In this document: positions 1 through 64,000 of the stretch, in pieces
How positions within the stretch are numbered: position 1 is the first letter of the stretch
How the letters are laid out: every line of letters starts with the position of its first letter
Source of the DNA: Actinomycetaceae bacterium MB13-C1-2
GTDB taxonomy: Bacteria; Actinomycetota; Actinomycetes; Actinomycetales; Actinomycetaceae
DNA: 64,000 nucleotides
Assembly (NCBI GenBank): GCA_035621235.1
Contig: CP141731.1
Coordinates: 1,984,001 to 2,048,000, forward strand
Direction: 5' to 3'
Program-made: the position numbers and the translations under genes
The notes under the pieces: model-generated
Told to the model about the DNA's origin: nothing
Databases searched by the model: none
The model's input: only the letters and a program-made list of their open reading frames with translations

Positions 1-1239
1 CTGACGGATGAGCAGTACCAGGGGTTTATTGATCAGTATGATCGCGTCTACCTGACCCAGCTTCTTGAGTACGGCGATGTCCGCCGGGACGAGGGAGTAG
101 AGATCGCACGAGTCGGTCTACTGAACGGCGGCGAGATCGTTGCGGCAGCGACGGTCGTCTTGGAACCATGGAAGAAAGTGTTTAGACGCGCGTGCGTTTA
201 CTACGGGCCGATGCTTGACTATCGAGAGACTGGGCTACTTAGAGAGTTCATAACGGGCCTGAAGGCATGGGCCCACAAAGAACGAAGCGTGATCGCGCTA
301 CGAGTAAATCCCTATGTGTTGCGGCGTTTCTATAAAGACATCACGCCGGGCCCGGAAACCGAGATTGCGAAATCGGTAGATTCAGTAATGAACGACCTCG
401 GTGGCCGGCGTGTCCTCGGCGACTTCTACACGGATCCAACGATTCAGCCTAACCACATGTACACCAAGGACCTTGGAAACATGAGTTTTGAGCAGATACT
501 TTCTTCGGTCAAAAACAACGTTCGAACGGATATCCGAAACGCAACGGCAAACGGTGTCGAAGTTGAGTTCTTGGGGCCGGAGGATTTCGGTGTCTTGCGA
601 GCGGTCCTGGACCACACAGAGGATCGAACGGGTATGCCTCCCATCACGGATGCCAATCTTGCCCGATGCAGGGACATGATGGAGAAGATGGGCACGGCAC
701 GTTATCTCTTCCCAGCGGCAATTCTTGACACGAATCGGGCGCTCAAATCAATAGCACAAGAGACGGAGACAATCGAACTTCAGATGAAGCTGCTGGAACC
801 CGACCATCAACACACTCCGACACGCAAGCAACAAAAGCAGCTGAAGGAGTTGAAATTCAGACATGACGCACTGATTCGGCGCAGGGAGAAGACTCTAAAG
901 GTTTCACGGGAGCGGGGCGAACACGTGGTACTCACGGCAAGTCTCTTCGTTGAGACCCCGACAGACCTCATCTACCATCACTCGGGTGGCTACGAGGATC
1001 TGGCAAGCTTTCGAGGGATCTACGCGATCCATGAGGCGATGCTGAAACACGCTGCGCTCCGGGGACTCCGTTGGTACAACATGCATGCGGTCCCGGACCT
1101 GGCTGATGAGAATGGTCCCGGGCTTGGAGTCCTTGAGTTCAAACGCCACTTTCAGGGTAACGTCGAGGAACTCGTCGGGACCTATGAGTTTCCGATTAGG
1201 CCGTTTCTAGCCAGGGTTCTCGGCGCGGTTGGAGGCTAG
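1..1239 (+). CDS. FemABX-type peptidoglycan bridge aminoacyltransferase, copy 1 (5' end missing)
   Basis: The reading frame is open from the first base, so the gene starts left of the window; 412 codons are visible. The protein aligns by eye along its whole length with the two following proteins, sharing blocks such as NNVR..IR.A..NGV, HHSGGY.DLASFRGIYA and the C-terminal EELVGTYEF. This is the FemA/FemX/MurM family: two GNAT-like folds with a helical coiled-coil arm, seen here as the charged stretch around residues 255-300. Family members transfer amino acids from aminoacyl-tRNA to the side chain of lipid-linked peptidoglycan precursor in the cytoplasm. The amino acid added cannot be read from sequence. 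It is the first of three tandem copies. Confidence 0.85.
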   Translation: MTDEQYQGFIDQYDRVYLTQLLEYGDVRRDEGVEIARVGLLNGGEIVAAATVVLEPWKKVFRRACVYYGPMLDYRETGLLREFITGLKAWAHKERSVIALRVNPYVLRRFYKDITPGPETEIAKSVDSVMNDLGGRRVLGDFYTDPTIQPNHMYTKDLGNMSFEQILSSVKNNVRTDIRNATANGVEVEFLGPEDFGVLRAVLDHTEDRTGMPPITDANLARCRDMMEKMGTARYLFPAAILDTNRALKSIAQETETIELQMKLLEPDHQHTPTRKQQKQLKELKFRHDALIRRREKTLKVSRERGEHVVLTASLFVETPTDLIYHHSGGYEDLASFRGIYAIHEAMLKHAALRGLRWYNMHAVPDLADENGPGLGVLEFKRHFQGNVEELVGTYEFPIRPFLARVLGAVGG

Positions 1240-1289
1240 CCAGTCGACAATCCACTAAGACGCACACAACGCAGTTGGGAGACTGAAAC

Positions 1290-2549
1290 GTGGAGTTTAG
1301 GGAACTTACGGACGCGGAGTACCGTGACTTACTGGGGCGGCAGGATCGCGTGTATCTCAGCCAGCTGGTCGAGTATGGGGATGCTCGCAGGCTCGAAGGA
1401 ACGGTGGTTCAACGAGTCGGGCTGCTAGCGGACGATGGGACACCACTCGGCGCAGCAACAATTTACAACCAGCCCTGGAAGAAGGTGTTTTTTCGCGCGA
1501 TCGCTTACTACGGTCCGATGGTTGATTTTATGGATGAGAGCCTCGCTCTTAAACTCGTCCGAGAACTGGTCCGCTGGGTAAAGAAAGATCCCCGCGTGTT
1601 GGCACTTCGAGTTAATCCCTTTGTGCACCGGAGACCCTACCGCGACATTACGCCGGGCGAGGAGAGCGAAGAAGCTCGAGCGGTCGACCGTGTTATGGCC
1701 CTGGCCGGGGCGACGAAAGTGAAGGGCGAGTATCAGGACGGGGTGTCTGTTGCCGCAAACTTCCTTTATACGAAGGACCTCGGTCGAATGAACTATGAAG
1801 AGGTCCTAGCATCAACAGGAAATAACGTTCGGGCGGGTATTCGTAAGGCGGCCAGCAATGGGGTAAAGGTTGAGTACCTGGGGACCGAGGACTTTGCGAT
1901 TCTCAGAGATGTCTTAGATCATACTGCTGAACGTACCGAGATGCCGCCCGTCCTGCCCGACGACCTCGAACGCGCGCGCCAATTGATGCGACTGATGGGG
2001 CCGGAGACATGCCATTACATGGTTGCTATTCTGGACGCAGAGGAGACCTTACGCGCAATCGATACTGAGCTTGAATCAGTGAAGGAAGAGTTAGCTCACT
2101 TTGACGAGTTGGAAAAAGATCGCCAGTTGACTCGGAAGCAACATAATGCCCGAGAACAGTTGCGGGACCGGATCAACGGGTTACTACGAAGACGTGACAA
2201 GACTGAGAGGGTTCGGTCGAAGCACGGAGAGAAGGTAGTGCTCACCGCCAGCCAGTTTATTGAGACCCCCACTGACATGATTTTCTACTATTCGGGTGGG
2301 TACTCCGACTTGGCTGACTATCGCGGTATCTATGCGGTTCACAATGAAATGATGAAACGAGCTGTCCAGAAGGGACTTCGCTGGTACAACTTGAATGTCA
2401 TTCCGGGCGTATTTGACGCGGAACAACCCGGGTACGGACTGGTCGACTACAAGAGGAACTTTCACGGCAATGTCGAAGAGTTGGTTGGTACATACGAGTT
2501 CGCGATTCGCCCCAGGCTTGCTAAGTGGCTCGGAGCCGTTCAGCCGTAA
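1290..2549 (+). CDS. FemABX-type peptidoglycan bridge aminoacyltransferase, copy 2
   Basis: A 419-residue FemABX protein following copy 1 by 50 bp, probably in one transcript. The GTG start is chosen because GGGAGA lies about 7 bases upstream and the protein then begins VEFRELTD, matching the visible start of copy 1 and the GTG start of copy 3. It has the two-lobed acyltransferase layout with a charged helical hairpin around residues 250-300. It should add an amino acid to the stem peptide or bridge of lipid II. The three copies are clearly paralogous but diverged, which fits stepwise addition of different bridge residues as with FemX/A/B; that division of labour is inference. Confidence 0.85.
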   Translation: MEFRELTDAEYRDLLGRQDRVYLSQLVEYGDARRLEGTVVQRVGLLADDGTPLGAATIYNQPWKKVFFRAIAYYGPMVDFMDESLALKLVRELVRWVKKDPRVLALRVNPFVHRRPYRDITPGEESEEARAVDRVMALAGATKVKGEYQDGVSVAANFLYTKDLGRMNYEEVLASTGNNVRAGIRKAASNGVKVEYLGTEDFAILRDVLDHTAERTEMPPVLPDDLERARQLMRLMGPETCHYMVAILDAEETLRAIDTELESVKEELAHFDELEKDRQLTRKQHNAREQLRDRINGLLRRRDKTERVRSKHGEKVVLTASQFIETPTDMIFYYSGGYSDLADYRGIYAVHNEMMKRAVQKGLRWYNLNVIPGVFDAEQPGYGLVDYKRNFHGNVEELVGTYEFAIRPRLAKWLGAVQP

Positions 2550-2656
2550 ATAGCTCTATAGTTCGCGCCAGAATTTCCGGTCAGTTCGGCCGGTGGCAAT
2601 GAATCTATACTGACCGTATCTCAATGTTGTCCGTATACGACCATGAAGGCGAAGGC

Positions 2657-3928
2657 GTGGAGTTTCGAGCACTTTCTGACCGCGAGTACCAGGCGTTTCT
2701 GGACGACCAAGAACGTGTCTATTTGACACAGCTCATCGAGTACGGAGATGTTCGCCGAGAGGAAGGTCGAAGAGTCGATCGGGTTGGACTCGTCGACGAT
2801 GGACGAGTGGTCGGCGCGGCAACGGTCGTGTATGAGTCGTGGATGCGAATCTTTAGGCGCGCGCTGGTGCACTTTGGTCCTGTGCTCAACTTTGATGATT
2901 CTGATCTAGTGAGACTTTTCATCGAGGAACTGAAACAGTGGGTCATGCGGGATCCGAGGGTGATTGTGCTACGAGTAAATCCAGATATGATCCGCCGTCC
3001 GTACGACGACTTGATCGCGGGGGACGAGTCCTCGGCCGCCAAACGGCTTGACGCTACCATGGCAATGGTCGGAGCTACGAAGGTGAAGGGCGAGTACTTC
3101 GACGATACTTCCATACACCCAATCTTCATGTATTCAAAGGATCTTGCGGGACTCGATTTTAGACAGGCTATTGCATCTACCGGAAACAATGTGCGAAGCG
3201 GGATCCGTAAAGCCGCCTCCGGTGGGGTGCGGGTTAGATTTCTTGGAGCCGATGATTTTCCGGTCCTTAAGTCCGCGCTGGATCACACAGTTGAGCGCAC
3301 GGGCATGCCAGAAATTTCGGATGACGCTCTCGAGCGGACACGACGGTTGATGAAGCGGATGGGTCCTGAGAAGTTCCAACTGGTTGTGTCGGAACTTGAC
3401 GTCGAGGCTTCGTTGACCGCAATTGAGGGGGAACTTGAGGCGTTGAGCGCAAAGATTGATGGTCTCGAGAGGGACCAACGAGAGGCGGAGACAAGGGGCC
3501 TGAGTTTCTCGAAGAAGCATGCCAATCAACTCCGAGAAGCGCGTACCAGGAATGACGCTCTGATAAGGAATAAAACGAAGACGGAGGAGGTACGCCGCAA
3601 GTACGGAGACCGTCCGATTCTCACAGTATCAACCTTTGTTGAGACACCCTCCGACATGATTTTTTATCACTCGGGAGGTTATGACGACCTGGCTAGCTAT
3701 CGAGGAATCTACGCGGTACACGAAGCAATGATTGCCAGGTCGATTGAGCGGGGAAAACGCTGGTACAACCTGCACGTTATCCAAGGTGTGTTTGAGGAGG
3801 GCAAGCCAGGATTCGGATTGCTCGACTATAAGAGGAACTTTCACGGCACTATCGAAGAACTGGTGGGTACGTACGAGTTTGCGCTACGCCCATTCCTGGC
3901 CAGGAATACCGGTGCGGTACAGAGCTAG
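2657..3928 (+). CDS. FemABX-type peptidoglycan bridge aminoacyltransferase, copy 3
   Basis: Third paralogue, 423 residues from the GTG start favoured by homology (VEFRALSDREY); an in-frame ATG 33 bases upstream (2624) is the alternative and would lie just downstream of a -10-like TATACT near 2608, so a leaderless longer form is possible. It shares NNVRSGIRKAASGGV, a helical arm near residues 255-310, HSGGYDDLASYRGIYA and the EELVGTYEF tail with copies 1 and 2. Expected role is aminoacyl-tRNA-dependent extension of the peptidoglycan cross-bridge. The 107-bp gap before it suggests it may have its own promoter. Confidence 0.83.
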   Translation: MEFRALSDREYQAFLDDQERVYLTQLIEYGDVRREEGRRVDRVGLVDDGRVVGAATVVYESWMRIFRRALVHFGPVLNFDDSDLVRLFIEELKQWVMRDPRVIVLRVNPDMIRRPYDDLIAGDESSAAKRLDATMAMVGATKVKGEYFDDTSIHPIFMYSKDLAGLDFRQAIASTGNNVRSGIRKAASGGVRVRFLGADDFPVLKSALDHTVERTGMPEISDDALERTRRLMKRMGPEKFQLVVSELDVEASLTAIEGELEALSAKIDGLERDQREAETRGLSFSKKHANQLREARTRNDALIRNKTKTEEVRRKYGDRPILTVSTFVETPSDMIFYHSGGYDDLASYRGIYAVHEAMIARSIERGKRWYNLHVIQGVFEEGKPGFGLLDYKRNFHGTIEELVGTYEFALRPFLARNTGAVQS

Positions 3929-4017
3929 TCTTAGTCTTCCTGTGGGATGTCTCGACTAGTTCTTAGGGGTGGTGCCAACGCCGTCTAGCAATATACCCGG
4001 CAATGACGTGAAACGTC

Positions 4018-4332
4018 TCAGTCAGATCCCACCAGCTCGAAGCAGGGTTCGATTGCTCCAAGTATTTCGTCTAAAGCGGCAGGGTCGGAGTCAAGTTGCT
4101 GCTCCAGTTGTGCGAACTCATCAGCCGTGTACTTCTTTTGTAGTTGTTCAAGTGAGCACTTGCAGTATTCGCTCTCGCCTTCGGACGAGCCATCGCAAGC
4201 ATCGAGGAAGTTGGTCTCGATCTCTTTGGGCCACCCCCCGGAATCAGAGTCAGTCCCACCCGCACCGCAACCGGTGAGCGCGAAAACTGCGAGGGTAGCG
4301 GAAGCCAGGATGCTTGCGAGGCGTAGTTTCAT
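4018..4332 (-). CDS. small secreted lipoprotein, unknown function
   Basis: A 104-residue protein with a classic lipoprotein signal: basic start MKLR, hydrophobic stretch and lipobox LTGC, so the cysteine near residue 22 should be lipidated and anchored outside the membrane. The mature part is acidic and has three more cysteines (DACDG, YCKCS, EPCFE) that could form disulfides, with a helical QLQKKYTADEFAQLEQQL segment. It converges on the third fem gene and diverges from the tRNA cluster. No family recognised. Confidence 0.75.
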   Translation of the reverse strand: MKLRLASILASATLAVFALTGCGAGGTDSDSGGWPKEIETNFLDACDGSSEGESEYCKCSLEQLQKKYTADEFAQLEQQLDSDPAALDEILGAIEPCFELVGSD

Positions 4333-4453
4333 GGGTCCGAATCTACCAACCCAACTAGGTAAACGTCACGTCCTCGTAACTTGCCGCTAGTCGCTTCCGT
4401 GACATAGAGTTCTAGGCGCAAAGGAACCAGCGCTTGGTGGCTTTGCTCGTTTT

Positions 4454-4526
4454 GCGGATGTGGCTTAGTTGGTAGAGCATCACCTTTCCAAGGTGAAGGT
4501 CGCAGGTTCGATCCCTGCCATCCGCT
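4454..4526 (+). tRNA. tRNA-Gly (UCC anticodon)
   Basis: A 73-nt cloverleaf: acceptor stem GCGGATG pairs with CATCCGC, the D arm is GGCTTAGTTGGTAGAGC, the anticodon stem TCACC/GGTGA encloses TTTCCAA (anticodon TCC), and the T arm is GCAGGTTCGATCCCTGC. CCA is not encoded. First of three clustered tRNA genes. Confidence 0.95.
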
Positions 4527-4563
4527 CGAGACTCGTGTTCTTAGGCTGAACAGGTGTCAAGTT

Positions 4564-4634
4564 GGTGGGTTGGCCGAGTGGTGAGGCAGCGGCCTGCAAA
4601 GCCGTATACACGGGTTCGAATCCCGTACCCACCT
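4564..4634 (+). tRNA. tRNA-Cys (GCA anticodon)
   Basis: A 71-nt cloverleaf with acceptor GGTGGGT/ACCCACC, anticodon loop CTGCAAA (anticodon GCA) and T arm CGGGTTCGAATCCCG. It ends one base before the next tRNA begins, so the two are certainly cotranscribed. Confidence 0.95.
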
Positions 4635-4635
4635 C

Positions 4636-4707
4636 GGGCCGTTGGCGCAGGGGTAGCGCGCTTCCTTCACACGGAAGAGGTCACTGGTTCGATCCCAGTA
4701 CGGCCCA
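4636..4707 (+). tRNA. tRNA-Val (CAC anticodon), prophage integration site
   Basis: A 72-nt cloverleaf: acceptor GGGCCGT/ACGGCCC, anticodon stem CTTCC/GGAAG around TTCACAC (anticodon CAC), T arm ACTGGTTCGATCCCAGT, followed by an encoded CCA. Its 3' half from the anticodon stem onward is repeated exactly at the right end of the prophage, so this gene is the attachment site and was kept intact at attL. Confidence 0.95.
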
Positions 4708-4711
4708 CCAG
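4661..4711 (+). other. attL core (51-bp direct repeat in tRNA-Val)
   Basis: Identical over 51 bp to 47153-47203. It starts at the anticodon stem of tRNA-Val, runs through the T arm, acceptor stem and CCA, and ends one base later. Flanking bases differ on both sides (GCG versus CCC before, GTAG versus ACGG after), which defines the core exactly. Confidence 0.95.
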
Positions 4712-4720
4712 GTAGTTATT

Positions 4721-4767
4721 CGGCGGTATTCCTAGCATAATCGGGAATGCCGCCGATATTGTTTTTC
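4721..4767 (+). terminator. terminator after the tRNA cluster, supplied by the prophage
   Basis: CGGCGGTATTCC pairs with GGAATGCCGCCG (one G-T pair) around a 10-base loop, followed by ATATTGTTTTT. It lies just inside attL and is absent beyond attR, so integration places a terminator between the tRNA operon and thrC, formerly its neighbour. Confidence 0.8.
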
Positions 4768-4784
4768 CTACCGAAATTGCGGTC

Positions 4785-4806
4785 TGGGTGTCATCATGGG
4801 AGTCAT
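4785..4806 (+). other. putative integrase arm-type sites, left arm
   Basis: Two direct copies, TGGGTGTCAT and TGGGAGTCAT, spaced 12 bp start to start. The same pair in the same order and spacing recurs at 47040-47061 next to attR. Tyrosine integrases bind such short repeated arm sites on both sides of the core. Confidence 0.6.
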
Positions 4807-4903
4807 TCGTAGACTTCAGGCTTATGCGGCTTTCGCCTTTCTTTCTTCGCCCTTTTTCTTTAGGTCACGGTTTGGTAACTTTGGGGGTTTCTCTGGTTTG
4901 AGG

Positions 4904-4939
4904 TTGCACTCCACTCCAAGGTGTACTAAAATTAGTACA
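4904..4939 (+). promoter_or_regulatory. promoter with overlapping 18-bp palindromic operator
   Basis: TTGCAC and TAAAAT are separated by exactly 17 bp. The palindrome TGTACTAAAATTAGTACA (4922-4939; 8-bp perfect arms around AA) covers the -10 box and the expected start point, so a bound dimer would block transcription of the gene starting at 4987. The XRE protein encoded two genes downstream is a candidate binder (inference). Confidence 0.65.
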
Positions 4940-4986
4940 TCGGGAAGGGAAGGCCTAAGCCCGAAGGTCACGAAAGGACCAGACAA

Positions 4987-5559
4987 ATGAGCACAGCAAC
5001 CGAAACCCAGATCAACCGAATCAATGCACTCAAAGCCGCATACCTCAGTGACTACGGGTGTGACACGGAAGACTGGCGCGAATTCAAGTCCTACCAAGCT
5101 TTCCACAAATCGACCGACAACCTCACCGCTGAGGAAGCCGACAAAATCATTCAAACCCTCACCCCTTACGAGCTGATCACAGTCCCAGTGGACGGGGCTT
5201 ACGGAAAGCGCGAATACAGCTTCACCGGCTACCTTGACTACATCACAGCGACCCTCATGGACGCCCAGACCTTCGGGTCTTACCCGATCTGGGATATTTC
5301 CTATGAAGATGAAGATGGTGTGAGGCAAGCCCCCTACGAGTGGTTTGATGGCTCCCTCGCCTTCGAGACCCCAACCCTTACCCCTGAGAGGGTAAGAGAT
5401 TACGCTGACTGGTCATTCAAGACACAGGGATGCACGATCAAGGAGCTACCTGTACTGAGTGCCGAGGAGCGCAAAGAGCGGGATCGTCTGGAGCGCCGCC
5501 AACGCTACCTTGACTCGGGCGCGATTCGCCCGGTCATGGATCACGAAGACTACGCCTAA
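4987..5559 (+). CDS. prophage protein of unknown function (attL-proximal)
   Basis: A 190-residue soluble protein, start supported by AAAGGA about 8 bases upstream. It is acidic, rich in tyrosine and aspartate, with no signal peptide or membrane segment and a basic charged region near residues 158-172 (EERKERDRLERRQRY). I do not recognise a family. It faces away from attL, opposite to the lysis and late genes, and has its own operator-controlled promoter, which suggests expression in the lysogen or under separate control. The downstream XRE gene, 57 bp away, is probably in the same transcript. Confidence 0.75.
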   Translation: MSTATETQINRINALKAAYLSDYGCDTEDWREFKSYQAFHKSTDNLTAEEADKIIQTLTPYELITVPVDGAYGKREYSFTGYLDYITATLMDAQTFGSYPIWDISYEDEDGVRQAPYEWFDGSLAFETPTLTPERVRDYADWSFKTQGCTIKELPVLSAEERKERDRLERRQRYLDSGAIRPVMDHEDYA

Positions 5560-5616
5560 CAAGCACTAGCCCCAGCCCTCACCGGCTGGGGCACTCCCAC
5601 GCTTAGGAGGACACTG

Positions 5617-5985
5617 ATGTTACCGGTAGAACTGGTCGCCAGACGGGAGCAACTCGGCTTGTCTCAGTCAGCGCTCGCTGAGGCTCTAGCGGTCGCGCAA
5701 ACCTCGATCAGCAAGTACGAGCTGGGGACTCGCGAGGTGCCTGATTGGATGGAGGATGAGCTAACCGGCCTGGAAGCCTTGCAAGAATCCCTGATCGAGG
5801 GGTTCTTCGACCTGGTACAACCAGCAGAAGTGGGAGCCTATATTCTGCTTCCTTTGGACCCTACCGAGCTTGCGGGAATGAACCGGGGCCGACCTTTGCC
5901 GGAGTCTTTCGCTAGGGTCGCTGCCGCGCAAGCACGACTGTCCTTAGTGGAGGACGGTAAGCGTGTGGGGATTGCGTCTACATGA
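5617..5985 (+). CDS. XRE-family helix-turn-helix protein
   Basis: A 122-residue protein preceded by an excellent TAGGAGGACACTG ribosome site. Residues 5-40 form an XRE/Cro-type HTH: LVARREQLGLSQSALAEALAV followed by the recognition helix QTSISKYELGTREVP. The C-terminal part (about residues 60-120) has no recognised domain and may mediate dimerisation or sensing. It sits behind a promoter overlapped by a palindrome, so autoregulation of this two-gene unit is likely (inference). It is separate from the main immunity switch near 43.7 kb. Confidence 0.85.
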   Translation: MLPVELVARREQLGLSQSALAEALAVAQTSISKYELGTREVPDWMEDELTGLEALQESLIEGFFDLVQPAEVGAYILLPLDPTELAGMNRGRPLPESFARVAAAQARLSLVEDGKRVGIAST

Positions 5986-6082
5986 ACACTCTCAATGATC
6001 GCGACTCATACTTGCGGTAACCGCGCTTGCGTGAGCCCTGAACATTTGAAAGTTACGGAACAAGCGACTTGAACATAAAAAT

Positions 6083-6120
6083 AGAACCCCGCCAGGCGTG
6101 AGGCTTGACGGGGTTCTTTC
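6083..6120. terminator. bidirectional terminator between convergent units
   Basis: AGAACCCCG pairs with CGGGGTTCT across a GC-rich loop. TTTC follows on the + strand and ATTTTTATG on the - strand, so it can stop both the rightward XRE unit and leftward transcription coming through the hairpin array. Confidence 0.75.
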
Positions 6121-6148
6121 CTACCGTGGCAGGAAAAGCCCTTGCTGA

Positions 6149-6346
6149 TACTCGAATGAGTACCACCACCGGCTCACCCCCACCGAGGTGGGGAGCATTT
6201 CGGCATAAGTGCCGAACACCGGATCATCCCCACTCGCGTGGGGAGTACTCGACATGGGTGTCGATTACTGGATCATCCCCGCTTTCGCGAGGAGTATTCG
6301 ACATGGGTGTCGATTATTGGATCATCCCCACCGAAGCGGGGATCAC
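6149..6346 (-). repeat. CRISPR-repeat-like hairpin array with palindromic spacers
   Basis: Four 28-nt units start at 6171, 6221, 6270 and 6319 (period 49-50). Each begins GG(A/C)TCA(T/C)CCCC and holds an inverted repeat, for example TCCCCAC/GTGGGGA in unit 2; units differ in sequence but largely keep pairing. Length and sequence resemble actinobacterial type I-E CRISPR repeats; read on the - strand units 2-4 end ATGATCC, like a crRNA 5' handle. The gaps are only 21-22 nt and are palindromes: TTCGGCA-TAAG-TGCCGAA (6199), TCGACA-TGGG-TGTCGA twice (6249, 6298), and TACTC-GAAT-GAGTA before unit 1 (6149). Real I-E spacers are about 32-33 nt, unique and not palindromic. No cas gene is present. Best described as a structured RNA or binding-site array resembling CRISPR repeats. 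Strand assigned from the CRISPR-repeat orientation only. Confidence 0.7.
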
Positions 6347-6499
6347 AAAATCAGCGTAACACCTGCCGCCGACTTAAACACCAGAATCGGCCCCTCACCC
6401 AGCTAGTGCCAGGCGAGAGGCCAATGTTGTTTGCGTGTCGATATTCAGTTATGCCGCGACCCCCTTTATAACCTGAGGCTATGGGGGAGCCGCGGACGA
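6347..6499. other. non-coding stretch between hairpin array and late genes
   Basis: About 150 bp with no convincing gene. If the array is read leftward, this would be its leader. It contains AT-rich spots (TTTATAAC near 6465) but I see no promoter with good boxes and spacing. Confidence 0.4.
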
Positions 6500-6937
6500 T
6501 TATTCGGTGTCGGGTAAAGGCTGGATGTCCACGGCGATCAGGTCAGGCGGTTTCGGGATTTCTCCATGGTCAACGCCGGTAGCGTCAAGGCGAGAGAAAA
6601 GACCGACCGCTGCTGTCCACAAAGACACAATGTAAGCGAGGGACGCGGAATACTTTTCCTTCATCATCCTTGACCCTTTGCGCTCCTCGTCCAGTTCCAG
6701 GCGTAAGATTTTGACTTCCTCGATCAGTCGCGCATACTCGCCTTTCAAGGTTTCCACCGTGAGTTTGAGGGCTTCATATCGGTCGTCTTGCTCGGCTTTC
6801 ACGCGGTCCAAATCCAGGTCGTCTTTCTTAGATCGACGTTCTTCCCATTTACCGACTAGGACGCCGACGAGTGTCATTACGGCCCCCCAGAAGACGGGGG
6901 ATTCAAGGACTAGGCCCCAATCAACTGGGTCAGGCAT
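6500..6937 (-). CDS. membrane-anchored coiled-coil phage protein next to holin
   Basis: A 145-residue protein with a hydrophobic segment at about residues 13-28 (SPVFWGAVMTLVGVLVG), then a long charged coiled coil (about 30-100: EERRSKKDDLDLDRVKAEQ and following heptads), and a weaker hydrophobic stretch near 100-115. It is the last gene of the leftward late unit, 10 bp after the holin-like gene, which points to lysis (spanin-like or second holin) or a minor membrane protein. Function not proven by any motif. Confidence 0.7.
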   Translation of the reverse strand: MPDPVDWGLVLESPVFWGAVMTLVGVLVGKWEERRSKKDDLDLDRVKAEQDDRYEALKLTVETLKGEYARLIEEVKILRLELDEERKGSRMMKEKYSASLAYIVSLWTAAVGLFSRLDATGVDHGEIPKPPDLIAVDIQPLPDTE

Positions 6938-6947
6938 CAGTTATCTC

Positions 6948-7367
6948 CTACTCGGCGGCGTGTTTGGGGGAGGCGTCCAGGGTTTCCCCGTCAACAATCG
7001 CGCTCGTCTCCCCGTAGTTGGGTAGCTCAGGATTCCACCACTCGGGTGCGTCCGGGTCCACGCCTACTAGCTGTCCGGGGTCCACTGGCTGGGCTTCCTG
7101 CAAAGTCGTGTAAGTGACCGTGTCTGAGGAGCGTTTTGCCGTGTCATACAGTCCAGCGGCGGACAGTCCGAGGATCAGGCCGGTAGCTACAACTGGATAC
7201 CACTCCGTTGAACCGAAGTACCAGGTTGACCAATTCAAGAAGACGCCCAAGACGACGGCGAGTAGTGTCGCCCACTTCCCCTTCACCCCCAGGGTCTTCG
7301 CGAGTTCCACCAGTGCCAGGATCGCTGGGACCGTTGCCACGGTAGTAACAATTTCGATTGCATCCAT
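6948..7367 (-). CDS. phage holin-like membrane protein
   Basis: A 139-residue protein with two or three predicted transmembrane helices in its first 80 residues (VTTVATVPAILALVELA; WATLLAVVLGVFLNWSTWYF; VVATGLILGLSAAGLY) and a hydrophilic acidic C terminus. Size, topology and position directly after the endolysin gene match phage holins, which perforate the membrane to release or activate the lysin. AAGGAGAAAA precedes the ATG. Confidence 0.75.
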   Translation of the reverse strand: MDAIEIVTTVATVPAILALVELAKTLGVKGKWATLLAVVLGVFLNWSTWYFGSTEWYPVVATGLILGLSAAGLYDTAKRSSDTVTYTTLQEAQPVDPGQLVGVDPDAPEWWNPELPNYGETSAIVDGETLDASPKHAAE

Positions 7368-7387
7368 AATAATTTTCTCCTTAGCTG

Positions 7388-8041
7388 TTAGGCGTAGACG
7401 CCGTTGACTGCCGCCTTTTTGAGGGCGTCAGCGAATTTGCGGCTGATTGGTACGGCGTTACCAAGTTGTCGGGCGTAGCCGTTGGCTGTGGCTTGCCCCG
7501 TGAATTCGAGGTAGTAGCGGGGACCAGAAATGACGTACAAGTGTTTGCCGTCTGCTGCCGCGCCCGGGATGTAGCTGAAGATCATGGTTTTGGTTCTCCT
7601 TTGAGTAGTGTTCGTACTGCTTGCTGACTGGGGTGTGGGGGCGTCGGCGACGAGTTGTGCGACGCGTTGGGTTGAGATGTCTTCGCTCCAGCCGACGTAT
7701 GCGCCACCGAAGCGGGCGATCACAGCGGGAATGGAGTTGAGCCATTCCTGCCCGTACCCGGAGCCGGGAGAGCTTAGGTAGCCACGGCCGGGAATCCAGT
7801 AGACAACGTGCCCCCAGTTTTTGTAGGTGTCGTTGTACGTATTCCAATGCGAGAGCCAGAGGATGACTGGCACATTCGGGATCGGCTCACCAGGGCCATG
7901 CCGGTGCTTGACGGCCATCCACGCGTCCCACGCGGTTGCTTCCCTCGCGGGCGCTCTAGCGACTTGACGAGCCAGACTCAGGCACCATCCAGCCCAGACA
8001 CGAATCGACAAATCCGGGGGGACCAGTTGTTTCCAAGCCAT
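7388..8041 (-). CDS. endolysin, CHAP-like amidase/peptidase
   Basis: A 217-residue cell-wall hydrolase. The N-terminal 125 residues look like a CHAP/NlpC-P60-type domain: candidate catalytic Cys20 in WAGWCLSLAR, candidate His78 in NWGHVVYWIPG, and a conserved-looking GRGYLSSPGSGYGQEW. A linker rich in Ser/Thr (about 130-150) leads to a C-terminal domain (about 153-217, with YLEFTGQATANGYARQL) that may bind the wall. It should cleave peptidoglycan at lysis once the adjacent holin opens the membrane. There is no signal peptide, as expected for holin-dependent lysins. Confidence 0.82.
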   Translation of the reverse strand: MAWKQLVPPDLSIRVWAGWCLSLARQVARAPAREATAWDAWMAVKHRHGPGEPIPNVPVILWLSHWNTYNDTYKNWGHVVYWIPGRGYLSSPGSGYGQEWLNSIPAVIARFGGAYVGWSEDISTQRVAQLVADAPTPQSASSTNTTQRRTKTMIFSYIPGAAADGKHLYVISGPRYYLEFTGQATANGYARQLGNAVPISRKFADALKKAAVNGVYA

Positions 8042-8065
8042 GTGCGACCTCCTCTTTCGGGCAAC

Positions 8066-8093
8066 AAAAAGACCGCCCCCAAGTGAGGCGGTC
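8066..8093 (-). terminator. leftward terminator before the endolysin gene
   Basis: On the - strand GACCGCC and GGCGGTC form a 7-bp stem followed by TTTTTGTT. It lies between the tail-fibre genes and the lysis genes, so lysis may need readthrough or an unseen local promoter. Confidence 0.75.
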
Positions 8094-8114
8094 AGAATGG
8101 TTATTGGTAGCGAC

Positions 8115-8234
8115 TTATGTGGGGTCGTTATCCCTAGCCCACAATGCGCTGAGCACCAGCAGGCCGGGAAGCCACAGCGGGGCGGTAAGGGCGATCAGAA
8201 CGTCGGTCGTCTTGCCGGCAAGGTCTCTGAGCAT
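8115..8234 (-). CDS. small one-helix membrane protein (39 aa)
   Basis: ATG preceded by GGGAGACCACTA. The peptide starts MLRDLAGKTTDVLIALTAPL, continues with a hydrophobic WLPGLLVLSALW helix and ends with the charged tail ARDNDPT. It sits between fibre and lysis genes, immediately before a terminator. A second holin or antiholin is possible but unproven. Confidence 0.6.
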   Translation of the reverse strand: MLRDLAGKTTDVLIALTAPLWLPGLLVLSALWARDNDPT

Positions 8235-8251
8235 TAGTGGTCTCCCGTCTT

Positions 8252-8650
8252 CTAACTGGTAGGCCATGCGTCGTTCGTCAACCACTGCGCCTGCGCATAG
8301 ACCTTGCCCGTTGGCCGGGCCCCACTTCCAGAGGTCTGCTGCTCCCAGGAAATATCGGCGTACGTGAAACTCAAAACATTCATGGTGCCCCCAGCGCCGC
8401 CAGCGACAACTTCTTGACGATAGTTACGGGGCGGGCGGAACCCCGCAGGAATACCCGTCGGAACCAGAATGAACCGGCCAGACCCCGCAGGAAACTCAAC
8501 CCCGTTCAACACCAGGGTCACCGCTTGACCATTACGCTGAATTGTCAGCTCTCCGCTGCACCCTTCAGCCATTGGGAGCGTCCGAGGAGCGGTCGAGGGT
8601 GATGCGCCTGCAACCATCAGCATGAAACTAGCCACGGAACCCACCCCCAC
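8252..8650 (-). CDS. phage tail-tip or fibre-associated protein, unknown fold
   Basis: A 132-residue protein starting at GTG 7 bases after the preceding stop; an internal ATG (MAEGCSGELTIQ, residue 27) is an alternative. The region after that ATG looks like a beta-rich module (ELTIQRNGQAVTLVLNGVEF; a long Gly/Ala stretch). Location at the end of the tail gene run suggests a structural role at the tip. No family recognised. Confidence 0.6.
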   Translation of the reverse strand: MGVGSVASFMLMVAGASPSTAPRTLPMAEGCSGELTIQRNGQAVTLVLNGVEFPAGSGRFILVPTGIPAGFRPPRNYRQEVVAGGAGGTMNVLSFTYADISWEQQTSGSGARPTGKVYAQAQWLTNDAWPTS

Positions 8651-8656
8651 GGGGAG

Positions 8657-8956
8657 CTAGCTCATTGAACTCCAGTCTTCCCACACGCCGGAAGCTTTGC
8701 GGCACCCGTACTGCTTCCATGCGCCGGACACGAGCAGAGTCGCCTTGAGGATCGACGTTGCACCCCCACCGGCCGTAACTGACTCGACGTAACCGGTCGC
8801 TGCGCTTGGTAAACCAAGGTTCCCGAAATGCGCCCAAGCCCCGACCCCATAGACTCCGGGCTTCGCGGCGAGAGTATCCCGCGTCGAGGCGTTCGTGGTC
8901 TGCCACAAAGGGATATCCGATGTGGTCAACAAAGGAATGATTGTCACTGTGACCAC
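8657..8956 (-). CDS. tail-fibre protein with pyocin-knob-like C terminus
   Basis: A 99-residue protein. The segment from about residue 25 onward (TRDTLAAKPGVYGVGAW ... GAWKQYGCRKASGVWEDWSSM) resembles the pyocin-knob or fibre-tip repeat that often ends phage adhesins, where Gly- and Trp-rich strands precede W.DW. It probably contributes to host receptor recognition. Confidence 0.65.
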   Translation of the reverse strand: MVTVTIIPLLTTSDIPLWQTTNASTRDTLAAKPGVYGVGAWAHFGNLGLPSAATGYVESVTAGGGATSILKATLLVSGAWKQYGCRKASGVWEDWSSMS

Positions 8957-8968
8957 CTGCCTTGGTGG

Positions 8969-9277
8969 TCAGCGGATTCGCGTGTACTCGCTCGCCCATC
9001 CCGTCGAAGCGAGCCTGCGCCTCTCGAAATAAGACGCCGGAGTCCAATCCGCCGCCCACACCTGCAAAAGCGCGACCGTACCCGTCCCGCTGGACGTAGA
9101 CCTGCGCATCTGCCCGAACCGGCTCGAAGACCCTGGTAGTCCCAGCGCGTCCCCAACCGTCGAGGACGCGTAGAAGCTGCACGGCGGTAAGTCCTCCACC
9201 GCCATGTCGGCAGTAAGAATGATGTGCGGGAGACGGTCCGCCAAATCCGCGACCCTCGCAATCGGAATAATCGCCAT
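8969..9277 (-). CDS. small tail-tip protein downstream of a poly-C leader
   Basis: A 102-residue protein starting ATG at 9277 (MAIIPIARVADLADRLPHI). It is mostly beta/coil and ends with ERRRLASTGWASEYTRIR. No family recognised; its place between tail tip and fibre genes suggests an adhesin component. The start has no strong ribosome site of its own. It lies 3 bases after the stop of a 15-codon leader that does have a strong site, so translation is probably coupled. Confidence 0.6.
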   Translation of the reverse strand: MAIIPIARVADLADRLPHIILTADMAVEDLPPCSFYASSTVGDALGLPGSSSRFGQMRRSTSSGTGTVALLQVWAADWTPASYFERRRLASTGWASEYTRIR

Positions 9278-9280
9278 ACC

Positions 9281-9328
9281 CTATCGCCCCCACAAACAAC
9301 GGGGGGGGGGGGGTGCGCAAATAGACAT
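9281..9328 (-). promoter_or_regulatory. 15-codon leader peptide with 13-C homopolymer
   Basis: AGGAGG sits 5 bases before an ATG that reads MSICAPPPPRCLWGR then TAG, 3 bases ahead of the next ATG. The four prolines come from an uninterrupted run of 13 C (13 G on the + strand, 9301-9313). Losing or gaining one C would send ribosomes past the start site in other frames and break the coupling. Confidence 0.55.
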
Positions 9329-9372
9329 AAAAACCTCCTAGGTTAAGGAAAAGCGGGGCAAGAAAAAAACGG

Positions 9373-9912
9373 TCAGACGTGGCACAGTCGCCACAAGAAA
9401 GAAGCCCCCGTACCCACAGTGCTATTAGCGACTTGCAGGTGTCGGACGGTCATCACACCGCTCACCGTGGGGGCGTCAAGATTGAAAAGACAGATCCGAT
9501 TACCGGACGTGTACGTGGTGACCTGAAAATCCCAGCCCGGTGGCGGCTGATAGGGGGCCGGGACGGAAAGAACCCTCGAATAGATAGGGGCATAAGCAGT
9601 GAAAGGGGCAGTACTCGAAACCTCAATAACCCCCGACGCCTCATACACGACACCCCCAACCATGACCACGGTCGGATCACCACCACCAACCACCGCAAGA
9701 ATGATTGTTTGGGTGCCCTGTCTGAGGCAGGAGACCCTGTCGCCGACTTTGACGGCACAGTTTTTGTAGGCGTCGTAGATGGTGCCGCGCTCACCATCCA
9801 AGACGAGGGTCAAAGGCTCTAGCGCGGTTATGGTGCCGTACCGGTGAACCGGGAGGCCCCGCACTTGCTGTTTGAGGTCATAGATTACTTCCTTGATCTT
9901 GTCCAAGCTCAA
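9373..9912 (-). CDS. minor tail protein, unknown family
   Basis: A 179-residue protein with TTG as likely start (LSLDKIKEVIYDLKQQVRGLPVHRYGTI), overlapping the previous gene by 35 bases. After an N-terminal helix it is beta-rich: about residues 20-75 look like an OB-like module (GTITALEPLTLVLDGERGT ... VGDRVSCLRQGTQTIILAVVGG), common in tail spike or baseplate hub proteins. Predicted tail-tip structural component. Confidence 0.65.
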   Translation of the reverse strand: MSLDKIKEVIYDLKQQVRGLPVHRYGTITALEPLTLVLDGERGTIYDAYKNCAVKVGDRVSCLRQGTQTIILAVVGGGDPTVVMVGGVVYEASGVIEVSSTAPFTAYAPIYSRVLSVPAPYQPPPGWDFQVTTYTSGNRICLFNLDAPTVSGVMTVRHLQVANSTVGTGASFLWRLCHV

Positions 9913-10960
9913 AACCGCTCACCCCCCGCCACGTCGCTTTGCAGTGAGCGTCAAAACCGCTGCTGATACTCATTCTTTGCACCGTATGCTTACGGGGAGC
10001 CTCGTCGCCTTGCGGCCAAAAGAGCACCGCATCATTGGCCTGCAAAGGCACCAGCGCATGCTCCACCTCCACCTTCAAAACCGGGTCCATCGCGCCCAAA
10101 AGAAGTTGCTGAGCTTGACTGCTAGCGCTCGCCTGGGACTCAGCATCAATGTCATAGCGCTTCGCGATTTCCCGACCCCGGCTGATCGTCGAATAATCCG
10201 AGTCCGGGTCATCATTCCTGGCGACGCCCACAATCGCGGGGTCCTCATCCGACCCGCTAGTGGATGCGACCACGACGTTGGGGACTGATGATCGGTCCTG
10301 GGTGCGCGTCCACCCCGGCCTATAGAGCGACAATTCTCCAGCCTCAAAAGACCATGCGGGAGTCCGAGACGCTGGGGCAGTCCACGGCCCGATCTGGAAA
10401 ACCCCGTACGTGTCCACCGACAGGGACCAATAGCCAATACTGGTCAGCATCTCATTGATCACCGACAGTAAGGATTCGCCCGCATCAAAGCTCATTGGGC
10501 TAGTGAGCGTGATCCCCTGGTTAGTGGCCGCAATCGCGGTTTCCCCAGTCGATTGGATCAGATCCACGACCGTAGCTACCACGTCAGTGCCAGCAGGGAA
10601 AGACAGGGCTTGCGCGTATGCGGCTTCGTCAATCACCGACAGCTTGGTCTTGCAGGACACTTTGTAGGATGGTGCCCCCAGCTTGCGAGACTCAGTGGGT
10701 GAGGAAAGTAGGAAGACCCCGTAAGGCCACGCCTCCACCCCTTTCACGCCAGGATCGTAGGTGAAGCGCACTCGATGCGACATCCAATCCAAGCCCCGCT
10801 CATTGATCAGCATTTCCGCATGACCACCAAGACGCTCAGTGGCCGCAATCTCAATCGAATGCGACTCGACCGTATCCAGCACATCTAAGACTTGATCTTC
10901 AGAGTCGAGCAGTTCGATCAGCCAGGACGGTGAGCGCGGGCCGTACAATCCCGATGCCAT
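9878..10960 (-). CDS. tail-tip/baseplate hub protein
   Basis: A 360-residue protein whose ATG overlaps the upstream stop (TAATG). It lies between the large Fn3-type tail protein and small tip genes, the position of the minor tail or hub proteins of actinobacteriophages. The sequence shows alternating beta and helical segments (WLIELLDSEDQVLDVLDTVESH; KVSCKTKLSVIDEAAYAQAL; VATVVDLIQSTGETAI) but no catalytic motif. Confidence 0.7.
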   Translation of the reverse strand: MASGLYGPRSPSWLIELLDSEDQVLDVLDTVESHSIEIAATERLGGHAEMLINERGLDWMSHRVRFTYDPGVKGVEAWPYGVFLLSSPTESRKLGAPSYKVSCKTKLSVIDEAAYAQALSFPAGTDVVATVVDLIQSTGETAIAATNQGITLTSPMSFDAGESLLSVINEMLTSIGYWSLSVDTYGVFQIGPWTAPASRTPAWSFEAGELSLYRPGWTRTQDRSSVPNVVVASTSGSDEDPAIVGVARNDDPDSDYSTISRGREIAKRYDIDAESQASASSQAQQLLLGAMDPVLKVEVEHALVPLQANDAVLFWPQGDEAPRKHTVQRMSISSGFDAHCKATWRGVSGFELGQDQGSNL

Positions 10961-13269
10961 TACAAGCTCACCGCCATAATCGGCGACTCAGTACGCGAAA
11001 CCGAGATCTGATAGTCCACCTGATCTTTACGGGTCCGATTCAAAGGTACTTCACCCAGCTTCCCGTACACGCGCTGACCGAGTGGTGTGCGTAAAAGGTG
11101 GATTGGCTGCGGCGCGAAAGCGATCTGCTCCAGGGTCCGCCAGTCCGCGAAATCTGGATTGCCTTCCACCAGCACGCCAGAAGTCGTGATTTCTTGGCGC
11201 AGCGTTGTGCCCGCATAGGGGACGCCCCAGGTGCGACCCTCATACTCTTCTGATGACCGCTCACGCTGCGGACTATTCCCTAGCGGTGGTGGTCCTCCCA
11301 CATTCGCGGGAAGCCGAGCAATCAGCGAATAGTCGTCACCGACCGCAAGCCAGAAAGCCTGCGACTCAGAGACGACACTGACCTGGTTGATCGCTTGTGC
11401 TTCGAGCGCGGTGTATGCGGTGAGCCGGTAGAGGGTGGTGCCACTGCTGAGTCCTTGGTAGTCCTCGATTTCTAGGGTTTGTGGTGGCAGGTTTTCGGCG
11501 ACTGTCTCCCAAGTGTCTCCGCCGTCAATCGAGCGTTGGACCCCCAAATAGGCGGTGGCGTCCCAGAGTTCGGCGAAGGTTGCCGCCACAATATTCCCGG
11601 TGACCGGGTCGATTGCCGCGAAAAGATCATCACCGGGGGTTTCGTCGTCCCAGTAAACGTCCTTGCCGCGCAAAGCCAGATTCGTAGGCCGGATCATGGA
11701 GAGGGCGTCGTTGAAGGAGACGACCCCTCCGCTGAGTACCGCTCGGATCGGACGGACACTCACGCTGTCTGCCGGTTCAATACTGATCCTGTGACAGCCC
11801 TCCTGCTCGTCCCAGACCACGTTGCCGATGGGTTTGGGGGGTGGCAGGAAGGACACCTGGAAAGTGGTCTGCTCGGGGACAGACCAGACGCCAGAGCAAG
11901 CGGTTTCCACGACGATCCGGTAAATACCACCATCGACGGCGCGGGGAGTGAAAGTGGTTTTGACGGTCGCACCAGTACCGCTCTTTTCATCCAAAAGGTT
12001 TTGGTCGTTGTCGTAGAGGCGGGCTTTCCATGCGGACTGGGGGAGTCCTTCGGCCTGACCCGTCACCCACGAGACAGCAAGAACCGCCGTCGTAATGGCT
12101 CCCGTGGGGGAGGTGATCTCCACAATGGGGGCGCTTATTACTTGGAAAGACCCCACCGCTGAGGGTTGAGACCATTCCGCCGCCAGGCCCTTCGTGGACA
12201 CCTGGTATTCGTACTGTCCCGCCGCCAAATCCAGAGTGGTCGACTCTGAGGCCCCGGTGACTGTCTTGGACATCCACGAGGTAGCGCCTTTGAGCCGATA
12301 CTCGACTTTCGCTTGCTCTTGCCCGGACGTGTCTATCGGATTGTGCCGCCAGGCAGCAGTCACTAGGCCCACCGCGACCATCCCGTTTGGGGCGGTCAGA
12401 GTCGGCGGGTTCGGAGCGCTAAGCGTGCTGATCGGGTCCGACACGACAGACCAGTCCGAGTACACCCGATCCGAAGCGGGGCCGACGAACGCTCTTACCT
12501 GGTAGGTGAGGTTTGCGCCGCCAGCATTCGAATCCAGCACACTATACGGAGCAAGAGCGCTCGTCCCAGTGCCGGCAGACCCGGTGACCCCATCCGAGCG
12601 CTTGTATTCCAGCCCATATGGATACTTCGGGCCAGAACTTGCGACGAGAACACCGTTCTCGGTCCTGGTCAGCGTCGGTTTCGCCGGGGTTTTCGGCGTC
12701 GTATAGAAAGTGTCAGTATTCGAGTAAGCCGAATTGCCCGCACTGTTACGCGAGAAAACCCTAGCTGACACGCGCGAATCCGCGGGCCAACCCTTGACAG
12801 GGAAAGACCTGGCCGCCGAATACCACCTAGTAGACGGGGTAGCACCGTCATAGCCAGCCTGGATGCCGTAGTCAGTGGCACCAGACCCCGCATTCCAAGA
12901 AAACGTGGTTGCCTGACCACCCTGCCGGGTATGCGTCAGCCCTGACGGGGCACCAGGCTTCGCCACGAAACTAATCGACCGGGACACCGAAGCAGTCACC
13001 CCGGAAATAGACATCGACGCCGTATACGTCCCGTTCGTCTGGCCCACATTCTGGCGGTACAACTCGGCCGTGACCGCACCAGACGTATTGACCGGCACAG
13101 ACACCGACCCCGCCCAAGGGCCACCCCTGCTAAGAGTGTGCGTGCCACTAATCCAAGACGAGCTACCAGTCTGAATATAGACAATCAGAGTGGTCCCCGA
13201 ATCGGCGATACCAAGACGGAAAAACTCGCCACCACCCGAATAGGTCCAGCCACCCCACACGGTCGCCAT
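10960..13269 (-). CDS. large minor tail protein with fibronectin-III-like repeats
   Basis: A 769-residue protein; the ATG overlaps the upstream stop (TGATG). It contains several Fn3-like beta sandwiches: about 100-190 (PGAPSGLTHTRQGGQATTFSW, RVFSRNSAGNSAYSNT), 195-290, and 290-380 (SAPNPPTLTAPNGMVAVGLV), then further strands up to the C-terminal segment (NRTRKDQVDYQISVSRTESP). Fn3 modules are common on phage tails and help adhesion to cell surface sugars. Probably the tail-tip fibre or distal tail protein. Confidence 0.75.
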   Translation of the reverse strand: MATVWGGWTYSGGGEFFRLGIADSGTTLIVYIQTGSSSWISGTHTLSRGGPWAGSVSVPVNTSGAVTAELYRQNVGQTNGTYTASMSISGVTASVSRSISFVAKPGAPSGLTHTRQGGQATTFSWNAGSGATDYGIQAGYDGATPSTRWYSAARSFPVKGWPADSRVSARVFSRNSAGNSAYSNTDTFYTTPKTPAKPTLTRTENGVLVASSGPKYPYGLEYKRSDGVTGSAGTGTSALAPYSVLDSNAGGANLTYQVRAFVGPASDRVYSDWSVVSDPISTLSAPNPPTLTAPNGMVAVGLVTAAWRHNPIDTSGQEQAKVEYRLKGATSWMSKTVTGASESTTLDLAAGQYEYQVSTKGLAAEWSQPSAVGSFQVISAPIVEITSPTGAITTAVLAVSWVTGQAEGLPQSAWKARLYDNDQNLLDEKSGTGATVKTTFTPRAVDGGIYRIVVETACSGVWSVPEQTTFQVSFLPPPKPIGNVVWDEQEGCHRISIEPADSVSVRPIRAVLSGGVVSFNDALSMIRPTNLALRGKDVYWDDETPGDDLFAAIDPVTGNIVAATFAELWDATAYLGVQRSIDGGDTWETVAENLPPQTLEIEDYQGLSSGTTLYRLTAYTALEAQAINQVSVVSESQAFWLAVGDDYSLIARLPANVGGPPPLGNSPQRERSSEEYEGRTWGVPYAGTTLRQEITTSGVLVEGNPDFADWRTLEQIAFAPQPIHLLRTPLGQRVYGKLGEVPLNRTRKDQVDYQISVSRTESPIMAVSL

Positions 13270-13583
13270 CAGCACTCACCCCCGAAAACCACCAAGGCCG
13301 ACCCATGAGAAGGGGCAGGACGCGTGCTCACACCAGACGAAACAGGCAGAGAAAGGGGCACTGCTAGGACCACCAGGCAGTCACACAAAGCCACCGGAGA
13401 ACCCTCAGAATCAAAAATGCTGACATTCTGACACCGACCCGACACCACCAAAGGAGACACCGGCTGGTGAAAATGCTGACCAGTAGCGCACATAGGACAA
13501 AACCCCTCACGCACCGGCTCAGCCAGCCGCACACTCACATCCCCCGGATCAGCAAAAACCTCGGTTTCAGGCGCATCAGACAT
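13269..13583 (-). CDS. small phage protein with Cys pairs, tail region
   Basis: A 104-residue protein with a CPMC pair near residue 29 and further cysteines (GRCQN, LCDC) that could bind a metal. Translation is coupled to the large tail protein by a TGATG overlap. No family recognised. Confidence 0.6.
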   Translation of the reverse strand: MSDAPETEVFADPGDVSVRLAEPVREGFCPMCATGQHFHQPVSPLVVSGRCQNVSIFDSEGSPVALCDCLVVLAVPLSLPVSSGVSTRPAPSHGSALVVFGGEC

Positions 13584-13652
13584 GCCAAACCACCCCCAAA
13601 AAGAGAAAAAGAAGCGATGAAAGAGAGGGGGGCTAGGCGCTCATGCCAGGAA

Positions 13653-16565
13653 TCAGCTACCAAACTTCGAATCCACGTCCGCATCACCAAGACCAGACGC
13701 AGCCAAAACCAAGTCAATAAACGCGTCCGTACCATCCAGCTCCACCCGGCCAGACCGGACCCGCAACTCAGACGGAAAACCAGGGTTAGACGCCGCGAAA
13801 GAAGCAGACGGAGAACCCAGGCGAGCGCGGAACGAAGACGCGTTATCAAGAGCGACCTGTCCGCGTGCCATCACTGACGACGCCGCTGACTCCAAAAGAC
13901 CAGTTTGGGAAGTCATGCCCTTCGCGAACGCCTCAACCACAGACCGGCCAGAGTAGAGGGTCCAACCCCTACCGGAGAATGGTCCCTTTTTCGCGGGGGA
14001 GAAAGGAAGGAAGTCTCGGACTGCTGCGACCGCGCCAGACACCGCATCGACTGCGGCCTGTACCCCAGCCTTGATGCCATCAGCGAAGCCCTGCATAAGA
14101 GACTTGCCCGACTCGATAAGCCAAGACGCGGCACCAGAGAAGAAACCTGTGATCCGATTCTTTATCCCCGTCACCGTGTTGTATACGGCGTTCACTCCTG
14201 AAGAGGCCCCAGACTTGATGCCCTCCCAGATTGCCGAGAACCTAGACTTGACAGTTTCCCAAGCGCCCGACCAAGTCGCCTTGATCGATTCGAGTGTGAC
14301 GGTGATCGAGGTCTTGACTGACTCGATAGCAGTCGTCACGGTCAGCTTGATTGCGGCCCACGCGACCTCTAGGTAGCTACCGATGGAACCCCATACTGAA
14401 GCCCAAGTGGTTTGAACGTTCTCCCACCAGCCGGAAAGGATCGTCCAAATAACGTCGATTGCGCCCGAGACGATGGACTTGATTAGCTCCCAGGAGGCTT
14501 CGGCGGCGGCACGAAGGTTTTCACCTGCCGCTTCCCAGTCGCCTTGGAATATGGCGATCCACGTGTCCACAATCGCGCTGATTGTGTCCACTGCCGCCTG
14601 GATGATTGGACCAAGCGCATCGAAGACCGCTGAGATCACGGTGACAGCGTTTTCGAAGGCTGGTACTAGCTGATCGATCAGCCAATCGATGAGGGGCATT
14701 GCCGCTTCAATGACAGTTACGAAGAGGTCACCAATCTGACTGAGGATCGGCGTGAGAGTCCCTAGTAGGTCGCCGACCGCATCCCCGATCTGCTCAATGA
14801 CGGGCAGAAAGGCAGTCTTGATTTTCTCGATTACGGGCTTGAGGGCTTCCCAAATCCGCTTGCCAACATCCATCAGGGTTTCGCCAACGGCTTTCACTCC
14901 GTCTTTGAATCCGTCTGATTGAGTCCACAAAGCGGTGATCGCGGCGATTGCAATACCTACCGGTCCGGCGAACTGGCCGATTACCTTTAGGAATCCGCCA
15001 GCACCACCAGCGCCACCAGCAGCTGCGAACTTTGGTGCGACTTTACCGACCGCTCCAGCGATCCCGCCCAGACCGTAAATCAGTGTCCCGGCAGTGCTGA
15101 CTATCTTGCCGAAGACCTGCAAAACCGGCCCAGCCACAACCGCGACGAGTGCAAGTTTCCCAATCATTCTCTGGGTGGCTGTGTCCAGAGAATTCCACTT
15201 ATCAATCAGCCCTTGGATCATGTCAATGGCCTTGGTGAGGCCATTAGCGATTGACTGCCCGACGCTCTCCGCTGCGGTAGCAAACTCTGGCGTTTTCAGG
15301 TAGGCGAGGAAGTCAGCGGCCTTCTCTTTGACGATTTCGAAGGATGGCTCCATGAGCTTCGCGCCGAGCTTGCCGATATTCGACAGGATGTTCTTGGTGA
15401 CGCCTTCCCAAGTCTTCGCATATTCGAGAGCGGCGGCACCAGCCTTGTTATCCAGGGCCTGATTCAGCATGTCAATGCTGATCTCCCCGTTTTGGGCCAT
15501 TTCCTCGATTTGCTCACCCGTATACCCGAAGGTGTCAGCGAGCGCCATAACAATGGGGATGTTGTTGCGTTGCATTTGGGCGAGATCGCCCCAGGTCACC
15601 TTCTGCTTGGTGAGTACACTGTTCAGCAGATAATTTGCATGACTAGCGTCTACTCCGTAGGCCGCAGACACGTTGGCGACACGCTTGATCTGAGATTCCA
15701 GACCCTCAAGAGGGACAGCACCAGTGGCGAGGATCGACACGGCCGCAGATGCACCCTCAGCCATCGACAGCGACGTCTCATTTACGCCACGATCAACCTG
15801 CTTCATAACTGCGTCGGCGTCGTAGCCGAGACCCTTGAATTGGCCCCGTGCCGTGTCGATCCCGACTAGGCGCTTGAAACCAAGTCCGCCAACAAGGGCA
15901 GCGACAGCGGTCGCGGCCCCCAGTGCGGGCACTGTGATGTGGCTAGTAAGCTTCCCGCCGACATCACTGATTTTTCCGCCGATGTCTTTGAGCGCATTAC
16001 CAGCGGTTTTCAGACCGTCAGCGACCACAGGGGCAGTGATCGCGATCCGATCCCACCCCGTCTGTTGCTTAGCTAGCGCCTGGTCGACTTCACCCGAAAC
16101 CTTGAAAACGTTCTTCTGTGCGGATTCCAAGCCGATTTGCGCTGCCGCCACATCCCACGAGGACAGAGACAACTTGTTTTGCTGGTCCGCGAGGCGGCGT
16201 TGCGCCTGCTCGTAAGCCTTCGTGCCCTCTTTGCCTGTGGCTTGCAGATCAGATAACTTCTGCTCTGACTTCGCGACCTGATCTACGATCTTCTGCCGCG
16301 AGTTCTGCGCCTTAGCCAGGTTCGCTTCCGCGTCCGTTACACCCTTGAGTGCCGCCTCAAGCGGTTTCTTGGTTTGAATCGCGGCCTGATCGAGGGCTTT
16401 AGAAATATTGGACTTGAGGGTTTTACCGAAGCCGGAAGACAGGCTGTTGCCGATGCTCTTCTGGATGCCCGACATGTCCATGCCGGAAAGAGTCTTCTGA
16501 ATGGATTTGACCGCGCCGTCGAGTGACGGGACGATCTGGAGATAATCGGTGCCTACATTCGCCAA
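13653..16565 (-). CDS. tail tape measure protein
   Basis: A 970-residue protein, the longest in the prophage, in the expected place after the frameshifted tail chaperones. The N-terminal 180 residues are helical coiled coil (KSIQKTLSGMDMSGIQKSIG; EANLAKAQNSRQKIVDQVA). Residues about 190-390 resemble the tape-measure N-terminal domain (GLGFKRLVGIDTARGQFKGLG, WGDLAQMQRNNIPIVMALAD). Alanine/glycine-rich membrane-like segments (465-550) and tryptophan-spaced amphipathic repeats (600-850, such as WENVQTTWASVWGSI) follow. It sets tail length and threads through the tube; the hydrophobic part may enter the host membrane on DNA entry. Confidence 0.92.
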   Translation of the reverse strand: MANVGTDYLQIVPSLDGAVKSIQKTLSGMDMSGIQKSIGNSLSSGFGKTLKSNISKALDQAAIQTKKPLEAALKGVTDAEANLAKAQNSRQKIVDQVAKSEQKLSDLQATGKEGTKAYEQAQRRLADQQNKLSLSSWDVAAAQIGLESAQKNVFKVSGEVDQALAKQQTGWDRIAITAPVVADGLKTAGNALKDIGGKISDVGGKLTSHITVPALGAATAVAALVGGLGFKRLVGIDTARGQFKGLGYDADAVMKQVDRGVNETSLSMAEGASAAVSILATGAVPLEGLESQIKRVANVSAAYGVDASHANYLLNSVLTKQKVTWGDLAQMQRNNIPIVMALADTFGYTGEQIEEMAQNGEISIDMLNQALDNKAGAAALEYAKTWEGVTKNILSNIGKLGAKLMEPSFEIVKEKAADFLAYLKTPEFATAAESVGQSIANGLTKAIDMIQGLIDKWNSLDTATQRMIGKLALVAVVAGPVLQVFGKIVSTAGTLIYGLGGIAGAVGKVAPKFAAAGGAGGAGGFLKVIGQFAGPVGIAIAAITALWTQSDGFKDGVKAVGETLMDVGKRIWEALKPVIEKIKTAFLPVIEQIGDAVGDLLGTLTPILSQIGDLFVTVIEAAMPLIDWLIDQLVPAFENAVTVISAVFDALGPIIQAAVDTISAIVDTWIAIFQGDWEAAGENLRAAAEASWELIKSIVSGAIDVIWTILSGWWENVQTTWASVWGSIGSYLEVAWAAIKLTVTTAIESVKTSITVTLESIKATWSGAWETVKSRFSAIWEGIKSGASSGVNAVYNTVTGIKNRITGFFSGAASWLIESGKSLMQGFADGIKAGVQAAVDAVSGAVAAVRDFLPFSPAKKGPFSGRGWTLYSGRSVVEAFAKGMTSQTGLLESAASSVMARGQVALDNASSFRARLGSPSASFAASNPGFPSELRVRSGRVELDGTDAFIDLVLAASGLGDADVDSKFGS

Positions 16566-16587
16566 CGATCACCCGCCCATCCGCGTC

Positions 16588-17294
16588 TCAAAGAGGGTTT
16601 TCGATTGATACCCGTGGCAGTGCGAGTGTGGCTTCCAGGGCGTCAATGTCCATGGCCGCGAACTCTGCTTCCGCGTCACGCTGGTAACCGGGCACACCGG
16701 GACGTGACACAGGTGCGGGACGGTTGCGGTCCTTCTGCCCGTCTTCCGTTTTCGCCCACCACAGCAGGTTCAGCAGATCCGCTTGGAAGGCTGACAGTTG
16801 ATTGCCTATCAGGTGCCATTGCCAATCGGGGAAGATTGCCCGGTAGGTCGCTGACTCAATGCTGGACAGCACTCCGACCGTGAGTTGAGCGGCCTTTACG
16901 GGTGTGAAGTCGCGGACCCCCCGCCCGTAAAGCCGCCAATAGTCTGATTCCAGTTCGTCTGGGTGCTCGCGTAATAGCCACGCGAGCGTCAGGAGTTTTT
17001 TGCTAGCCTCCCCATCACGTCAGCGAAGACTTCCCCGATCGTCTCGGGGTTCACACGTCCAGAGTCGTCACGGCAGTAATCCTTGACCTTCTTGTATTGC
17101 GTGTCCCCTAGGACCTTTTTTACTAGGCGCGGGAACCTTAGCGGGTTCTCTTCTGCCTCATCGATCAGTTCGAGGACTTCCCAGTCGTTGAGCACATCTT
17201 TGTCCACGACGAGGGTCAGGTCGTCGCCAACGACAACGGTTTCGATTGCGATTTCCTCAATTTCAGTAACGGTTTTCTTAGCGGCTGTAGCCAT
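16588..17294 (-). CDS. tail assembly chaperone G-T fusion made by -1 frameshift
   Basis: The ribosome reads the G frame to the slippery heptamer A AAA AAC, slips back one base and continues CTC CTG ACG ... in the open -1 frame for another 135 codons, giving a product of about 235 residues. The T part (REHPDELESDYWRLYGRGVR, then LLNLLWWAKTEDGQKDRN) ends 22 bases before the tape measure gene. G and GT proteins coat the tape measure while the tube polymerises. Position, order and frame are as in lambda G/GT, and the T frame has no credible start of its own close to the junction. Confidence 0.85.
16989..17294 (-). CDS. tail assembly chaperone G (unshifted product)
   Basis: A 101-residue acidic helical protein beginning MATAAKKTVTEIEEIAIE; the ATG has GGAGAC 7 bases upstream, better than more distal in-frame starts. 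It terminates 2 codons after the slippery site. Expected to act with the longer G-T product on the tape measure protein during tail assembly. Confidence 0.85.
   Translation of the reverse strand: MATAAKKTVTEIEEIAIETVVVGDDLTLVVDKDVLNDWEVLELIDEAEENPLRFPRLVKKVLGDTQYKKVKDYCRDDSGRVNPETIGEVFADVMGRLAKNS
16995..17001 (-). promoter_or_regulatory. -1 programmed frameshift site AAAAAAC
   Basis: In the G frame the codons are GCA AAA AAC TCC TGA. The heptamer A AAA AAC fits X XXY YYZ exactly, so both tRNAs can re-pair after a one-base slip, avoiding the stop two codons later. Confidence 0.85.
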
Positions 17295-17388
17295 TTTTGC
17301 GTCTCCATTTCGCGTGTTTGCGTCTCCACCTGTTGATTGAGTTGATGCGTGCGGGCCGGGAGACGCATCACCGACCCGCACACGCCTG

Positions 17389-17550
17389 TTACGCCGCTTC
17401 GATTGCGGCGAGAATCTGCGCCTTCGTCATCGACCCATCAACCTCAAGGTCGAGATTCAGCGCGTAGTTGAGTAATTCGTCCTTCAGCCACTTAGAGGAC
17501 GGCGAATCGGTGTCTTCCGTAGCCAATGCCGGGGTCACCGGCGCTGACAT
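17389..17550 (-). CDS. small phage protein with HeH/SAP-like motif (53 aa)
   Basis: Begins MSAPVTPALATEDTDSPSSK and ends with WLKDELLNYALNLDLEVDGS then MTKAQILAAIEAA, the helix-extended loop-helix pattern of HeH/SAP/Rho-N domains that often end phage connector or tail proteins. It is between the tail tube gene (2-base gap) and the chaperones. The connector-region protein encoded at 19566 ends with a similar motif. Confidence 0.65.
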   Translation of the reverse strand: MSAPVTPALATEDTDSPSSKWLKDELLNYALNLDLEVDGSMTKAQILAAIEAA

Positions 17551-17552
17551 GG

Positions 17553-18122
17553 CTACGGCTGGCTGGGGACCGCGTAATAGTCGCGGGCCGTGTCACCATC
17601 CACCTGACTGGACGGATAAGCAGTAATCGAGGACTCGAAGCTTCGCGGCGTACCGTTCTGTGACTGGACACCACCTGACCGGAAAAGCTCACCCTCAGGA
17701 ATTACCGTGCGCTGAATCGTGCCGTTGGAATGCAAGTATTCCTGCACGAAGCTGCGCTTCCCGTTCGACTTCGCGTTGTGACGGACCATAGGATTCCCGT
17801 CTTCAACTACGACATTGTCTTGGCCGTAATACTCCTTGAGCACGTCCACGTCGAGGGTCTGTAAGAAGGCTTGAGTGAAGGTCTCCTTACGGGACGTGGT
17901 CATGGTTAGTACCGTGTCACCACCGAAGGCCACCGCCTCTGAAGACTCGATTTCTTCCTCGTTCGTCGAGCCGTCAGATGTGAGATAGCCAAGCTTCACG
18001 AACGCCACATTGAGCGCGGTAGTCGCGTCTGTTGGTAAAGCGGTTCCAAGGGGTGCGCCATACATGACGCCCCCAGTATTCGGCTTCGGAGCCGTTACGA
18101 GGCTCCCTGTTGGTGCACCCAT
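17553..18122 (-). CDS. major tail (tube) protein
   Basis: A 189-residue protein upstream of the tail chaperones and tape measure, the standard place for the tube subunit. It contains LGTALPTDATTALNVAFVKLG followed by GYLTSDGSTNEEEIESSE, typical of actinophage tube proteins that assemble as stacked hexameric rings. Strong TAGGAGGAAAAC precedes the ATG, consistent with high expression. A strong leftward terminator lies just upstream. Confidence 0.82.
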   Translation of the reverse strand: MGAPTGSLVTAPKPNTGGVMYGAPLGTALPTDATTALNVAFVKLGYLTSDGSTNEEEIESSEAVAFGGDTVLTMTTSRKETFTQAFLQTLDVDVLKEYYGQDNVVVEDGNPMVRHNAKSNGKRSFVQEYLHSNGTIQRTVIPEGELFRSGGVQSQNGTPRSFESSITAYPSSQVDGDTARDYYAVPSQP

Positions 18123-18150
18123 GTTTTCCTCCTAGATGGTTTGGGGCATG

Positions 18151-18175
18151 AAAAAAGCCGTCCACGTTGGACGGC
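18151..18175 (-). terminator. strong terminator-like hairpin in front of the tail tube gene
   Basis: GCCGTCCA pairs perfectly with TGGACGGC around a 3-base loop, followed on the - strand by TTTTTT, only 28 bases before the tube gene start. It divides head/connector genes from tail genes. Confidence 0.8.
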
Positions 18176-18193
18176 TCAGATAGTGAGTAGGTT

Positions 18194-18559
18194 TTACGGG
18201 TTAGGCCAGGCGACAACGAGGCTAATGACGGTCTGCCAACGCGCTTGCTTGGTGTCGGGGTCTGGCCAGTTGTACGTGGAGCCAATGCTGACGCGGGCTA
18301 TCTCCGAAATCTCGGTCAGGTGGGGGAGTTCGCGGCGCAGCAGGTTCGATAGGTCTTCACATTCGGCGACCGATTGGCCCCACACCTGGATCGCGAGGTT
18401 CGGGAGATCCCTGAAAGTGTCAATCGCGCCGCCAGTGCGTTCCACGGTGATAAACCTGGGGGGCCGCTCCTTCCGGACGGTCGCAAACGCTTCCAGGCCC
18501 GCAGCAACCAAGTGAGGACGACCGTTGAGCCACTGGATGACAGTTGCGGTGATGTTCAT
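18194..18559 (-). CDS. tail terminator/completion protein
   Basis: A 121-residue protein with the pattern of the lambda gpU/HK97 gp10-region tail terminator group: PPRFITVERTGGAIDTFRDLPNLAIQVWG then helix AECEDLSNLLRREL and a final strand WQTVISLVVAWPNP. It caps the tail tube and joins it to the head. Its gene is immediately 5' of the tube gene, as usual. Confidence 0.72.
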   Translation of the reverse strand: MNITATVIQWLNGRPHLVAAGLEAFATVRKERPPRFITVERTGGAIDTFRDLPNLAIQVWGQSVAECEDLSNLLRRELPHLTEISEIARVSIGSTYNWPDPDTKQARWQTVISLVVAWPNP

Positions 18560-18804
18560 GGTGCGCCCCCGTTCCCACCCTTGAGCAAAGTGTTGTTACG
18601 CCGGTTGTCCTCATCAGCTTCACGGGTCGCCGGTTTCACCATTCCCTGCGCGCGGTTCTTACCTGGCTGCACGTCTGCCACATACCCTTCACCCATGCGT
18701 GAGGCGACCTCCTGACAGATACCAAGGATTCGCTGCTGCGTGGACTGCCTCCGCAAGATTTCCCGGAACCCCTCATGGTTAGCCACAAACTTGTGTTTCG
18801 CCAC
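18556..18804 (-). CDS. small head-tail joining protein
   Basis: An 82-residue basic protein (MAKHKFVANHEGFREILRRQ). It overlaps the next gene by ATGA and belongs to the connector cluster. It resembles the short HK97-gp10-like proteins of actinophages (helix, then GEGYVADVQPGKNRAQGMV); assignment is by position and general look. Confidence 0.65.
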   Translation of the reverse strand: MAKHKFVANHEGFREILRRQSTQQRILGICQEVASRMGEGYVADVQPGKNRAQGMVKPATREADEDNRRNNTLLKGGNGGAP

Positions 18805-18807
18805 GTC

Positions 18808-19146
18808 TCATCCCTTCACGGTTTCAACTTCGACGGGCATGTTCCACTGGCCGGGAGTGTTCTCCGGCGTGTACGGTTGCGGGTCTCCGATGACGGCGTA
18901 CCACTGGCCGCGCACACGAATCTCACCGCCCCGAAGTGACCCCTCGAACGTCTTAGGGAAATGGAGGTTGAAAACGACTCGAACGCCCGCTGGCCGCTCA
19001 GCGTCCGTCAGGTCAGCGCGTGGGCCAGGGGCGACTAGGACGTTCTCAACGTCCCGCTCATCCGTACCCCAGATCTCGTCGTTGGCCGCGTCATGGCCGA
19101 TCAGCACGTCTGGCACGCGGATACGCACCGGTTCGCCGACGATCAT
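18808..19146 (-). CDS. head-closure/connector protein
   Basis: A 112-residue protein; the start ATG at 19146 overlaps the upstream stop (ATGA), better than an upstream in-frame alternative. It is beta-rich (RIRVPDVLIGHDAANDEIWG; GVRVVFNLHFPKTFEG; GGEIRVRGQWYAVIGDPQPY), consistent with the small barrel of stopper proteins that close the head after packaging. Confidence 0.68.
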   Translation of the reverse strand: MIVGEPVRIRVPDVLIGHDAANDEIWGTDERDVENVLVAPGPRADLTDAERPAGVRVVFNLHFPKTFEGSLRGGEIRVRGQWYAVIGDPQPYTPENTPGQWNMPVEVETVKG

Positions 19147-19547
19147 TTGCGGCCCGCCAACAGGTCGATCTCCCACGCCTTACCGCTCATGATCCCTAGG
19201 CGCTTACGGTGCACCTTCGTGAATGACAGGTTGCCAACGGGGTTCACGTACTTCACAGTTTCCTGATAAGGCCCGCCGCCTTGCTGGTATGACTCGATGC
19301 CGATCCCGCCAGGGCTTGCGGTCGCATACGCGACCATGTCGCAGCAGACATCGGCGGCTAAGTCCTTATCTAGATCCCCGTCCGCGATCCGCTGATCCAA
19401 ATCGACGCCGTACTCTTTCGCGTCGGCCCGCATAATGCGTGACGCTCGTTTCAAGAGCGCGTCCAGGTTCGCTGGGGAAGCACCGTCACCAAACCCGTTG
19501 TTCTCGTAGTAGTTCGTGTCTGCGAACGGCCCAGGAGATTCAGTCAC
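19143..19547 (-). CDS. head-tail connector/adaptor protein
   Basis: A 134-residue protein from GTG at 19547, with AAGGGG about 8 bases upstream; a start 9 bases further up is possible. Helices in the middle (PANLDALLKRASRIMRADAK; LAADVCCDMVAYATAS) followed by GGIGIESYQQGGGPYQETVKY match the small helical adaptor proteins attached to the portal in siphoviruses. Located between the capsid and stopper genes. Confidence 0.7.
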   Translation of the reverse strand: MTESPGPFADTNYYENNGFGDGASPANLDALLKRASRIMRADAKEYGVDLDQRIADGDLDKDLAADVCCDMVAYATASPGGIGIESYQQGGGPYQETVKYVNPVGNLSFTKVHRKRLGIMSGKAWEIDLLAGRK

Positions 19548-19565
19548 GGCACACACCCCTTTCGC

Positions 19566-19937
19566 CTACTCGGTTTCAGCGAAATGCTGTTCAGCGAGTT
19601 CGATCATTTCCTTGCGAGTAGCCCCCTCGGGATGCTTGATCTTGTTCTCCGCCATGAATGTGACCCATTCTGCGGTAGTCGCGTTCTTGGAAAGCATCAC
19701 CGGATTACCGGCTGAATTGTCCTCTGCACCATTAGGGTCGTCGGTCTCGGATTCGTCCGAGCTGCCGTCCACGTGAACGGCTGCTACCCCATCCACTGAT
19801 TCGACAATGCCGAGGCCGAGACCCAAAAGAATGTCAGCGTCCTCGTCGGACACATTGTCTGCGTAGTGATCCACGAAAACCACACGCGGCTTGATCACAA
19901 GAAGCTCCGGATATTCGGAGCAATATAGCGTCTTCAC
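19566..19937 (-). CDS. phage head/connector-region protein with C-terminal HeH-like motif
   Basis: A 123-residue acidic protein downstream of the capsid gene. The first 45 residues form strands (YPELLVIKPRVVFVDHYADN), a low-complexity acidic linker spans 55-75, and the end (ATTAEWVTFMAENKIKHPEGATRKEMIELAEQH) is a HeH/SAP-like helix-loop-helix. The role is probably structural (head decoration or connector). Confidence 0.65.
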   Translation of the reverse strand: MKTLYCSEYPELLVIKPRVVFVDHYADNVSDEDADILLGLGLGIVESVDGVAAVHVDGSSDESETDDPNGAEDNSAGNPVMLSKNATTAEWVTFMAENKIKHPEGATRKEMIELAEQHFAETE

Positions 19938-20013
19938 TAGATTTGTTCCTTACGAAAGTTGGGAGGGAATGTGCAGGGCAAGCCCGATGTCAGATTTGCC
20001 CTGCACTGGCTGG

Positions 20014-20979
20014 CTACATGCCAGTGACGATGAGCTTTCCGTGCTTCTTCTCGTCGCCGTACTCCAGGCCGATCTCGCCGTAGAGCTGCACAGCTTCGGA
20101 CGCACCGGTCTTAGCTAGCGGCTCCACGAAGAAGTGGCCCTTACCGGGAATCGGGAGGAAGCGAGGTGCGCATTCATCCAGGGATACAACCGAAATCTGA
20201 TTGACCGGCATGTGCCGTTCCAGCATCAGGTTCGCGCGACCAAAGTCCGTCTCGAACGTTTGGAGACTGACGCCGCCAACGGTTCGAGACTCTTCCTGAT
20301 AGCCCTTGTCCTTGATGAAAATCTTGGTGAGTAGGCGCTTCAGCGTCGAGTTCACCATGACAGTGCGGGTCTCGTCGTAGGCGATACCACCCTTGTCCCA
20401 AACCTTCTGGAAAAGGTCAAGGATCGCTTCCTCGTCCAAATCGTCCTTCGCGGCGGTGACCACGTTGGTGGTCGTCGCCTGAAGCAAGCCGCGTGTCTTA
20501 CGTGGAGCCGTATTATCGTCCGGGGACTGGAAGGTTCCCGCGATGAACGATTTGTCGATGTCGAGTGCCTTTGACTTTAAGGCCGCGTCGATCTGGAACT
20601 TCAACTCCGACACGGGAATGGAAATACCCCCGATGGTCACTTGAGGCTCCCCATCAGTTGCGCGCTGCCCGGTAGCACCAAGCTTCGTGTAGGAAATCTC
20701 CACCTTCTCCTGATGGATTTCCACTACATTGCGTTCCGTGTACCGGACTCGCGCCTCCGCGTCAGGTGCCGCCGCACCCTCAAGGCGCTGACGATCGTCC
20801 GCACCCTCGCGCAGCGTGTAACCTTGCCACTCGAAAAAGGTTGCGTTGGCCTCGCGGCCCCCGGTCAGCCCGCCAATAGCGGACAGGAACGGCGTGTCAG
20901 CCGGGGTAGCGCAAAAGAGTTCCCCGACGTAGTTAGGCAGATTATAGGTTGTGCCCATACCTGTGATTGAAGCGGGCAT
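20014..20979 (-). CDS. major capsid protein, SU10-like
   Basis: A 321-residue HK97-fold capsid protein of the SU10/DUF5309 type: N-terminal MGTTYNLPNYVGELF.ATPADTPFLSAIGGL, then FEWQGYTLREG, IHQEKVEISYTKLGATGQR, a central NSTLKRLLTKIFIKDK and the C-terminal GHFFVEPLAKTGASEAVQLYGEIGLEYGDEKKHGKL. It forms the icosahedral shell. It follows the scaffold gene, as expected. GGAGGCGGC precedes the start. Confidence 0.88.
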   Translation of the reverse strand: MPASITGMGTTYNLPNYVGELFCATPADTPFLSAIGGLTGGREANATFFEWQGYTLREGADDRQRLEGAAAPDAEARVRYTERNVVEIHQEKVEISYTKLGATGQRATDGEPQVTIGGISIPVSELKFQIDAALKSKALDIDKSFIAGTFQSPDDNTAPRKTRGLLQATTTNVVTAAKDDLDEEAILDLFQKVWDKGGIAYDETRTVMVNSTLKRLLTKIFIKDKGYQEESRTVGGVSLQTFETDFGRANLMLERHMPVNQISVVSLDECAPRFLPIPGKGHFFVEPLAKTGASEAVQLYGEIGLEYGDEKKHGKLIVTGM

Positions 20980-20996
20980 AGCCGCCTCCTTTCAGA

Positions 20997-21560
20997 TCAT
21001 GCGGTCTTTGTGCCGCCAAGTTTTATAGCTTTGAGAGTCCCAACCAGGTCCATATCGCCTGCCTTAGTTGCGGCGGCGATCTGCGCGTCAATAGACACGT
21101 TTCCCGGAATGGTTGGCTCCTGCCCGATAGTTGGGACCACCTGCGGGGTTGGCGTCGCCGCCTTCCCCACACCCAGCGCTTTCAGGGTTTCCGCATGAGC
21201 CTGGATCTCCTCCAAGGTGGAGCCTGCCAGGGCCTTAGCGGGGACACCGGTAGCAGTTTCAACTTCGGTTTTCCATGCCGCCACCCACTTTTCAGCCTCA
21301 TTCGCTGCGACCTGAGCTTTGAGCGCCGCGATTTCGTCTGCCTGCTTCTGAGCCTCAGTTTTCTGGGCCTCCTCAATGGCATCGAACTCAGCGGCCTTCT
21401 TCTTCAGATCCTCGTAATCGGCATACTTTGACCGCTCACGATTCACTCGCTCCCCAATAATCTTGTCTAGGGCTTCCTGGGACGCGGGAGGCGTCCAAGT
21501 TTGCTCAGACTGCGTAGGGGGAGTAGGAACTGGCGTTTTGGTCTCAGTAGTTTCGGACAT
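20997..21560 (-). CDS. capsid scaffolding protein
   Basis: A 187-residue, highly charged coiled-coil protein (GERVNRERSKYADYEDLKKK; EEAQKTEAQKQADEIAALK) with a proline-rich start and a short C-terminal tail (DMDLVGTLKAIKLGG). These features and its place just before the capsid gene identify the internal scaffold that directs procapsid assembly. Confidence 0.85.
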   Translation of the reverse strand: MSETTETKTPVPTPPTQSEQTWTPPASQEALDKIIGERVNRERSKYADYEDLKKKAAEFDAIEEAQKTEAQKQADEIAALKAQVAANEAEKWVAAWKTEVETATGVPAKALAGSTLEEIQAHAETLKALGVGKAATPTPQVVPTIGQEPTIPGNVSIDAQIAAATKAGDMDLVGTLKAIKLGGTKTA

Positions 21561-21625
21561 GGTTATTCCACCTTCCTAGGTGTGATTCGGCGTCGCTAAT
21601 GGCCCCCGCGACGAAAAGGGGAAAT

Positions 21626-22369
21626 TTATGTGGCCACCCTGAAGAAGTCAGGGAAGTCTTTTCTCATACGATTCACGGTCTGCCCCAGGCTGTCACCAGG
21701 TTTCCGCGATGATTCGTACATGGAGTAGTAGAGGTCCGGATCGTAGCCGTCAATGTGCGCTTGGGTTGCGTCCCACGACGCGACGACCTGGCAGTGACAG
21801 TTATCGTGAAACTGGGAGTGCAATCCGTCCCTGTCTTTCGGATTCAATTCTGCGGCCTCCCTGGTCGTGTAAACCCAGCCGCGCGACCCCATGATCACGC
21901 AGAATCCGCACGGGTCCGATCCGGTAGGAACATGAGCGAAGCGTGGACGTGCGGGGTCCAAGCGGACATTCCTAGCGATCGTGTCTCGCGCCCCGTAGGT
22001 CACATGTCGCTGGAGCGCGCCCTTCAGGAGATCGAACGCTCCCTGCGGGTTGTCCTTGAACAGTTCCCCTGACGCCCACCGGACCGACCCAATCACACGG
22101 TCCGCATCATCGGGGGAGCCGAGCCTAGCCACATACCGGCCGCCAACCTCTTTGGCGCGGACCTGCTCATACCAGTCAGCCGCCACCCCCGCCGACAGGT
22201 CCCCAAACTCTGAGCTAATAGCTGGGACCACTTCCAAAAGAGCGTCCCTAACCCTCTCAGGCTTTCCCAGATCAACAGATCGGAAGAAGTCCGCCAACAG
22301 GGCTTCGGCGTCGGCAGAAACCTTGCCGGTAGCGTCCGCTAGCCGACTAACATCACTCCGAGCTACCAT
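21626..22369 (-). CDS. MuF/VG15-like minor capsid protein
   Basis: A 247-residue protein starting at ATG 22369 inside the end of the portal gene (17-base overlap). The cysteine/histidine cluster GSDPCGFCVIMGSRGWVY ... HSQFHDNCHCQVV is the hallmark of VG15/MuF-type minor head proteins of actinobacteriophages and probably binds zinc. Such proteins join the portal and interior of the capsid and may be injected with DNA. Confidence 0.82.
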   Translation of the reverse strand: MVARSDVSRLADATGKVSADAEALLADFFRSVDLGKPERVRDALLEVVPAISSEFGDLSAGVAADWYEQVRAKEVGGRYVARLGSPDDADRVIGSVRWASGELFKDNPQGAFDLLKGALQRHVTYGARDTIARNVRLDPARPRFAHVPTGSDPCGFCVIMGSRGWVYTTREAAELNPKDRDGLHSQFHDNCHCQVVASWDATQAHIDGYDPDLYYSMYESSRKPGDSLGQTVNRMRKDFPDFFRVAT

Positions 22370-23804
22370 CAGTGACCACCACAGGATCAGGGGTCGCCTC
22401 AGACCGCTTCGACGCGAGCACTCGATCCAGCAAGTCACTAGACCTAGCTCGCTTCAACTGCGACTGAGCCCTAACGATCTGAGCCTTGGTCATACCGAGC
22501 ATTTCCATGCCAACCTCAGTACCAGCAAGCCCATCGACCATGGCGACCTGCTTAGCGCCAGCGTCAGCAATCGCCGCCTTCGTGAACCGCTCAGGGGACC
22601 GCCACGACAACGACAAGCCCATCATTTCCTCAGGTGGCTCAGTCAGGCCATCGCGGAGCATCACAACGTCCTCACAAATGCTAAGAACCTCGTCCCCATA
22701 AATGAGATGTTGAGACTCCGCATCATTGACAACATCCTCACGGCCAACCCGCTTAGAATCCGCCGACTCAGCGTTAGCGGAAGACACGCCAAGAGACGAC
22801 AAGGGGACGCCAGAATGACTCGAAAATTCCGACGCCAACTCCCGCAAACCAGCAATATGCGGTTCAGGGGACTGCGCTTTGATTACCTCAAGTTTGGGGG
22901 TCTCATGGTCCTCATCCTTCGGAATGCCATTCATTCGGCCCATAACGAACGACCACAATGGAATCGTCTGACCGTTCTCATCTAGGAACGTATTCTTACC
23001 AACCCCCATCAGCATCAGCTTGAGTGTGGCGAAAAGTTCGGAGTGCACATCGAAGCGCGCACCAGCGCGCACCGCGCGATCCGTCAGTGACATGGTTACC
23101 CGGTCAATCCGAGACTTACCGAAAGGGCGATCCAGGTTGGGGCGATTCGCGAGCCGGTGAAACATTAGGCGCTTCGTCCGATTCGGAATATCCGCGTCAA
23201 CGAACCATCCGCCACCATTGTCGCGACACACATATGTCGCCTCAGGGAGCATCAAAGTAATCAAGGTCGGCTGACCCAAAGCATCCGTATCATTTATCAG
23301 CAAACCCGCCGTCATCTGACGTAGACGCCTGTCCCACAGGCCCGTCGCGAACAGGGCAGAATGAAACATGATCAGTTGCTCGGGTTCACCTCGCGAAACG
23401 TCCCCCTCAGTCACCGAAGCAAAAGAAGTAGACAGCGCAGTTGCGGAAACAATCGCTGACGGCAGCTCAGTCCAAAACTTGTTCTTACGCAGAACCGGTC
23501 CCAAGCCAAACGGGTCAGGCTCGTCATCCGGGGAGTCGATGCCCTCCAAAACAATCCGGTTAGCCAACTCGTAGACGGCCTTTTCAGGCCACCCAAAAAC
23601 AACATTCAGCTTGTCAACCAGGGACGGCGGCAAAGCCACTTCTAGATCCTTGAACTGGTTCTTGGCGTCCATATACAGCAGGCGCGTAATGTTCCGGGGC
23701 TGCTTCTTCGCCCACTGCCCCCAAAGCTCATTCAGCGTATTTTGAGTTGTCTCATTCAAACCGCAGACTTGCGGCGCTGCCGGGCAGTAAACCAAAGGAT
23801 TCAT
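22353..23804 (-). CDS. portal protein
   Basis: A 483-residue SPP1-gp6-type portal: N-terminal helices, then ENKFWTE-like LRKNKFWTELPSAIVSATAL, a central beta wing (LINDTDALGQPTLITLMLPE), GKSRIDRVTMSLTDRAVRAG, and the crown region (SEFSSHSGVPLSSLGVSSAN). The dodecamer occupies one vertex, serves as DNA channel and binds terminase. It overlaps the terminase gene by ATGA. Confidence 0.88.
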   Translation of the reverse strand: MNPLVYCPAAPQVCGLNETTQNTLNELWGQWAKKQPRNITRLLYMDAKNQFKDLEVALPPSLVDKLNVVFGWPEKAVYELANRIVLEGIDSPDDEPDPFGLGPVLRKNKFWTELPSAIVSATALSTSFASVTEGDVSRGEPEQLIMFHSALFATGLWDRRLRQMTAGLLINDTDALGQPTLITLMLPEATYVCRDNGGGWFVDADIPNRTKRLMFHRLANRPNLDRPFGKSRIDRVTMSLTDRAVRAGARFDVHSELFATLKLMLMGVGKNTFLDENGQTIPLWSFVMGRMNGIPKDEDHETPKLEVIKAQSPEPHIAGLRELASEFSSHSGVPLSSLGVSSANAESADSKRVGREDVVNDAESQHLIYGDEVLSICEDVVMLRDGLTEPPEEMMGLSLSWRSPERFTKAAIADAGAKQVAMVDGLAGTEVGMEMLGMTKAQIVRAQSQLKRARSSDLLDRVLASKRSEATPDPVVVTDGSSE

Positions 23805-25327
23805 CGTGTCAGCACCACCCCTCCCGGCAGGTCATTCACTGATCGCCGTTTCGTGTGCTTCACAGCCCAAAATGCGTAAGTTACGGCCTCCAGCAGCGCC
23901 ACATTTTCCCCCTCGGGAGCGTCCCAGCCGAAACCACCAAGCGGACCAATCTTTCGAGGAACCGCGAACTCAACCTGACGATCCAAGACCTCTTGCCCGA
24001 TATGCGTCAAAGACATGTCCGTAAGTGCCTGCAATAGCTCTGCACAAGCTGCCGTCACCAAGTCAGGTGTCATCTTGATCAGTAATTTCTTGTTACGCAC
24101 GCCCACATCCCGCAGAGCCTCAATTAGCATGTCAGCGCCGCGTTTACCGTCGATCACTATCTGAGCCGCGTCCGGTGCGCGAGGCACCAGGAAATCAAGA
24201 ATCGGGCCAATACCACCGGTCATGTCGAACACTTCGATGCCCTCAACATGGATAGGGCCGTGGCTAGGTTTGCATGCCACGGCGAGGCCTGCAACCATCC
24301 CATCAACCGAGAAGCGCACCGCATAAGCCACGCGACCACCTGACGGAGCCTCGTCCGCATCAACGGTTAGCCGCCGCCACTTCGGGAAATCGATCGCGTG
24401 ATTCGCGTTGCTCTTATCCCAGATCCCATAAGCCTCACGCCGAAAATTGTCATCACTACTCAAGAACTTCCGCATTCGCAAGATCGCAGTCTTATCGGTC
24501 CTATGCGGGTAAGACGGATTGCATTTCGCGATCTGATCCCAGTCAATGATCTTCGCGTCCTCATCAGCCGACAACTCGACATAGGCAGTGTCAGGATCAC
24601 CCTCAAGAGCATCATTACGACGATTAGCGAACTCATCCCCATTATCAGCCGGACGCGGCGGCGTACCCATCATAAAAATCAAGCCATTCGGGGCCGCGTT
24701 CGTCGCCGGAACCATGTCCGCCATCGTCGTTTCGTTGACACGTTGAGCTTCATCCAGGACCAGGACATCAACCTTGTCGAAACCGAGGCCAAATCCTTGC
24801 GACCTAGCACCAAACAGGATGCGTGAACCATTCTTGAACTTCACCATCTGCTGACCGTTCGCCGCCCTCGGCGGACCGTCCAAATAGGCGGCAACCTTCG
24901 GCTTGCGGGCCATAGCCTGCATCTTCGTGAACGTCTCATCCGAAGTGCGCGTATGATGCGCAGTCCAAATCACCGTTAGACCAGGAATCAGCGAGCATAA
25001 GGCAAACATCATCCAGCCAATCAGGTAGGTCTTACCAACCTGACGCGGAATCGAGAGGATCACGCCGCCAACACCCGCCGCGTACTTCCCATCAGCACGC
25101 TTCGATAACGCCAAACGCCCAATGCCGTCCTGCCAGCGGTCAAAGGGAATACCAAACTGTCTGCAACGATCCCTGACCATCGGCCATCCAGTAGAGACAA
25201 TGCCCTTCGGCTTGACTACATGCCTAGCAACCTCAGAAAGCTTCCGATCCTGACTAGAAGGCTTCGACGGTGGGCGAGCATTAGATCGCTTCCTCGTCCC
25301 AGGCTTCGTCTTCTGAGACTGCGTCAT
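23801..25327 (-). CDS. terminase large subunit
   Basis: A 508-residue packaging motor. Start ATG at 25327 is supported by GAGGAGGCTGAGC and overlaps TerS by 47 bases; longer in-frame starts lie in the TerS coding sequence and give an unnaturally Arg-rich leader. ATPase: Walker A-like SIPRQVGKTYL near residue 95, Walker B VLVLDEAQ near 190, coupling motif GTPPRP near 220. A C-terminal RNase H-like nuclease follows (VRFSVDGMVAGLAV; IVIDGKRGADML; VTAACAELLQAL). It cuts and pumps concatemeric DNA into the head. Confidence 0.92.
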   Translation of the reverse strand: MTQSQKTKPGTRKRSNARPPSKPSSQDRKLSEVARHVVKPKGIVSTGWPMVRDRCRQFGIPFDRWQDGIGRLALSKRADGKYAAGVGGVILSIPRQVGKTYLIGWMMFALCSLIPGLTVIWTAHHTRTSDETFTKMQAMARKPKVAAYLDGPPRAANGQQMVKFKNGSRILFGARSQGFGLGFDKVDVLVLDEAQRVNETTMADMVPATNAAPNGLIFMMGTPPRPADNGDEFANRRNDALEGDPDTAYVELSADEDAKIIDWDQIAKCNPSYPHRTDKTAILRMRKFLSSDDNFRREAYGIWDKSNANHAIDFPKWRRLTVDADEAPSGGRVAYAVRFSVDGMVAGLAVACKPSHGPIHVEGIEVFDMTGGIGPILDFLVPRAPDAAQIVIDGKRGADMLIEALRDVGVRNKKLLIKMTPDLVTAACAELLQALTDMSLTHIGQEVLDRQVEFAVPRKIGPLGGFGWDAPEGENVALLEAVTYAFWAVKHTKRRSVNDLPGGVVLTR

Positions 25328-25595
25328 GCTCAGCCTCCTCCGCCGCCGCCTTCTGCGTAGCCTCGATCTCGCGACCAATCTCAATATGACGTTTCGACAA
25401 AGCGGCCATATCCCGACCTGACAAGTTCGGATCGTCCAGCTTCTTCGCAATCACCAATCGCAGAGCTTTCAACTCTTCAAGCACGGAGCCAGTCTGCGCA
25501 GCTTGAAACACGGTCTTAGAAGCCGATTCCTTCCCAGAAGCAGGGGGAGAATCGTCGGGGCCAAGCACGCTTAACCTCCGTTTAGGAGCGGCCAT
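25281..25595 (-). CDS. terminase small subunit
   Basis: A 104-residue protein directly before TerL. It starts MAAPKRRLSVLGPDDSPPAS, with GGAGG 9 bases upstream, and has a helical core (SVLEELKALRLVIAKKLDDP; GRDMAALSKRHIEIGREIEA) and acidic tail, like the short actinophage TerS group. It should recognise the packaging site and load TerL. Confidence 0.8.
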   Translation of the reverse strand: MAAPKRRLSVLGPDDSPPASGKESASKTVFQAAQTGSVLEELKALRLVIAKKLDDPNLSGRDMAALSKRHIEIGREIEATQKAAAEEAEHDAVSEDEAWDEEAI

Positions 25596-25730
25596 CAGAA
25601 CCACCTCCGGCAGGGTGCGTGTGGAAAAACATCGGGGGGAGATCGCTATGCTGCTGGTGGGGCGAACGTGGCGGGCGGGGAGGGGTGTCCCCCCTGGGGT
25701 GCTTGGTGGTGGACCGCCCTTGTTCGGGGG
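25596..25730. other. candidate cos (packaging) region
   Basis: The 135 bp between the HNH gene and TerS contain no gene. They are very G-rich on the + strand with short inverted repeats (GGGGTGTCCCC, CCCCTGGGG). HNH-TerS-TerL order is typical of cos-type phages, whose cohesive ends usually lie here. Position is the main evidence. Confidence 0.35.
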
Positions 25731-26060
25731 TCACCAGGATTGCGACGTGCTCAATGTGCCTGTGAACGCTTTGGCTTTGCGTTGCTGTTTGAGTTCGACT
25801 CGTTTTTGTTCGCGGGCGATGACTCCGAGGCGTTGGTTACAGGTGCGGCAGATGATTCGCAGGTTGTCTAGTGTGTCTGTCCCGCCGAGAACGACTGGGA
25901 TGATGTGGTCTGCTTCTGGGCTGTTAGGTTGTAAGCTTCGGCTCCAGTCAAGTTCGCCCCGGCATATTGGACACCGGTCTTGTCCTTCTGCTTTACCCCT
26001 GGCGAGCGCTTTGGCTCGGAGGTTTTTCCATTTGGCGGTGCCGGTCCTTGAGGTTGCCAC
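25731..26060 (-). CDS. HNH endonuclease, terminase-associated
   Basis: A 109-residue protein with zinc pairs CPIC (about 30) and CRTC (about 72) and the HNH core EADHIIPVVLGGTDTLDNLRIIC. It sits immediately upstream of the terminase genes, where such HNH proteins act with terminase in cos cleavage in HK97-like phages. Confidence 0.88.
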   Translation of the reverse strand: MATSRTGTAKWKNLRAKALARGKAEGQDRCPICRGELDWSRSLQPNSPEADHIIPVVLGGTDTLDNLRIICRTCNQRLGVIAREQKRVELKQQRKAKAFTGTLSTSQSW

Positions 26061-26121
26061 CCGCTATCACCCCGGCTCAATGCGCCCCAGCACCGTAGCC
26101 ACGGTCATTGCGGGTAGTAGA

Positions 26122-26152
26122 ACGCCCCCGGCCTTTTGGTGGCTAGGGGCGT
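26122..26152 (-). terminator. terminator of the lipoprotein gene
   Basis: On the - strand ACGCCCC-TA-GCC pairs with GGC-CG-GGGGCGT around ACCAAAA, followed by TCTACT. It lies 16 bases after the lipoprotein stop, closing a one-gene unit. Confidence 0.65.
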
Positions 26153-26167
26153 CTGGTTGACTGCGGG

Positions 26168-26734
26168 CTAGTTGGTGAAGTGGACCTTGTCGTTGGAGAA
26201 GTTGTTGAGGTCACTGACGCTGAGCTGTAGGTCTGCTGGGTCGGCTACGACGTAGGCGACTTTCCAGCTTAGGTCTTTGCCGGGGAGGATGGTCACGGTT
26301 GGTATGTCGATTCCGTCTTCGCTGGCGAACACGGATTCTGCTTGCTTGCTCCCTGACGTCATTTGCATGTTGATGGCCATTGCCTCAACGTCTTCATCGG
26401 TGCCGTTGTGGACGGTCACGTCGAATGTGAGGACTGGTCCGACGCTGAGGTCGTAGAGTTCGCCCATGTATTCGTTGCTGAGGGTGATTTCTTGTGGGGC
26501 GCTGATGGTGACGGCTAGGCCGTCTGGCCACGTGTAGGTGTCTCCGAAGGTGGGGTTGGTGGATGCCGGTTCAGCTTCCACTTCTTCCTCAACGATTTCT
26601 TCGGCAGGCGCAGATTGCTCAGTGGTTGCCGATTCGGTTTCTTCACCTTTGGTGACTGTGCCGCTGTTACTTCCGCAGCCTGTGAGGGTGATTGCTAGTG
26701 CGATGGGTGCCGCGATGGCCAAGATTTTCTTCAT
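26168..26734 (-). CDS. prophage-encoded lipoprotein (moron), DUF4352-like domain
   Basis: A 188-residue surface lipoprotein: MKKILAIAAPIALAITLTGC with lipobox Cys20, an acidic Ser/Glu linker (30-58), then an Ig-like domain (GLAVTISAPQEITLSN; VLTFDVTVHNGTDEDV; VTILPGKDLSWKVAYVVADP) of the telokin-like DUF4352 type. It has its own promoter at 26743-26771, whose start point falls about 2 bases before the ATG, so the mRNA is nearly leaderless, and its own terminator. This independent unit among packaging genes is the hallmark of a lysogen-expressed gene; superinfection exclusion or altered host surface are possible roles (inference). Confidence 0.82.
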   Translation of the reverse strand: MKKILAIAAPIALAITLTGCGSNSGTVTKGEETESATTEQSAPAEEIVEEEVEAEPASTNPTFGDTYTWPDGLAVTISAPQEITLSNEYMGELYDLSVGPVLTFDVTVHNGTDEDVEAMAINMQMTSGSKQAESVFASEDGIDIPTVTILPGKDLSWKVAYVVADPADLQLSVSDLNNFSNDKVHFTN

Positions 26735-26742
26735 AGTCCCAG

Positions 26743-26771
26743 ATTATCGATTTCGCCTGGTTTCGTCTCAA
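26743..26771 (-). promoter_or_regulatory. promoter of the lipoprotein gene
   Basis: On the - strand TTGAGA, exactly 17 bp, GATAAT. The predicted start point is about 26736, next to the ATG at 26734, implying a leaderless or nearly leaderless transcript. Confidence 0.75.
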
Positions 26772-26859
26772 GAATGGGAGAATGAGATCCTAGAACATCC
26801 GCTGGAGTTGGTGCTCTGAGCGGGTTTCGGGGACGCTGAACGTCCCAACGCGTTCGATT

Positions 26860-27429
26860 CTAGTCGATGGGTGATGATTCTTCAATGGTGGGCTGTAGGT
26901 GCTCTCTCGCCCAGCGGTATCCCTCGCGGGGGAAGTTCGTGGCCGCGTATTCGCCAAATAGGTTTATCGCCGCTTCATCGTAGGCTCTGGCTGCGCTTTC
27001 TGGGTCAGGATATGTTCCTAGGTTGTGCACAACCCCGCCCTTGGAGGCTTGTGCGTGGAATGTTCCTGCGCGTGTTCGATTGACTCCCTTGTAGCCCGTC
27101 TCGCTGTCGGCTCGAACCTTCCTGTTCGCAGAGTTGTCAGCCTGAGTGCAGACACGTAGATTCTCGCGCCGATTGTCGAGTTTGTTTCCGTTGGCATGAT
27201 CTACGTTCTTGTCTCCTACGATGAGATTGTGCAGGTAGATGTTGTTGCCCCAGGCGTCTGCCGCAGAGCGCTTCACGTAACCGCTCTCATCGATGAACCA
27301 CGCGTCGGAGGTGAGCACTGCGAATAGGTCGATTGTGCTTATGAGGGTTTTGCCGCCACGAACCGTAATTTCCACGGAATCTTTGTTCAGGATTTCTTCG
27401 AGTTGCGCTTTTGCGTCTAGGCTGTTCAT
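26860..27429 (-). CDS. HNH endonuclease with AP2 DNA-binding domain
   Basis: A 189-residue protein of the phage HNH-AP2 homing group: HNH_3-type core VGDKNVDHANGNKLDNRRENLRVCTQADNSANR (about 72-105), then AP2 domain GYKGVNRTRAGTFHAQA ... LGTYPDPESAARAYDEAAINLFGEYAATNFP (about 113-170). Such enzymes are mobile and often inserted between phage genes. It stands alone with gaps on both sides, compatible with later acquisition. Confidence 0.88.
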   Translation of the reverse strand: MNSLDAKAQLEEILNKDSVEITVRGGKTLISTIDLFAVLTSDAWFIDESGYVKRSAADAWGNNIYLHNLIVGDKNVDHANGNKLDNRRENLRVCTQADNSANRKVRADSETGYKGVNRTRAGTFHAQASKGGVVHNLGTYPDPESAARAYDEAAINLFGEYAATNFPREGYRWAREHLQPTIEESSPID

Positions 27430-27520
27430 AGCCGTTCTCCTAGTTAGGTTAGGTGTTTCGGTTAGGCCCGTGGAGTGTTGGTAGCACTCTTGCGGGCCGC
27501 TTCTATTCTACCAGTGTCGC

Positions 27521-28363
27521 TCACGACTGCCCCCATTTCTTCTTGTTGATGTCAACGAGGTTGTAGTCGCCTTTGTGGTCTTTTCGGATGTGGCCTTCGT
27601 GGACCCAGCGGCGGAGGGTTCCTTTGGGAAGGTTCGGCCAGATTGAGAGCACGCCGGCGAGTGGTAGGTAGATGTCGTCGGGCATGTCTTCGCTTCTCAA
27701 CGTTGCCCGGTAGGAGTTGGTGGCTTCTCCTTTGCTGTAGTCCACTTGTGTGTCACAGTCAGGGTTTGAGCAGGCGGCCACGTCTTCTAGCCCGTGTTTG
27801 TCCCATTGGCTGCGTAACCAGCCGTTACGGCATCTGGGGCATCGGGTCCGTGATTCTGGTGCGTGTCCGGTGAGCCTGCCGACTTTCCACCAAAGCGCCG
27901 TAACTTCGCGACTGTACGATTCCCAAAGCGAGTAGTCCCACATGGCCCACTCGTGTGCTTGGCGTTCTTCGGATGTTGCGTCTTCGGGTAGCGCCTCGGG
28001 CTTGACGTGGATGTGTCGCAGGACCGGGCGTTCTCGGAGTTGGGCGTGTATCCACGGTCCAGGATCACCGGTGACTTGGTGAGTGTCCCCGGTCATTTCT
28101 GACAGCCATCCGGCGAGGTCCATGGCGAGGCTGGATAGGACGGCTTCGACGCCTTGCTCGCTGATGATGCCGCGTGTGCCGTCACTGTTGGCGGTGTCTA
28201 TTTGGATGCCGTGGGGGAGAGTGTCGGAGCGTGTGGTTGGGGCTCCGTCTTTGTCGTAGCGGATTGCGGGGATGGATGGTGTGGGCGGGACGATTTGGCT
28301 TTTCCATTTGAGGATGTCGGCCATGCGTGATTCGACGGTTAGTGCGGATGGTGTGTGTGTCAC
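27521..28363 (-). CDS. phage protein with zinc ribbon and C-terminal HTH-like segment
   Basis: A 280-residue protein from GTG, with AAGGAGAACTCA upstream. Cys pairs RCPRCRNG (near 175) and CSNPDCDTQ (near 205) make a zinc ribbon. The last 50 residues (LPLAGVLSIWPNLPKGTLRR, WVHEGHIRKDHKGDYNLVDI) look like a winged helix or MerR-type HTH. Similar proteins occur in actinophages at the head of the late region. A role in late gene regulation is plausible but not shown. Confidence 0.7.
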   Translation of the reverse strand: MTHTPSALTVESRMADILKWKSQIVPPTPSIPAIRYDKDGAPTTRSDTLPHGIQIDTANSDGTRGIISEQGVEAVLSSLAMDLAGWLSEMTGDTHQVTGDPGPWIHAQLRERPVLRHIHVKPEALPEDATSEERQAHEWAMWDYSLWESYSREVTALWWKVGRLTGHAPESRTRCPRCRNGWLRSQWDKHGLEDVAACSNPDCDTQVDYSKGEATNSYRATLRSEDMPDDIYLPLAGVLSIWPNLPKGTLRRWVHEGHIRKDHKGDYNLVDINKKKWGQS

Positions 28364-28433
28364 TGAGTTCTCCTTGTGGGCGCTGGTAGGATCACTAGTG
28401 ACTATTGCGAATGGTTATTAGTCTCATTATCGT

Positions 28434-28487
28434 CCCCCAGCGTTCCTAGTGATTCGTAGCTCTAGGAGCCTGGGGGATCAGTGTTTT
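28434..28487 (+). terminator. long hairpin with T-run, oriented against the surrounding genes
   Basis: CCCCCAG-CG-TTCCTAG pairs with CTAGGA-GC-CTGGGGG around a 12-base loop, and the + strand continues ATCAGTGTTTTT. It acts as a terminator only for rightward transcription, though all neighbouring genes run leftward. The T-run reaches the stop end of the next small gene. Confidence 0.55.
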
Positions 28488-28654
28488 TAGCTTGAGTACA
28501 GGTACCAGATGAGAGCGATGAGCATGATGTTTGCTACAAGCCCTCCTACTGCTTCGCCGCTTGAGATTGGTTTTCTTGGTTTCCCTGCGTTGGCAAAGTT
28601 CATGCCGGTTCCGAGCATTATCCAGCAGGTGAATGTGATTGGTATCCAGATCAT
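28487..28654 (-). CDS. small two-helix membrane protein (55 aa)
   Basis: Starts MIWIPITFTCWIMLGTGMNF, with GAGAAGAAAA upstream, and ends with a second helix GLVANIMLIALIWYLYSS. Overlaps the preceding gene by ATGA. No function recognised. Confidence 0.65.
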   Translation of the reverse strand: MIWIPITFTCWIMLGTGMNFANAGKPRKPISSGEAVGGLVANIMLIALIWYLYSS

Positions 28655-28776
28655 TTTTCTTCTCGTTTCTTGCAGTCGCATTGGCAGTGGTGGATGCCTT
28701 GCGGGGTGTGTGTGAGGCGTAGACAGTCTTCGTGTTTTCCGAGTCTGCATGGGTAGCAAATCGAGTGGTCAATCAT
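28651..28776 (-). CDS. tiny Cys/His-rich protein (41 aa)
   Basis: MIDHSICYPCRLGKHEDC and later HHCQCDC place six cysteines and several histidines in 41 residues, a likely zinc knuckle. GGAGG lies 7 bases before the ATG. Start and stop overlap both neighbours (ATGA). Confidence 0.7.
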   Translation of the reverse strand: MIDHSICYPCRLGKHEDCLRLTHTPQGIHHCQCDCKKREEK

Positions 28777-28982
28777 CGGTTGGCCTCCTCTTCTTGTCGT
28801 GTGATGTAGACATTCCACAGGCCGATAGGCGTATTTTCGGGTAGTCGCACGGTGACATAGGTGCCTGGTGGTAGCGGTGATTCTTCGTGGGTTGGGCAGG
28901 GGCAGTCTTCTAGGTCGCATTCGACTTTTCGGTGGCCGTTTTCCCATGATGCGGCGACGATCTGCCCCTTTATCGCACTCAT
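28773..28982 (-). CDS. small phage protein (69 aa)
   Basis: Begins MSAIKGQIVAASWENGHRKV, then a Cys-containing turn (CDLEDCPCPTH) and a beta stretch GTYVTVRLPENTPIGLWNVY. AGGAGA upstream. Part of the overlapping small-gene chain; no family known to me. Confidence 0.65.
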   Translation of the reverse strand: MSAIKGQIVAASWENGHRKVECDLEDCPCPTHEESPLPPGTYVTVRLPENTPIGLWNVYITRQEEEANR

Positions 28983-29221
28983 TGGTCTGTCTCCTGGTAG
29001 GGGTTGGGTGTGCTTATCGGGATTCCTCCGGTGATGCTGCCCGCGTAGTCGCGTTTCCCGGTGTAGTATCCACTCATCCACGCTGCGGCTTGCACCTCAG
29101 CTAGCCACCGGTCGAACTCTCCGATGAAGGTGAGCATGTCTTCGTCGGGTTCGGGGTCTTCGTATTTCCATGTCGCGTAAATCTTGCGTACTTGCTTCGT
29201 GGTTGGCGTGAACTCACTCAT
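28979..29221 (-). CDS. small phage protein (80 aa)
   Basis: Begins MSEFTPTTKQVRKIYATWKY; acidic helical middle (DEDMLTFIGEFDRWLAEVQA) and a Tyr/Gly tail. Linked by overlaps on both sides. The N-terminal phrase TTKQVRKIYA resembles other short early proteins of actinophages, but no role is known. Confidence 0.65.
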   Translation of the reverse strand: MSEFTPTTKQVRKIYATWKYEDPEPDEDMLTFIGEFDRWLAEVQAAAWMSGYYTGKRDYAGSITGGIPISTPNPYQETDQ

Positions 29222-29462
29222 TGGTCGCCCCGATCTTGCATGTTGGGCAAAAGTACTTGGTCCCAGAAGCGGGGTTTTCATCGATCAGCCAACCTTCACC
29301 GTCGTCAACAACGTTGATTTCAAACCCCCTGAGGTCGCTCATTCCACCGCCGTAGAGTTCGTGGGAGGTGGCAAATGCCTCTAGCTCCACACGGTGCATT
29401 TGCGTGGTTTCAACTGTGGATTCTTCGCATTCGTCGCAGGTCCACACAACTTTTAGGCTCAT
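29214..29462 (-). CDS. small zinc-ribbon-like phage protein (82 aa)
   Basis: CDEC near residue 9 and CPTC near residue 72 suggest a zinc ribbon closing the two ends of the protein. The middle is a charged alpha/beta segment. Start overlaps the neighbour's stop. Confidence 0.65.
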   Translation of the reverse strand: MSLKVVWTCDECEESTVETTQMHRVELEAFATSHELYGGGMSDLRGFEINVVDDGEGWLIDENPASGTKYFCPTCKIGATNE

Positions 29463-29770
29463 TCCCCGCTCCTTTCCGCGATCTGGGCGACTTTTTCTCG
29501 CATTTCGGCGCGTCCCATGTTTGCGTAGTCACTGGGTAGGCAGTCGTAGGTTCGGAAGTCACCGACGGGTATCGCCCGTATTTCTTCCGCGACCTGCGCG
29601 CGGATGATGGGTGCAATTGCCATGAGGTGCATTCGCGCCTCTTTCCGCTCGGAGTCGCATCCCTCGCATGGGTGCTTGTCGCAATGTGGCTTCCCGTAGA
29701 TTGTCGCCGCGACACGCTCCACTATTTCGGCAGAAGGCTCTTCCACAGCGACTTCTGGAATGTCAGTCAT
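29459..29770 (-). CDS. small phage protein with DYANMG motif, copy A (103 aa)
   Basis: Starts MTDIPEVAVEEPSAEIVERV. A middle CDKHPCEGC cluster may bind metal. The C-terminal 48 residues (EEIRAIPVGDFRTYDCLPSD, YANMGRAEMREKVAQIAERS) are nearly identical to those of the protein starting at 30329, so the two genes are partial duplicates separated by one other gene. Confidence 0.7.
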   Translation of the reverse strand: MTDIPEVAVEEPSAEIVERVAATIYGKPHCDKHPCEGCDSERKEARMHLMAIAPIIRAQVAEEIRAIPVGDFRTYDCLPSDYANMGRAEMREKVAQIAERSGE

Positions 29771-30030
29771 CGGTCGGTCTCCTTCGGGTCTGTGCTCCAA
29801 GTCGCGCAGAAGCGGACATGGTTCATCGCTGTGTCGATTTTCAGGGTCGCGTGGTCTGGCATTCCGGCGCGGCGGAGCTGACCAAACATCGCTTCCATGT
29901 CGGTCACGCTGGGATTGTCGCGGTGGAGCACCAACGAATGGTTGATGACTGATCGGCGCTTGTTGATGGCGAGCTGCTCTTCGCGTTTCGCGGTGACCAG
30001 CAGGTCACGCTCTAACTGTTCGACGCTCAT
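29767..30030 (-). CDS. small phage protein (87 aa)
   Basis: Helical N terminus (MSVEQLERDLLVTAKREEQL) and a strand-rich end (HATLKIDTAMNHVRFCATWS). Lies between the two DYANMG paralogues, overlapping both by 4 bases. No family recognised. Confidence 0.6.
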   Translation of the reverse strand: MSVEQLERDLLVTAKREEQLAINKRRSVINHSLVLHRDNPSVTDMEAMFGQLRRAGMPDHATLKIDTAMNHVRFCATWSTDPKETDR

Positions 30031-30329
30031 TCCCCGCTCCCTTCCGCTATCCTGGCGGCTTTTTCTTTCATTCCGGCACGTCCCATGTTTGCGTAGTCGC
30101 TGGGTAGGCAGTCATATGTTCGGAAGTCACCGATAGGTATTGCCCGGATTTCTGCCGCGATCTGTGCTCGGATGTGGGGCATGGCGGCTTTGAGGATAGC
30201 TAGAGTCCGGTCGTCATAATTTACTCGGTCCAGGTTCTCGGGGCTGTCGTAACCAGTCATGTTTCCGTAGTCCTCAAACCATGCGACTCTCGAACCTGCA
30301 TCAACTGCTTCGTCTGGTATTTCAGTCAT
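30027..30329 (-). CDS. small phage protein with DYANMG motif, copy B (100 aa)
   Basis: The ATG at 30329 overlaps the upstream stop (ATGA); an ATG six codons upstream is possible. Paralogue of the gene ending at 29459: the C-terminal RAQIAAEIRAIPIGDFRTYD and following DYANMG.GMKEKAARIAEG match almost residue for residue, while the N-terminal parts differ. Confidence 0.7.
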   Translation of the reverse strand: MTEIPDEAVDAGSRVAWFEDYGNMTGYDSPENLDRVNYDDRTLAILKAAMPHIRAQIAAEIRAIPIGDFRTYDCLPSDYANMGRAGMKEKAARIAEGSGE

Positions 30330-30502
30330 CGTCGTATTTCTTTCCATGATTCGATGTTTGCTAGCGGGTAGTTCGCCCATTCTTCGGTGTAGGCGGTGTC
30401 GTGGGTGGTGCGGATTCGGAGGACGCCGTCTTCGGTCCTGGTTCGGTATCCGTCTACGGTTTCGATGCGTCCCGATGTGAACCTGATTTCCCAACGCCTC
30501 AC
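30326..30502 (-). CDS. small phage protein (58 aa)
   Basis: GTG start overlapping the upstream stop (GTGA), with AGGAG 6 bases before. Beta-rich and charged (RRWEIRFTSGRIETVDGYRT; ESWKEIRR). No family recognised. Confidence 0.6.
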   Translation of the reverse strand: MRRWEIRFTSGRIETVDGYRTRTEDGVLRIRTTHDTAYTEEWANYPLANIESWKEIRR

Positions 30503-30897
30503 GATTCGCTCCTGTCGAGGATTCGCACGGTCGGGCATTCGCTGTAAGAGCCGTTGTAGCCGCAAGTGCAATTCGCTTCTTCTTCGGGATGGTCAATATC
30601 CCAGTCAGACCAATCCGGCTGGTGTAGCTCCCGGATAGCCGCGAACCGGGTGAGCGCGTCGGGCACCCATTCGCGGGCGGCGGCGATGAACTGGCGATCC
30701 TCAGGCGTGTAGCACTCGGCAACGGGGTTGATTTCTACCCCGTCGATGAATGTTTCACCCTCAGGGATTACTCCTTCAGAGTTGCCGACCATGAGTCGCC
30801 CTTGCATATGGGGGGTGCCGTCTTGGTCTAGCCAGGCAGCCCATGGCCCTTCTGTGGCTTTGTCTGCGAGGGCCCGCATTTCCTGGTCACTGAGCAT
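30499..30897 (-). CDS. phage protein with acidic/Cys tail (132 aa)
   Basis: Starts MLSDQEMRALADKATEGPWA, a phrase seen in a recurrent family of short phage proteins (ATEGPW). It continues with YTPEDRQFIAAAREWVPDAL and ends with a Cys-rich NCTCGYNGSYSECPT. Function unknown. The start is inside the end of the next gene. Confidence 0.7.
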   Translation of the reverse strand: MLSDQEMRALADKATEGPWAAWLDQDGTPHMQGRLMVGNSEGVIPEGETFIDGVEINPVAECYTPEDRQFIAAAREWVPDALTRFAAIRELHQPDWSDWDIDHPEEEANCTCGYNGSYSECPTVRILDRSES

Positions 30898-31069
30898 TGG
30901 TTTCTCCGATCTTTCGCATGCCAAGTAGGGCGTTCCATGGGTTGTTGAGTCTTCGGGTAGCGCATCCATCACACAGCGGCTCCCACTTGCCGGTGCTGAT
31001 GGTTTTTTGTTCCCAGGTGGAGAACTTGCGGCGCTGTTTGCCGCACCATTCACAGCGCTTCGTGGTCAC
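30887..31069 (-). CDS. small four-cysteine zinc-finger protein (60 aa)
   Basis: CEWC at residues 6-9 and CDGC near 33-36, separated by a basic helix and WEQKTISTGKWEP, form a likely zinc finger. Overlaps its neighbours by a few bases. Confidence 0.7.
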   Translation of the reverse strand: MTTKRCEWCGKQRRKFSTWEQKTISTGKWEPLCDGCATRRLNNPWNALLGMRKIGETNAQ

Positions 31070-31275
31070 TGGTTTTCTCCTTCGATTTTGTCTATCCAGT
31101 CGTGTAGGTCGTGGGCTAGGTCCCGGTTTGGTGTGCGGATCGCGTAGAGGCGGAGAGCTTCGCGGGCTATGGGGTCATGGGCCGGGTCGAGCACGAAATA
31201 GGCGCATTTCTTGTGCTTGCCTTTAGGGTCCGAGACTCGACGAACCTTGTATTTGCGACGTAATCCGGCACTCAT
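31066..31275 (-). CDS. small basic phage protein (69 aa)
   Basis: Starts MSAGLRRKYKVRRVSDPKGK and continues KKCAYFVLDPAHDPIAREAL. The pattern KY.V.R..D..GKH..C.YFVLDP is common in short phage proteins of unknown function. ATGA overlap on both sides. Confidence 0.7.
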   Translation of the reverse strand: MSAGLRRKYKVRRVSDPKGKHKKCAYFVLDPAHDPIAREALRLYAIRTPNRDLAHDLHDWIDKIEGENQ

Positions 31276-31589
31276 GGCCTTTTCCCTTTCTCGATTTGTT
31301 CGGAGATGTAGACGCGTATCTTCCCGGCTGCGTGGGACATGCCCGCCGCGTGTTTGCCGGGTTGGCGGTCCCATTCGGTTTCCTTGCGGGCGACGCGGGC
31401 TGACAGTTTTTCTAGGGCCTTTCGCTGTTCGTCAGCACGTATCTCGGACTCGTGATCTGCGATGATTTGTTCTGCTTCTGCTTCCCACGCCAGGCGTTGT
31501 TCCACGGTCGCTATGCCGCGCGTCGAGTTGTAGAAATGTCGTTGCTGGGTTGACACCCAAGCAACCACTAGCCTGCTGATGTCACTCAT
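31272..31589 (-). CDS. small helical phage protein (105 aa)
   Basis: Start MSDISRLVVAWVSTQQRHFY, then long charged helices (LAWEAEAEQIIADHESEIRA; KALEKLSARVARKETEWDRQ). The ATG overlaps the stop of a tiny membrane gene. No family recognised. Confidence 0.65.
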   Translation of the reverse strand: MSDISRLVVAWVSTQQRHFYNSTRGIATVEQRLAWEAEAEQIIADHESEIRADEQRKALEKLSARVARKETEWDRQPGKHAAGMSHAAGKIRVYISEQIEKGKRP

Positions 31590-31675
31590 GGTTGTCTGTC
31601 TTTCTGGTAGGTGAGTGCGAGGATTAGTGCCACGCATAGGCTGGTGATGGCGATGAGGGCCGTGATGGTGATCAT
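31586..31675 (-). CDS. tiny membrane peptide (29 aa)
   Basis: MITITALIAITSLCVALILA then LTYQKDRQP: one hydrophobic helix and a basic tail. It overlaps both neighbours by ATGA, which supports it as a real gene despite a weak ribosome site. Confidence 0.55.
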   Translation of the reverse strand: MITITALIAITSLCVALILALTYQKDRQP

Positions 31676-31752
31676 TGGGGGTCACCGAGTAGGAGAGCGG
31701 CGAAGAGGATGCCTGCGAGGAAAACCACGACGATCGCGACAAACCCGGTCAC
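31672..31752 (-). CDS. tiny membrane peptide (26 aa)
   Basis: GTG start overlapping the preceding stop (GTGA); the peptide VTGFVAIVVVFLAGILFAAL then LLGDPQ is a single helix. Stop overlaps the next ATG. Tandem one-helix peptides like this pair are a recurring but unexplained feature of small-gene blocks. Confidence 0.5.
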   Translation of the reverse strand: MTGFVAIVVVFLAGILFAALLLGDPQ

Positions 31753-32027
31753 TGGTCTACTCCTAGCGTCTGGCGTACCTCGGCCCCGGCGAGGTGGTCG
31801 TATGCTTCGGATGCGAACTCGCCGCCCGCCTGGTCGTCTGGGCCTGTCGTCTGGTAGAGGGCGATCAGATTCGCGACCCGCAGTTGTTCCCCGATTTCGA
31901 GGAGGGCGTGTACTTGGGCTTGCGCGATCATGTCGGCTTTGTGCTCACCGGTGTTGTAAAGCCAGTTTTCGCTCACTTCCCGGTCGGCTTCATCCAAAAT
32001 GCGTAACGCTTCGTCACGGTGAGTCAT
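31749..32027 (-). CDS. small phage protein (92 aa)
   Basis: ATG overlaps the upstream stop (TGATG). Helical and acidic (EALRILDEADREVSENWLYN; AQVHALLEIGEQLRVANLIA). No family recognised. Confidence 0.65.
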   Translation of the reverse strand: MTHRDEALRILDEADREVSENWLYNTGEHKADMIAQAQVHALLEIGEQLRVANLIALYQTTGPDDQAGGEFASEAYDHLAGAEVRQTLGVDQ

Positions 32028-32383
32028 CACGCCGCCTCCGTCTGGTTTTCGCGGAACGCGCGGAATCGGTCTGCCACGGCCTGTCGTTGTTCCTCGGTGA
32101 GTTGGCGCGTGTTTCTCACGCCTTTAGCTGGATTGAAGTCCTTGTAAGCGACCCGGAACTCTGCCCATTCCGTTGTCCCTTGGAAACCTGATTTCAGTTC
32201 GCTCACTTTCGGGGCTTTGCTTCGGAACGCGCGGATGTCTCTGGGGATGTTCGTCCAGATCATTACTTCGCTTCCGTCGCCGGGAATGTTGATTGTTGTT
32301 TCTCGCTCGTTGAGGGGGACGCTTTTCATATCCATTTCGGCTGTTTCGCGTAACTCTGTATTGCGTAGCGGAATCGATGTCAT
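32027..32383 (-). CDS. phage protein downstream of SSB (118 aa)
   Basis: Start MTSIPLRNTELRETAEMDMK. A beta part (TTINIPGDGSEVMIWTNIP) and basic helices (EEQRQAVADRFRAFRENQ) are visible. It follows the SSB gene in the early operon. Function unknown. Confidence 0.65.
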   Translation of the reverse strand: MTSIPLRNTELRETAEMDMKSVPLNERETTINIPGDGSEVMIWTNIPRDIRAFRSKAPKVSELKSGFQGTTEWAEFRVAYKDFNPAKGVRNTRQLTEEQRQAVADRFRAFRENQTEAA

Positions 32384-32448
32384 GGTTTAGGTCTCCTAGC
32401 TTGGGTGCGGGATGGTCGGTGCTTTAACGTCAGCCTCTGCGTGGGTTC

Positions 32449-32904
32449 CTAAAAAGGTGGGTCCACGCGTGAATAGTCGGGGGCCACGTCCACGAGAGGT
32501 GTCTCGGCGGGCGCACCCCACGGGTCGCTAGTGGGGGCGGCATAGGAGGCTTGCGGGGAGGACTGTTGCCCGGCCTTCGGGATCACGCCCAGGAAGCGGG
32601 GGAAGTCGAGGATGTAGGCTATGCCGTCGCCGTTGCGTCCCGAGTATTTTTCGATGACGAGGGCTCCTTCGACGGTGACTTTGTCGCCCTTCGCCAGTGA
32701 CTGGGCGAGGGTTTCGGCTTGGTCTCCCCAAAAGCTGGCGCGCAGCCATAGGGGTTCGCCTCGGTCTTCCCACTGGTCGGTCTGCTTGTTTTTGGCGCGG
32801 TGTGTGGCAGCAATGCTCAGGTCAAGGACCGCGCGGCCGGACGGCGTGTATCGGATTTGCGGGTCTTGTCCGAGATTCCCCGTGACAGTAACTTTCGCGG
32901 ACAT
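32449..32904 (-). CDS. ssb: single-stranded DNA-binding protein
   Basis: A 151-residue SSB. The OB fold spans about residues 1-105: MSAKVTVTGNLGQDPQIRYT, then GRAVLDLSIAATHRAKNKQT, LWLRASFWGDQAETLAQSLA and KGDKVTVEGALVIEKY. A flexible Pro/Gln linker and an acidic hydrophobic tip (DVAPDYSRVDPPF) follow. It should coat single strands during phage replication and recombination. The ATG overlaps the upstream TAA. Confidence 0.9.
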   Translation of the reverse strand: MSAKVTVTGNLGQDPQIRYTPSGRAVLDLSIAATHRAKNKQTDQWEDRGEPLWLRASFWGDQAETLAQSLAKGDKVTVEGALVIEKYSGRNGDGIAYILDFPRFLGVIPKAGQQSSPQASYAAPTSDPWGAPAETPLVDVAPDYSRVDPPF

Positions 32905-33071
32905 TAGTTGTTCTCCTTGCTTGCGTATTTGTCGGTGAGGGTTTTGCATCGCAGGCAGGACTCGGGGTGCAAGGCTTCGTCTGCGTGCGTGTGGTAGCGG
33001 ACATCCTGCACGCGCGACACGCGATGCTTCGGCATCTTGTCAGGGCCAGGACGAGGGGCAAGGGTGGTCAT
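32904..33071 (-). CDS. small phage protein (55 aa)
   Basis: MTTLAPRPGPDKMPKHRVSR, then a CLRC pair near the end. TAAGGAGAAC-like sequence for SSB lies inside its 3' end, and TAATG couples the two genes. Possible zinc-binding peptide. Confidence 0.6.
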   Translation of the reverse strand: MTTLAPRPGPDKMPKHRVSRVQDVRYHTHADEALHPESCLRCKTLTDKYASKENN

Positions 33072-33553
33072 GCTGGGATTCCTTTCAGGGTTGGGATGGT
33101 GCCGCCAGTGATGGCGGGTGATTCTTGGGGTGGTTCGCGGTTGATTGCCGCATATGCGATGCCCTCCACGGTTTCGCGGGATGTTTCACCGGATGCGATC
33201 GCTCGGTTGGCAGCAGTCAGCCAGGCCGCGTACTCGATGCCAGACAGGTCGCCTTCGGGGGCAGGAGTGCCGTTGAGGCGCTTGTAAACCTCGATCCGGT
33301 CACGGCGAATATTCTTCACCGCCTGCACGTACCGGTAGGCGTCGATCTTCCAGCTACGGCCTTCCGCCGCCCACTTGTGACCGGCCTCTAGCGCGGCACT
33401 CATCGCGTCATGGTCCGCGAGGTCAGGTACGCCGTGGACGGGGTCGTTGATGATTTGCGCCCAGGTGACTCCTTGAGCGAGTGATCCAGCCCCGAGCGCT
33501 CCAGCGTCGATGAAGTGCTGGACGATCTCGGTTGCTTTCGTGACAGTGATCAT
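33068..33553 (-). CDS. phage replication-region protein (161 aa)
   Basis: Starts MITVTKATEIVQHFIDAGAL, overlapping the initiator gene's stop (ATGA). It has a helical WAQIINDPVHGVPDLADHDA and VQAVKNIRRDRIEVYKRLNG, resembling a small phage protein group found after replication initiators, where it may help load the helicase. Role inferred only from position and pattern. Confidence 0.65.
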   Translation of the reverse strand: MITVTKATEIVQHFIDAGALGAGSLAQGVTWAQIINDPVHGVPDLADHDAMSAALEAGHKWAAEGRSWKIDAYRYVQAVKNIRRDRIEVYKRLNGTPAPEGDLSGIEYAAWLTAANRAIASGETSRETVEGIAYAAINREPPQESPAITGGTIPTLKGIPA

Positions 33554-33978
33554 TTCGCGGCCTCCAGTGCTTGTTGTCCGGCTATGCGTCGGTCTGCTTC
33601 GGCGGCGACCGCGTACATGTCTTGGATTCGCTCGTTGACGTTGCGTGGTCCATGGCGAGCTTTGGATTGGTTTCTCTGTGCGGACCCTTTGAGCTGGTCC
33701 CATTTCTCGCGGAGCTTCGACATGCTGCGAATGTTGGTTCGCCAGAACTCATCAGACGGCAGGTAGGCGATCGCGGCCCGGATTTCCTCAATGGGCCGCT
33801 GGTCGTGGTCGATGAGCAGGCGAGCGGCGTCTAGGTTGCCTTTAGTGCGGTTCGGCTTGGTGAATCCGTTGAGGGTGATCGCCTCGTCGAGGAGGTCCAG
33901 AATCTCGGTTATGTCTTCGCGCTGAAAGTTATCCACAGCCGTCGTCGGGGATTCGTCAGAATCTTCGACCTTATTTGC

Positions 33979-34031
33979 GTTTGCAGTTGCGTTTGCAGTT
34001 GCGTTTGCAGTTGCGTTTGCAGTTGCGTTTG
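33979..34031 (-). repeat. 12-bp tandem repeat encoding NATA repeats
   Basis: Four perfect copies of GTTTGCAGTTGC (+ strand) plus a partial fifth, in the linker of the replication initiator. In-frame unit encodes Asn-Ala-Thr-Ala; copy number could vary without breaking the frame. Confidence 0.9.
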
Positions 34032-34144
34032 TTAAGCGACCACTCGGGAATAGTCCATCTGATGCGGTATCCGATAGGGTATCCGATACCCCATATATAG
34101 GAGTATCTGAAACGGAGTTATCCACAGGCACCAGGTCCGGGATA

Positions 34145-35607
34145 GAGCCTGTCAGATTGTTTGTGTATGGCTTGATCTGAAAGGCTGTGCTGGCGTTGGA
34201 TACACGAACGATTGATTTGGACGAGATCGATTTGATTGATAAGAACAGTGAGGCAACAAATCGTTTAGCGAAAGAGCTTGAGGATTCTGGGGCTCTGGCT
34301 GATTTGTTTGCCCGCATTGATAGCGGTGAAGTGGAACTAACAGGCGATGGCGGTCTCATTCCCGCACTGATCAAGACTGCTTTGGAACGCGGTTTAGAAG
34401 CGGAGATGACCTCGCATTTGGGTTACGCTGCGGGCGATCGGGAATCTAAGGAAGCCGTAGGGGCTGCGAACTCAAGGAATGGCTCATACCCTAAGTCAGT
34501 TGCCACCGAGGTAGGCCCGATTGAGGTCTCGATACCAAGGGACCGGGATGGTTCTTTCACCCCGCGCCTGGTCCCGAAAGGATCGCGGCGTCTGGGAGGC
34601 CTAGATGACATGATCATCAGCCTTTATGCGGGGGGAATGACGATAAGGGAAATCCAGTGGCACCTGAGCCAGACCATTGGCACTGACTTATCCCACGAGA
34701 CGATCTCGAACATCACTGACGCCGTGTTAGAGGCCGTCCTGGAATGGCAAAAACGGCCCCTGGATGAGTTCTACCCCGTCATGTATCTAGACGCGATCCG
34801 CGTGAAAGTCAGGGATGGATCTCATGTGCGTTCTAAAGCCGCTCATATCGCCATTGGCGTTGACATGGACGGTGTCAAACACGTCCTGGGGATCTGGGTT
34901 CAAAACAACGAAGGCGCTAGTTTCTGGGCCTCGGTGTGCTCTAATCTGCGTAACCGCGGCGTAGCCGATGTCCTCATTGTTTGTTGTGATGGGCTCACCG
35001 GCCTGCCCGAAGCCGTGGAAGCTACCTGGCCTGAAACCATAGTCCAGACCTGCGTGGTGCACCTGATTCGCGCCTCGATGCGGTTCGTGAACTACCAAGA
35101 CCGTAAAAAGGTCTCCGCAGCGCTTAGACCCATTTACACGGCCGTTGATGCCGACGCCGCGGCCGAAGCACTCAGCGCTTTCGCGAAGAGCGATCTGGGG
35201 GCAAAGAACCCCGCGACGGTGAGTACTTGGCAGTCAGCGTGGGACCGGTTCACCCCGTTCCTGGAGTTCCCCCCAGAGCTACGCCGCGTCATTTACACGA
35301 CCAACGCGATCGAGTCACTGAACTACCAGCTACGCAAAATCAGTAAGAACCGCGGCCAGTTCCCAAACGATGAAGCGGCAGTGAAACTGCTATGGCTTGG
35401 GATCTGCAACATCGAAGACAAAAGAGCGGCCGAAAGACAACGAGATAAAGGAAAGAGAGGTAAAGACCGAAAAGCATCAGGAAGACTAATCCAAGGACAT
35501 GTAACCACCAACTGGAAACAAGCCCTAGCCCAACTCGCAGTCGCCTACCCCGACCGCGTCAACCCCCACATTTACTAACCCCCAAACACAAACTATTTGA
35601 CAAGCTC
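34145..35607 (+). mobile_element. IS256-family insertion sequence (1463 bp)
   Basis: Terminal inverted repeats of about 26 bp with a few mismatches: left GAGCCTGTCAGATTGTTTGT, right (inverted) GAGCTTGTCAAATAGTTTGT. The direct repeat CCGGGATA flanks it at 34137-34144 and 35608-35615. Eight-bp duplications are normal for IS256 elements. The intact duplication, open transposase and undamaged flanks point to a recent insertion. Confidence 0.95.
34187..35578 (+). CDS. IS256-family (Mutator-type) transposase
   Basis: A 463-residue DDE transposase: GGMTIREIQWHLSQTIGTDL HTH region (about 148-170), DDE acids in YLDAIRVKVRDG (Asp near 202), CCDGLTGLPEA (Asp near 268) and TTNAIESLNYQLRK (Glu near 376). 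GTG start. It should cut and join the element's ends by the copy-out circle route known for the family. Oriented opposite to the gene it interrupts. Confidence 0.95.
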   Translation: MLALDTRTIDLDEIDLIDKNSEATNRLAKELEDSGALADLFARIDSGEVELTGDGGLIPALIKTALERGLEAEMTSHLGYAAGDRESKEAVGAANSRNGSYPKSVATEVGPIEVSIPRDRDGSFTPRLVPKGSRRLGGLDDMIISLYAGGMTIREIQWHLSQTIGTDLSHETISNITDAVLEAVLEWQKRPLDEFYPVMYLDAIRVKVRDGSHVRSKAAHIAIGVDMDGVKHVLGIWVQNNEGASFWASVCSNLRNRGVADVLIVCCDGLTGLPEAVEATWPETIVQTCVVHLIRASMRFVNYQDRKKVSAALRPIYTAVDADAAAEALSAFAKSDLGAKNPATVSTWQSAWDRFTPFLEFPPELRRVIYTTNAIESLNYQLRKISKNRGQFPNDEAAVKLLWLGICNIEDKRAAERQRDKGKRGKDRKASGRLIQGHVTTNWKQALAQLAVAYPDRVNPHIY

Positions 35608-36093
35608 CCGGGATAGGGTATTCCGCTATCAGATTTCCGATCAGACCCTCAATGTAGTCACGCGACCGAAACCCATTCGCGGTCTCTTCCGTCAACCCAG
35701 AAGTGTCCAAGCGAGCAAGCTCACGACTAATCTCGCAACGCAATTTCTTAGACAGAACCCGCTTGACTGCCCCACTGATTGCCTTCATCGTCTTAGACGA
35801 CTTCCACAACCCGTCAGCGCGAATATAAGACCGAACCAGGATCTCTTCCGTGTCCTCATCCACGATGATGAACCGGGCGCGCTCCAACCCATCCAAAGCG
35901 TCCTGAATGGCACCAACCGACGTGCCAGCCGTCTGCTTCGCCCACCTAGTAGGAGCAGCAGTGACAACCCCGGCAAGGGAAATATCAGACTGGCTAATCA
36001 GCTTCGCGTACATGAGTTGCTCGGCGCCGACCAACGCCCGGAAATCAGGGTCACCCCAAATCCGTTTAAACATTTTCCCGTATTCGTCGGCCA

Positions 36094-36486
36094 TTAGAAA
36101 AGCGCCTCCTGTGGTTGGTTTTCGGGTGGAGGGTTTGAGCCGAGTGGCCCGTAGTCTGACTCGTCCAGATCCCACACGGTGAAGTTGTTGTTGAATTCGG
36201 TGATCTGGTCGTGTCCGCAGTATTCGCAGCGCTCAACCCATAGTTCCCAAAGATTCCGACTGTTGAGGCCGCGAGCACTCCATTTCGGCGGCCATTCCTG
36301 ATGACAACCGGGACAAACCACAGGGTGATTCCAGCCGATCACGGGGGAGCAGAGTTGGACGTAGCCGTAGTCGCGTTCGAAGGGCTCCCACGTGATCGGC
36401 ATGCCGTCCCAGAGTGCTGGGAGTGGGCGAGTCCAAGACAGGGAATGCCGGACACGCTCTTTCGGGAAACGAAGAACCTCACCCAT
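36094..36486 (-). CDS. phage protein with two Cys pairs (130 aa)
   Basis: CPGC (near 59) and CEYC (near 87) form a probable zinc ribbon within a Trp-rich protein (EWPPKWSARGLNSRNLWELW). TAATG overlap couples it to the replication initiator. Function unknown; similar ribbon proteins accompany phage recombination genes. Confidence 0.65.
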   Translation of the reverse strand: MGEVLRFPKERVRHSLSWTRPLPALWDGMPITWEPFERDYGYVQLCSPVIGWNHPVVCPGCHQEWPPKWSARGLNSRNLWELWVERCEYCGHDQITEFNNNFTVWDLDESDYGPLGSNPPPENQPQEALF

Positions 36487-36893
36487 CAGTCTTCCTTCCC
36501 TTGTATCTCGGTGATTACGAGGCGGATTCCCCAGAACCCAGGGACAGAAGCCTTAGTGTCGCGGCGCATGTCTGGCCCGGTGAAAACCTCTGAATGGTCC
36601 TCTACTAGCAACCTGCCGTCCACTAACCCGTCGACTAGTGGTTTGGCGACGATTTGGGCGTTGCTCGGGTCGGCTTTCGCCCTGGTTGGGTATTGCACGT
36701 AGGCGACGCAATGCGCGGGGGGTTGAAGCTGTTGTCCGCCCTTATTCCGGTAGTTTTGGGCCCAGATTTTCGCGGCGTACCGTAACTGTTTCTTCGCATT
36801 GGATTGCGCGTAAGGGTTCCCGTGTGGGCCGTTCGCGCGGAGTGCTTTCCATTGCGTCCGGTTGACTGTGAAGACTGCTTCAATGGCACTCAT
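36486..36893 (-). CDS. RusA-like Holliday junction resolvase
   Basis: A 135-residue protein with RusA-type layout: N-terminal strand and basic YAAKIWAQNYRNKG, then AYVQYPTRAKADPSNAQIVA with the acidic DPSN motif, KPLVDGLVDGRLLVEDHSEV with further acidic residues, and a final strand. RusA dimers cut four-way junctions formed during phage recombination. Located with other recombination genes. Confidence 0.75.
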   Translation of the reverse strand: MSAIEAVFTVNRTQWKALRANGPHGNPYAQSNAKKQLRYAAKIWAQNYRNKGGQQLQPPAHCVAYVQYPTRAKADPSNAQIVAKPLVDGLVDGRLLVEDHSEVFTGPDMRRDTKASVPGFWGIRLVITEIQGKED

Positions 36894-37294
36894 TTCGCCG
36901 TCCTTTGTTGGCGGAGTTTGCTCCTGCGGTTGCGTGAGTTTTGGATGTTGACTAGGCGTTTGCAGTCAGGACAGTATTTTTTGTTGGCGGGCACGTTTTC
37001 CATGAGTAGTCCGCATATGGCGCAGGACAGGTTGGTGAGCCTGGATGCGGGCGTGGTGGGACGGGGCGGGCGAATGTTGTTTTCGATCCGGTATCGCTCC
37101 AAGGGTGTTTTCCCGCCATACACGCCGAACCTTGATTTACTGTCAGCTTTCCCTTCGGTTTTGAGTGCGGCCTGTAAGCAAAACGCGGCTACAGGGCATT
37201 CCGCACAAAACGTTTTCGCTTCACGGGTGCGGTCGCGATCAAAAAACAGTTCAGAATCCGCGCCCGCACACTTGGCCTTTAGTCGCCAATTCAT
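36890..37294 (-). CDS. WhiB-like iron-sulfur regulator with extra C-terminal zinc ribbon
   Basis: A 134-residue protein. Cys9, Cys30, Cys33 and Cys39 give the WhiB pattern C-Xn-C-X2-C-X5-C that binds a 4Fe-4S cluster, followed by FGVYGG (57-61), the turn before the DNA-binding tail (usually GVWGG). A second module CAICGLLM ... CPDCKRLV and a basic end (NRRSKLRQQR) are unusual. Phage WhiB proteins can alter host transcription through the major sigma factor; target here unknown. Confidence 0.88.
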   Translation of the reverse strand: MNWRLKAKCAGADSELFFDRDRTREAKTFCAECPVAAFCLQAALKTEGKADSKSRFGVYGGKTPLERYRIENNIRPPRPTTPASRLTNLSCAICGLLMENVPANKKYCPDCKRLVNIQNSRNRRSKLRQQRTAK

Positions 37295-37758
37295 GCGGCT
37301 CTCGCTTCCTTATAGAGCGCGATTGGGTCATGGAAAACGCGCACACCCAGCGGCTCTAACAGGTCGGGGAGTTCTTCTAAGCGGACGATCTTGCATCCCG
37401 TGGACTCGATGCGCTCGTCCCAAGTCCCGTTGTCCCGCTCACCGCGAATATCAAGCTGATAGCCGTACCCCTTATAGGTGTCAGCATCACCCCGATAGTG
37501 GCGCACATAATTCCAGGCGGAAGTGAAGAAATACGCCCATCGGGTGCCGTGCAGATAACCTCTCGACTGCGGCGAGTCGCACCATTTGCGGGCGTCTTCG
37601 CGGGATGCGGCGAACCGGATGCCCGTGGAGTTCCCGCGCTCTGTGGCCGTGTAGAGAAAAGCCAGGTCTTGTAGGGCTTCCTCGTCTACAGGCGCAGCTT
37701 CCTTTTCTTTCGGCTTGTACTCTGCGAGTGGAAGGTCAAATAGGCTCTGCTCAATCAC
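37291..37758 (-). CDS. phage protein of unknown function (155 aa)
   Basis: A soluble alpha/beta protein: FLYTATERGNSTGIRFAASR, ARKWCDSPQSRGYLHGTRWA, then TGCKIVRLEELPDLLEPLGV. No catalytic motif recognised. Embedded in the recombination cluster and overlapping both neighbours. Confidence 0.65.
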   Translation of the reverse strand: MIEQSLFDLPLAEYKPKEKEAAPVDEEALQDLAFLYTATERGNSTGIRFAASREDARKWCDSPQSRGYLHGTRWAYFFTSAWNYVRHYRGDADTYKGYGYQLDIRGERDNGTWDERIESTGCKIVRLEELPDLLEPLGVRVFHDPIALYKEARAA

Positions 37759-38333
37759 TGCGCATCACCGGCCTCGTATGGGCTGTTCGTGTCACGCGCC
37801 GGGTCAGCGGGGTGTGCTTCTAGCTCGGTTTTGCGGGCCATGATCGCCTGTTGCACGTCGGGGGATGCCTGATTCCACATGCCCCGAAGCTCGTCCATGT
37901 CCGTGCAAGCCTGAACCTGCGCGACAGTGATTGCCGGAGCCGAGGGTGCGTCGGGGAGGGGTTGGACGGTGACCATCTTTGACCGGCCCCGCGTCTCGAT
38001 AATCGCCGTGGTCACCGGCTTATCAATATGGCTCAGTGCTTCAATACGGACGCCGCCAACAGCTTCTTTCCCGTATCGAACATTTGGGTCGCAATACAAC
38101 CTGGCGCGGTGTCCCACGTACTGGCTTGCGTCTTTGCCCCAAGCGGCGACCAGTTGGCGGCGCACGTTCTTAGACGGCTTCCATGCGCGCCCGCCCAGTT
38201 CGACTAGATGCAAGTTCACGGGCTGCTCTTTACTGCCTTTCGACACTCGGTCGATAGTGAAAGTGCGCGGCTCAGTCAACTCCGCCGCGTCGAGCTGGTC
38301 TCCGGCTGGTTCAATAGTCGATGAAATATCCAT
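37755..38333 (-). CDS. phage recombination-associated protein (192 aa)
   Basis: Starts MDISSTIEPAGDQLDAAELT. Basic central part (GGRAWKPSKNVRRQLVAAWG; YVGHRARLYCDPNVRYGKEA) and C-terminal helices (DMDELRGMWNQASPDVQQAI). The gene directly follows a RecE-like nuclease gene, where single-strand annealing or ssDNA-binding partners are found, so that role is likely. No RecT signature is visible. Confidence 0.65.
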   Translation of the reverse strand: MDISSTIEPAGDQLDAAELTEPRTFTIDRVSKGSKEQPVNLHLVELGGRAWKPSKNVRRQLVAAWGKDASQYVGHRARLYCDPNVRYGKEAVGGVRIEALSHIDKPVTTAIIETRGRSKMVTVQPLPDAPSAPAITVAQVQACTDMDELRGMWNQASPDVQQAIMARKTELEAHPADPARDTNSPYEAGDAQ

Positions 38334-39208
38334 TAGTCGATCTCGATTTCTTCGTCGTCTTCGTAGACGAGATAAGAGGGAGGGGTTAGCTCGGTGACTT
38401 GCTCGGTGTATCCGGGCCAATCACCGGTGAGCACGCCGTCTTGGTAGCGGCGAATAGCTTCACGCATGGCCTTGGTGCCTAGGTCGTCGTACATCCAGTC
38501 AAGGGAGTTAACGCTGACTAAATAGGGCTCGGTTTTGGAGACGGCGACGAAAAGCATTCCCGGCATCGGAGTGTCCTCGTGTGTGAGTTGCCAGAGACGC
38601 GGGTACACAACCGCCTGAATGTAGTAGCCGAACTTCGCCACGTCTTTCCGGTTGAACTCTTTAGGGTCAGCGTCCGTTGTGGTCTTCAAATCCACGATCA
38701 CGGTCTCCCCGTCAAGCTCACTGATCTTGTCTGCGCGCCCCCTGAGCCACACCCCTGTTTCTGGGTCGGGCGCAAACATTGACAACTCAGCGGGACTATC
38801 AGACTCGAATAGTGTGCGTGCTGCTGGGTGCGTCAGGGCTGCCTCAGCGACAGCCTTCAATGGGGCGAGTTCGGATTCCTTCACCGGCACCATGCCATCC
38901 AGACGCGCATCGGCAATGAAGTCCTTCGCGGCTTTCGTGGACGTGGCACCATTCGACGCGAGCATGTGTTCAGGGATCACTGCCACATCCAGGCCGGTCC
39001 CCAAAACCAGGGCGTGAATGATATGACCCGCGTCAAAAACCTTCTTCTCCGCGCGCGGCTGATCCATGTAATGCCGGTAATGCGCGGGGCTTTTTAGTAG
39101 CTGCTTCATACCCGAGTAGCTGAGACTGCCACCCTTCACAGGGTCAGCGTGGTACTGGGCTTCGTCCATACCCTCGATTACGCAAGGCTCAGTGATCAGA
39201 TCGCTCAT
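38333..39208 (-). CDS. RecE/exonuclease VIII-like PD-(D/E)XK nuclease
   Basis: A 291-residue protein from MSDLITEPCVIEGMDEAQYH. Signatures: SLSYSGMKQLLKSPAHYRHY, FDAGHIIHALVLG (acidic/His helix), GRADKISELDGETVIVDLKT with the D...DLKT core of PD-(D/E)XK nucleases, and FGYYIQAVVYPRL (Q..Y helix). Such 5'-3' exonucleases produce single strands for phage recombination. Confidence 0.85.
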   Translation of the reverse strand: MSDLITEPCVIEGMDEAQYHADPVKGGSLSYSGMKQLLKSPAHYRHYMDQPRAEKKVFDAGHIIHALVLGTGLDVAVIPEHMLASNGATSTKAAKDFIADARLDGMVPVKESELAPLKAVAEAALTHPAARTLFESDSPAELSMFAPDPETGVWLRGRADKISELDGETVIVDLKTTTDADPKEFNRKDVAKFGYYIQAVVYPRLWQLTHEDTPMPGMLFVAVSKTEPYLVSVNSLDWMYDDLGTKAMREAIRRYQDGVLTGDWPGYTEQVTELTPPSYLVYEDDEEIEID

Positions 39209-39330
39209 AAGCTCATGTCTCTTTCTTCTTCCCACCGCTGCAACTCAGCGGCTTCACGGAGGTCTGCTAACTCGTCGTAATCCACGTACTCCGGCGGATC
39301 AGTTGGCGGCTCCGGGTGCAGGTAGGTCAT
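39205..39330 (-). CDS. small acidic phage protein (41 aa)
   Basis: MTYLHPEPPTDPPEYVDYDE followed by a helix rich in Glu and Arg. Start overlaps the upstream stop and its own stop overlaps the nuclease start (ATGA), so the frame is well constrained. Confidence 0.6.
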   Translation of the reverse strand: MTYLHPEPPTDPPEYVDYDELADLREAAELQRWEEERDMSL

Positions 39331-39578
39331 AGCGTGGTCCTGACTGCTAGGTGCTCACACGGCCTAAGGTCTGGTTCACCGTCGCACGGTGAGGGATACC
39401 GCCACTCCCGCATCCGTGGCTCCCCGGACTCCAAACCCCATTCGGTGTGAACACATGGGTCGCCAAACTCGCCTGAGAGGTCGGTGCGGCTAGAATTCGG
39501 GTGCATGTCCGGGCGGGTGCGAATTACGTCTGCCACCCAGCAGGGGATCGGCATCCAGTTACTCTCCGGCAGTGTCAT
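39327..39578 (-). CDS. small Cys/Trp-rich phage protein (83 aa)
   Basis: MTLPESNWMPIPCWVADVIR, with four cysteines spread along the protein (PCVHTEW, PCDGEP, PCEHLA). Overlaps neighbours by 4 bases. No family recognised. Confidence 0.6.
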   Translation of the reverse strand: MTLPESNWMPIPCWVADVIRTRPDMHPNSSRTDLSGEFGDPCVHTEWGLESGEPRMREWRYPSPCDGEPDLRPCEHLAVRTTL

Positions 39579-39856
39579 GGCTTCACCGCCTGTAAGTAGT
39601 CGGCTTTACGGATCGCCAATGTCGCCCAATCACTGATGTCATTAGCCATTTCCAAAGCCACCTGCGGGACAAGATCAAGGACTAATACCCACTCCGTAGG
39701 ATCACGCCGGTCCACATGCCACACCTCGACGCGTCCACCCTCGAAGCGCACCTGCGGGCGACTGTGCGTCCCGCAATACTCGCTGTCAGACAAAGCCGTC
39801 CGGTGGCAGCGAGTTAGCAGGCACTCGTCCGGCGCGAAAGCGATTGCCGCACTCAT
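39575..39856 (-). CDS. small phage protein (93 aa)
   Basis: MSAAIAFAPDECLLTRCHRT; C..C.....YCGTH pattern at the start may bind metal, then a beta part (VRFEGGRVEVWHVDRRDPTE). Start overlaps the stop of a one-helix peptide gene. Confidence 0.6.
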   Translation of the reverse strand: MSAAIAFAPDECLLTRCHRTALSDSEYCGTHSRPQVRFEGGRVEVWHVDRRDPTEWVLVLDLVPQVALEMANDISDWATLAIRKADYLQAVKP

Positions 39857-39948
39857 TGCTTGCCCCTCGCTTTCAAAGCTCGGTGGCCCGCATACACGAG
39901 CAAACAAACAGCCGCCCACGCCGATAGCACATTGATCAGAGAAAACAT
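39853..39948 (-). CDS. tiny membrane peptide (31 aa)
   Basis: MFSLINVLSAWAAVCLLVYA then GHRALKARGKQ: one hydrophobic helix and a basic tail. ATGA and TGATG overlaps on either side support it. Confidence 0.55.
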   Translation of the reverse strand: MFSLINVLSAWAAVCLLVYAGHRALKARGKQ

Positions 39949-40115
39949 CAGCTCGCCTCAGCTTCCCGAAGCTCTTTCGCCAAACCATTCGCACAACGAC
40001 GCAACGCAAAAATCAGGGCATCAACCGGCACATCATCCGGTGCGCGAACTTCCAACCGGCCATCCCACTGCGTAATCAAAGCCACCGTAGAAGCCGGAAT
40101 CATCACCTCACTCAC
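39948..40115 (-). CDS. small phage protein (55 aa)
   Basis: GTG start; VSEVMIPASTVALITQWDGR, then a helix FALRRCANGLAKELREAEAS. GGTGG-like ribosome site. Stop overlaps the next ATG. Unknown function. Confidence 0.55.
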   Translation of the reverse strand: MSEVMIPASTVALITQWDGRLEVRAPDDVPVDALIFALRRCANGLAKELREAEAS

Positions 40116-40233
40116 AGGACACCACCGGCCCAGCCGTAAACGCCTGCACTACTTTTTCTTCCTGCATCAGCCTGATAACCTTCCTAATAGGTATTTCCTG
40201 CCTGCCCCGGACCACACATCCGGGGCCATTTAC

Positions 40234-40542
40234 TTACTCGACTGTTGCGACGACGGGCTTCCCGTCCTGCACGTACACGGCGGCAGGAACTCTCTCGCCA
40301 ACCCGCGGCTTACCCGGCGCCTTCAACTTCTTCGGCTTGCGAGGCTTCAACGCTTCCCGCAGCTCGTCCGACAGTCGCAACACTTCAGCGACCATCTGAT
40401 CCCGCTCCGCCTCAACCGCCAACGGAGCCTCAGTCGGACGCGTGTGACTCAGACGGACACTAAGGTTGCTCGCCGCCAAACACAGGTCAGCAGACGCATC
40501 CCGCACCCGATCCCAATCCACCGTTTTCCCCTGCTTACTCAT
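40234..40542 (-). CDS. phage protein of early operon (102 aa)
   Basis: Start MSKQGKTVDWDRVRDASADL; helical middle (ERDQMVAEVLRLSDELREAL) and a basic Pro/Lys-rich stretch (KPRKPKKLKAPGKPRVGERV). Possibly nucleic-acid binding. No family recognised. Confidence 0.6.
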   Translation of the reverse strand: MSKQGKTVDWDRVRDASADLCLAASNLSVRLSHTRPTEAPLAVEAERDQMVAEVLRLSDELREALKPRKPKKLKAPGKPRVGERVPAAVYVQDGKPVVATVE

Positions 40543-40600
40543 ATGCTTTCCCTTTCCTGCCAATCACTTACTTGTCGCCTGTGGGTGCAGGCGACACGAC

Positions 40601-40795
40601 TTACTTGTTGTGAAGCCACCGCTCCAACTCAGCCGGGTCAATGAGGACCCTGCGTAGGGGAGTGTCGGACTTGATTCTTGGATTCAGAGTCTTTAGCTCC
40701 CCAGAACTCACGGCCCTTTTCAGTGAGCGGACACTGACACCTGTCGCATCTTCCGCGTCCTCATACGTGTACGAGAGCTTCTGAACTGTCATCAC
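40601..40795 (-). CDS. excisionase-like small HTH protein (64 aa)
   Basis: MMTVQKLSYTYEDAEDATGV leads into a MerR/HTH_17-type winged helix (VSVRSLKRAVSSGELKTLNP then RRVLIDPAELERWLHN), the layout of excisionase-family proteins that aid integrase or act as transcription factors. Position in the early operon fits either. Confidence 0.78.
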   Translation of the reverse strand: MMTVQKLSYTYEDAEDATGVSVRSLKRAVSSGELKTLNPRIKSDTPLRRVLIDPAELERWLHNK

Positions 40796-41424
40796 TGTTC
40801 CCCCTCGCCTTGGGGTTCTCCTCCGATATGCTCGGCAGTGTGGCGGGGAGAAGAAAACCCGCTATCAGCCTCAGACCCAGTGCCTAGCTGGGTGCATATC
40901 GAAGGAGAAGAATCATGAGTGAAATCGACCTGACAGACACAAACGTCAACGCTGTGACCACACCCGTTTTTGAGACCCTGCGAGACACGTTCGCTGAGAT
41001 CAACGAGCAGATGGGAGACGTCCCCCCGGAGGCCAAGGCTTACGTCGATGCCATTAACGCGAAGCTGGACGCGCTGAGTGTCGCCGTCAAAATCTTGGAA
41101 TCTGGAATCACGAACCATCTGGGAGTCATGGCGAACGGGGAAGTCGCGCAAAGTTGGCTTAACTACTTTGGGGGACTCATGGTGGGGAGGCGCGTAACCC
41201 TTACAGAAGAAGACTGACTGGGGTGTCAGCCAAAACGCCGCTTTCGGGAAGGTGTGGCAGTTCGCCACCTCAGTCTTGACCCAGACGCGGACAGGCTTCT
41301 TGAGTGGAAACTCAAAATCTTCCACTTTGGGCGGTATTTCCGACCAGCCCGACGATGGCGGCACCTTCGAGCTAGCGTCAACACTGACCGCGTACAAAAC
41401 TTTCCCAGTGACCAGGGCCGTCAT
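40792..41424 (-). CDS. phage protein antisense to a convincing + strand gene (doubtful 3' part)
   Basis: The frame is open for 210 codons from an ATG that overlaps the antirepressor stop (ATGA) to the excisionase-like gene. The first 70 residues (MTALVTGKVLYAVSVDASSK; WVKTEVANCHTFPKAAFWLT) look protein-like. The remainder is antisense to the better gene at 40915-41217 and reads like a shadow. Either the two really overlap, or this gene is shorter in practice. Low confidence. Confidence 0.35.
   Translation of the reverse strand: MTALVTGKVLYAVSVDASSKVPPSSGWSEIPPKVEDFEFPLKKPVRVWVKTEVANCHTFPKAAFWLTPQSVFFCKGYAPPHHESPKVVKPTLRDFPVRHDSQMVRDSRFQDFDGDTQRVQLRVNGIDVSLGLRGDVSHLLVDLSERVSQGLKNGCGHSVDVCVCQVDFTHDSSPSICTQLGTGSEADSGFSSPRHTAEHIGGEPQGEGEQ
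40915..41217 (+). CDS. small acidic phage protein transcribed against the early operon (100 aa)
   Basis: AAGGAGAAGAATC precedes the ATG. The product (MSEIDLTDTNVNAVTTPVFE; AYVDAINAKLDALSVAVKIL) is acidic and helical with typical coding composition. It is one of the few + strand genes in the prophage interior and lies opposite an open frame on the other strand. Function unknown; independent expression in the lysogen is possible. Confidence 0.7.
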   Translation: MSEIDLTDTNVNAVTTPVFETLRDTFAEINEQMGDVPPEAKAYVDAINAKLDALSVAVKILESGITNHLGVMANGEVAQSWLNYFGGLMVGRRVTLTEED

Positions 41425-42230
41425 GATGCCACCTCGTTTAGTTGGTTTTCGAGGAGTCCCCATTTCTTGAGGGCCTGTCCGATTGCTTTAGCTCCGGGCG
41501 CGGTTATCTTTAGCGTGTGATCCACCTGCCCTTTGAACCGGGGCGCTTCGTGGCGTTGCACGGTGCGGAAGTAGTCGCGTTTGTGTGATTTGGGGGAGTA
41601 CCGGCGCTGAATGACCTTGCTCTGGTCTTTCTCCGACCATCGGGAAGCCGTCTCACAGTAGATCCAGTCATGCTCTAGTAGGGCTTCCCTGACAATGGTT
41701 TCCTGCACGCCCAGACTCTTAGCGACCTGGCGGATAGTCAGCAGATCATCATCAGTGACATACAGGTCTACGTAATCGATTTTGGGCTGATTGTCCGCGA
41801 TGTACTTGTCGGCCGCCTCGATTTGCTTTTCTTGGGACTGGATCATCGCTTGGGCTTCAAGGACCGCCGCCGCGAGAAGCGCCGGACCCTCCAACCGTTG
41901 CACCTGGCCGTACGAGCCGGTCTTACGAATCTGAGGGAGGATGTCTTCGAATACTTTGCGCTCGAACTCTTGAGCGGCGGGGAGCTTCGAGGACACAATC
42001 AGCCGCATCAAATCCGACTCGGGGATTACCCGCGCCTCCTGAGTGCGACCAAGACTGTCAATGATGGGGGTGTATTTCGCACCCCCACGGCAATGCTGTC
42101 TAATAGCGCTGCTAGGCTCGGCGTAGCCCAAGACGGTTGCCACGTCCTTAGCCACAAAGTGCGGTTCATCGTCTACCAGGACAACGCGGACGTTGTTACC
42201 CTGGAAGTCGAAAGGGATTAGCTCATTCAT
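41421..42230 (-). CDS. phage antirepressor, BRO-N plus KilA-C domains
   Basis: A 269-residue protein. BRO-N domain: IPFDFQGNNVRVVLVDDEPH, FVAKDVATVLGYAEPSSAIR, SDLMRLIVSSKLPAAQEFER and VFEDILPQIRKTGSY (about 4-110). A coiled linker (AMIQSQEKQIEAADKYIA) follows, then a KilA-C/ANT domain (LLTIRQVAKSLGVQETIVRE; HTLKITAPGAKAIGQALKKW). Proteins of this type antagonise phage repressors and favour induction. It is early in the leftward operon, as expected. Confidence 0.9.
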   Translation of the reverse strand: MNELIPFDFQGNNVRVVLVDDEPHFVAKDVATVLGYAEPSSAIRQHCRGGAKYTPIIDSLGRTQEARVIPESDLMRLIVSSKLPAAQEFERKVFEDILPQIRKTGSYGQVQRLEGPALLAAAVLEAQAMIQSQEKQIEAADKYIADNQPKIDYVDLYVTDDDLLTIRQVAKSLGVQETIVREALLEHDWIYCETASRWSEKDQSKVIQRRYSPKSHKRDYFRTVQRHEAPRFKGQVDHTLKITAPGAKAIGQALKKWGLLENQLNEVAS

Positions 42231-42246
42231 TGTTCTTTCCTTTCAG

Positions 42247-42268
42247 CCCTCGGAGTGCAGTCCGAGGG
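42247..42268. terminator. perfect 8-bp hairpin between divergent genes
   Basis: CCCTCGGA/TCCGAGGG with loop GTGCAG; the + strand continues CACTTTTCG. It lies between the antirepressor start (leftward) and a rightward gene. It could stop rightward readthrough or be a regulatory structure in the antirepressor leader. Confidence 0.5.
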
Positions 42269-42293
42269 CACTTTTCGTTAGTAGGCTGGGAAA

Positions 42294-42773
42294 ATGGACT
42301 GGATTGGACAAAACGCGCTGCCCCTCGCGGCCATCGTTGTGTCTGTGGTTACGGCGGTTTACGCGAGCCACACGAGGCGACAGGTCGCCCTGTATAAAGG
42401 GCCCGAACTGGTCTTGGAGACCTTTTGGGGCGAGGAGGACAAGAGGACCTACTTCTATGTCAGGAACGTTGGGGAGTCTCCGGCCCGCCACATCCGAGCT
42501 AGAATCCAGCATCCTTTGTGGCCGCTTTTTGGTCGGGGAGAGAGCGTGCCCCTCGCTTCTGTGCCGCCAGAGACTCCTAAGTCCAAGTCTTTGGGGAAGG
42601 GGCAGCTTGTGACCTTCTGTACGGACTTCGACTTTTTCAAGGAAAAGGGCCCGCAAGGGATTTCGCTTCTGCGGTTGGAGTTCAGAGACAAGGCCGGTCG
42701 AAAGTATCGACAGCGGTTCATCCCGTCTGTGCGCATGGAGCGGCTTGATGAAGGTGCCCATTACTACGACTGA
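42294..42773 (+). CDS. membrane-anchored phage protein, possible lysogen-expressed gene (159 aa)
   Basis: An N-terminal helix (NALPLAAIVVSVVTAVYA, about 7-24) anchors a cytoplasmic beta-rich domain (RTYFYVRNVGESPARHIRARI; RLEFRDKAGRKYRQRFIPSV). Such single-pass proteins are often host-altering genes in prophages. No ribosome site at usual spacing; TAGGCT lies 7 bases before the ATG, so a leaderless transcript is possible. It runs against the operon around it and converges with a 38-residue peptide gene. Confidence 0.75.
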   Translation: MDWIGQNALPLAAIVVSVVTAVYASHTRRQVALYKGPELVLETFWGEEDKRTYFYVRNVGESPARHIRARIQHPLWPLFGRGESVPLASVPPETPKSKSLGKGQLVTFCTDFDFFKEKGPQGISLLRLEFRDKAGRKYRQRFIPSVRMERLDEGAHYYD

Positions 42774-42880
42774 CTTTCGTCTTCGCGCAGCATTTCGCTG
42801 ACGTAACGGTGGGCCCTTCGAGCCTCATTCAAGCCCCACAGAGCTAGCACTAAGGCAAGGACACTGATGCCTGTACCCAT
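42764..42880 (-). CDS. tiny membrane peptide (38 aa)
   Basis: MGTGISVLALVLALWGLNEA then RRAHRYVSEMLREDESQS: one helix with a charged tail. AAGGAGGGGG lies about 9 bases before the ATG. Its end overlaps the 3' end of the convergent gene by 10 bases. Confidence 0.6.
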   Translation of the reverse strand: MGTGISVLALVLALWGLNEARRAHRYVSEMLREDESQS

Positions 42881-42911
42881 ACCGACAAACCCCCTCCTTT
42901 CAAGCCCTCAA

Positions 42912-43349
42912 TTAGTCGGCAGATACTTGCCGTTGAAGCTGTGAGGTCAGGTATGCGACCTGATCTTCGAGGAGCTTTACCCGCGAGACGGGCACCGCAG
43001 GCTCTTTGAATTGAGACTGTGTTTCCATCGCAATGAGCGCGGATTTTGTGAAAGGTGGATTGGGTTCTACGCCGGGAGCGGTCACCCAAATATCGTTGCG
43101 ATTTAGCCCTTTACGGACCTCGCGCTTAGCACCATCTGCGCGTTCCTGAATGATTCTCCATCCATCAGCCGCAAGGTGGTGAGTAGAGAACTCGCCGTAA
43201 CAATTACGCCATGTACTAACGCTCCATCCAGCCTTGAGTAGGTCCTTGAGTATGCTCGACAGGACGACAGCACCAAGGTCGCGCTGGTCAAGCTCGACGG
43301 ATTGTCCAGTTTGGTCGCAGACAACCCTTACCTTCAACGAAATGTTCAC
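42912..43349 (-). CDS. immunity-region protein of unknown function (145 aa)
   Basis: Second gene of the leftward early transcript (MNISLKVRVVCDQTGQSVEL). Alpha/beta with a Trp-rich middle (AGWSVSTWRNCYGEFSTHHL) and a coiled C terminus (VKLLEDQVAYLTSQLQRQ). ATGA-coupled to the HTH gene before it. Unknown function. Confidence 0.65.
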   Translation of the reverse strand: MNISLKVRVVCDQTGQSVELDQRDLGAVVLSSILKDLLKAGWSVSTWRNCYGEFSTHHLAADGWRIIQERADGAKREVRKGLNRNDIWVTAPGVEPNPPFTKSALIAMETQSQFKEPAVPVSRVKLLEDQVAYLTSQLQRQVSAD

Positions 43350-43579
43350 GCTGCTTCCTCTGCTGTCACATCGAAAGCGGCGTCGAAGGTTACCGGGTAG
43401 CGGGTCAGGACAGCCGCAATAAACTTCGGGCTTGCCTCTACGCCGCCCTTTAGCTGACGCGATGCAGTAGATTTGTCAATCCCGAGAGCCTCGGCCCAAG
43501 CAACAACGCCTCCGGCGTCTTGCGCTGCTCTCTGCGCCCACTGTTGGCGTACGGTAATAGTGGACCCTGTGTTTGCCAA
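43346..43579 (-). CDS. Cro-like HTH regulator, first gene of leftward operon
   Basis: A 77-residue protein from TTG with AGGAGGAATC directly upstream. HTH: VVAWAEALGIDKSTASRQLK (about 23-42) followed by GGVEASPKFIAAVLTRYP. It is divergent from the repressor gene, in the place of Cro or an early activator. The promoter with TTGCGT-17-TATGAT lies about 50 bases upstream. Confidence 0.78.
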   Translation of the reverse strand: MANTGSTITVRQQWAQRAAQDAGGVVAWAEALGIDKSTASRQLKGGVEASPKFIAAVLTRYPVTFDAAFDVTAEEAA

Positions 43580-43632
43580 GATTCCTCCTTTTGGTTTGGT
43601 CCAGTCCAACACTGGAGTGGAGCATTACAATC

Positions 43633-43671
43633 ATCATAGACAATGCATAGTGCCTACGCAACTATTAGTTG
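43633..43671 (-). promoter_or_regulatory. leftward early promoter with overlapping operator palindrome
   Basis: On the - strand TTGCGT, 17 bp, TATGAT (-10 at 43633-43638, -35 at 43656-43661). The palindrome CAACTATTAGTTG (43659-43671) overlaps the -35 box, so a bound repressor would block the lytic transcript. The 8-mer GCAACTAT within it recurs at 43704-43711. Confidence 0.75.
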
Positions 43672-43685
43672 GGATGTTCCACCCC

Positions 43686-43714
43686 TTGCACTGTTGCGCG
43701 CGTGCAACTATGCT
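43686..43714 (+). promoter_or_regulatory. repressor promoter with operator in the spacer
   Basis: TTGCAC, 17 bp, TATGCT. The spacer contains the palindrome GTTGC-N6-GCAAC (43693-43708), which suggests autoregulation. The expected start point is at or next to the GTG at 43721, so the transcript has no leader. Confidence 0.75.
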
Positions 43715-43720
43715 GGGAGT

Positions 43721-44044
43721 GTGAGCACATCACATAAAGAAACGGAATGGTGGACTTACGTCCAGACTCTCATCGGCAATGACAACTATGTCGAAGCCGC
43801 TAGTAAGGCTGGGTTTGATAAGTCGGCGTTCACCCGCTGGAAGCAGGGAGCAAAAGCTGATCCTGCATTCGCCGTGAAACTCGCCCGCGCCTACAACGCG
43901 AACGTGATTCACGCTCTAGTAGTCTCCGGGCTACTCACCAACGCAGAAGCGCAACTAAAGGAGGTAACACTCAAAGACTCAAAGTACCTAGAAAAGATTC
44001 CCGCCGATGAACTTCTAGCAGAGCTCCGGCGTCGAATCGATTAG
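43721..44044 (+). CDS. phage immunity repressor (candidate), leaderless
   Basis: A 107-residue protein from GTG (VSTSHKETEWWTYVQTLIGN). HTH at about 24-48: EAASKAGFDKSAFTRWKQGA. Then helices (AFAVKLARAYNANVIHALVV) as in the small actinophage immunity repressors. It is the only rightward gene at the divergent switch and has its own promoter. The GTG is chosen over an ATG 78 bases upstream because the promoter boxes lie between them. It should silence the leftward promoter in the lysogen. Confidence 0.78.
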   Translation: MSTSHKETEWWTYVQTLIGNDNYVEAASKAGFDKSAFTRWKQGAKADPAFAVKLARAYNANVIHALVVSGLLTNAEAQLKEVTLKDSKYLEKIPADELLAELRRRID

Positions 44045-44136
44045 GTCATCACAAACACATCGGCGGTCCTCGGTCTTCGGGTCGGGGGCCGCTTCGCTTG
44101 TCCATGCCTAAACGTTAGGTGAAGGGCCCGACAGAA

Positions 44137-44152
44137 TCGAACGTCTGTTCGA
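44137..44152. promoter_or_regulatory. perfect LexA-type SOS box
   Basis: TCGAACGTCTGTTCGA: TCGAAC-N4-GTTCGA, the consensus LexA operator of mycobacteria and related Gram-positive bacteria. It sits in the 147-bp gap between the convergent repressor and methyltransferase genes, where no gene start is visible. Confidence 0.6.
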
Positions 44153-44191
44153 GAGTGGGAGGGTTTATCCGCGTGTGTTTATCAGGACTAG

Positions 44192-45649
44192 CTAGAAGAG
44201 GCTCCCAGCATCAACCTGCACTTTCTGCCGCTTCGCTTCAATGTAGGGCAGATACGTCGGCGGTAGGTAGGGGCGCATCCCCTGCAGAATCTCTGGAACA
44301 CTAATGTGCTGTAACCGCGGGTACGGCTGCCCATTCACCGGGAACGAGTAGGAACCCGACCTGTCGATCGCTTCCTGGCTGCCCCGAGTCAACGGCCCCA
44401 TCGTCACAAGCACACCCAAATGTGCATCCGTCGTATGCTCCACCGTTCCAGCCAAGTCACGAACCATTGACGGGGTCACGGTCTTTCCGCCCTTTACCGA
44501 TACCAGGACTTTCCCTAGCTTCCGTCCCTTGGTATCCAGTGGGAAGAGGGAAACCCCATCGATGCCACGGTCACCGACCTGGCGTTCGTTTGGTTGCGCG
44601 CCGATATGGGACACCGCCCACCGCTCAAATTCGAACGGGTCACGGTCGAAGAGCGCCTGGGCTCCGGCAAGATCCTTCGGCATACCAAGAACCTCAAACG
44701 TGTCCCTAATTCCTGCCCCGTAAGTGTGTTCAAGGCGCTTCACTATCAAGTCCACGGCAATGTAGGTGATGTCGATCCCGATCCAGTGTCGGCCAAGTTT
44801 CTCGGCGGCGTCGATTGTCGTCCCGCACCCGCAGAAGGGATCCAGAACCACGTCGTCGGGGTTGGTGGAAGCTTCGATGATTCGCTCTAGTAGGGCTAGA
44901 GGCTTCTGGGTCGGGTATCCCAGCCTTTCGGCCGACGTTCGTCCGACCATGGGGATGTTCCAGACATCGCGCATGTTTACGAGCGTGTACCAACCTCTGT
45001 CGTCCTCGTACTCCTTGATACCTTTGAATCGGTAGGGCTTGTAGTCGCGGTTGTATGACTTTTCTTTTTGGATGTCGAAGAACTTGTTTCGGTAGTCCTT
45101 TGCGTAGAAAAGGATGACATCGTGTTTTCGTGCGAAGTGCTTTTTCGAGGCTCCGCCTGACTTGTAGGCCCAGATGATTTCGTTGATGTAGTTGCGGGGA
45201 TCAAAAATGGCGTCGAGAAGGATTTTTAGGTAGTGGCTCATGGTGGGGTCGCAATGGAGGTACAGCGATCCTGTGTCCTTGAGAACGCGGTGCAGCTCCA
45301 CCAGGCGAGGAGCCATATTCACCAGATAGGCACTCGCATCGTTCTCTCCAAGCAGCGTACGGAACGCCGTTAGGGCGTTAGCCGCCTCATTAGGCGCAGT
45401 AGCAATGAACTCGAGATAATCCTGCTCAGTCTTCTGGGTCCAACGCCAAGTGTCCTCGAACGCTTGAATCTGGGCCGACACGTCAGCGTTCTTGGTGCCA
45501 TGCCTGTTAAAAATCACCGAATAATTCCGGTTCGAGTTGAACGGGGGATCTAGGTAGATCAGGTCAACACTCTCGGACGGCAATGTCCGAAGAACATCGA
45601 GGTTATCCCCGTAGAACAACTCGTTAAGAGGTTGTTCAGGGTGTTTCAT
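44192..45649 (-). CDS. DNA methyltransferase fused to Mrr-like restriction domain
   Basis: A 485-residue two-domain protein. Residues 1-310 are a beta-class N6/N4 adenine/cytosine methyltransferase: catalytic DPPF at 34-37, TQKPLALLERII at 247-258 and the SAM-binding DPFCGCGTT at 270-278. Residues about 335-440 resemble an Mrr/RE-like PD-(D/E)XK nuclease: FERWAVSHIGA, GDRGIDGV (Asp364) and VLVSVKGGK (Lys386), with Ser in place of the usual Gln before the Lys. It may protect the prophage or act on incoming DNA. It lies between integrase and repressor, a common spot for defence cargo. Confidence 0.85.
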   Translation of the reverse strand: MKHPEQPLNELFYGDNLDVLRTLPSESVDLIYLDPPFNSNRNYSVIFNRHGTKNADVSAQIQAFEDTWRWTQKTEQDYLEFIATAPNEAANALTAFRTLLGENDASAYLVNMAPRLVELHRVLKDTGSLYLHCDPTMSHYLKILLDAIFDPRNYINEIIWAYKSGGASKKHFARKHDVILFYAKDYRNKFFDIQKEKSYNRDYKPYRFKGIKEYEDDRGWYTLVNMRDVWNIPMVGRTSAERLGYPTQKPLALLERIIEASTNPDDVVLDPFCGCGTTIDAAEKLGRHWIGIDITYIAVDLIVKRLEHTYGAGIRDTFEVLGMPKDLAGAQALFDRDPFEFERWAVSHIGAQPNERQVGDRGIDGVSLFPLDTKGRKLGKVLVSVKGGKTVTPSMVRDLAGTVEHTTDAHLGVLVTMGPLTRGSQEAIDRSGSYSFPVNGQPYPRLQHISVPEILQGMRPYLPPTYLPYIEAKRQKVQVDAGSLF

Positions 45650-45674
45650 AAAGCAACCCTAGCAACCCGACCGA

Positions 45675-45791
45675 ATGTCCACTCAGGAAACAATCAACGA
45701 TTTTCCCTACATCGCTTCCGCTTTGGAGCTTCCCCGCTGGGTTATCGAAGCCTATCGGCGTGTGCTAGCGCGCGAACTGTTCGCGGCGTGA
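45675..45791 (+). CDS. possible small protein (38 aa)
   Basis: MSTQETINDFPYIASALELP then RWVIEAYRRVLARELFAA, a plausible helical peptide in the gap between the divergent start of the methyltransferase and the end of the integrase gene. It lacks a ribosome site; a leaderless message is possible. Weak call. Confidence 0.35.
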   Translation: MSTQETINDFPYIASALELPRWVIEAYRRVLARELFAA

Positions 45792-45809
45792 GCTTCGACT
45801 GGCCGGTTT

Positions 45810-47009
45810 CTAGGCGTGTCCCGTGATCTGCTTGGTGGCCCGCTCTAGCTCCTTCGACGCTTTAGCCATCGTCGTGTGAATATACGCCTTGGTGGAGAGC
45901 ATTGAGGAGTGTCCCATGATCATGGTGATGATCTCTTCGGGCACACCCATATCCCGCAGTAGGGACGCCGTAGTGTGGCGGGCGGCGTACAGGTCGTAGT
46001 CGGGGACTCCGGCCTGTTCACAGAGCCGTTTCCACGTTGCCCGGTCTGGCTTGTCCTCCCTGGGGCCACCGTAGGCGCGCGCCCGGACGCCAGTGATATT
46101 AGGCCAAACCAGCGTGTCCGACGGGCATTCTTCCCGCCATGCCTGAAGCTCAGCCGCTAGCGCAGAGTGCAAGGGTATCCACCGGTCACCGGCATCGGTT
46201 TTCGGGCGCACGAAATGCCAGGAGTGCTCAATCTGTCTGGACTCATACCCTCGGGGCATGCGGAACCCAGAGGATCGGTCTCGCGGCTTGTTGTAGGGGA
46301 GTGCCTTCAATTGCCAGGAGATTTCCAGTGCGCCGCGCTCAAAGTCCACGCGATCCCACTCCAAGCCCAAAGCCTCAGCAGGACGTAACCCTTCCAGGAA
46401 TGCGGCCAGCCATCGTGAGTAGTCCGGCTCCAGGCGCGCTTGCTCCAGTATCAAGGCGACATGCTCTAAGGGGATGGCGTCACGGTCAGACTTGCCGGGT
46501 GCCACAGACTCTGCAAGGAGCGCTGATTGGAGGATAGGGTAGCCGTCCCTGGCCGCGTCTTTCAGCATGCGCATCAGCACGCCGTGGTACCTAGCGACCG
46601 TGGATTCTGACCGGCCAGCATCTCGGATCGCCGTGTGCACGGACCGCACATCCCGAGCGGTCACCAAGTTTAGGCGGCGCTTGCCAATGGTCGGCACAAT
46701 CCAGTTCGACACCGCCGCCTTAGTCGTGTCATAGGCAGACGGGTCCAGCCTTTCAACCTCGTCTTTCAACCACTCGTCCGAGAACCCCTTGATGGTGGTC
46801 TGCTCCCGCACGTCCTCAGCGGGCGGGCCAGAGACAGCGAGTTCACGACGCTTATCCGCAAGCTTCTGAATGCATTCACGTTTGGTGCGCGCTGAAACTC
46901 TTACTTGTCGACGGTTGCCCTTGGTGTTGTATCCGACTTCCAGCGCACCCCTCCATCGGTCGCGCTGTTTGTCGTAGTAGACGCTACCTGAGCCTTTGTC
47001 CCGAGCCAT
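45810..47009 (-). CDS. int: tyrosine-family phage integrase
   Basis: A 399-residue site-specific recombinase. N-terminal arm-binding domain (GSGSVYYDKQRDRWRGALEV; RTKRECIQKLADKRRELAV), core-binding SAM-like domain (about 70-170), catalytic domain with Arg209 (GLRPAEALGL), Arg344-His345 (YAARHTTASLL; Tyr at the usual first His), His367 (GHSS) and nucleophile Tyr376 (TKAYIHT). It joins attP to the tRNA-Val attB and sits 143 bp from the attR core. Confidence 0.95.
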   Translation of the reverse strand: MARDKGSGSVYYDKQRDRWRGALEVGYNTKGNRRQVRVSARTKRECIQKLADKRRELAVSGPPAEDVREQTTIKGFSDEWLKDEVERLDPSAYDTTKAAVSNWIVPTIGKRRLNLVTARDVRSVHTAIRDAGRSESTVARYHGVLMRMLKDAARDGYPILQSALLAESVAPGKSDRDAIPLEHVALILEQARLEPDYSRWLAAFLEGLRPAEALGLEWDRVDFERGALEISWQLKALPYNKPRDRSSGFRMPRGYESRQIEHSWHFVRPKTDAGDRWIPLHSALAAELQAWREECPSDTLVWPNITGVRARAYGGPREDKPDRATWKRLCEQAGVPDYDLYAARHTTASLLRDMGVPEEIITMIMGHSSMLSTKAYIHTTMAKASKELERATKQITGHA

Positions 47010-47039
47010 GGTACTGTTCCCTTCGGAAGAGGTGTTATA

Positions 47040-47061
47040 TGGGTGTCATTCTGGGAGTCAT
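47040..47061 (+). other. putative integrase arm-type sites, right arm
   Basis: TGGGTGTCAT and TGGGAGTCAT, 12 bp apart, same order and strand as the pair at 4785-4806 by attL. They lie between the integrase start and the attR core. Confidence 0.6.
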
Positions 47062-47152
47062 TATCGGTCCCCCAATGGTATCTCGTGGCACTGTGGGGCA
47101 TCAAGAAAGATTGGAATCACGCGGTTTTGCTAGTTACCACAATACCATCCCC

Positions 47153-47203
47153 CTTCCTTCACACGGAAGAGGTCACTGGTTCGATCCCAGTACGGCCCAC
47201 CAG
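47153..47203 (+). other. attR core (51-bp direct repeat)
   Basis: Exact copy of 4661-4711. Only the 3' half of tRNA-Val is present here, so this copy does not make a tRNA. thrC starts 32 bases beyond it. Confidence 0.95.
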
Positions 47204-47235
47204 ACGGCAGTCCCGGTTCTGATGGAGGAGTCGAG

Positions 47236-48639
47236 TTGAAGTACATCTCCACGCGCGGCAGTATGACGCCGCAGGCTTTCAGCGAAGTGCTACTTGAAGG
47301 ACTGGCCTCTGATGGGGGACTCGCCGTGCCGGAGAGCCTGCCCATGGTGGATACCCAGACCCTCGAGTCCTGGCGAGAGTTGAGCTACCCGAGACTCGCC
47401 GCTGAGGTTATTTCGCGGTTCGCCACCGATATCCCCCGTGAAGAAATTGATCGGATGGCGGCGGATGCCTATGCGTCCTTTCCCGATCCCGTAGTTCCAC
47501 TTCGCCCGGTTGGCGACGGCGTAACCCTCATTGGTCTTTCAGAAGGCCCGACCCTGGCGTTCAAGGACATGGCAATGCAGTTCCTTGGCCAGGTTCTTCC
47601 ATACGTGCTGAATGAGCAGGACCGCGTATTGAACGTCCTCGGCGCCACCTCCGGAGATACGGGGTCCGCAGCGGAGTATGCACTGCGCGGCAAAGACCGG
47701 ATCTCTGTGTTTATGCTTTCCCCCCAGGGTCGCATGAGTGCCTTTCAACGAGCCCAGATGTATTCCCTGAATGATGCGAACGTCCATAACATTGCGGTCG
47801 ACGGAGTCTTCGATGACTGCCAGAACCTTGTGAAGGAACTTGCGGGCGACCTGGATTTCAAGCGTGCACAGAATCTAGGTGCCGTGAACTCAATAAACCT
47901 GGCACGTATCACCGCACAGATGGTCTATTACTTCTGGGCCTGGCTCCGTGCCACCGATAGTTCTGGTCCGGCTGAAGTATCATTTACGGTTCCTTCAGGA
48001 AATTTCGGAAACATCCTCTCCGGTCACTACGCAAGGGCGATGGGCCTGCCTATTCGACGACTGGTGCTCGCCACTAACGAAAACAATGTGCTCGATGAGT
48101 TTTTCCGTACCGGTATCTACCGGCCGCGTAGCGCCGCCGAGACGTATGCGACCTCCAGCCCGTCCATGGATATTTCAAAAGCATCGAACCTTGAACGATT
48201 TATCTTTGATCTTGTCGAGCATTCTCCGAAACGTTTGCTCGAGTTCTTCGGCGATGTTGAAGAACAGGGTTTTGTCGATCTCTCCGTTGAGCAGCCGAGG
48301 TTTGAGAGCGAGTTCGGAATTGTAAGTGGCTCATCGACACACTCTGATCGTTTGGACACCATCAAGTCGGTGTACGAGGAAGCGGGGGAAATTATCGATC
48401 CTCATACCGCTGATGGAGTCAAAGTCGCAAGAGAACACGTCGAAAATGGTGTCCCGATGTTGGTACTTGAGACCGCCAAAGCTGAGAAGTTCGCTGAGAC
48501 TATTGACGAAGCCATCGGTGTCGAAGTACCGCTCAGTGACGGGTTGCAACAAATGCTTGAGGCTCAGCAGTACGTGGTGGAAATGCAAGGTGATGCGTCG
48601 CAGCTACGCGCATATCTGGCAGAACACGCGCGGCAATAG
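47236..48639 (+). CDS. thrC: threonine synthase
   Basis: A 467-residue PLP enzyme converting O-phosphohomoserine to threonine. It starts at TTG with GGAGGAG upstream. PLP lysine Lys110 in PTLAFKDMAMQFLGQ, phosphate-binding LGATSGDTGSAAEYALRG, N-terminal MKYISTRGSMTPQAFSEVLL and C-terminal family features fit the full-length fungal/Proteobacterial-size class. The gene begins 32 bases after attR, so its upstream region now consists of prophage DNA. Confidence 0.95.
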   Translation: MKYISTRGSMTPQAFSEVLLEGLASDGGLAVPESLPMVDTQTLESWRELSYPRLAAEVISRFATDIPREEIDRMAADAYASFPDPVVPLRPVGDGVTLIGLSEGPTLAFKDMAMQFLGQVLPYVLNEQDRVLNVLGATSGDTGSAAEYALRGKDRISVFMLSPQGRMSAFQRAQMYSLNDANVHNIAVDGVFDDCQNLVKELAGDLDFKRAQNLGAVNSINLARITAQMVYYFWAWLRATDSSGPAEVSFTVPSGNFGNILSGHYARAMGLPIRRLVLATNENNVLDEFFRTGIYRPRSAAETYATSSPSMDISKASNLERFIFDLVEHSPKRLLEFFGDVEEQGFVDLSVEQPRFESEFGIVSGSSTHSDRLDTIKSVYEEAGEIIDPHTADGVKVAREHVENGVPMLVLETAKAEKFAETIDEAIGVEVPLSDGLQQMLEAQQYVVEMQGDASQLRAYLAEHARQ

Positions 48640-48685
48640 CCGGCCCTGCATGATACTCCCAACGAGACTCCCGGCGTCCTGAAAG

Positions 48686-49198
48686 CTACTCGTTATCCCG
48701 CTTGCCATCACTGAGTTCAGCGGTCCATGCGGTGATGGTCTCGATGATCTCGGGCGAATCAGGGAGGGTCCTTGGGCGGAAGCGCCTGATTCGTCCGTCG
48801 GGATGCACGAGGAACTTCTCAAAGTTCCAGATCACACGACCAGCCTTGCCTGCGTCATCGGGCGCCTGAGTTAGTTGACTATACAGAGGATGGGCGTTCT
48901 TACCGTTGACCTTGATTTTCTCGGACATCGGGAAAGTCACCCCCCAGGTTGCCGAGCAGTATTCCGCAATGTCCTCGGACTTGCTTAGTTCCTGTAGGAA
49001 CTGGTTACTAGGGAACCCGATGACGGTGAACCCCTGATCTCCATAGGTGCGTTGCAATTCCTCAAGTTGTTCGTATTGCGGGGCGAGCCCACAACGCGAA
49101 GCGACATTGACGACCAGTGCGACCTTCCCATCGCTCAGTTTCCCGAACGTCGTCTGCTCTCCGCGGAGAGTAGTGACCTCAATCTCATTGATACCCAT
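48686..49198 (-). CDS. glutathione peroxidase-family thiol peroxidase
   Basis: A 170-residue protein with the GPx tetrad landmarks: peroxidatic Cys36 in VVNVASRCGLAPQYEQLEEL, Gln in GFPSNQF, and Trp-Asn in VIWNFEKFLV. It uses Cys rather than selenocysteine; such bacterial enzymes generally reduce hydroperoxides using thioredoxin. The usual NQFGxQEP appears as NQFLQEL. It converges on thrC with a 46-bp gap. Confidence 0.9.
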   Translation of the reverse strand: MGINEIEVTTLRGEQTTFGKLSDGKVALVVNVASRCGLAPQYEQLEELQRTYGDQGFTVIGFPSNQFLQELSKSEDIAEYCSATWGVTFPMSEKIKVNGKNAHPLYSQLTQAPDDAGKAGRVIWNFEKFLVHPDGRIRRFRPRTLPDSPEIIETITAWTAELSDGKRDNE

Positions 49199-49502
49199 GG
49201 CGATGTTCCCTTCTCTTCATGTCGCGCGGTCGGGGCCGACGGATCATTGATTTGCCGAGTTGTGGTTAGTTGGCGAGGCTTGAACCCTAGTCGCGTGAAT
49301 ACCCATCGCTTACGCTGTACATTTTTCAACCAATGGACTCTCCCCGCAATCCCACTAGTGTGCTGGGGAGACATCGGCTGGTCACGCTGCGGTGTCCATA
49401 GCCATAGAAGGGCCGTAATGGCCCGCCTGGGTCGTTACAAACTGGAGCGGCACCACTACTATCGACTGTAAGAACAGAGGTCTTTAGGAAGAGGTTGACT
49501 CA
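49199..49502. other. intergenic region before the aldo/keto reductase gene
   Basis: About 300 bp between divergent genes. Open frames here are short and not convincing. It must hold the promoters for both neighbours, but I see no pair of boxes with good match and spacing. Confidence 0.4.
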
Positions 49503-50342
49503 GTGAGCAATACAGTCCGAACCGAGCTCCAAGGTGGTGTCGAACTGCCGAAAATTGGTCTGGGAACCTACAGGTTGAACGGGGAAAATGGGGCAGGCGC
49601 AATTGATGCTGCGATTAGTGCGGGCTATCGCCTAATCGACTCCGCGTTCAATTACGACAACGAGGGCGCCGTGGGTGAGGCCGTCCGTAATACCGAAGTT
49701 CCACGCGAGGACCTGATCATAACCTCGAAACTTCCCGGACGTTATCACGCCTATGACCGGGCCAAAGAAGCCATTGAAGAAAGCCTGTTCCGGCTGGGCC
49801 TTGACCAGATTGATCTCTACCTGATTCACTGGCCGCTTCCAAGAGTCGACAAGTACGTCGAAGCATGGAGGGCGCTGGTTGATGCTCAGGAACGTGGCAT
49901 CATTCGGTGGATCGGGGTGTCGAACTTCCTCCCGGAGCACATCGAACGCCTTGAAAGCGAGACCGGAGTTTTGCCGGCCGTCAACCAGCTTCAACTTCAC
50001 CCATACTTCCCTGACACAGAAGCAGTAGAGTACAACACCAGTAGGGGAATCATCACTGAAGCATGGTCTCCGCTGGGGCGGGGCAAAGACCTGCTTGACG
50101 AGCCAGTGATCATTGAGATCGCCGACAACCACTTTGCGACTCCCGCTCAGGTCGTGTTGGCGTGGCACATGGCCCGCGGCGTCGTCCCGATTCCGAAGTC
50201 CTCCAGCCTTGAGCGTCAGATCGCGAACTTCAATGCACAAAGTCTTGAGCTCGCTGCCGATGAGGTAACTGCAATCACCGACCTTGGTGTCAACGGACAC
50301 AGGGTGCTTGATATCGACCCAGCGACGCACGAGGAGTTCTAG
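49503..50342 (+). CDS. aldo/keto reductase
   Basis: A 279-residue NADPH-dependent oxidoreductase with the family tetrad: Asp-Tyr in RLIDSAFNYDNEGAVGEAVR, Lys in LIITSKLPG and His in LYLIHWPLP. The C-terminal NADPH site is IPKSSSLERQIANFNA. GTG start with GGAAGAGG upstream. Closest in style to the 2,5-diketo-gluconate reductase group; the natural substrate cannot be read from the sequence. Confidence 0.92.
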   Translation: MSNTVRTELQGGVELPKIGLGTYRLNGENGAGAIDAAISAGYRLIDSAFNYDNEGAVGEAVRNTEVPREDLIITSKLPGRYHAYDRAKEAIEESLFRLGLDQIDLYLIHWPLPRVDKYVEAWRALVDAQERGIIRWIGVSNFLPEHIERLESETGVLPAVNQLQLHPYFPDTEAVEYNTSRGIITEAWSPLGRGKDLLDEPVIIEIADNHFATPAQVVLAWHMARGVVPIPKSSSLERQIANFNAQSLELAADEVTAITDLGVNGHRVLDIDPATHEEF

Positions 50343-50457
50343 GCCCCTAGGGTAACGGTCTGCACAGCCCCTGAAGTTCGTTCCACTACTGTGCACGACT
50401 ATCATTGGACCCTGTAGTGCGGCCATTTGGCCGATTCCGAACCTCTTGGGAGACACA

Positions 50458-52467
50458 GTGGCAACCTTCGTTGCAGTCATCGACGGAAACCAGGTAGAAG
50501 TCGAATCTGGTAGCACCGGATTGGATCTATTCGGTAAGGACAGGAACATCGTTGCAATGCGGGTCAACGGTGAGACAAAGGACCTGTTCGTCCCGATCCC
50601 TGAGGGAGCTGAAGTCGAGACGGTCACGATTGATTCCGACGAGGGACTTTCTATTCTGCGCCACAGTGCCGCGCACGTCCTCGCCCAGGCGGTTCAGCAA
50701 CAAAACCCACAGGTGGACCTCGGGATCGGCCCGCCGATCACCGACGGCTTCTACTACGATTTTGGTGTTGACGCTCCTTTTGATCCCGAGGATCTCCGCG
50801 CGCTTGAAAAGTCCATGGGCCGGATCGTTAAGGAGAATCAGACCTTTCGCCGTCGCGTTGTTTCGGACAAGGAAGCACGTGAAGAACTGGCCGACCAACC
50901 CTACAAGCTGGAGCTTATTGGGCTAAAGGGCGGTTCGAATGACGAGGATGGCTCATCTGTTGAGGTCGGCGCGGGCGAACTAACCATGTATGACAACGTC
51001 CGCCGCGGCGGTGAAGTTGCGTGGAAGGACCTGTGTCGCGGTCCCCACGTTCCCTCGACCAAGTATCTGGGCAATGGGTTCGCCCTGACCAGATCCGGCG
51101 GAGCGTACTGGCGTGGGAGCGAGAAGAACCCGCAGCTGCAACGCATCTACGGCACGGCTTGGCCCACAAAAGAGGAACTTAGGCAGTATCAGGAACGGAT
51201 CGCAGAAGCAGAACGTCGTGATCACCGTCGCCTCGGCGCAGAACTTGACCTGTTTAGTTTTCCCGACGAAATCGGATCGGGTTTGCCCGTTTTCCACCCA
51301 AAGGGTGCGGCAGTCCGAATGGAGCTAGAGGACTACTCTCGCAAACAGCACGTCGCAGCAGGATACGACTTTGTTTCCACCCCGCACATAACCAAAGGCA
51401 CTCTTTTTGAGCAGTCCGGCCACCTTGAGTGGTACAAGGACGGCATGTTCCCTCCTCTCCACGTCGATGAGGAAATTGACGAGGAAACGGGGGAGGTACG
51501 CAAGGCGGGCTTCGATTACTACCTGAAGCCGATGAACTGCCCCATGCACTCCCTGATCTTTGCCTCGCGGGGGCGAAGCTATCGCGACCTACCGATGAGA
51601 CTCTTTGAGTTCGGAACGGTCTACAGGTACGAGAAGTCGGGCGTGGTCCACGGTCTTACCAGGGCTCGTGGTTTCACGCAGGATGATGCACACATCTACA
51701 CCACTCGTTCCCAAATGCGAGCAGAGATACGCGAGGTTTTGGAGTTCGTCCTGAATCTTCTGCGGGACTACGGTCTGAACGATTTCTATCTAGAGTTGTC
51801 AACGAAGAACCCCGAGAAATACTTCGGTTCTGATGAGATCTGGGAAGAAGCCACGGACACTTTGCGAGAGGTCGCTGAAGAGACCGGACTTGAACTGGTG
51901 GATGACCCGGGCGGTGCGGCTTTCTACGGACCGAAGATCTCAGTTCAGGCGCGTGACGCGCTTGGACGAACCTGGCAGATGTCCACCATCCAACTGGACT
52001 TCAACACCCCCGAACGCCTGAACCTGGAGTACACGGAGAGCGATGGGACCCGTCAGCGTCCCGTGATGATTCACCGGGCTCTATTTGGTTCAATCGAGCG
52101 CTTTTTCGCGATCCTGCTCGAGCACTACGCCGGGGCTTTCCCACTGTGGTTGGCGCCCGTTCAGGTTCGGCTCATCCCAGTTGCGGATGCCTTTGACCCC
52201 TACTGTGATGAAATCGCCGAGAAGCTCAAGAAAGAGGGCCTACGGGTCGAGGTCGACAAATCCGATGATCGGTTTGGCAAGAAGATCCGTAACGCTTCAA
52301 AGGACAAGATTCCGGTTGTTCTGATTGCGGGGGGCGAGGACGAGGCAGCGGGTGCGGTTTCGTTCCGACTCCGCGGCGGCGAACAGATCAACGGTGTCCC
52401 GGTAGATCAGGCGGTCGAGCGGATTGTCGAGCACGACCGAGCCCACCGCAACGATGATGAGATCTAG
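50458..52467 (+). CDS. thrS: threonyl-tRNA synthetase
   Basis: A 669-residue class II synthetase starting at GTG with GGGAG nearby. TGS domain (about 1-65), editing domain with [11 protein letters not shown] (zinc-coordinating HxxxH-type) and later CRGPHVPST, then the catalytic core: motif 1 around [20 protein letters not shown], zinc ligand Cys in PMNCPMH, motif 2 [20 protein letters not shown] with [10 protein letters not shown], and motif 3 [22 protein letters not shown]-terminal anticodon domain ends it. First gene of a long rightward cluster. Confidence 0.96.
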
Positions 52468-52473
52468 ATACGA

Positions 52474-53151
52474 ATGACCCGGAATTCTACGGAGAGCGCC
52501 AAGACTGAGCCGACTGTCAACGGCAAAGTCAACGTGACGGTGGACAACGAGTTCGATTCCACGGGGAACGGTGGTGTTCTTGAAGTTGAGGACGCCCGGA
52601 GTCTGGCGGGTGTTCCGGACGGGTTTCAGCGCCTGTGGACGCCGTATCGGATGGCCTACATCAATGGCGATCACGATCACGGTTCCGATACGAGTCAGTG
52701 CCCTTTCTGTGCGGCACCTTCGCAACCTGATGAAGAGGGATTGATAGTTCATCGAGGCAATAACTGCTTTGTGCTGATGAACCTGTTCCCATACAACTCC
52801 GGTCATCTTCTTGTTTGTCCATACAGGCATATTGCCGACTACACCGAACTCGCCGATGCCGAGCGAATCGAGATAGGTGAGCTGACAGCTCACGCAATGC
52901 GGGTACTGCGTTCAGTTTCTGGACCGGCTGGTTTCAACCTCGGGATGAACCAGGGAGAGGTAGCCGGAGCGGGAATAGCGGCTCACCTCCACCAGCACAT
53001 TGTCCCTCGATGGGGTGGAGATTCGAACTTCTTCCCGATAATCGCCAGAACCAAGGCGATCCCACAGCTGCTTGAGGAAGCCCGTGGGCTCCTCGCGAAT
53101 GCGTGGGGGAGCGTCGGGGTGGAAGACGGCCCTCAAGAAGGAAAAAGATAG
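52474..53151 (+). CDS. HIT-family hydrolase/phosphorylase
   Basis: A 225-residue protein. The first 60 residues are low-complexity; the HIT domain follows: CPFC.APS..(near 75), LFPYNSGHLLVCPYRHIADY, and the histidine triad AHLHQHIVPRW near 170. It resembles the Ap4A phosphorylase-type enzyme encoded between thrS and pgsA in mycobacteria, which breaks down diadenosine polyphosphates made by synthetases. The gene lies 6 bases after thrS and its stop abuts the pgsA start. Confidence 0.88.
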   Translation: MTRNSTESAKTEPTVNGKVNVTVDNEFDSTGNGGVLEVEDARSLAGVPDGFQRLWTPYRMAYINGDHDHGSDTSQCPFCAAPSQPDEEGLIVHRGNNCFVLMNLFPYNSGHLLVCPYRHIADYTELADAERIEIGELTAHAMRVLRSVSGPAGFNLGMNQGEVAGAGIAAHLHQHIVPRWGGDSNFFPIIARTKAIPQLLEEARGLLANAWGSVGVEDGPQEGKR

Positions 53152-53826
53152 ATGGTTCTGGGAAACCACGGTCGCTCGGTTACGAAGGCGATCTTCACTC
53201 CGGTGGCAAGGGGTCTACACCGGATGGGCGTGACGCCAAACATGATCACGTACACTTCGGCGTTGCTCGTCACGGCAATATCGTTCGGATTGATTGCCAG
53301 GGGATATCTTTTTGTCGGTGGCGTGTTAGTCGGCCTGGTGCTGTTTGCAGATTCGATCGACGGAATCCTGGCCCGTATGACAGGGCAGTCGTCGAAATAT
53401 GGAGCATTTCTCGATTCCACGATGGATAGGATCACGGACGGAATCGTCTTCGGGTCGCTCCTCTGGTGGGCGATTGTCGGACTGCCCGACGGTGCTGTTC
53501 GGACCGTTTCAATCATCTCCGGAATCGTCTGTATGACCGCGATTGGCGTGGTCCCATACGCCAGGGCTCGCGCGGAGAATTTCGGGGTGATTGCCAAAGT
53601 AGGAATCGCGGAACGCACAGATCGCCTAATCATTGCACTCGTCGGAGCCGGTTTCACTGATTTGGGTGTGCCACTGTGGCTCTACGCCGTTGGTCTGACC
53701 TGGGTCGCATTCGCTTCGAGTGTGACGGTAGTTCAGCGCATGGTGGTAACCCACAGGGAACTCAAGGATGGGCTCGTGGAGGAGAACGACGGGTCGACCG
53801 GAGGACAGGAGCCAGCAACCTCGTGA
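53152..53826 (+). CDS. pgsA: phosphatidylinositol phosphate synthase
   Basis: A 224-residue CDP-alcohol phosphotransferase with the motif D..DG..AR...G...G.F.D...D seen as DSIDGILARMTGQSSKYGAF, LDSTMDR. Several membrane helices (VTAISFGLIARGYLFVGGVL; LLWWAIVGLPDGAV). By locus it corresponds to the actinobacterial enzyme that joins CDP-diacylglycerol to inositol-1-phosphate, the first step to phosphatidylinositol and its mannosides. The next gene overlaps by GTGA. Confidence 0.9.
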   Translation: MVLGNHGRSVTKAIFTPVARGLHRMGVTPNMITYTSALLVTAISFGLIARGYLFVGGVLVGLVLFADSIDGILARMTGQSSKYGAFLDSTMDRITDGIVFGSLLWWAIVGLPDGAVRTVSIISGIVCMTAIGVVPYARARAENFGVIAKVGIAERTDRLIIALVGAGFTDLGVPLWLYAVGLTWVAFASSVTVVQRMVVTHRELKDGLVEENDGSTGGQEPATS

Positions 53827-54740
53827 TTGCCGCCGTCTATAGGATCGCCTGGAAGGTTCTGCCGAAGCTTCCACAGGGACTGGTGATCTGGTTTGCCCAT
53901 CTCGTAGCGGATATTGTCTACCTTCTGGGTGGCTCCTCTGTTCAGCAAATGCGGAAAAACTACGAGCGGCTCAGCGGGCGAAAGATATCGAAAAAAGAAC
54001 TGCGCGAGGGAGTGCGTTCGTACTTTCGTTGCTTTGCGCAAATGTTTACCCTCTCGGGGTGGAACACCGCCGAGATTGCAAATGGATGCGTTTGGCCGGA
54101 CGGAGCCCGAGATGCCGAATGGCTTGAAGACGGCCCACTTGTCTTGGCGCTAACCCACTCCGGCAACTGGGATCTTGCCGGTGCATGGTTCTGCCAGACC
54201 CACGGCAAGATCGTCACTGTGGCAGAGAAACTGAACCCCGAAGACCTCTTTGAGCAGTTCGTCGAGTTTCGAGAGTCCCTTGGGATGGAGATAATCGGGG
54301 TGGGTCCCGGCGATCACGTCTTCGCCGAATTGGTTGAGAAGACACGAGGTCGCCCCGTCCTGGTTCCGCTTCTGGCTGATCGCGACATTTCGGGATCTGG
54401 GATTGAGGTTCGCCTCGGAGGCTCCAAGGCGCTGGTGGCGGCCGGGCCAGCGGCGCTTGCTCTCAAGCTCGGACGGCCTTTGATTGCCGGGCACATTTCG
54501 TATGTCTACGACCGGGGAAGATGGAACATCAGAGCGCACTTTTCCGACCCTGTGAAGATGCCCGAGTTGCGCGAGGGTGAGACCGAAACGGAAGCACTCA
54601 CTCGAGCCTGGGTGGACGAGATTTCCCCTGTAATGATCGATCACATGGTTGACTGGCACATGATGCAGAAGGTCTTCGTTGACGACCTTGATCCCGAGCG
54701 GCTTGCACGCGCTCGCCAGCGGGCACAGGAGGCGGAGTAA
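53823..54740 (+). CDS. phosphatidylinositol mannoside acyltransferase
   Basis: A 305-residue LPLAT-family protein whose GTG overlaps the pgsA stop. The catalytic H(X)4D motif is in LTHSGNWDLAGAW, with PVLVPLLADRD and GPAALALKLGRPLIAGHISY downstream. In this operon context it corresponds to PatA, which transfers palmitate to the mannose of PIM at the inner leaflet. It is ATG-coupled to pimA. Confidence 0.9.
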   Translation: MIAAVYRIAWKVLPKLPQGLVIWFAHLVADIVYLLGGSSVQQMRKNYERLSGRKISKKELREGVRSYFRCFAQMFTLSGWNTAEIANGCVWPDGARDAEWLEDGPLVLALTHSGNWDLAGAWFCQTHGKIVTVAEKLNPEDLFEQFVEFRESLGMEIIGVGPGDHVFAELVEKTRGRPVLVPLLADRDISGSGIEVRLGGSKALVAAGPAALALKLGRPLIAGHISYVYDRGRWNIRAHFSDPVKMPELREGETETEALTRAWVDEISPVMIDHMVDWHMMQKVFVDDLDPERLARARQRAQEAE

Positions 54741-55912
54741 TGCGAGTTGGAATCGTTTGTCCCTACTCATTTGATGCGCCGGGTGGAGTGCAGTTTCACG
54801 TTAGAGACCTTGCCGAAGAACTGATTCGCAGAGGTCACTACGTCCGTGTGCTCGCCCCCTCGCAGAACGAGGACCTTCCCCCCTGGCTTGACTCGGTGGG
54901 TTCGTCCTTTGCGGTTCGGTTCAACGGCTCGGTGGCGCGCCTTGCATTCGGACCCAAGGTCGACCGAAAGACGCGAAAATGGCTTGAGAAGAATGACTTC
55001 GATGTTCTCCACATACACGAACCGGGAACCCTATCGGTCGGTCTTATCGCGCTTATGCGGGCACGGGTTCCGGTCGTGGCGACGTTTCATTCGGCAATGA
55101 ATCACTCTAGACTTCGCGGAATGACGGCCGGGCTGGTAGCGCCGTCGCTAGAGAAGATCGCCGCCCGCGTAGCCGTTTCTGAAGAGGCAAAACGAACTCT
55201 TGTTGAACATCATTCCGGCGATGCGATTATCGTGCCGAATGGCGTATTTACCAGGCAGTTCTCGTCAGCGGTTCCAAGGCCGGAATGGGAGGCCACTTCG
55301 GACCGTCCGGTTATCGTCTTCCTTGGTCGTCTTGACGAACCGCGTAAAGGACTGCCGGTCTTTGCCGGCGCAATAGAGGACGTCCTACGGGAGCATCCCG
55401 GCACGCGGTTCCTGGTGGCGGGTCGCGGCGAAGCGGATTCGCTGCATGAACTCATTGAAAAACACCCCGATTCAGTTCAGCTTCTTGGGGAGATCACAGA
55501 CGAGGACAAGGCTTCGCTTCTTTCAGGTGCCACCGCATACGTGGCACCACAGACCGGCGGGGAGTCATTTGGGATTGTCTTAGTCGAGGCAATGGCGGCT
55601 AAGACTCTGGTGATCGCGTCCGATATTGCCGCGTTCGAGGCAGTACTGGACCAGGGACGCGCCGGGGACCTATTCCCGGTTGGCGATTCAACGGCCCTTG
55701 CCAAAACGATCAGTGCCGCTATCGCAGATCCGACCAGGACTGAAAGGTTGGCGAACCTGGGAGCCGAGAGAGCCCAGATCTACGACTGGCAGACAGTGAC
55801 AGATCGATTGCTTGCGATTTATGACGCAGTTCTTCCCTGGGGTCCGAGGCCATCGACGGGTACGGCCTACGAGAACCTGCATGAGCGCTTCGCATCTGGA
55901 GGAGGCAGATGA
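54740..55912 (+). CDS. pimA: phosphatidylinositol alpha-mannosyltransferase
   Basis: A 390-residue GT-B, GT4-family glycosyltransferase. N-terminal MRVGIVCPYSFDAPGGVQFH with the GGV nucleotide loop, VVATFHSAMNHSRLRG, FLGRLDEPRKGLPVFAGAIE hinge, and the C-terminal EX7E-type APQTGGESFGIVLVEAMAAK. It adds the first mannose from GDP-mannose to phosphatidylinositol. GTG/ATG overlaps tie it to the acyltransferase before and the membrane protein after. Confidence 0.93.
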   Translation: MRVGIVCPYSFDAPGGVQFHVRDLAEELIRRGHYVRVLAPSQNEDLPPWLDSVGSSFAVRFNGSVARLAFGPKVDRKTRKWLEKNDFDVLHIHEPGTLSVGLIALMRARVPVVATFHSAMNHSRLRGMTAGLVAPSLEKIAARVAVSEEAKRTLVEHHSGDAIIVPNGVFTRQFSSAVPRPEWEATSDRPVIVFLGRLDEPRKGLPVFAGAIEDVLREHPGTRFLVAGRGEADSLHELIEKHPDSVQLLGEITDEDKASLLSGATAYVAPQTGGESFGIVLVEAMAAKTLVIASDIAAFEAVLDQGRAGDLFPVGDSTALAKTISAAIADPTRTERLANLGAERAQIYDWQTVTDRLLAIYDAVLPWGPRPSTGTAYENLHERFASGGGR

Positions 55913-56496
55913 ACTGGCAGTTATGGCTCTTGGTAGTCCTCGGAATCCTGGCCATTATCACGCTAGGACTCTTGAGCCTTCGAATGGCCAAGAGAATTGA
56001 CAGGCTCCACCGTCGGGTCGAGTCGAACCGAGTTAACCTAAATCGCCAACTGATTAAGCGGGCGGCAGAGACCATGAGGACCGCTGATCTGGTGCAGGTT
56101 CCATCTGATCGCGCCACCGAGATGCGGCGGGCAGCAACGGACGAAATTAGCCTGGCAGGGGTCCCTTTGGTCATCAAAGGACTCGGATCTGACGAAAGTA
56201 ATGAGCCTGCAACCCTCGCCCGACTACGGGCCGAGTCTGATCTTAGTGAAGTGCTCCGCGTGTGCATGACCGAGGATCTGTGCGCCGAAATGAAGACAGA
56301 CCCGGTCTCTGGAGCTCAGCTAGAGGCTTTGATAGAGGCGTGTAATCGAGCGGAACTGATTCGAACCCTTCACAACCAGGATGTCTCCCTAACTCTGGCG
56401 CTCCGCGACCGTAGGCTACCGAAGGCGTTGCACCTGGCTGGAAGTGCCGAACTGCCGCATCCGGTGGAACTGGATGATCGGGTTTTCGGTGACTGA
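55909..56496 (+). CDS. membrane-anchored protein of the PIM operon, unknown function
   Basis: A 195-residue protein: N-terminal helix (WQLWLLVVLGILAIITLGLL, 3-22) then a coiled-coil start (RMAKRIDRLHRRVESNRVNL) and a soluble helical domain (TLARLRAESDLSEVLRVCMT; QDVSLTLALRDRRLPKALHL). Proteins of this kind follow pimA in many actinobacteria. ATGA overlap with pimA. Function not known to me. Confidence 0.75.
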   Translation: MNWQLWLLVVLGILAIITLGLLSLRMAKRIDRLHRRVESNRVNLNRQLIKRAAETMRTADLVQVPSDRATEMRRAATDEISLAGVPLVIKGLGSDESNEPATLARLRAESDLSEVLRVCMTEDLCAEMKTDPVSGAQLEALIEACNRAELIRTLHNQDVSLTLALRDRRLPKALHLAGSAELPHPVELDDRVFGD

Positions 56497-57829
56497 GCAG
56501 GCTTGGAGCGAACGACCTAAGGACGACGAACAGGCATTTTCCTCTCCGTGGGAGCGATATCGGCTGTCTTCCCAGCGTCCCGAGATGGAGCGTGAGGGCT
56601 GGACCATGGCGGGTCCGTTTGCGGGGCAATCTTCTGAGAGCCCCGTTGCAGATGGGCCAGCGGCAGGGCAGAACAAGGGGAGAGCGTCTCTGCGGAACTG
56701 GTGGCGCGGAGCCAGCAAGGGTGAGCTTGCCATAGTCTTGCTTTCGGCCCTGGGCATCGCTACATCAATGTATCTGTTCGTCTCGCAGCGTGACATCGGC
56801 TCGGTCGGGCTGTTCGCCCTCATCTCGACAGTGCCCCTGTTGCTCGTCCTTACTGTGCTGATCAGGGCCGATCGGTTTGCTCCGATTGAAGCCAGATACG
56901 TTGTGCTTGCGGCCCTTTGGGGGGCGGGAATCGCAACGGTGATTGCAAGCGTAATTAACTCAGCGCTTCTCGCCGACTTCATTGCGACATTGGGTGACAT
57001 GAGTAGAGCCGAGACGATAGCCGCTACGGTTGTGGCTCCACTTTCGGAAGAGCTACTAAAGGGCGGGGGAGTAATACTCGTTCTGCTAATTTGCCGTAAC
57101 CGAATAGTCTCCGCCACAAATGGACTGGTAATTGCGGGTACCGCTGGAGCGGCTTTCGCCTTTGTTGAGAACATCCAGTATTTTCTGCAGGCACAAACTG
57201 ACAGTAGCGCAGTTCTTGGAGCGACCATTGTCGGTCGGCTGGTCCTGAGTCCCTTCATACATCCGATGGCTACTTCGTTCATTGGATTTTTCTTTGCCTC
57301 GGCAATCCTGAAGGGGACCGGTGCATGGTCGTGGTTCTGGCGCATCGCTGTTGGTTTCGCATTGGCGATGTTGACTCATGCACTGTGGAACGGATTGGCT
57401 TCTGTAGGAAGTTCAACCTGGCTCTTGTTCTATGTGCTAATTGAAGTACCACTGTTTGTCGGATGGCTTGTTTGGGTCTCAACACAGGGGAACAGACAGA
57501 TGCGACAGATTCGTTCCGGCCTTTCCTCCTACGTGGCAACGGGCTGGATCAGCCCCGCGGAGGAGAAGATGGTCACCGATGCCCAGGCACGAAAGTATGC
57601 TCGCAGGTGGGCTCGAAAAGTAGGCAGACCAGCCAAGGTCGCCATGCGGAAGTATCTCCAAACGGCCGGTCGTCTTGGTCTTGACCAATCAAACATGGAG
57701 CAAGCTGGACCTGATCCAAAGCGAGTGGACAACGCCCGCGAATCGCTCTTAGCACTGGCTGAGTATCGGGAGACGTATCTGCATTTGGGCGAAATATACG
57801 CGGCAAGTTCGACGGGAGGAAGACCGTGA
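56489..57829 (+). CDS. PrsW-like intramembrane metalloprotease
   Basis: A 446-residue protein, GTG start inside the end of the previous gene. About eight membrane helices (from about residue 75 to 335). PrsW landmarks: EELLKGG (EE..K) near 190, FAFVENIQYF near 230, HPMATSFIGFFFAS near 265 and LTHALWNG near 305, forming the probable metal site. PrsW enzymes cut membrane-bound anti-sigma factors; the substrate here is unknown. The C-terminal 100 residues are cytoplasmic and basic. Confidence 0.85.
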   Translation: MTEQAWSERPKDDEQAFSSPWERYRLSSQRPEMEREGWTMAGPFAGQSSESPVADGPAAGQNKGRASLRNWWRGASKGELAIVLLSALGIATSMYLFVSQRDIGSVGLFALISTVPLLLVLTVLIRADRFAPIEARYVVLAALWGAGIATVIASVINSALLADFIATLGDMSRAETIAATVVAPLSEELLKGGGVILVLLICRNRIVSATNGLVIAGTAGAAFAFVENIQYFLQAQTDSSAVLGATIVGRLVLSPFIHPMATSFIGFFFASAILKGTGAWSWFWRIAVGFALAMLTHALWNGLASVGSSTWLLFYVLIEVPLFVGWLVWVSTQGNRQMRQIRSGLSSYVATGWISPAEEKMVTDAQARKYARRWARKVGRPAKVAMRKYLQTAGRLGLDQSNMEQAGPDPKRVDNARESLLALAEYRETYLHLGEIYAASSTGGRP

Positions 57830-58425
57830 CCGATCTAGGACCAGAGTGGGTGCTTGACTCGGACGGAGTCCCAAGCCGCGACGCCGCGCGACTGATTATT
57901 TTCGACGCTGATGGGCGCGTACTGCTGATCCGAGGCCACGACACCCACGATCTTGATCACAGGTGGTGGTTCACTGTTGGTGGAGGTCTTGATCGGACCG
58001 AATCGCAACTCGAAGGAGCACTTCGGGAGGCTCGCGAAGAGACAGGACTCAATATCGGGTCCATCGCACGAACTATCGATGGACCGGTAATGCACCGAAA
58101 GGCGGTCTTCCGTTTTAGAAACGTCGTGGCCCGCCAAGATGAGGTCTTTTATATTGCGTTCCTGCGTTCTTCGGCTCCGAGACTAACGGACGGTGGTCTG
58201 ACAGAACTAGAGAATCAGACCCTCGACGAGTTCAGATGGTTCACCCCGGAAGAGCTTCTGGAGCTATCAGAAAAGGAGACCGTCTACCCGCTCTCACTGC
58301 CGCAGTTGGTACAGCGATGGGCAACTGGGTGGGACGGCGAGTTCGTTGAGCTTGGTGACGAACAGGACGGGGGCCTGGGGGCCGTCACCCAGAGCCGTGT
58401 AGAATCAATGGCCGAGCAATCGTGA
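57826..58425 (+). CDS. NUDIX hydrolase
   Basis: A 199-residue protein with the Nudix box GGGLDRTESQLEGALREAREETGLNIG (GX5EX7REUXEEXGU; about residues 45-68, spelled here in motif form). Strands precede it (RDAARLIIFDADGRVLLIRG). It hydrolyses a nucleoside diphosphate linked to another group; substrate unknown. GTGA/ATGA-coupled to the PrsW gene. Confidence 0.9.
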   Translation: MTDLGPEWVLDSDGVPSRDAARLIIFDADGRVLLIRGHDTHDLDHRWWFTVGGGLDRTESQLEGALREAREETGLNIGSIARTIDGPVMHRKAVFRFRNVVARQDEVFYIAFLRSSAPRLTDGGLTELENQTLDEFRWFTPEELLELSEKETVYPLSLPQLVQRWATGWDGEFVELGDEQDGGLGAVTQSRVESMAEQS

Positions 58426-58437
58426 GGGAGAGGAACC

Positions 58438-59193
58438 ATGTCAGGTCACTCTAAGTGGGCAACAACAAAGCACAAGAAGGCCGCCATCGACGCTAAGCGA
58501 GGCAAGCTATTCGCACGTCTCGTTAAGAACATCGAGGTGGCCGCACGCACCGGGGGTGGAGACCCCGACGCGAACCCCACTCTCTACGATGCGATCCAGA
58601 AGGCGAAGAAGAATTCGGTTCCGGCGGACAACATCGACCGTGCCGTAAAGCGCGGCTCTGGCGCTGAGGCCGGGGGAGCCGACTACCAGTCGATCATGTA
58701 TGAGGGATACGCTCCAGGCGGGGTCGCTGTCCTCATCGAATGTCTTACCGACAACAAGAATCGGGCGGCTTCAGATGTTCGCCTTGCGCTGACTCGGAGC
58801 GGCGGTTCGCTGGCTAGTCCCGGCTCTGTCTCGTACCTGTTCTCTCGGCAGGGCATCATCGAGGTTCCGGCGGAGGGAACGGATGAAGACTCGATCTTCG
58901 AAGCGGTCCTTGATGCCGGTGCCGAAGAGGTCGAACAGAGCGGAGACGTATTTACCATCACCTGCGCCCCTACTGATCTGACGGCGGTGCGTGAGGCACT
59001 CCAGGCGGCTGGCATCGACTACAACTCGTCAGAAGCCGAATTTGTCGCATCAACAGAATCCGTCGTTGATATCGACGGCGCAAGGAAAGTAATTCGGCTG
59101 ATCGATGCGCTCGAGGACTCCGACGATGTTCAAAACGTTTTCACCAACATGTCGGTGCCTGACGAGGTAATGGCCGAACTTGAAGAAGACTAG
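58438..59193 (+). CDS. yebC: YebC/PmpR-family translation or regulatory protein
   Basis: A 251-residue full-length YebC/TACO1 protein: [20 protein letters not shown] at the start, [55 protein letters not shown] and the ending [16 protein letters not shown]. The family helps ribosomes at difficult sequences or acts as a transcription regulator, and is usually next to ruvC, as here. AGGGAGAGGAACC precedes the ATG. Confidence 0.95.
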
Positions 59194-59278
59194 TGCCCCA
59201 TACCGCAAACTTGTCCCCTAGATCGCGTGACGAGGCCGAGCATCACAAGGTAGGCGGACGAAGGCTCATCGGGGCAGG

Positions 59279-59294
59279 TCGAACGAGGGTGCTA
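59279..59294 (+). promoter_or_regulatory. weak LexA-like box upstream of ruvC
   Basis: TCGAACGAGGGTGCTA matches TCGAAC-N4-GTTCGA at 10 of 12 defined positions, about 100 bases before ruvC. SOS control of ruv genes is well known elsewhere; here it is only a suggestion. The rest of the 200-bp gap shows no gene. Confidence 0.35.
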
Positions 59295-59393
59295 CCGAGA
59301 GGTGTTGGCTCGGCGCGTGAGATAGGGAGCGGGTTTGCGGCGTGGAACACTAGCAGAAAGCTATCTGTTCTATGACGAGTTGAGGAGGCCGGG

Positions 59394-60029
59394 TTGCGGG
59401 TACTCGGAGTTGACCCTGGGCTCACTCGTTGTGGTCTCGGTATTGTCGATGTCGATGAAGCTAGACGCGCGAACCTCGTTGATGTCTCCGTAACGCGCAC
59501 CCGCCAGTCGATGGCGACACACTTTCGCCTGCGGGACGTCGCGGATGCCGTGAGTGAAAAGATGACCGAGTTCGGGCCCGAGGTTGTTGCGATTGAACGG
59601 GTTTTTACACAGGACAACCTTCAGTCAGTGACAACAACAATGCAGGTCATGGGTGCCGTAATGACCGAGGTTGGAAGACGCGGACTGCCGATGGCTGTTT
59701 ATACCCCTTCCGAGGTAAAGGCCGCCGTCACCGGCTCAGGAAGGGCAGACAAGGCTCAGGTGCAACACATGGTCGCGCGAATTCTGCGACTCGAGAAGCC
59801 ACCAAAGCCTGCCGATGCGGCCGATGCACTCGCGATTGCGATTTGTCACGCCTGGCGCGGCACAGGATTGCTAGGAGCAGGAAGCGACAGCGCCGTGGAG
59901 GTATCCCTTTCGGGAAAGGTCAGCGCTACCGGCTCACTAACTCCAGCGCAGAGAATCTGGGTTGAAGCGCAGGCAAATCAGCGCCGTAGCGGCGCTGTCG
60001 ACCCGCGTCGTCACCGCAATCCTAGGTAG
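59394..60029 (+). CDS. ruvC: Holliday junction endonuclease RuvC
   Basis: A 211-residue resolvase from TTG with GAGGAGG upstream. Acidic catalytic residues in VLGVDPGLTRCGLG, VVAIERVFTQDNLQS and ADAADALAIAICHAW. It cuts Holliday junctions held by RuvAB. The C-terminal extension beyond residue 170 is longer than in E. coli RuvC and is common in actinobacteria. Confidence 0.95.
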   Translation: MRVLGVDPGLTRCGLGIVDVDEARRANLVDVSVTRTRQSMATHFRLRDVADAVSEKMTEFGPEVVAIERVFTQDNLQSVTTTMQVMGAVMTEVGRRGLPMAVYTPSEVKAAVTGSGRADKAQVQHMVARILRLEKPPKPADAADALAIAICHAWRGTGLLGAGSDSAVEVSLSGKVSATGSLTPAQRIWVEAQANQRRSGAVDPRRHRNPR

Positions 60030-60097
60030 GTACAAGGCATGCTCCGCAAGATGTCGGTTACCCCTGGTATCGTACAGTTGTTCGATTGGGGGCCGTG

Positions 60098-60712
60098 ATG
60101 ATCTCATTCATAGAGGGACCGGTGATAAGCGCCGGAATCGATCACCTGGTGCTTAAGGTCGGAGGAATTGGACTGCGAGTTGAGGTTCCCGCGTCCATGA
60201 TCTCCGGGCTAGGGGCGGCGGTTTCGGCTGGTTCTGTTCTTGAAGTACACACCTCGTTAATCGTGCGCGAGGACTCACTGACGCTGTTCGGATTCGAGTC
60301 AGCGGGGGAGCGCGACGTGTTTGACGTGCTACTCACGGTGAGCGGGATCGGACCTCGGCTCGCTCTGGCAGCGATAAATGAACTTGGAGCGGATGGGCTA
60401 CGGATCGCCGTCGCCAATGCGGATCTAACTGCACTGGCCCGAATTCCCGGCGTTGGAAAGAAGACCGCGCAGCGCATGACGCTTGAAATCGGGGACAAGC
60501 TTGGCTCGGTGTCAGTCGCCGAAAGCACACAGTCGGCCTCGCATCACGACTCTGGAATGCGTGAGTCCGTTGAAGCGGGACTGGAGCAACTTGGCTATCC
60601 TCGTGCGGTTGCTCAGCGTGCTGTGGACGCCCTCGAAGGGGAATACTCCGACATCGGCTCGATGATTCGGGATGCTTTGGCAGTCGCCCGTGATGGAAGG
60701 CTGGGTGGCTAG
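60098..60712 (+). CDS. ruvA: Holliday junction helicase subunit RuvA
   Basis: A 204-residue protein from ATG 60098 (MISFIEGPVISAGIDHLVLK), the classic RuvA start. OB domain (1-63), two helix-hairpin-helix motifs (LLTVSGIGPRLALAAI; LARIPGVGKKTAQRMTLEIG) and a C-terminal RuvB-binding domain (SVEAGLEQLGYPRAVAQRAV). It recognises the junction and loads RuvB. Confidence 0.95.
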   Translation: MISFIEGPVISAGIDHLVLKVGGIGLRVEVPASMISGLGAAVSAGSVLEVHTSLIVREDSLTLFGFESAGERDVFDVLLTVSGIGPRLALAAINELGADGLRIAVANADLTALARIPGVGKKTAQRMTLEIGDKLGSVSVAESTQSASHHDSGMRESVEAGLEQLGYPRAVAQRAVDALEGEYSDIGSMIRDALAVARDGRLGG

Positions 60713-60715
60713 AAA

Positions 60716-61780
60716 GTGGAACCTACTGTGGACCCGTTTGAGGATCAAGGTGACTACGAAGTTTTTGAGTCGCGTGTTGTTGCGCCGGATGCTTCAGAGA
60801 TTGAACGCGCTGCGGAGGCGGCTCTAAGGCCAAGGACTCTGGGTGAGTTTATCGGCCAACCCGCCGTCAGACGTCAGCTTGCAGTCGTTCTTGACGCGGC
60901 GCGGGGCAGAGACGAACCGGCCGATCATGTGCTACTCGTCGGGCCACCGGGCCTCGGTAAGACGACGCTAGCAATGATTATTGCCGCAGAAATGGGAGCG
61001 TCGCTGCGTCTGACATCGGGTCCGGCCATTCAACACGCGGGCGATCTTGCTTCGATACTCTCCTCGCTTCAGCCCGGAGATATCTTGTTTATTGACGAGA
61101 TCCATCGCTTGGCGCGAACCGCTGAGGAAATGCTGTACCTGGCGATGGAGGACTTTCGGGTAGACATCATTGTTGGCAAAGGACCGGGGGCCACTTCTAT
61201 CCCGCTCACTTTGCCAAGGTTCACTGTGATTGGTGCGACTACGCGATCCGGCCTACTTCCAGCACCGCTTCGCGACCGGTTTGGATTCACGGCGCACCTA
61301 GAGTTTTACTCTGATGAGGATCTAGCGCGGGTCGTTCGACGTTCTGGAAAGTTGCTCAACGCCGGACTCGACCCGAGCGCCGCAGATGAGATTGCCGGGC
61401 GATCTCGGGGGACGCCGCGCATCGCAAATCGCTTGCTACGCCGGGTTGTTGACTACTCCCAGGTTCAAGGGGAGTCCTCGGTCTCGCTTCGTAGCGCGCG
61501 AGAGGCGCTCAGTCTGTTCCAGGTTGATGGTCTGGGCCTTGATCGCCTCGATCGCGCGGTGCTAGAAGTGATTTGCGGCAACTTTGCAGGCGGCCCGGTC
61601 GGGCTAACGACGCTGTCGCACACCGTTGGCGAAGAAGCGGAGACTCTAGAGACGGTTTCGGAACCGTACCTGGTTCGGCAGGGGTTCCTAATGCGCACGC
61701 CGAAGGGCCGAGTCGCTACAGTAAAGGCTTGGAAGCACCTCGGAATGGAGCCGCCTGTGGGCGACACTCTGTTCAGCTAG
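60716..61780 (+). CDS. ruvB: Holliday junction ATPase RuvB
   Basis: A 354-residue AAA+ motor, GTG start 3 bases after ruv[21 protein letters not shown], Walker [12 protein letters not shown], Walker [10 protein letters not shown], sensor 1 [18 protein letters not shown] and the C-terminal winged helix ([15 protein letters not shown]). It drives branch migration with RuvA. Confidence 0.97.
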
Positions 61781-61864
61781 TTAATCGCGCGTTCAATTAT
61801 TGTGGCGTGATGGCCTAGACTTCTCAGGGCGCAGACTCTGCAAAATCGGCGATAGGACGTAATA

Positions 61865-62320
61865 GTGGGTATTGAATTCATCATCATGCTTGTGCTGCTT
61901 ATGGGCGGCCTATTCCTGATGAACTCTTTCGCAAAAAGATCTCAGCAGAAGCAGAAGGCTGAGCGCGAAAAGATGATGAATGAGGCGATGGTTGCTGGGG
62001 CATGGGTTCAGACCTTCTCTGGTTTCTTTGGTCGATTCATTGACGTTGACGGAGACGTCGTCATCCTTGAAACACCGAGCGGTGAAGAGACCTACTGGTT
62101 GCAGGCCGCCATCAAGGGAGTTATTGATCCTCCGTTTGAGGCAGTGCTCGATGAAGAACTCGCTGCAAATGAGGTGACTTCATCCGCCGATGACGCTGGG
62201 ATCGAGCAGAGTGTTGCCACCGACGAAGCACCGTCCGACACCGCCGACATCGACGCGGCGTTTCTTGAGCTGACCCAGGACGATGGGTCCGAGGACAGCG
62301 AGGAAAAGACGGAGAAGTAG
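61865..62320 (+). CDS. yajC: preprotein translocase subunit YajC
   Basis: A 151-residue protein from GTG: one N-terminal helix (IEFIIMLVLLMGGLFLMNSF), the conserved basic-to-beta YajC domain (about 20-80, QKQKAEREKMMNEAMVAGAW) and a long acidic tail (after 90). It works with SecDF at the translocon and lies directly before secD. Confidence 0.9.
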   Translation: MGIEFIIMLVLLMGGLFLMNSFAKRSQQKQKAEREKMMNEAMVAGAWVQTFSGFFGRFIDVDGDVVILETPSGEETYWLQAAIKGVIDPPFEAVLDEELAANEVTSSADDAGIEQSVATDEAPSDTADIDAAFLELTQDDGSEDSEEKTEK

Positions 62321-62395
62321 TCGCCCGCCACCGGACGGACGAACGCCCTAGGGCAACTAACACAGGAATTATTTAAGAATCGGGCTGTACCAAAC

Positions 62396-64000
62396 TTGGC
62401 TAGTAAGACTCGTAAACCAGGCAGAACGCTCACCACTCTCGCAGTACTGTTCGTGCTCGGAGTGCTTGCACTGACCCTAGGTCATTTCACGCAGGGTGCC
62501 ACATTCACCCCCAAACTCGCTGCCGACCTCGAAGGCGGCACTCAGTTGATCCTGACTCCCCGTTTACAGGAGGGAGCCACGGACCGCGAGGTCTCCCAGG
62601 ACGACATGAACGAAGCCATCAGGATCATCCGCCAACGTGTGGACGCCTCGGGTGTCTCCGAAGCGGAGATCACCACTTTGGGGACCGACAACATCGTTGT
62701 GACGATTCCCGGTGAGGCAGACGAGAACATCCTTGAGCTGGTTCGTTCATCTGCCCTAATGCGATTCAGATCGATTATTGTCACCAGTAACAGTCCAGCC
62801 CCCTATGACCCGGTCGCTGCGGCGCAGGCAATGCAGAGTGGTGATGATGCCCAGAGTGCGGACCTCGATCCCGACGCGATAATGGAAGCGGCCGTGGCTG
62901 AGCTTGTTGCACTCGGCGACGGGCAGGAACAAGACAACCACTCCTCGTATGCATGGATCACCCCCGAGGTCGCGCGTGATTTCCTGCTTTTGGACTGCAC
63001 GGATCCCGAGTCCATGACTCAGGATGAGGTGGACGATCCGACTGCACCGTACGCCGCATGCAATGTCAACGGTGCCTCAAAATACATTCTCGGTCCGGTC
63101 GATGTTGAAGGAACAAACCTGACTAGCGCTTCTGCGGGAGCCGAGACAACATCGACGGGTCAACCGACCGGTAAGTACGCGGTGAATCTTCAGTTTGACT
63201 CAGAGGGCGGAGAGCAGTTCGCGGAGACTTCCAAACGCCTCTACGAGTTCAAGACAACTGATCCGGCAAGAAGTAGCTTTGCCACCGTGCTTGACGGGAA
63301 CGTTATCGTTGCCGCGACCATGAACGCCGTAATCGTTGATGGGCAGGCACAGATCACCGGCAACTACACGGCCGCCGAGGCCCAGTCTGTTGCGAACTCC
63401 CTCAAGTTTGGTTCTCTTCCGCTGAACTTTGAAGTCCAATCTGAGCAACAGATTTCGGCCACGCTTGGCTCAAGCCACCTTGAGAAGGGTCTTTGGGCTG
63501 GCGTTATCGGCCTCGGCCTGGTCGTTCTGTTCATGATCTGGCAGTACCGGGGCCTAGCGGTTCTTTCTGCCGGATCACTTGTTGTGGCGGCTGCGATTGT
63601 CTATCTGCTGATAACGGTTCTGTCCTGGACCATGGGGTATCGGCTTTCCCTGCCGGGTGTTGCAGGTCTGATTGTGGCGATTGGTTTTACCGCGGATTCT
63701 TTCATCGTCTACTTCGAGAGAATCAGAGATGAGATTCGCGAGGGAAGACCGCTACAGGCGGCTGTAGAAGAAGGTTGGGATCGTGCAAAACGAACCATCC
63801 TGATCTCGGACACGGTTAACCTTGTCGCGGCGGCCGTCCTTTATCTACTGGCCGTCGGCGGGGTCCAAGGATTCGCATTCACGCTCGGACTCACAACCGT
63901 GGTTGACCTGCTGGTTGTCTTTATGTTCACTCACCCGATGATGGAGTTGCTGATTCGTACCAGATTCTTTGGTAGCGGACACAAGCTCTCGGGTCTGGAC
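62396..64000 (+). CDS. secD: protein-export membrane protein SecD (3' end missing)
   Basis: 535 codons are visible before the window ends. TTG is the only plausible start after the last in-frame stop. N-terminal helix (TTLAVLFVLGVLALTLGHF), periplasmic P1 domain beginning LAADLEGGTQLILTPRLQ with IIRQRVDASGVSEAEITTLG, and after about residue 365 the membrane bundle (WAGVIGLGLVVLFMIWQYRG; VAGLIVAIGFTADSFIVYFE). SecD uses proton motive force to help pull proteins through SecYEG. Confidence 0.93.
   Translation, partial: MASKTRKPGRTLTTLAVLFVLGVLALTLGHFTQGATFTPKLAADLEGGTQLILTPRLQEGATDREVSQDDMNEAIRIIRQRVDASGVSEAEITTLGTDNIVVTIPGEADENILELVRSSALMRFRSIIVTSNSPAPYDPVAAAQAMQSGDDAQSADLDPDAIMEAAVAELVALGDGQEQDNHSSYAWITPEVARDFLLLDCTDPESMTQDEVDDPTAPYAACNVNGASKYILGPVDVEGTNLTSASAGAETTSTGQPTGKYAVNLQFDSEGGEQFAETSKRLYEFKTTDPARSSFATVLDGNVIVAATMNAVIVDGQAQITGNYTAAEAQSVANSLKFGSLPLNFEVQSEQQISATLGSSHLEKGLWAGVIGLGLVVLFMIWQYRGLAVLSAGSLVVAAAIVYLLITVLSWTMGYRLSLPGVAGLIVAIGFTADSFIVYFERIRDEIREGRPLQAAVEEGWDRAKRTILISDTVNLVAAAVLYLLAVGGVQGFAFTLGLTTVVDLLVVFMFTHPMMELLIRTRFFGSGHKLSGLD

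Follow-up and report, generated by a model that had tools for sequence, protein, structure and literature searches.

A prophage-borne array of type I-E repeat-like units as a probable mimic of the host creR in Actinomycetaceae bacterium MB13-C1-2

A prophage of Actinomycetaceae bacterium MB13-C1-2 carries an array of four type I-E repeat-like units on the minus strand at positions 6170-6346 of the window, that is, of the whole 64,000-nt stretch of DNA that was analysed (contig CP141731.1, positions 1,984,001 to 2,048,000). The array is probably a phage-borne mimic of the host creR, an RNA anti-CRISPR acting through host autorepression by guided repression of the cas genes. The best reading is that of a captured and multiplied creR, steering the host Cascade to occupy the cas promoter, which suggests that the prophage turns off host immunity with the host's own machinery. 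Five observations carry this reading: the mimicry of repeats, a complete cas operon in the host, near-identity to an element upstream of cas3, a unique PAM-plus-seed site and host spacers matching the resident prophages.

The array is located about 1.5 kb within a 42.5 kb att-bounded prophage, in keeping with an earlier sequence-only reading that had placed it in one. The element is delimited by an exact 51 bp duplication of tRNA-Val (gene at 4636-4710); attL (4661-4711, plus strand) represents the 3' part of this gene, and attR (47153-47203, plus strand) is its exact repeat, adjoined by a phage integrase gene (45810-47009, minus strand; Pfam PF00589, E 7.3e-13). The prophage also carries a SU10-type capsid gene and a weak terminase match, and its late genes, holin and tail genes included, lie on the minus strand, heading towards the array. 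Other features of the window are an ORF next to the integrase that combines DNA methylase with Mrr-like nuclease domains (44192-45649), a Mutator-family transposase within the prophage (34187-35578) and three consecutive FemAB-family genes (160-3928) located 5' of the tRNA-Gly, tRNA-Cys and tRNA-Val cluster.

A second prophage-like region of the same genome, at about 584-609 kb, has several blocks in common with the window prophage. One of them is a cassette (6319-6515, minus strand; blastn 95% over 198 bp) which in the window ends in unit 4 of the array. In the second region the cassette unit (608670) is followed by a hairpin and by no further unit, the nearest listed neighbour being about 670 bp off; because a hairpin and not another unit follows, it looks like a classical solitary unit. 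That neighbour, at 609340-609368 of the host genome (L021 10341-10369), is a weaker repeat-like unit. Among viral contigs no relatives of the holin were found, and none of the 12 loci with relatives of the ORF at 7388-8041 has a unit at E<=0.01.

The four units, for which a spacing of 49-50 had been claimed, are indeed spaced 50, 49 and 49 in coordinate order, and the repeat-like strand is the minus strand. Unit 4 (6318-6346) is the first on the transcript and consists of an I-E repeat-like stem-loop with the handle AUGAUCCA. It is followed by unit 3 (6269-6297), whose TCCTCGCGAAAGCG is like the downstream repeat of the host creR-like element (TCCTCGCGAAGGCG), by unit 2 (6220-6248) with the handle AUGAUCCG, and finally by unit 1 (6170-6198), which retains the stem and has a handle decayed to GUGAGCCG. 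With the covariance model R3, constructed from 75 units of which none comes from the host genome, E values of 2.8e-6, 4.0e-4, 9.3e-9 and 3.5e-6 (whole genome, 2.58 Mb) were obtained for units 4, 3, 2 and 1, on par with the host CRISPR repeats (2.5e-6); the claimed imitation of I-E repeats is upheld. The input of the models R1 and R3 was 75 hand-picked units of the 96 from outside the window, and since many of the omitted units are terminal ones with decayed handles, both models are biased to intact handles; the unit scanner also uses handle features. Outside the host array, R3 matches were limited to the window, the second prophage-like region (twice) and a pair at 116.6 kb, with 150 of 1733 first-look candidates scored. 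The pair (116555-116644 of the host genome; L005, L022), remote from cas, consists of I-E repeat-like units at a spacing of 61 bp and by eye adjoins LysM protein-like and secA-like genes; its "spacer" has no convincing match in the cas region, and it is possibly a further crRNA-like regulator.

The host CRISPR repeat, the sole comparison made, is 59-79% identical to the array units. Units 2-4 agree with it at 20-23 of 29 positions (unit 4 at 20, unit 2 at 23), closer than any of 20000 shuffles, and unit 1 at 17 of 29, equalled by 17 of the 20000; the lack of resemblance to a host I-E repeat that could have spoken against imitation was thus not encountered. The array folds more stably than all 200 shuffles on either strand (z -4.92 for the minus and -4.21 for the plus strand). 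In a set of 80 units, five of which belong to this genome and in which the search patterns had largely dictated the four outermost pairs, 16 cells had both sides of the stem changed, against 2.2 in shuffles, and none of 500 shuffles reached 16, which agrees with the earlier proposal that pairing is kept while stems change.

Given 29-nt repeats, the gaps measure 20, 20 and 21 nt, compared with 32 nt for the host spacers. They are palindromic, and two of the three share the identical 16-mer TCGACATGGGTGTCGA; the short palindromic gaps and the repeated palindrome of the sequence-only reading are therefore real, and its gap length of 21-22 nt is corrected accordingly. A true CRISPR array or mini-array is rejected on account of the diverged repeats and the gap length: the repeats are not near-identical to one another, and the gaps are neither unique nor 32 nt long, two of them being nearly identical. 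An Rfam search of the region 4000-9000 with E up to 1 revealed three tRNAs and one sub-threshold match over a tRNA, and nothing in the array itself.

As to the bordering terminator described earlier, the inverted repeat 3' of the array (6083-6117, minus strand; 15-nt arms, 87% complementary) is a probable terminator absent from the terminator scan list, and the scan instead lists a terminator-like hairpin upstream of the array (6386-6425, minus strand), between it and the late genes. The latter comes from the consensus scan only and is found in both cassette copies. A possible -10 box TACGCT with an upstream TGT (6353-6358, minus strand), recognised by eye and the same in the second copy, ends 6 bases before unit 4; it is not listed by the sigma-70 scan and is possibly the array promoter.

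The host possesses the system that such an array would address. Its genome, a single contig of 2.58 Mb, encodes cas3, cse1, cse2, cas7, cas5, cas6e, cas1 and cas2 in this order, each of them passing one or more of the curated cut-offs of I-E or Cas3 models, so that the I-E locus sought elsewhere in the genome is present as a complete operon. A CRISPR array of 45 repeats and 44 spacers of 32 nt lies 3' of the operon. The cas genes at 0.81 Mb and the prophage at 1.99 Mb are about 1.18 Mb apart.

Spacer matching, which covered the window and, besides the second prophage-like region, two further stretches, showed that 6 of the 44 host spacers match the window prophage (17, 19 and 24) or the second region (5, 7 and 32) with no or one mismatch. 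In the window, all on the minus strand, the protospacer of spacer 17 lies at 7582-7613 (31/32, mismatch at 3, 5' flank TAC), that of spacer 24 at 28888-28919 (32/32, 5' flank GAA) and that of spacer 19 at 29117-29148 (31/32, mismatch at 28, 5' flank AAC). The 5' flanks in the second region are AAC for spacers 5 and 32 and GAC for spacer 7; altogether AAC flanks the protospacers of spacers 5, 8, 19 and 32. Self-matching spacers together with an intact system are a usual hint of CRISPR inhibition. A protein Acr may also be present.

The gaps connect the array with the cas promoter. On the minus strand, the units enclose guide A (6298-6317; ATAATCGACACCCATGTCGA), guide B (6249-6268; GTAATCGACACCCATGTCGA), which equals guide A except at position 1, and guide C (6199-6219; GTGTTCGGCACTTATGCCGAA), a diverged copy. 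In the host, a promoter CTGACA-16-CATAAT is predicted 5' of cas3 (one of two promoter-like sites in the stretch, where shuffles lead one to expect 1.5); it is closely followed downstream by two degenerate repeats flanking ATAATCGACACACATG... / ATAATCGACACACATGCATAATGG... This element, recognised by eye and not listed by R3 at E<=0.05, is judged from its sequence to be the host creR. The first 16 nt of guide A are identical to its guide at 15 positions and those of guide B at 14. Phage handle plus guide and the host element agree in 26 of 27 bases; in the repeat that follows, both contain TCCTCGCGAA[G/A]GCG. Searched with no mismatch, handle plus guide occurs at three places in the genome, namely guides A and B and the host element. 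When up to 3 mismatches were allowed, four other matches were obtained in 58 relatives, all with 3, and the exact pattern occurs in none of the viral contigs. The description of the gaps as hairpins in place of spacers has consequently to be amended: although the gaps fold, two of them are guide-like and reproduce the creR guide in their first 16 nt.

The target, AAC-ATAATCGATACTCATT with AAC as the PAM, is situated at the -10 box of the host cas promoter. Guide A and the host guide match it at positions 1-8, 10, 11 and 13-15, that is, 13 of the first 15. The promoter match of guide A has a score of 22, reached by 0 of 200 shuffled guides, and that of guide B a score of 20, reached by 1 of 200; guide C has no match in the host cas promoter, 69% of shuffles reaching its score. 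Since the target was found while trying 3 guides in 3 regions, the shuffle test understates the search, which leaves unaffected the uniqueness of the PAM plus seed AACATAATCGA, occurring once in 2.58 Mb, at the cas promoter site. The array thus shares with CreR the repeat-like stem-loops surrounding a guide and, for guides A and B and not for C, partial cas-promoter complementarity beside a PAM, and differs in not being encoded beside cas genes. Because the host guide appears by eye to be of normal length, the phage guides are about 12 nt shorter, and 12 nt corresponds to two Cas7 steps. Cascade with a shortened crRNA is reportedly the subject of Kuznedelov et al. 2016, and in type I-E guides of more than about 20 nt are said to act. 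In guides A and B, seed positions 5-8 lie inside the fold. A use of the guides as weapons, with targets in the second region or the window, was rejected: the seed matches of A and B there lie within the range of shuffled guides, the best of them (guide A, 10 seed positions in the second region) equalling the shuffle maximum.

Transcription of the array, Cas6e cutting, Cascade binding, repression and a benefit to the phage are predicted from these sequence features as follows. The minus strand would be transcribed and every stem cut by Cas6e, giving internal pieces composed of an 8-nt handle, a 20-21 nt guide and the next stem-loop, which would resemble crRNAs with guides 11-12 nt short. As guides A and B carry the creR seed, Cascade loaded with either would bind the AAC-flanked -10 site, and its presence there would keep the cas operon down. 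Because the guide pairs only in part and its 3' portion is folded, binding would be more likely than cutting. Cas6e and Cascade would in addition be sequestered by the four Cas6e sites and the three guide pieces, and guide C would be a diverged copy without a known target. RNA anti-CRISPR, as suggested by the sequence-only reading, remains the likeliest class of function, its interpretation as a whole being partly supported.

Arrays with similar short gaps have been found in other phages, in accordance with the earlier suggestion to search there: short-gap arrays in viral contigs, and similar, less regular units in cultured Streptomyces phages. A pattern scan of viral contigs with spacing left free between 31 and 57 gave 43 stretches. 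REP-type palindromes (14 pairs of symmetric sequence, spaced 48, 55 or 57) were set aside before counting, and 30 of the 48 pairs then counted are spaced 49 or 50; the rows retained as I-E-like include some that look like REP, e.g. L027, L036, L069 and L089. Contigs such as L033, L046, L060 and L077 contain REP-like CCCCGC-stem palindromes at a spacing of 55 which are easily taken for I-E repeats. In L056 (8202-8600) the unit spacings are 61, 60, 37, 61, 61, 49 and 61; they change in steps of about 12 nt, the length that two Cas7 footprints would have. A family-wide pattern search gave 3 of 213 genomes, namely the host genome and two in which genuine CRISPR arrays were hit by chance.

Array sequences from the scans match cultured Streptomyces phages. 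Ignacio, Vondra, Eastland and HFrancette, four of the eight S. sanglieri phages matched, share an identical array in a region where no genes are annotated (Ignacio: L239 1942-2249), none of the spacings between its six units being 49, and phage ZL12 (L240 1890-2028) has three unannotated units spaced 49 and 61. In DNA similarity to the phage collection, L031 and L055 match records, and no record was obtained for the window array, L085, L054 and L037.

Guides from these arrays have been compared with cas promoters. A match to the cas promoter of S. olivochromogenes was obtained for the guides of L039, for those of L083 and, in L085, for two out of three (0 of 200 shuffles each); they constitute one guide family on three contigs, and S. 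olivochromogenes is not known as their host. L055 gave no match to this promoter, and arrays L115, L143 and L171 gave none to the cas promoters of their own genomes; an integrase stands beside L115, a DNA ligase-like match near L143, and the one L171 protein tested gave no match. The general comparison used 40 Streptomyces cas regions less 6 (5 without a cas3 frame, 1 cut), hence 34, together with S. olivochromogenes and SID5910. Against these 36 promoters, 4 of 58 short-gap guides matched at p<=0.05, with 2.9 expected by chance: L039, L083 and one L085 guide in S. olivochromogenes, and one L031 guide in another species. The three window guides, included in the 58, match none of the 36. Guides within an array resemble one another at positions 1-8 (p=0.01) and 11-18 (p=0.001), and as the likeness outside the seed equals that inside, shared descent may explain it.

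Three further short-gap loci, examined for standing beside host cas genes or the host array, have guides with a PAM-flanked match in the cas promoter of the same host (reached by 0 of 200 shuffles in every case), which supports the view that such short-gap units are creRs. The probable creR of Streptomyces olivochromogenes (L279 10822-10899) has the target AAC-GATTCAAGGGGAGTCC, with mismatches at 6, 12 and 15; that of a Desulfobacterales MAG (L278 9294-9365) has two target sites with AAG; and that of Pluralibacter gergoviae (L161 5086-5210) has the target AAG-TAGTAGCGTTCTT, with 13 exact bases. A second Pluralibacter guide, in a gap of normal length, shows no clear promoter match (6% of shuffles). 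When Streptomyces cas regions were crudely scanned for pairs of the creR kind, four of them yielded weak pairs, and S. olivochromogenes alone yielded a convincing one. Nine of the 12 genomes with loci from the genome scan have cse1, and some of these loci sit at cas itself.

The main rival to guided repression is a pure decoy, a multi-unit Racr in which Cas6e binds and cuts the RNA to yield dead or undersized complexes, the likeness to creR being an unused leftover; we regard it as rather unlikely, although it has real points in its favour. Single repeat units of types I-E and I-F are described as inhibiting CRISPR without a guide (PMC10651486), the unit of the second region has no following unit, neither guide C nor the majority of the guides tried from other arrays has a promoter match, and the gaps tend to fold. 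This tendency is modest: the mean folding z is 0.80 for gaps (n=64) against 0.08 for real spacers (n=191), and 9% of gaps against 5% of spacers fold at p<=0.05, in a hairpin count from which 20 loci were dropped beforehand and which still includes L132, L161, L189, L193 and L194, loci that lie beside host cas genes or CRISPR arrays. A pure decoy does not account for the creR seed and promoter match that guides A and B retain though the surrounding stems have changed. Nor does it fit the handles, which are retained where a unit follows and mostly lost where none does: the handle CC is kept in 56 of 59 units followed by another and in 9 of 27 terminal ones (Fisher p 2.7e-9; 24 loci dropped beforehand, L132 still included), as expected if handle-guide-stem pieces are used. 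The handle argument is weakened by RacrIF1, which according to the same source works mainly via a product upstream of the Cas6 cut, without a handle (PMC10651486).

Far less probable is a mini-CRISPR against other mobile elements, or a functionless relic of a captured CRISPR or creR. Mini-arrays are known in phages (PMC11656645), but the units here differ, two gaps of 20-21 nt are nearly identical, the seed matches of A and B in the window and the second region do not exceed those of shuffled guides, and the kept pairing speaks against decay. Equally improbable is an array of regulator-binding sites, with the gap palindromes as operators, e.g. for the HTH protein encoded next to the array (5617-5985), in spite of the regular spacing of the palindromes and two plus-strand promoter-like sites within the array. 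This alternative, raised at the outset, has lost ground: the match list for the 2.58 Mb genome contains TCGACATGGGTGTCGA nowhere else, either exactly or with one mismatch, tblastn found no relative of the HTH gene in the second region, where a unit is nevertheless present, and the I-E handle and the creR identity are left unexplained. An operator array was also rejected because, among the listed matches with up to 3 mismatches, the palindrome does not recur at regulated promoters. The least probable proposal, hairpins that stabilise the end of the late mRNA and resemble repeats by chance, can appeal to the strong fold and the collinearity of the minus strand with the late genes, but is opposed by the terminator-like hairpin separating those genes from the array, repeat-model scores equal to those of real repeats and the 26/27 identity to the host element.

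The array differs from each of the known systems it resembles. Racr are described as RNA anti-CRISPRs made of solitary repeat units; for type I-E, inhibition of a I-E system was observed with the candidates RacrIE1 and RacrIE2 (Camara-Wilpert et al. 2023, PMC10651486). Like Racr as presented there, the array is encoded by a phage, here an att-bounded prophage, and imitates repeats of the CRISPR type present in its host, here I-E; unlike Racr, its four units are not solitary and stand 49-50 bp apart, a unit followed by another provides handle plus guide, and guided repression is proposed as well as a decoy effect. The published search drops repeats at most 100 bp apart and matches below 90% identity (PMC10651486); with these filters it should miss the window array, and short-gap arrays would have gone unseen there, clustered units being removed by design. 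CreR is described as a crRNA-like RNA with limited complementarity to the cas promoter (PMC12737573, PMC13131331), and the phage handle and guide are nearly those of the element upstream of cas3 in this host; unlike CreR, the array is prophage-borne, has three shortened, folded copies and would serve the phage. Phage mini-CRISPR arrays likewise bring a few host-type repeats into a phage; they are reported to share their repeats with the host unchanged and to direct most of their spacers at related viruses (PMC11656645), in contrast to the diverged repeats and short, partly identical gaps of the window. Type I Cascades accept altered spacer lengths, tested in 6-nt steps (PMC7296934, PMC6828817), and in I-F1 shortened guides are taken up, interference being lost with a spacer 6 nt shorter (PMC7296934); the guides described in these studies were laboratory-made, unlike those of the phage. 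Neither a phage-borne CreR nor a multi-unit Racr array was found in the literature searched, which is not proof of novelty, subscription journals and preprints being mostly outside its scope.

CreR mimicry is well supported in this prophage and plausible in one further guide family. The wider claim, that phages of I-E hosts carry short-gap (49-50 bp) arrays which capture and multiply the host CreR guide so that Cascade silences cas transcription, is put forward tentatively, as possible but somewhat doubtful. If it holds, the arrays of many viral contigs and the related ones of cultured Streptomyces phages would belong here too, every array being adapted to the cas promoter of the respective host, and the class would represent an RNA-guided anti-CRISPR acting on a promoter. 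To our knowledge, known anti-CRISPRs block or titrate Cas proteins. In a CreR review the release of cas autorepression is presented as the host's answer to anti-CRISPR attack (PMC12737573, PMC13131331). If the reading of the window array is true, a phage turns the same CreR circuit against its host without any protein, which fits a lysogen needing long silence of CRISPR, and this would also explain the survival of two prophage-like regions matched by the strain's own spacers.
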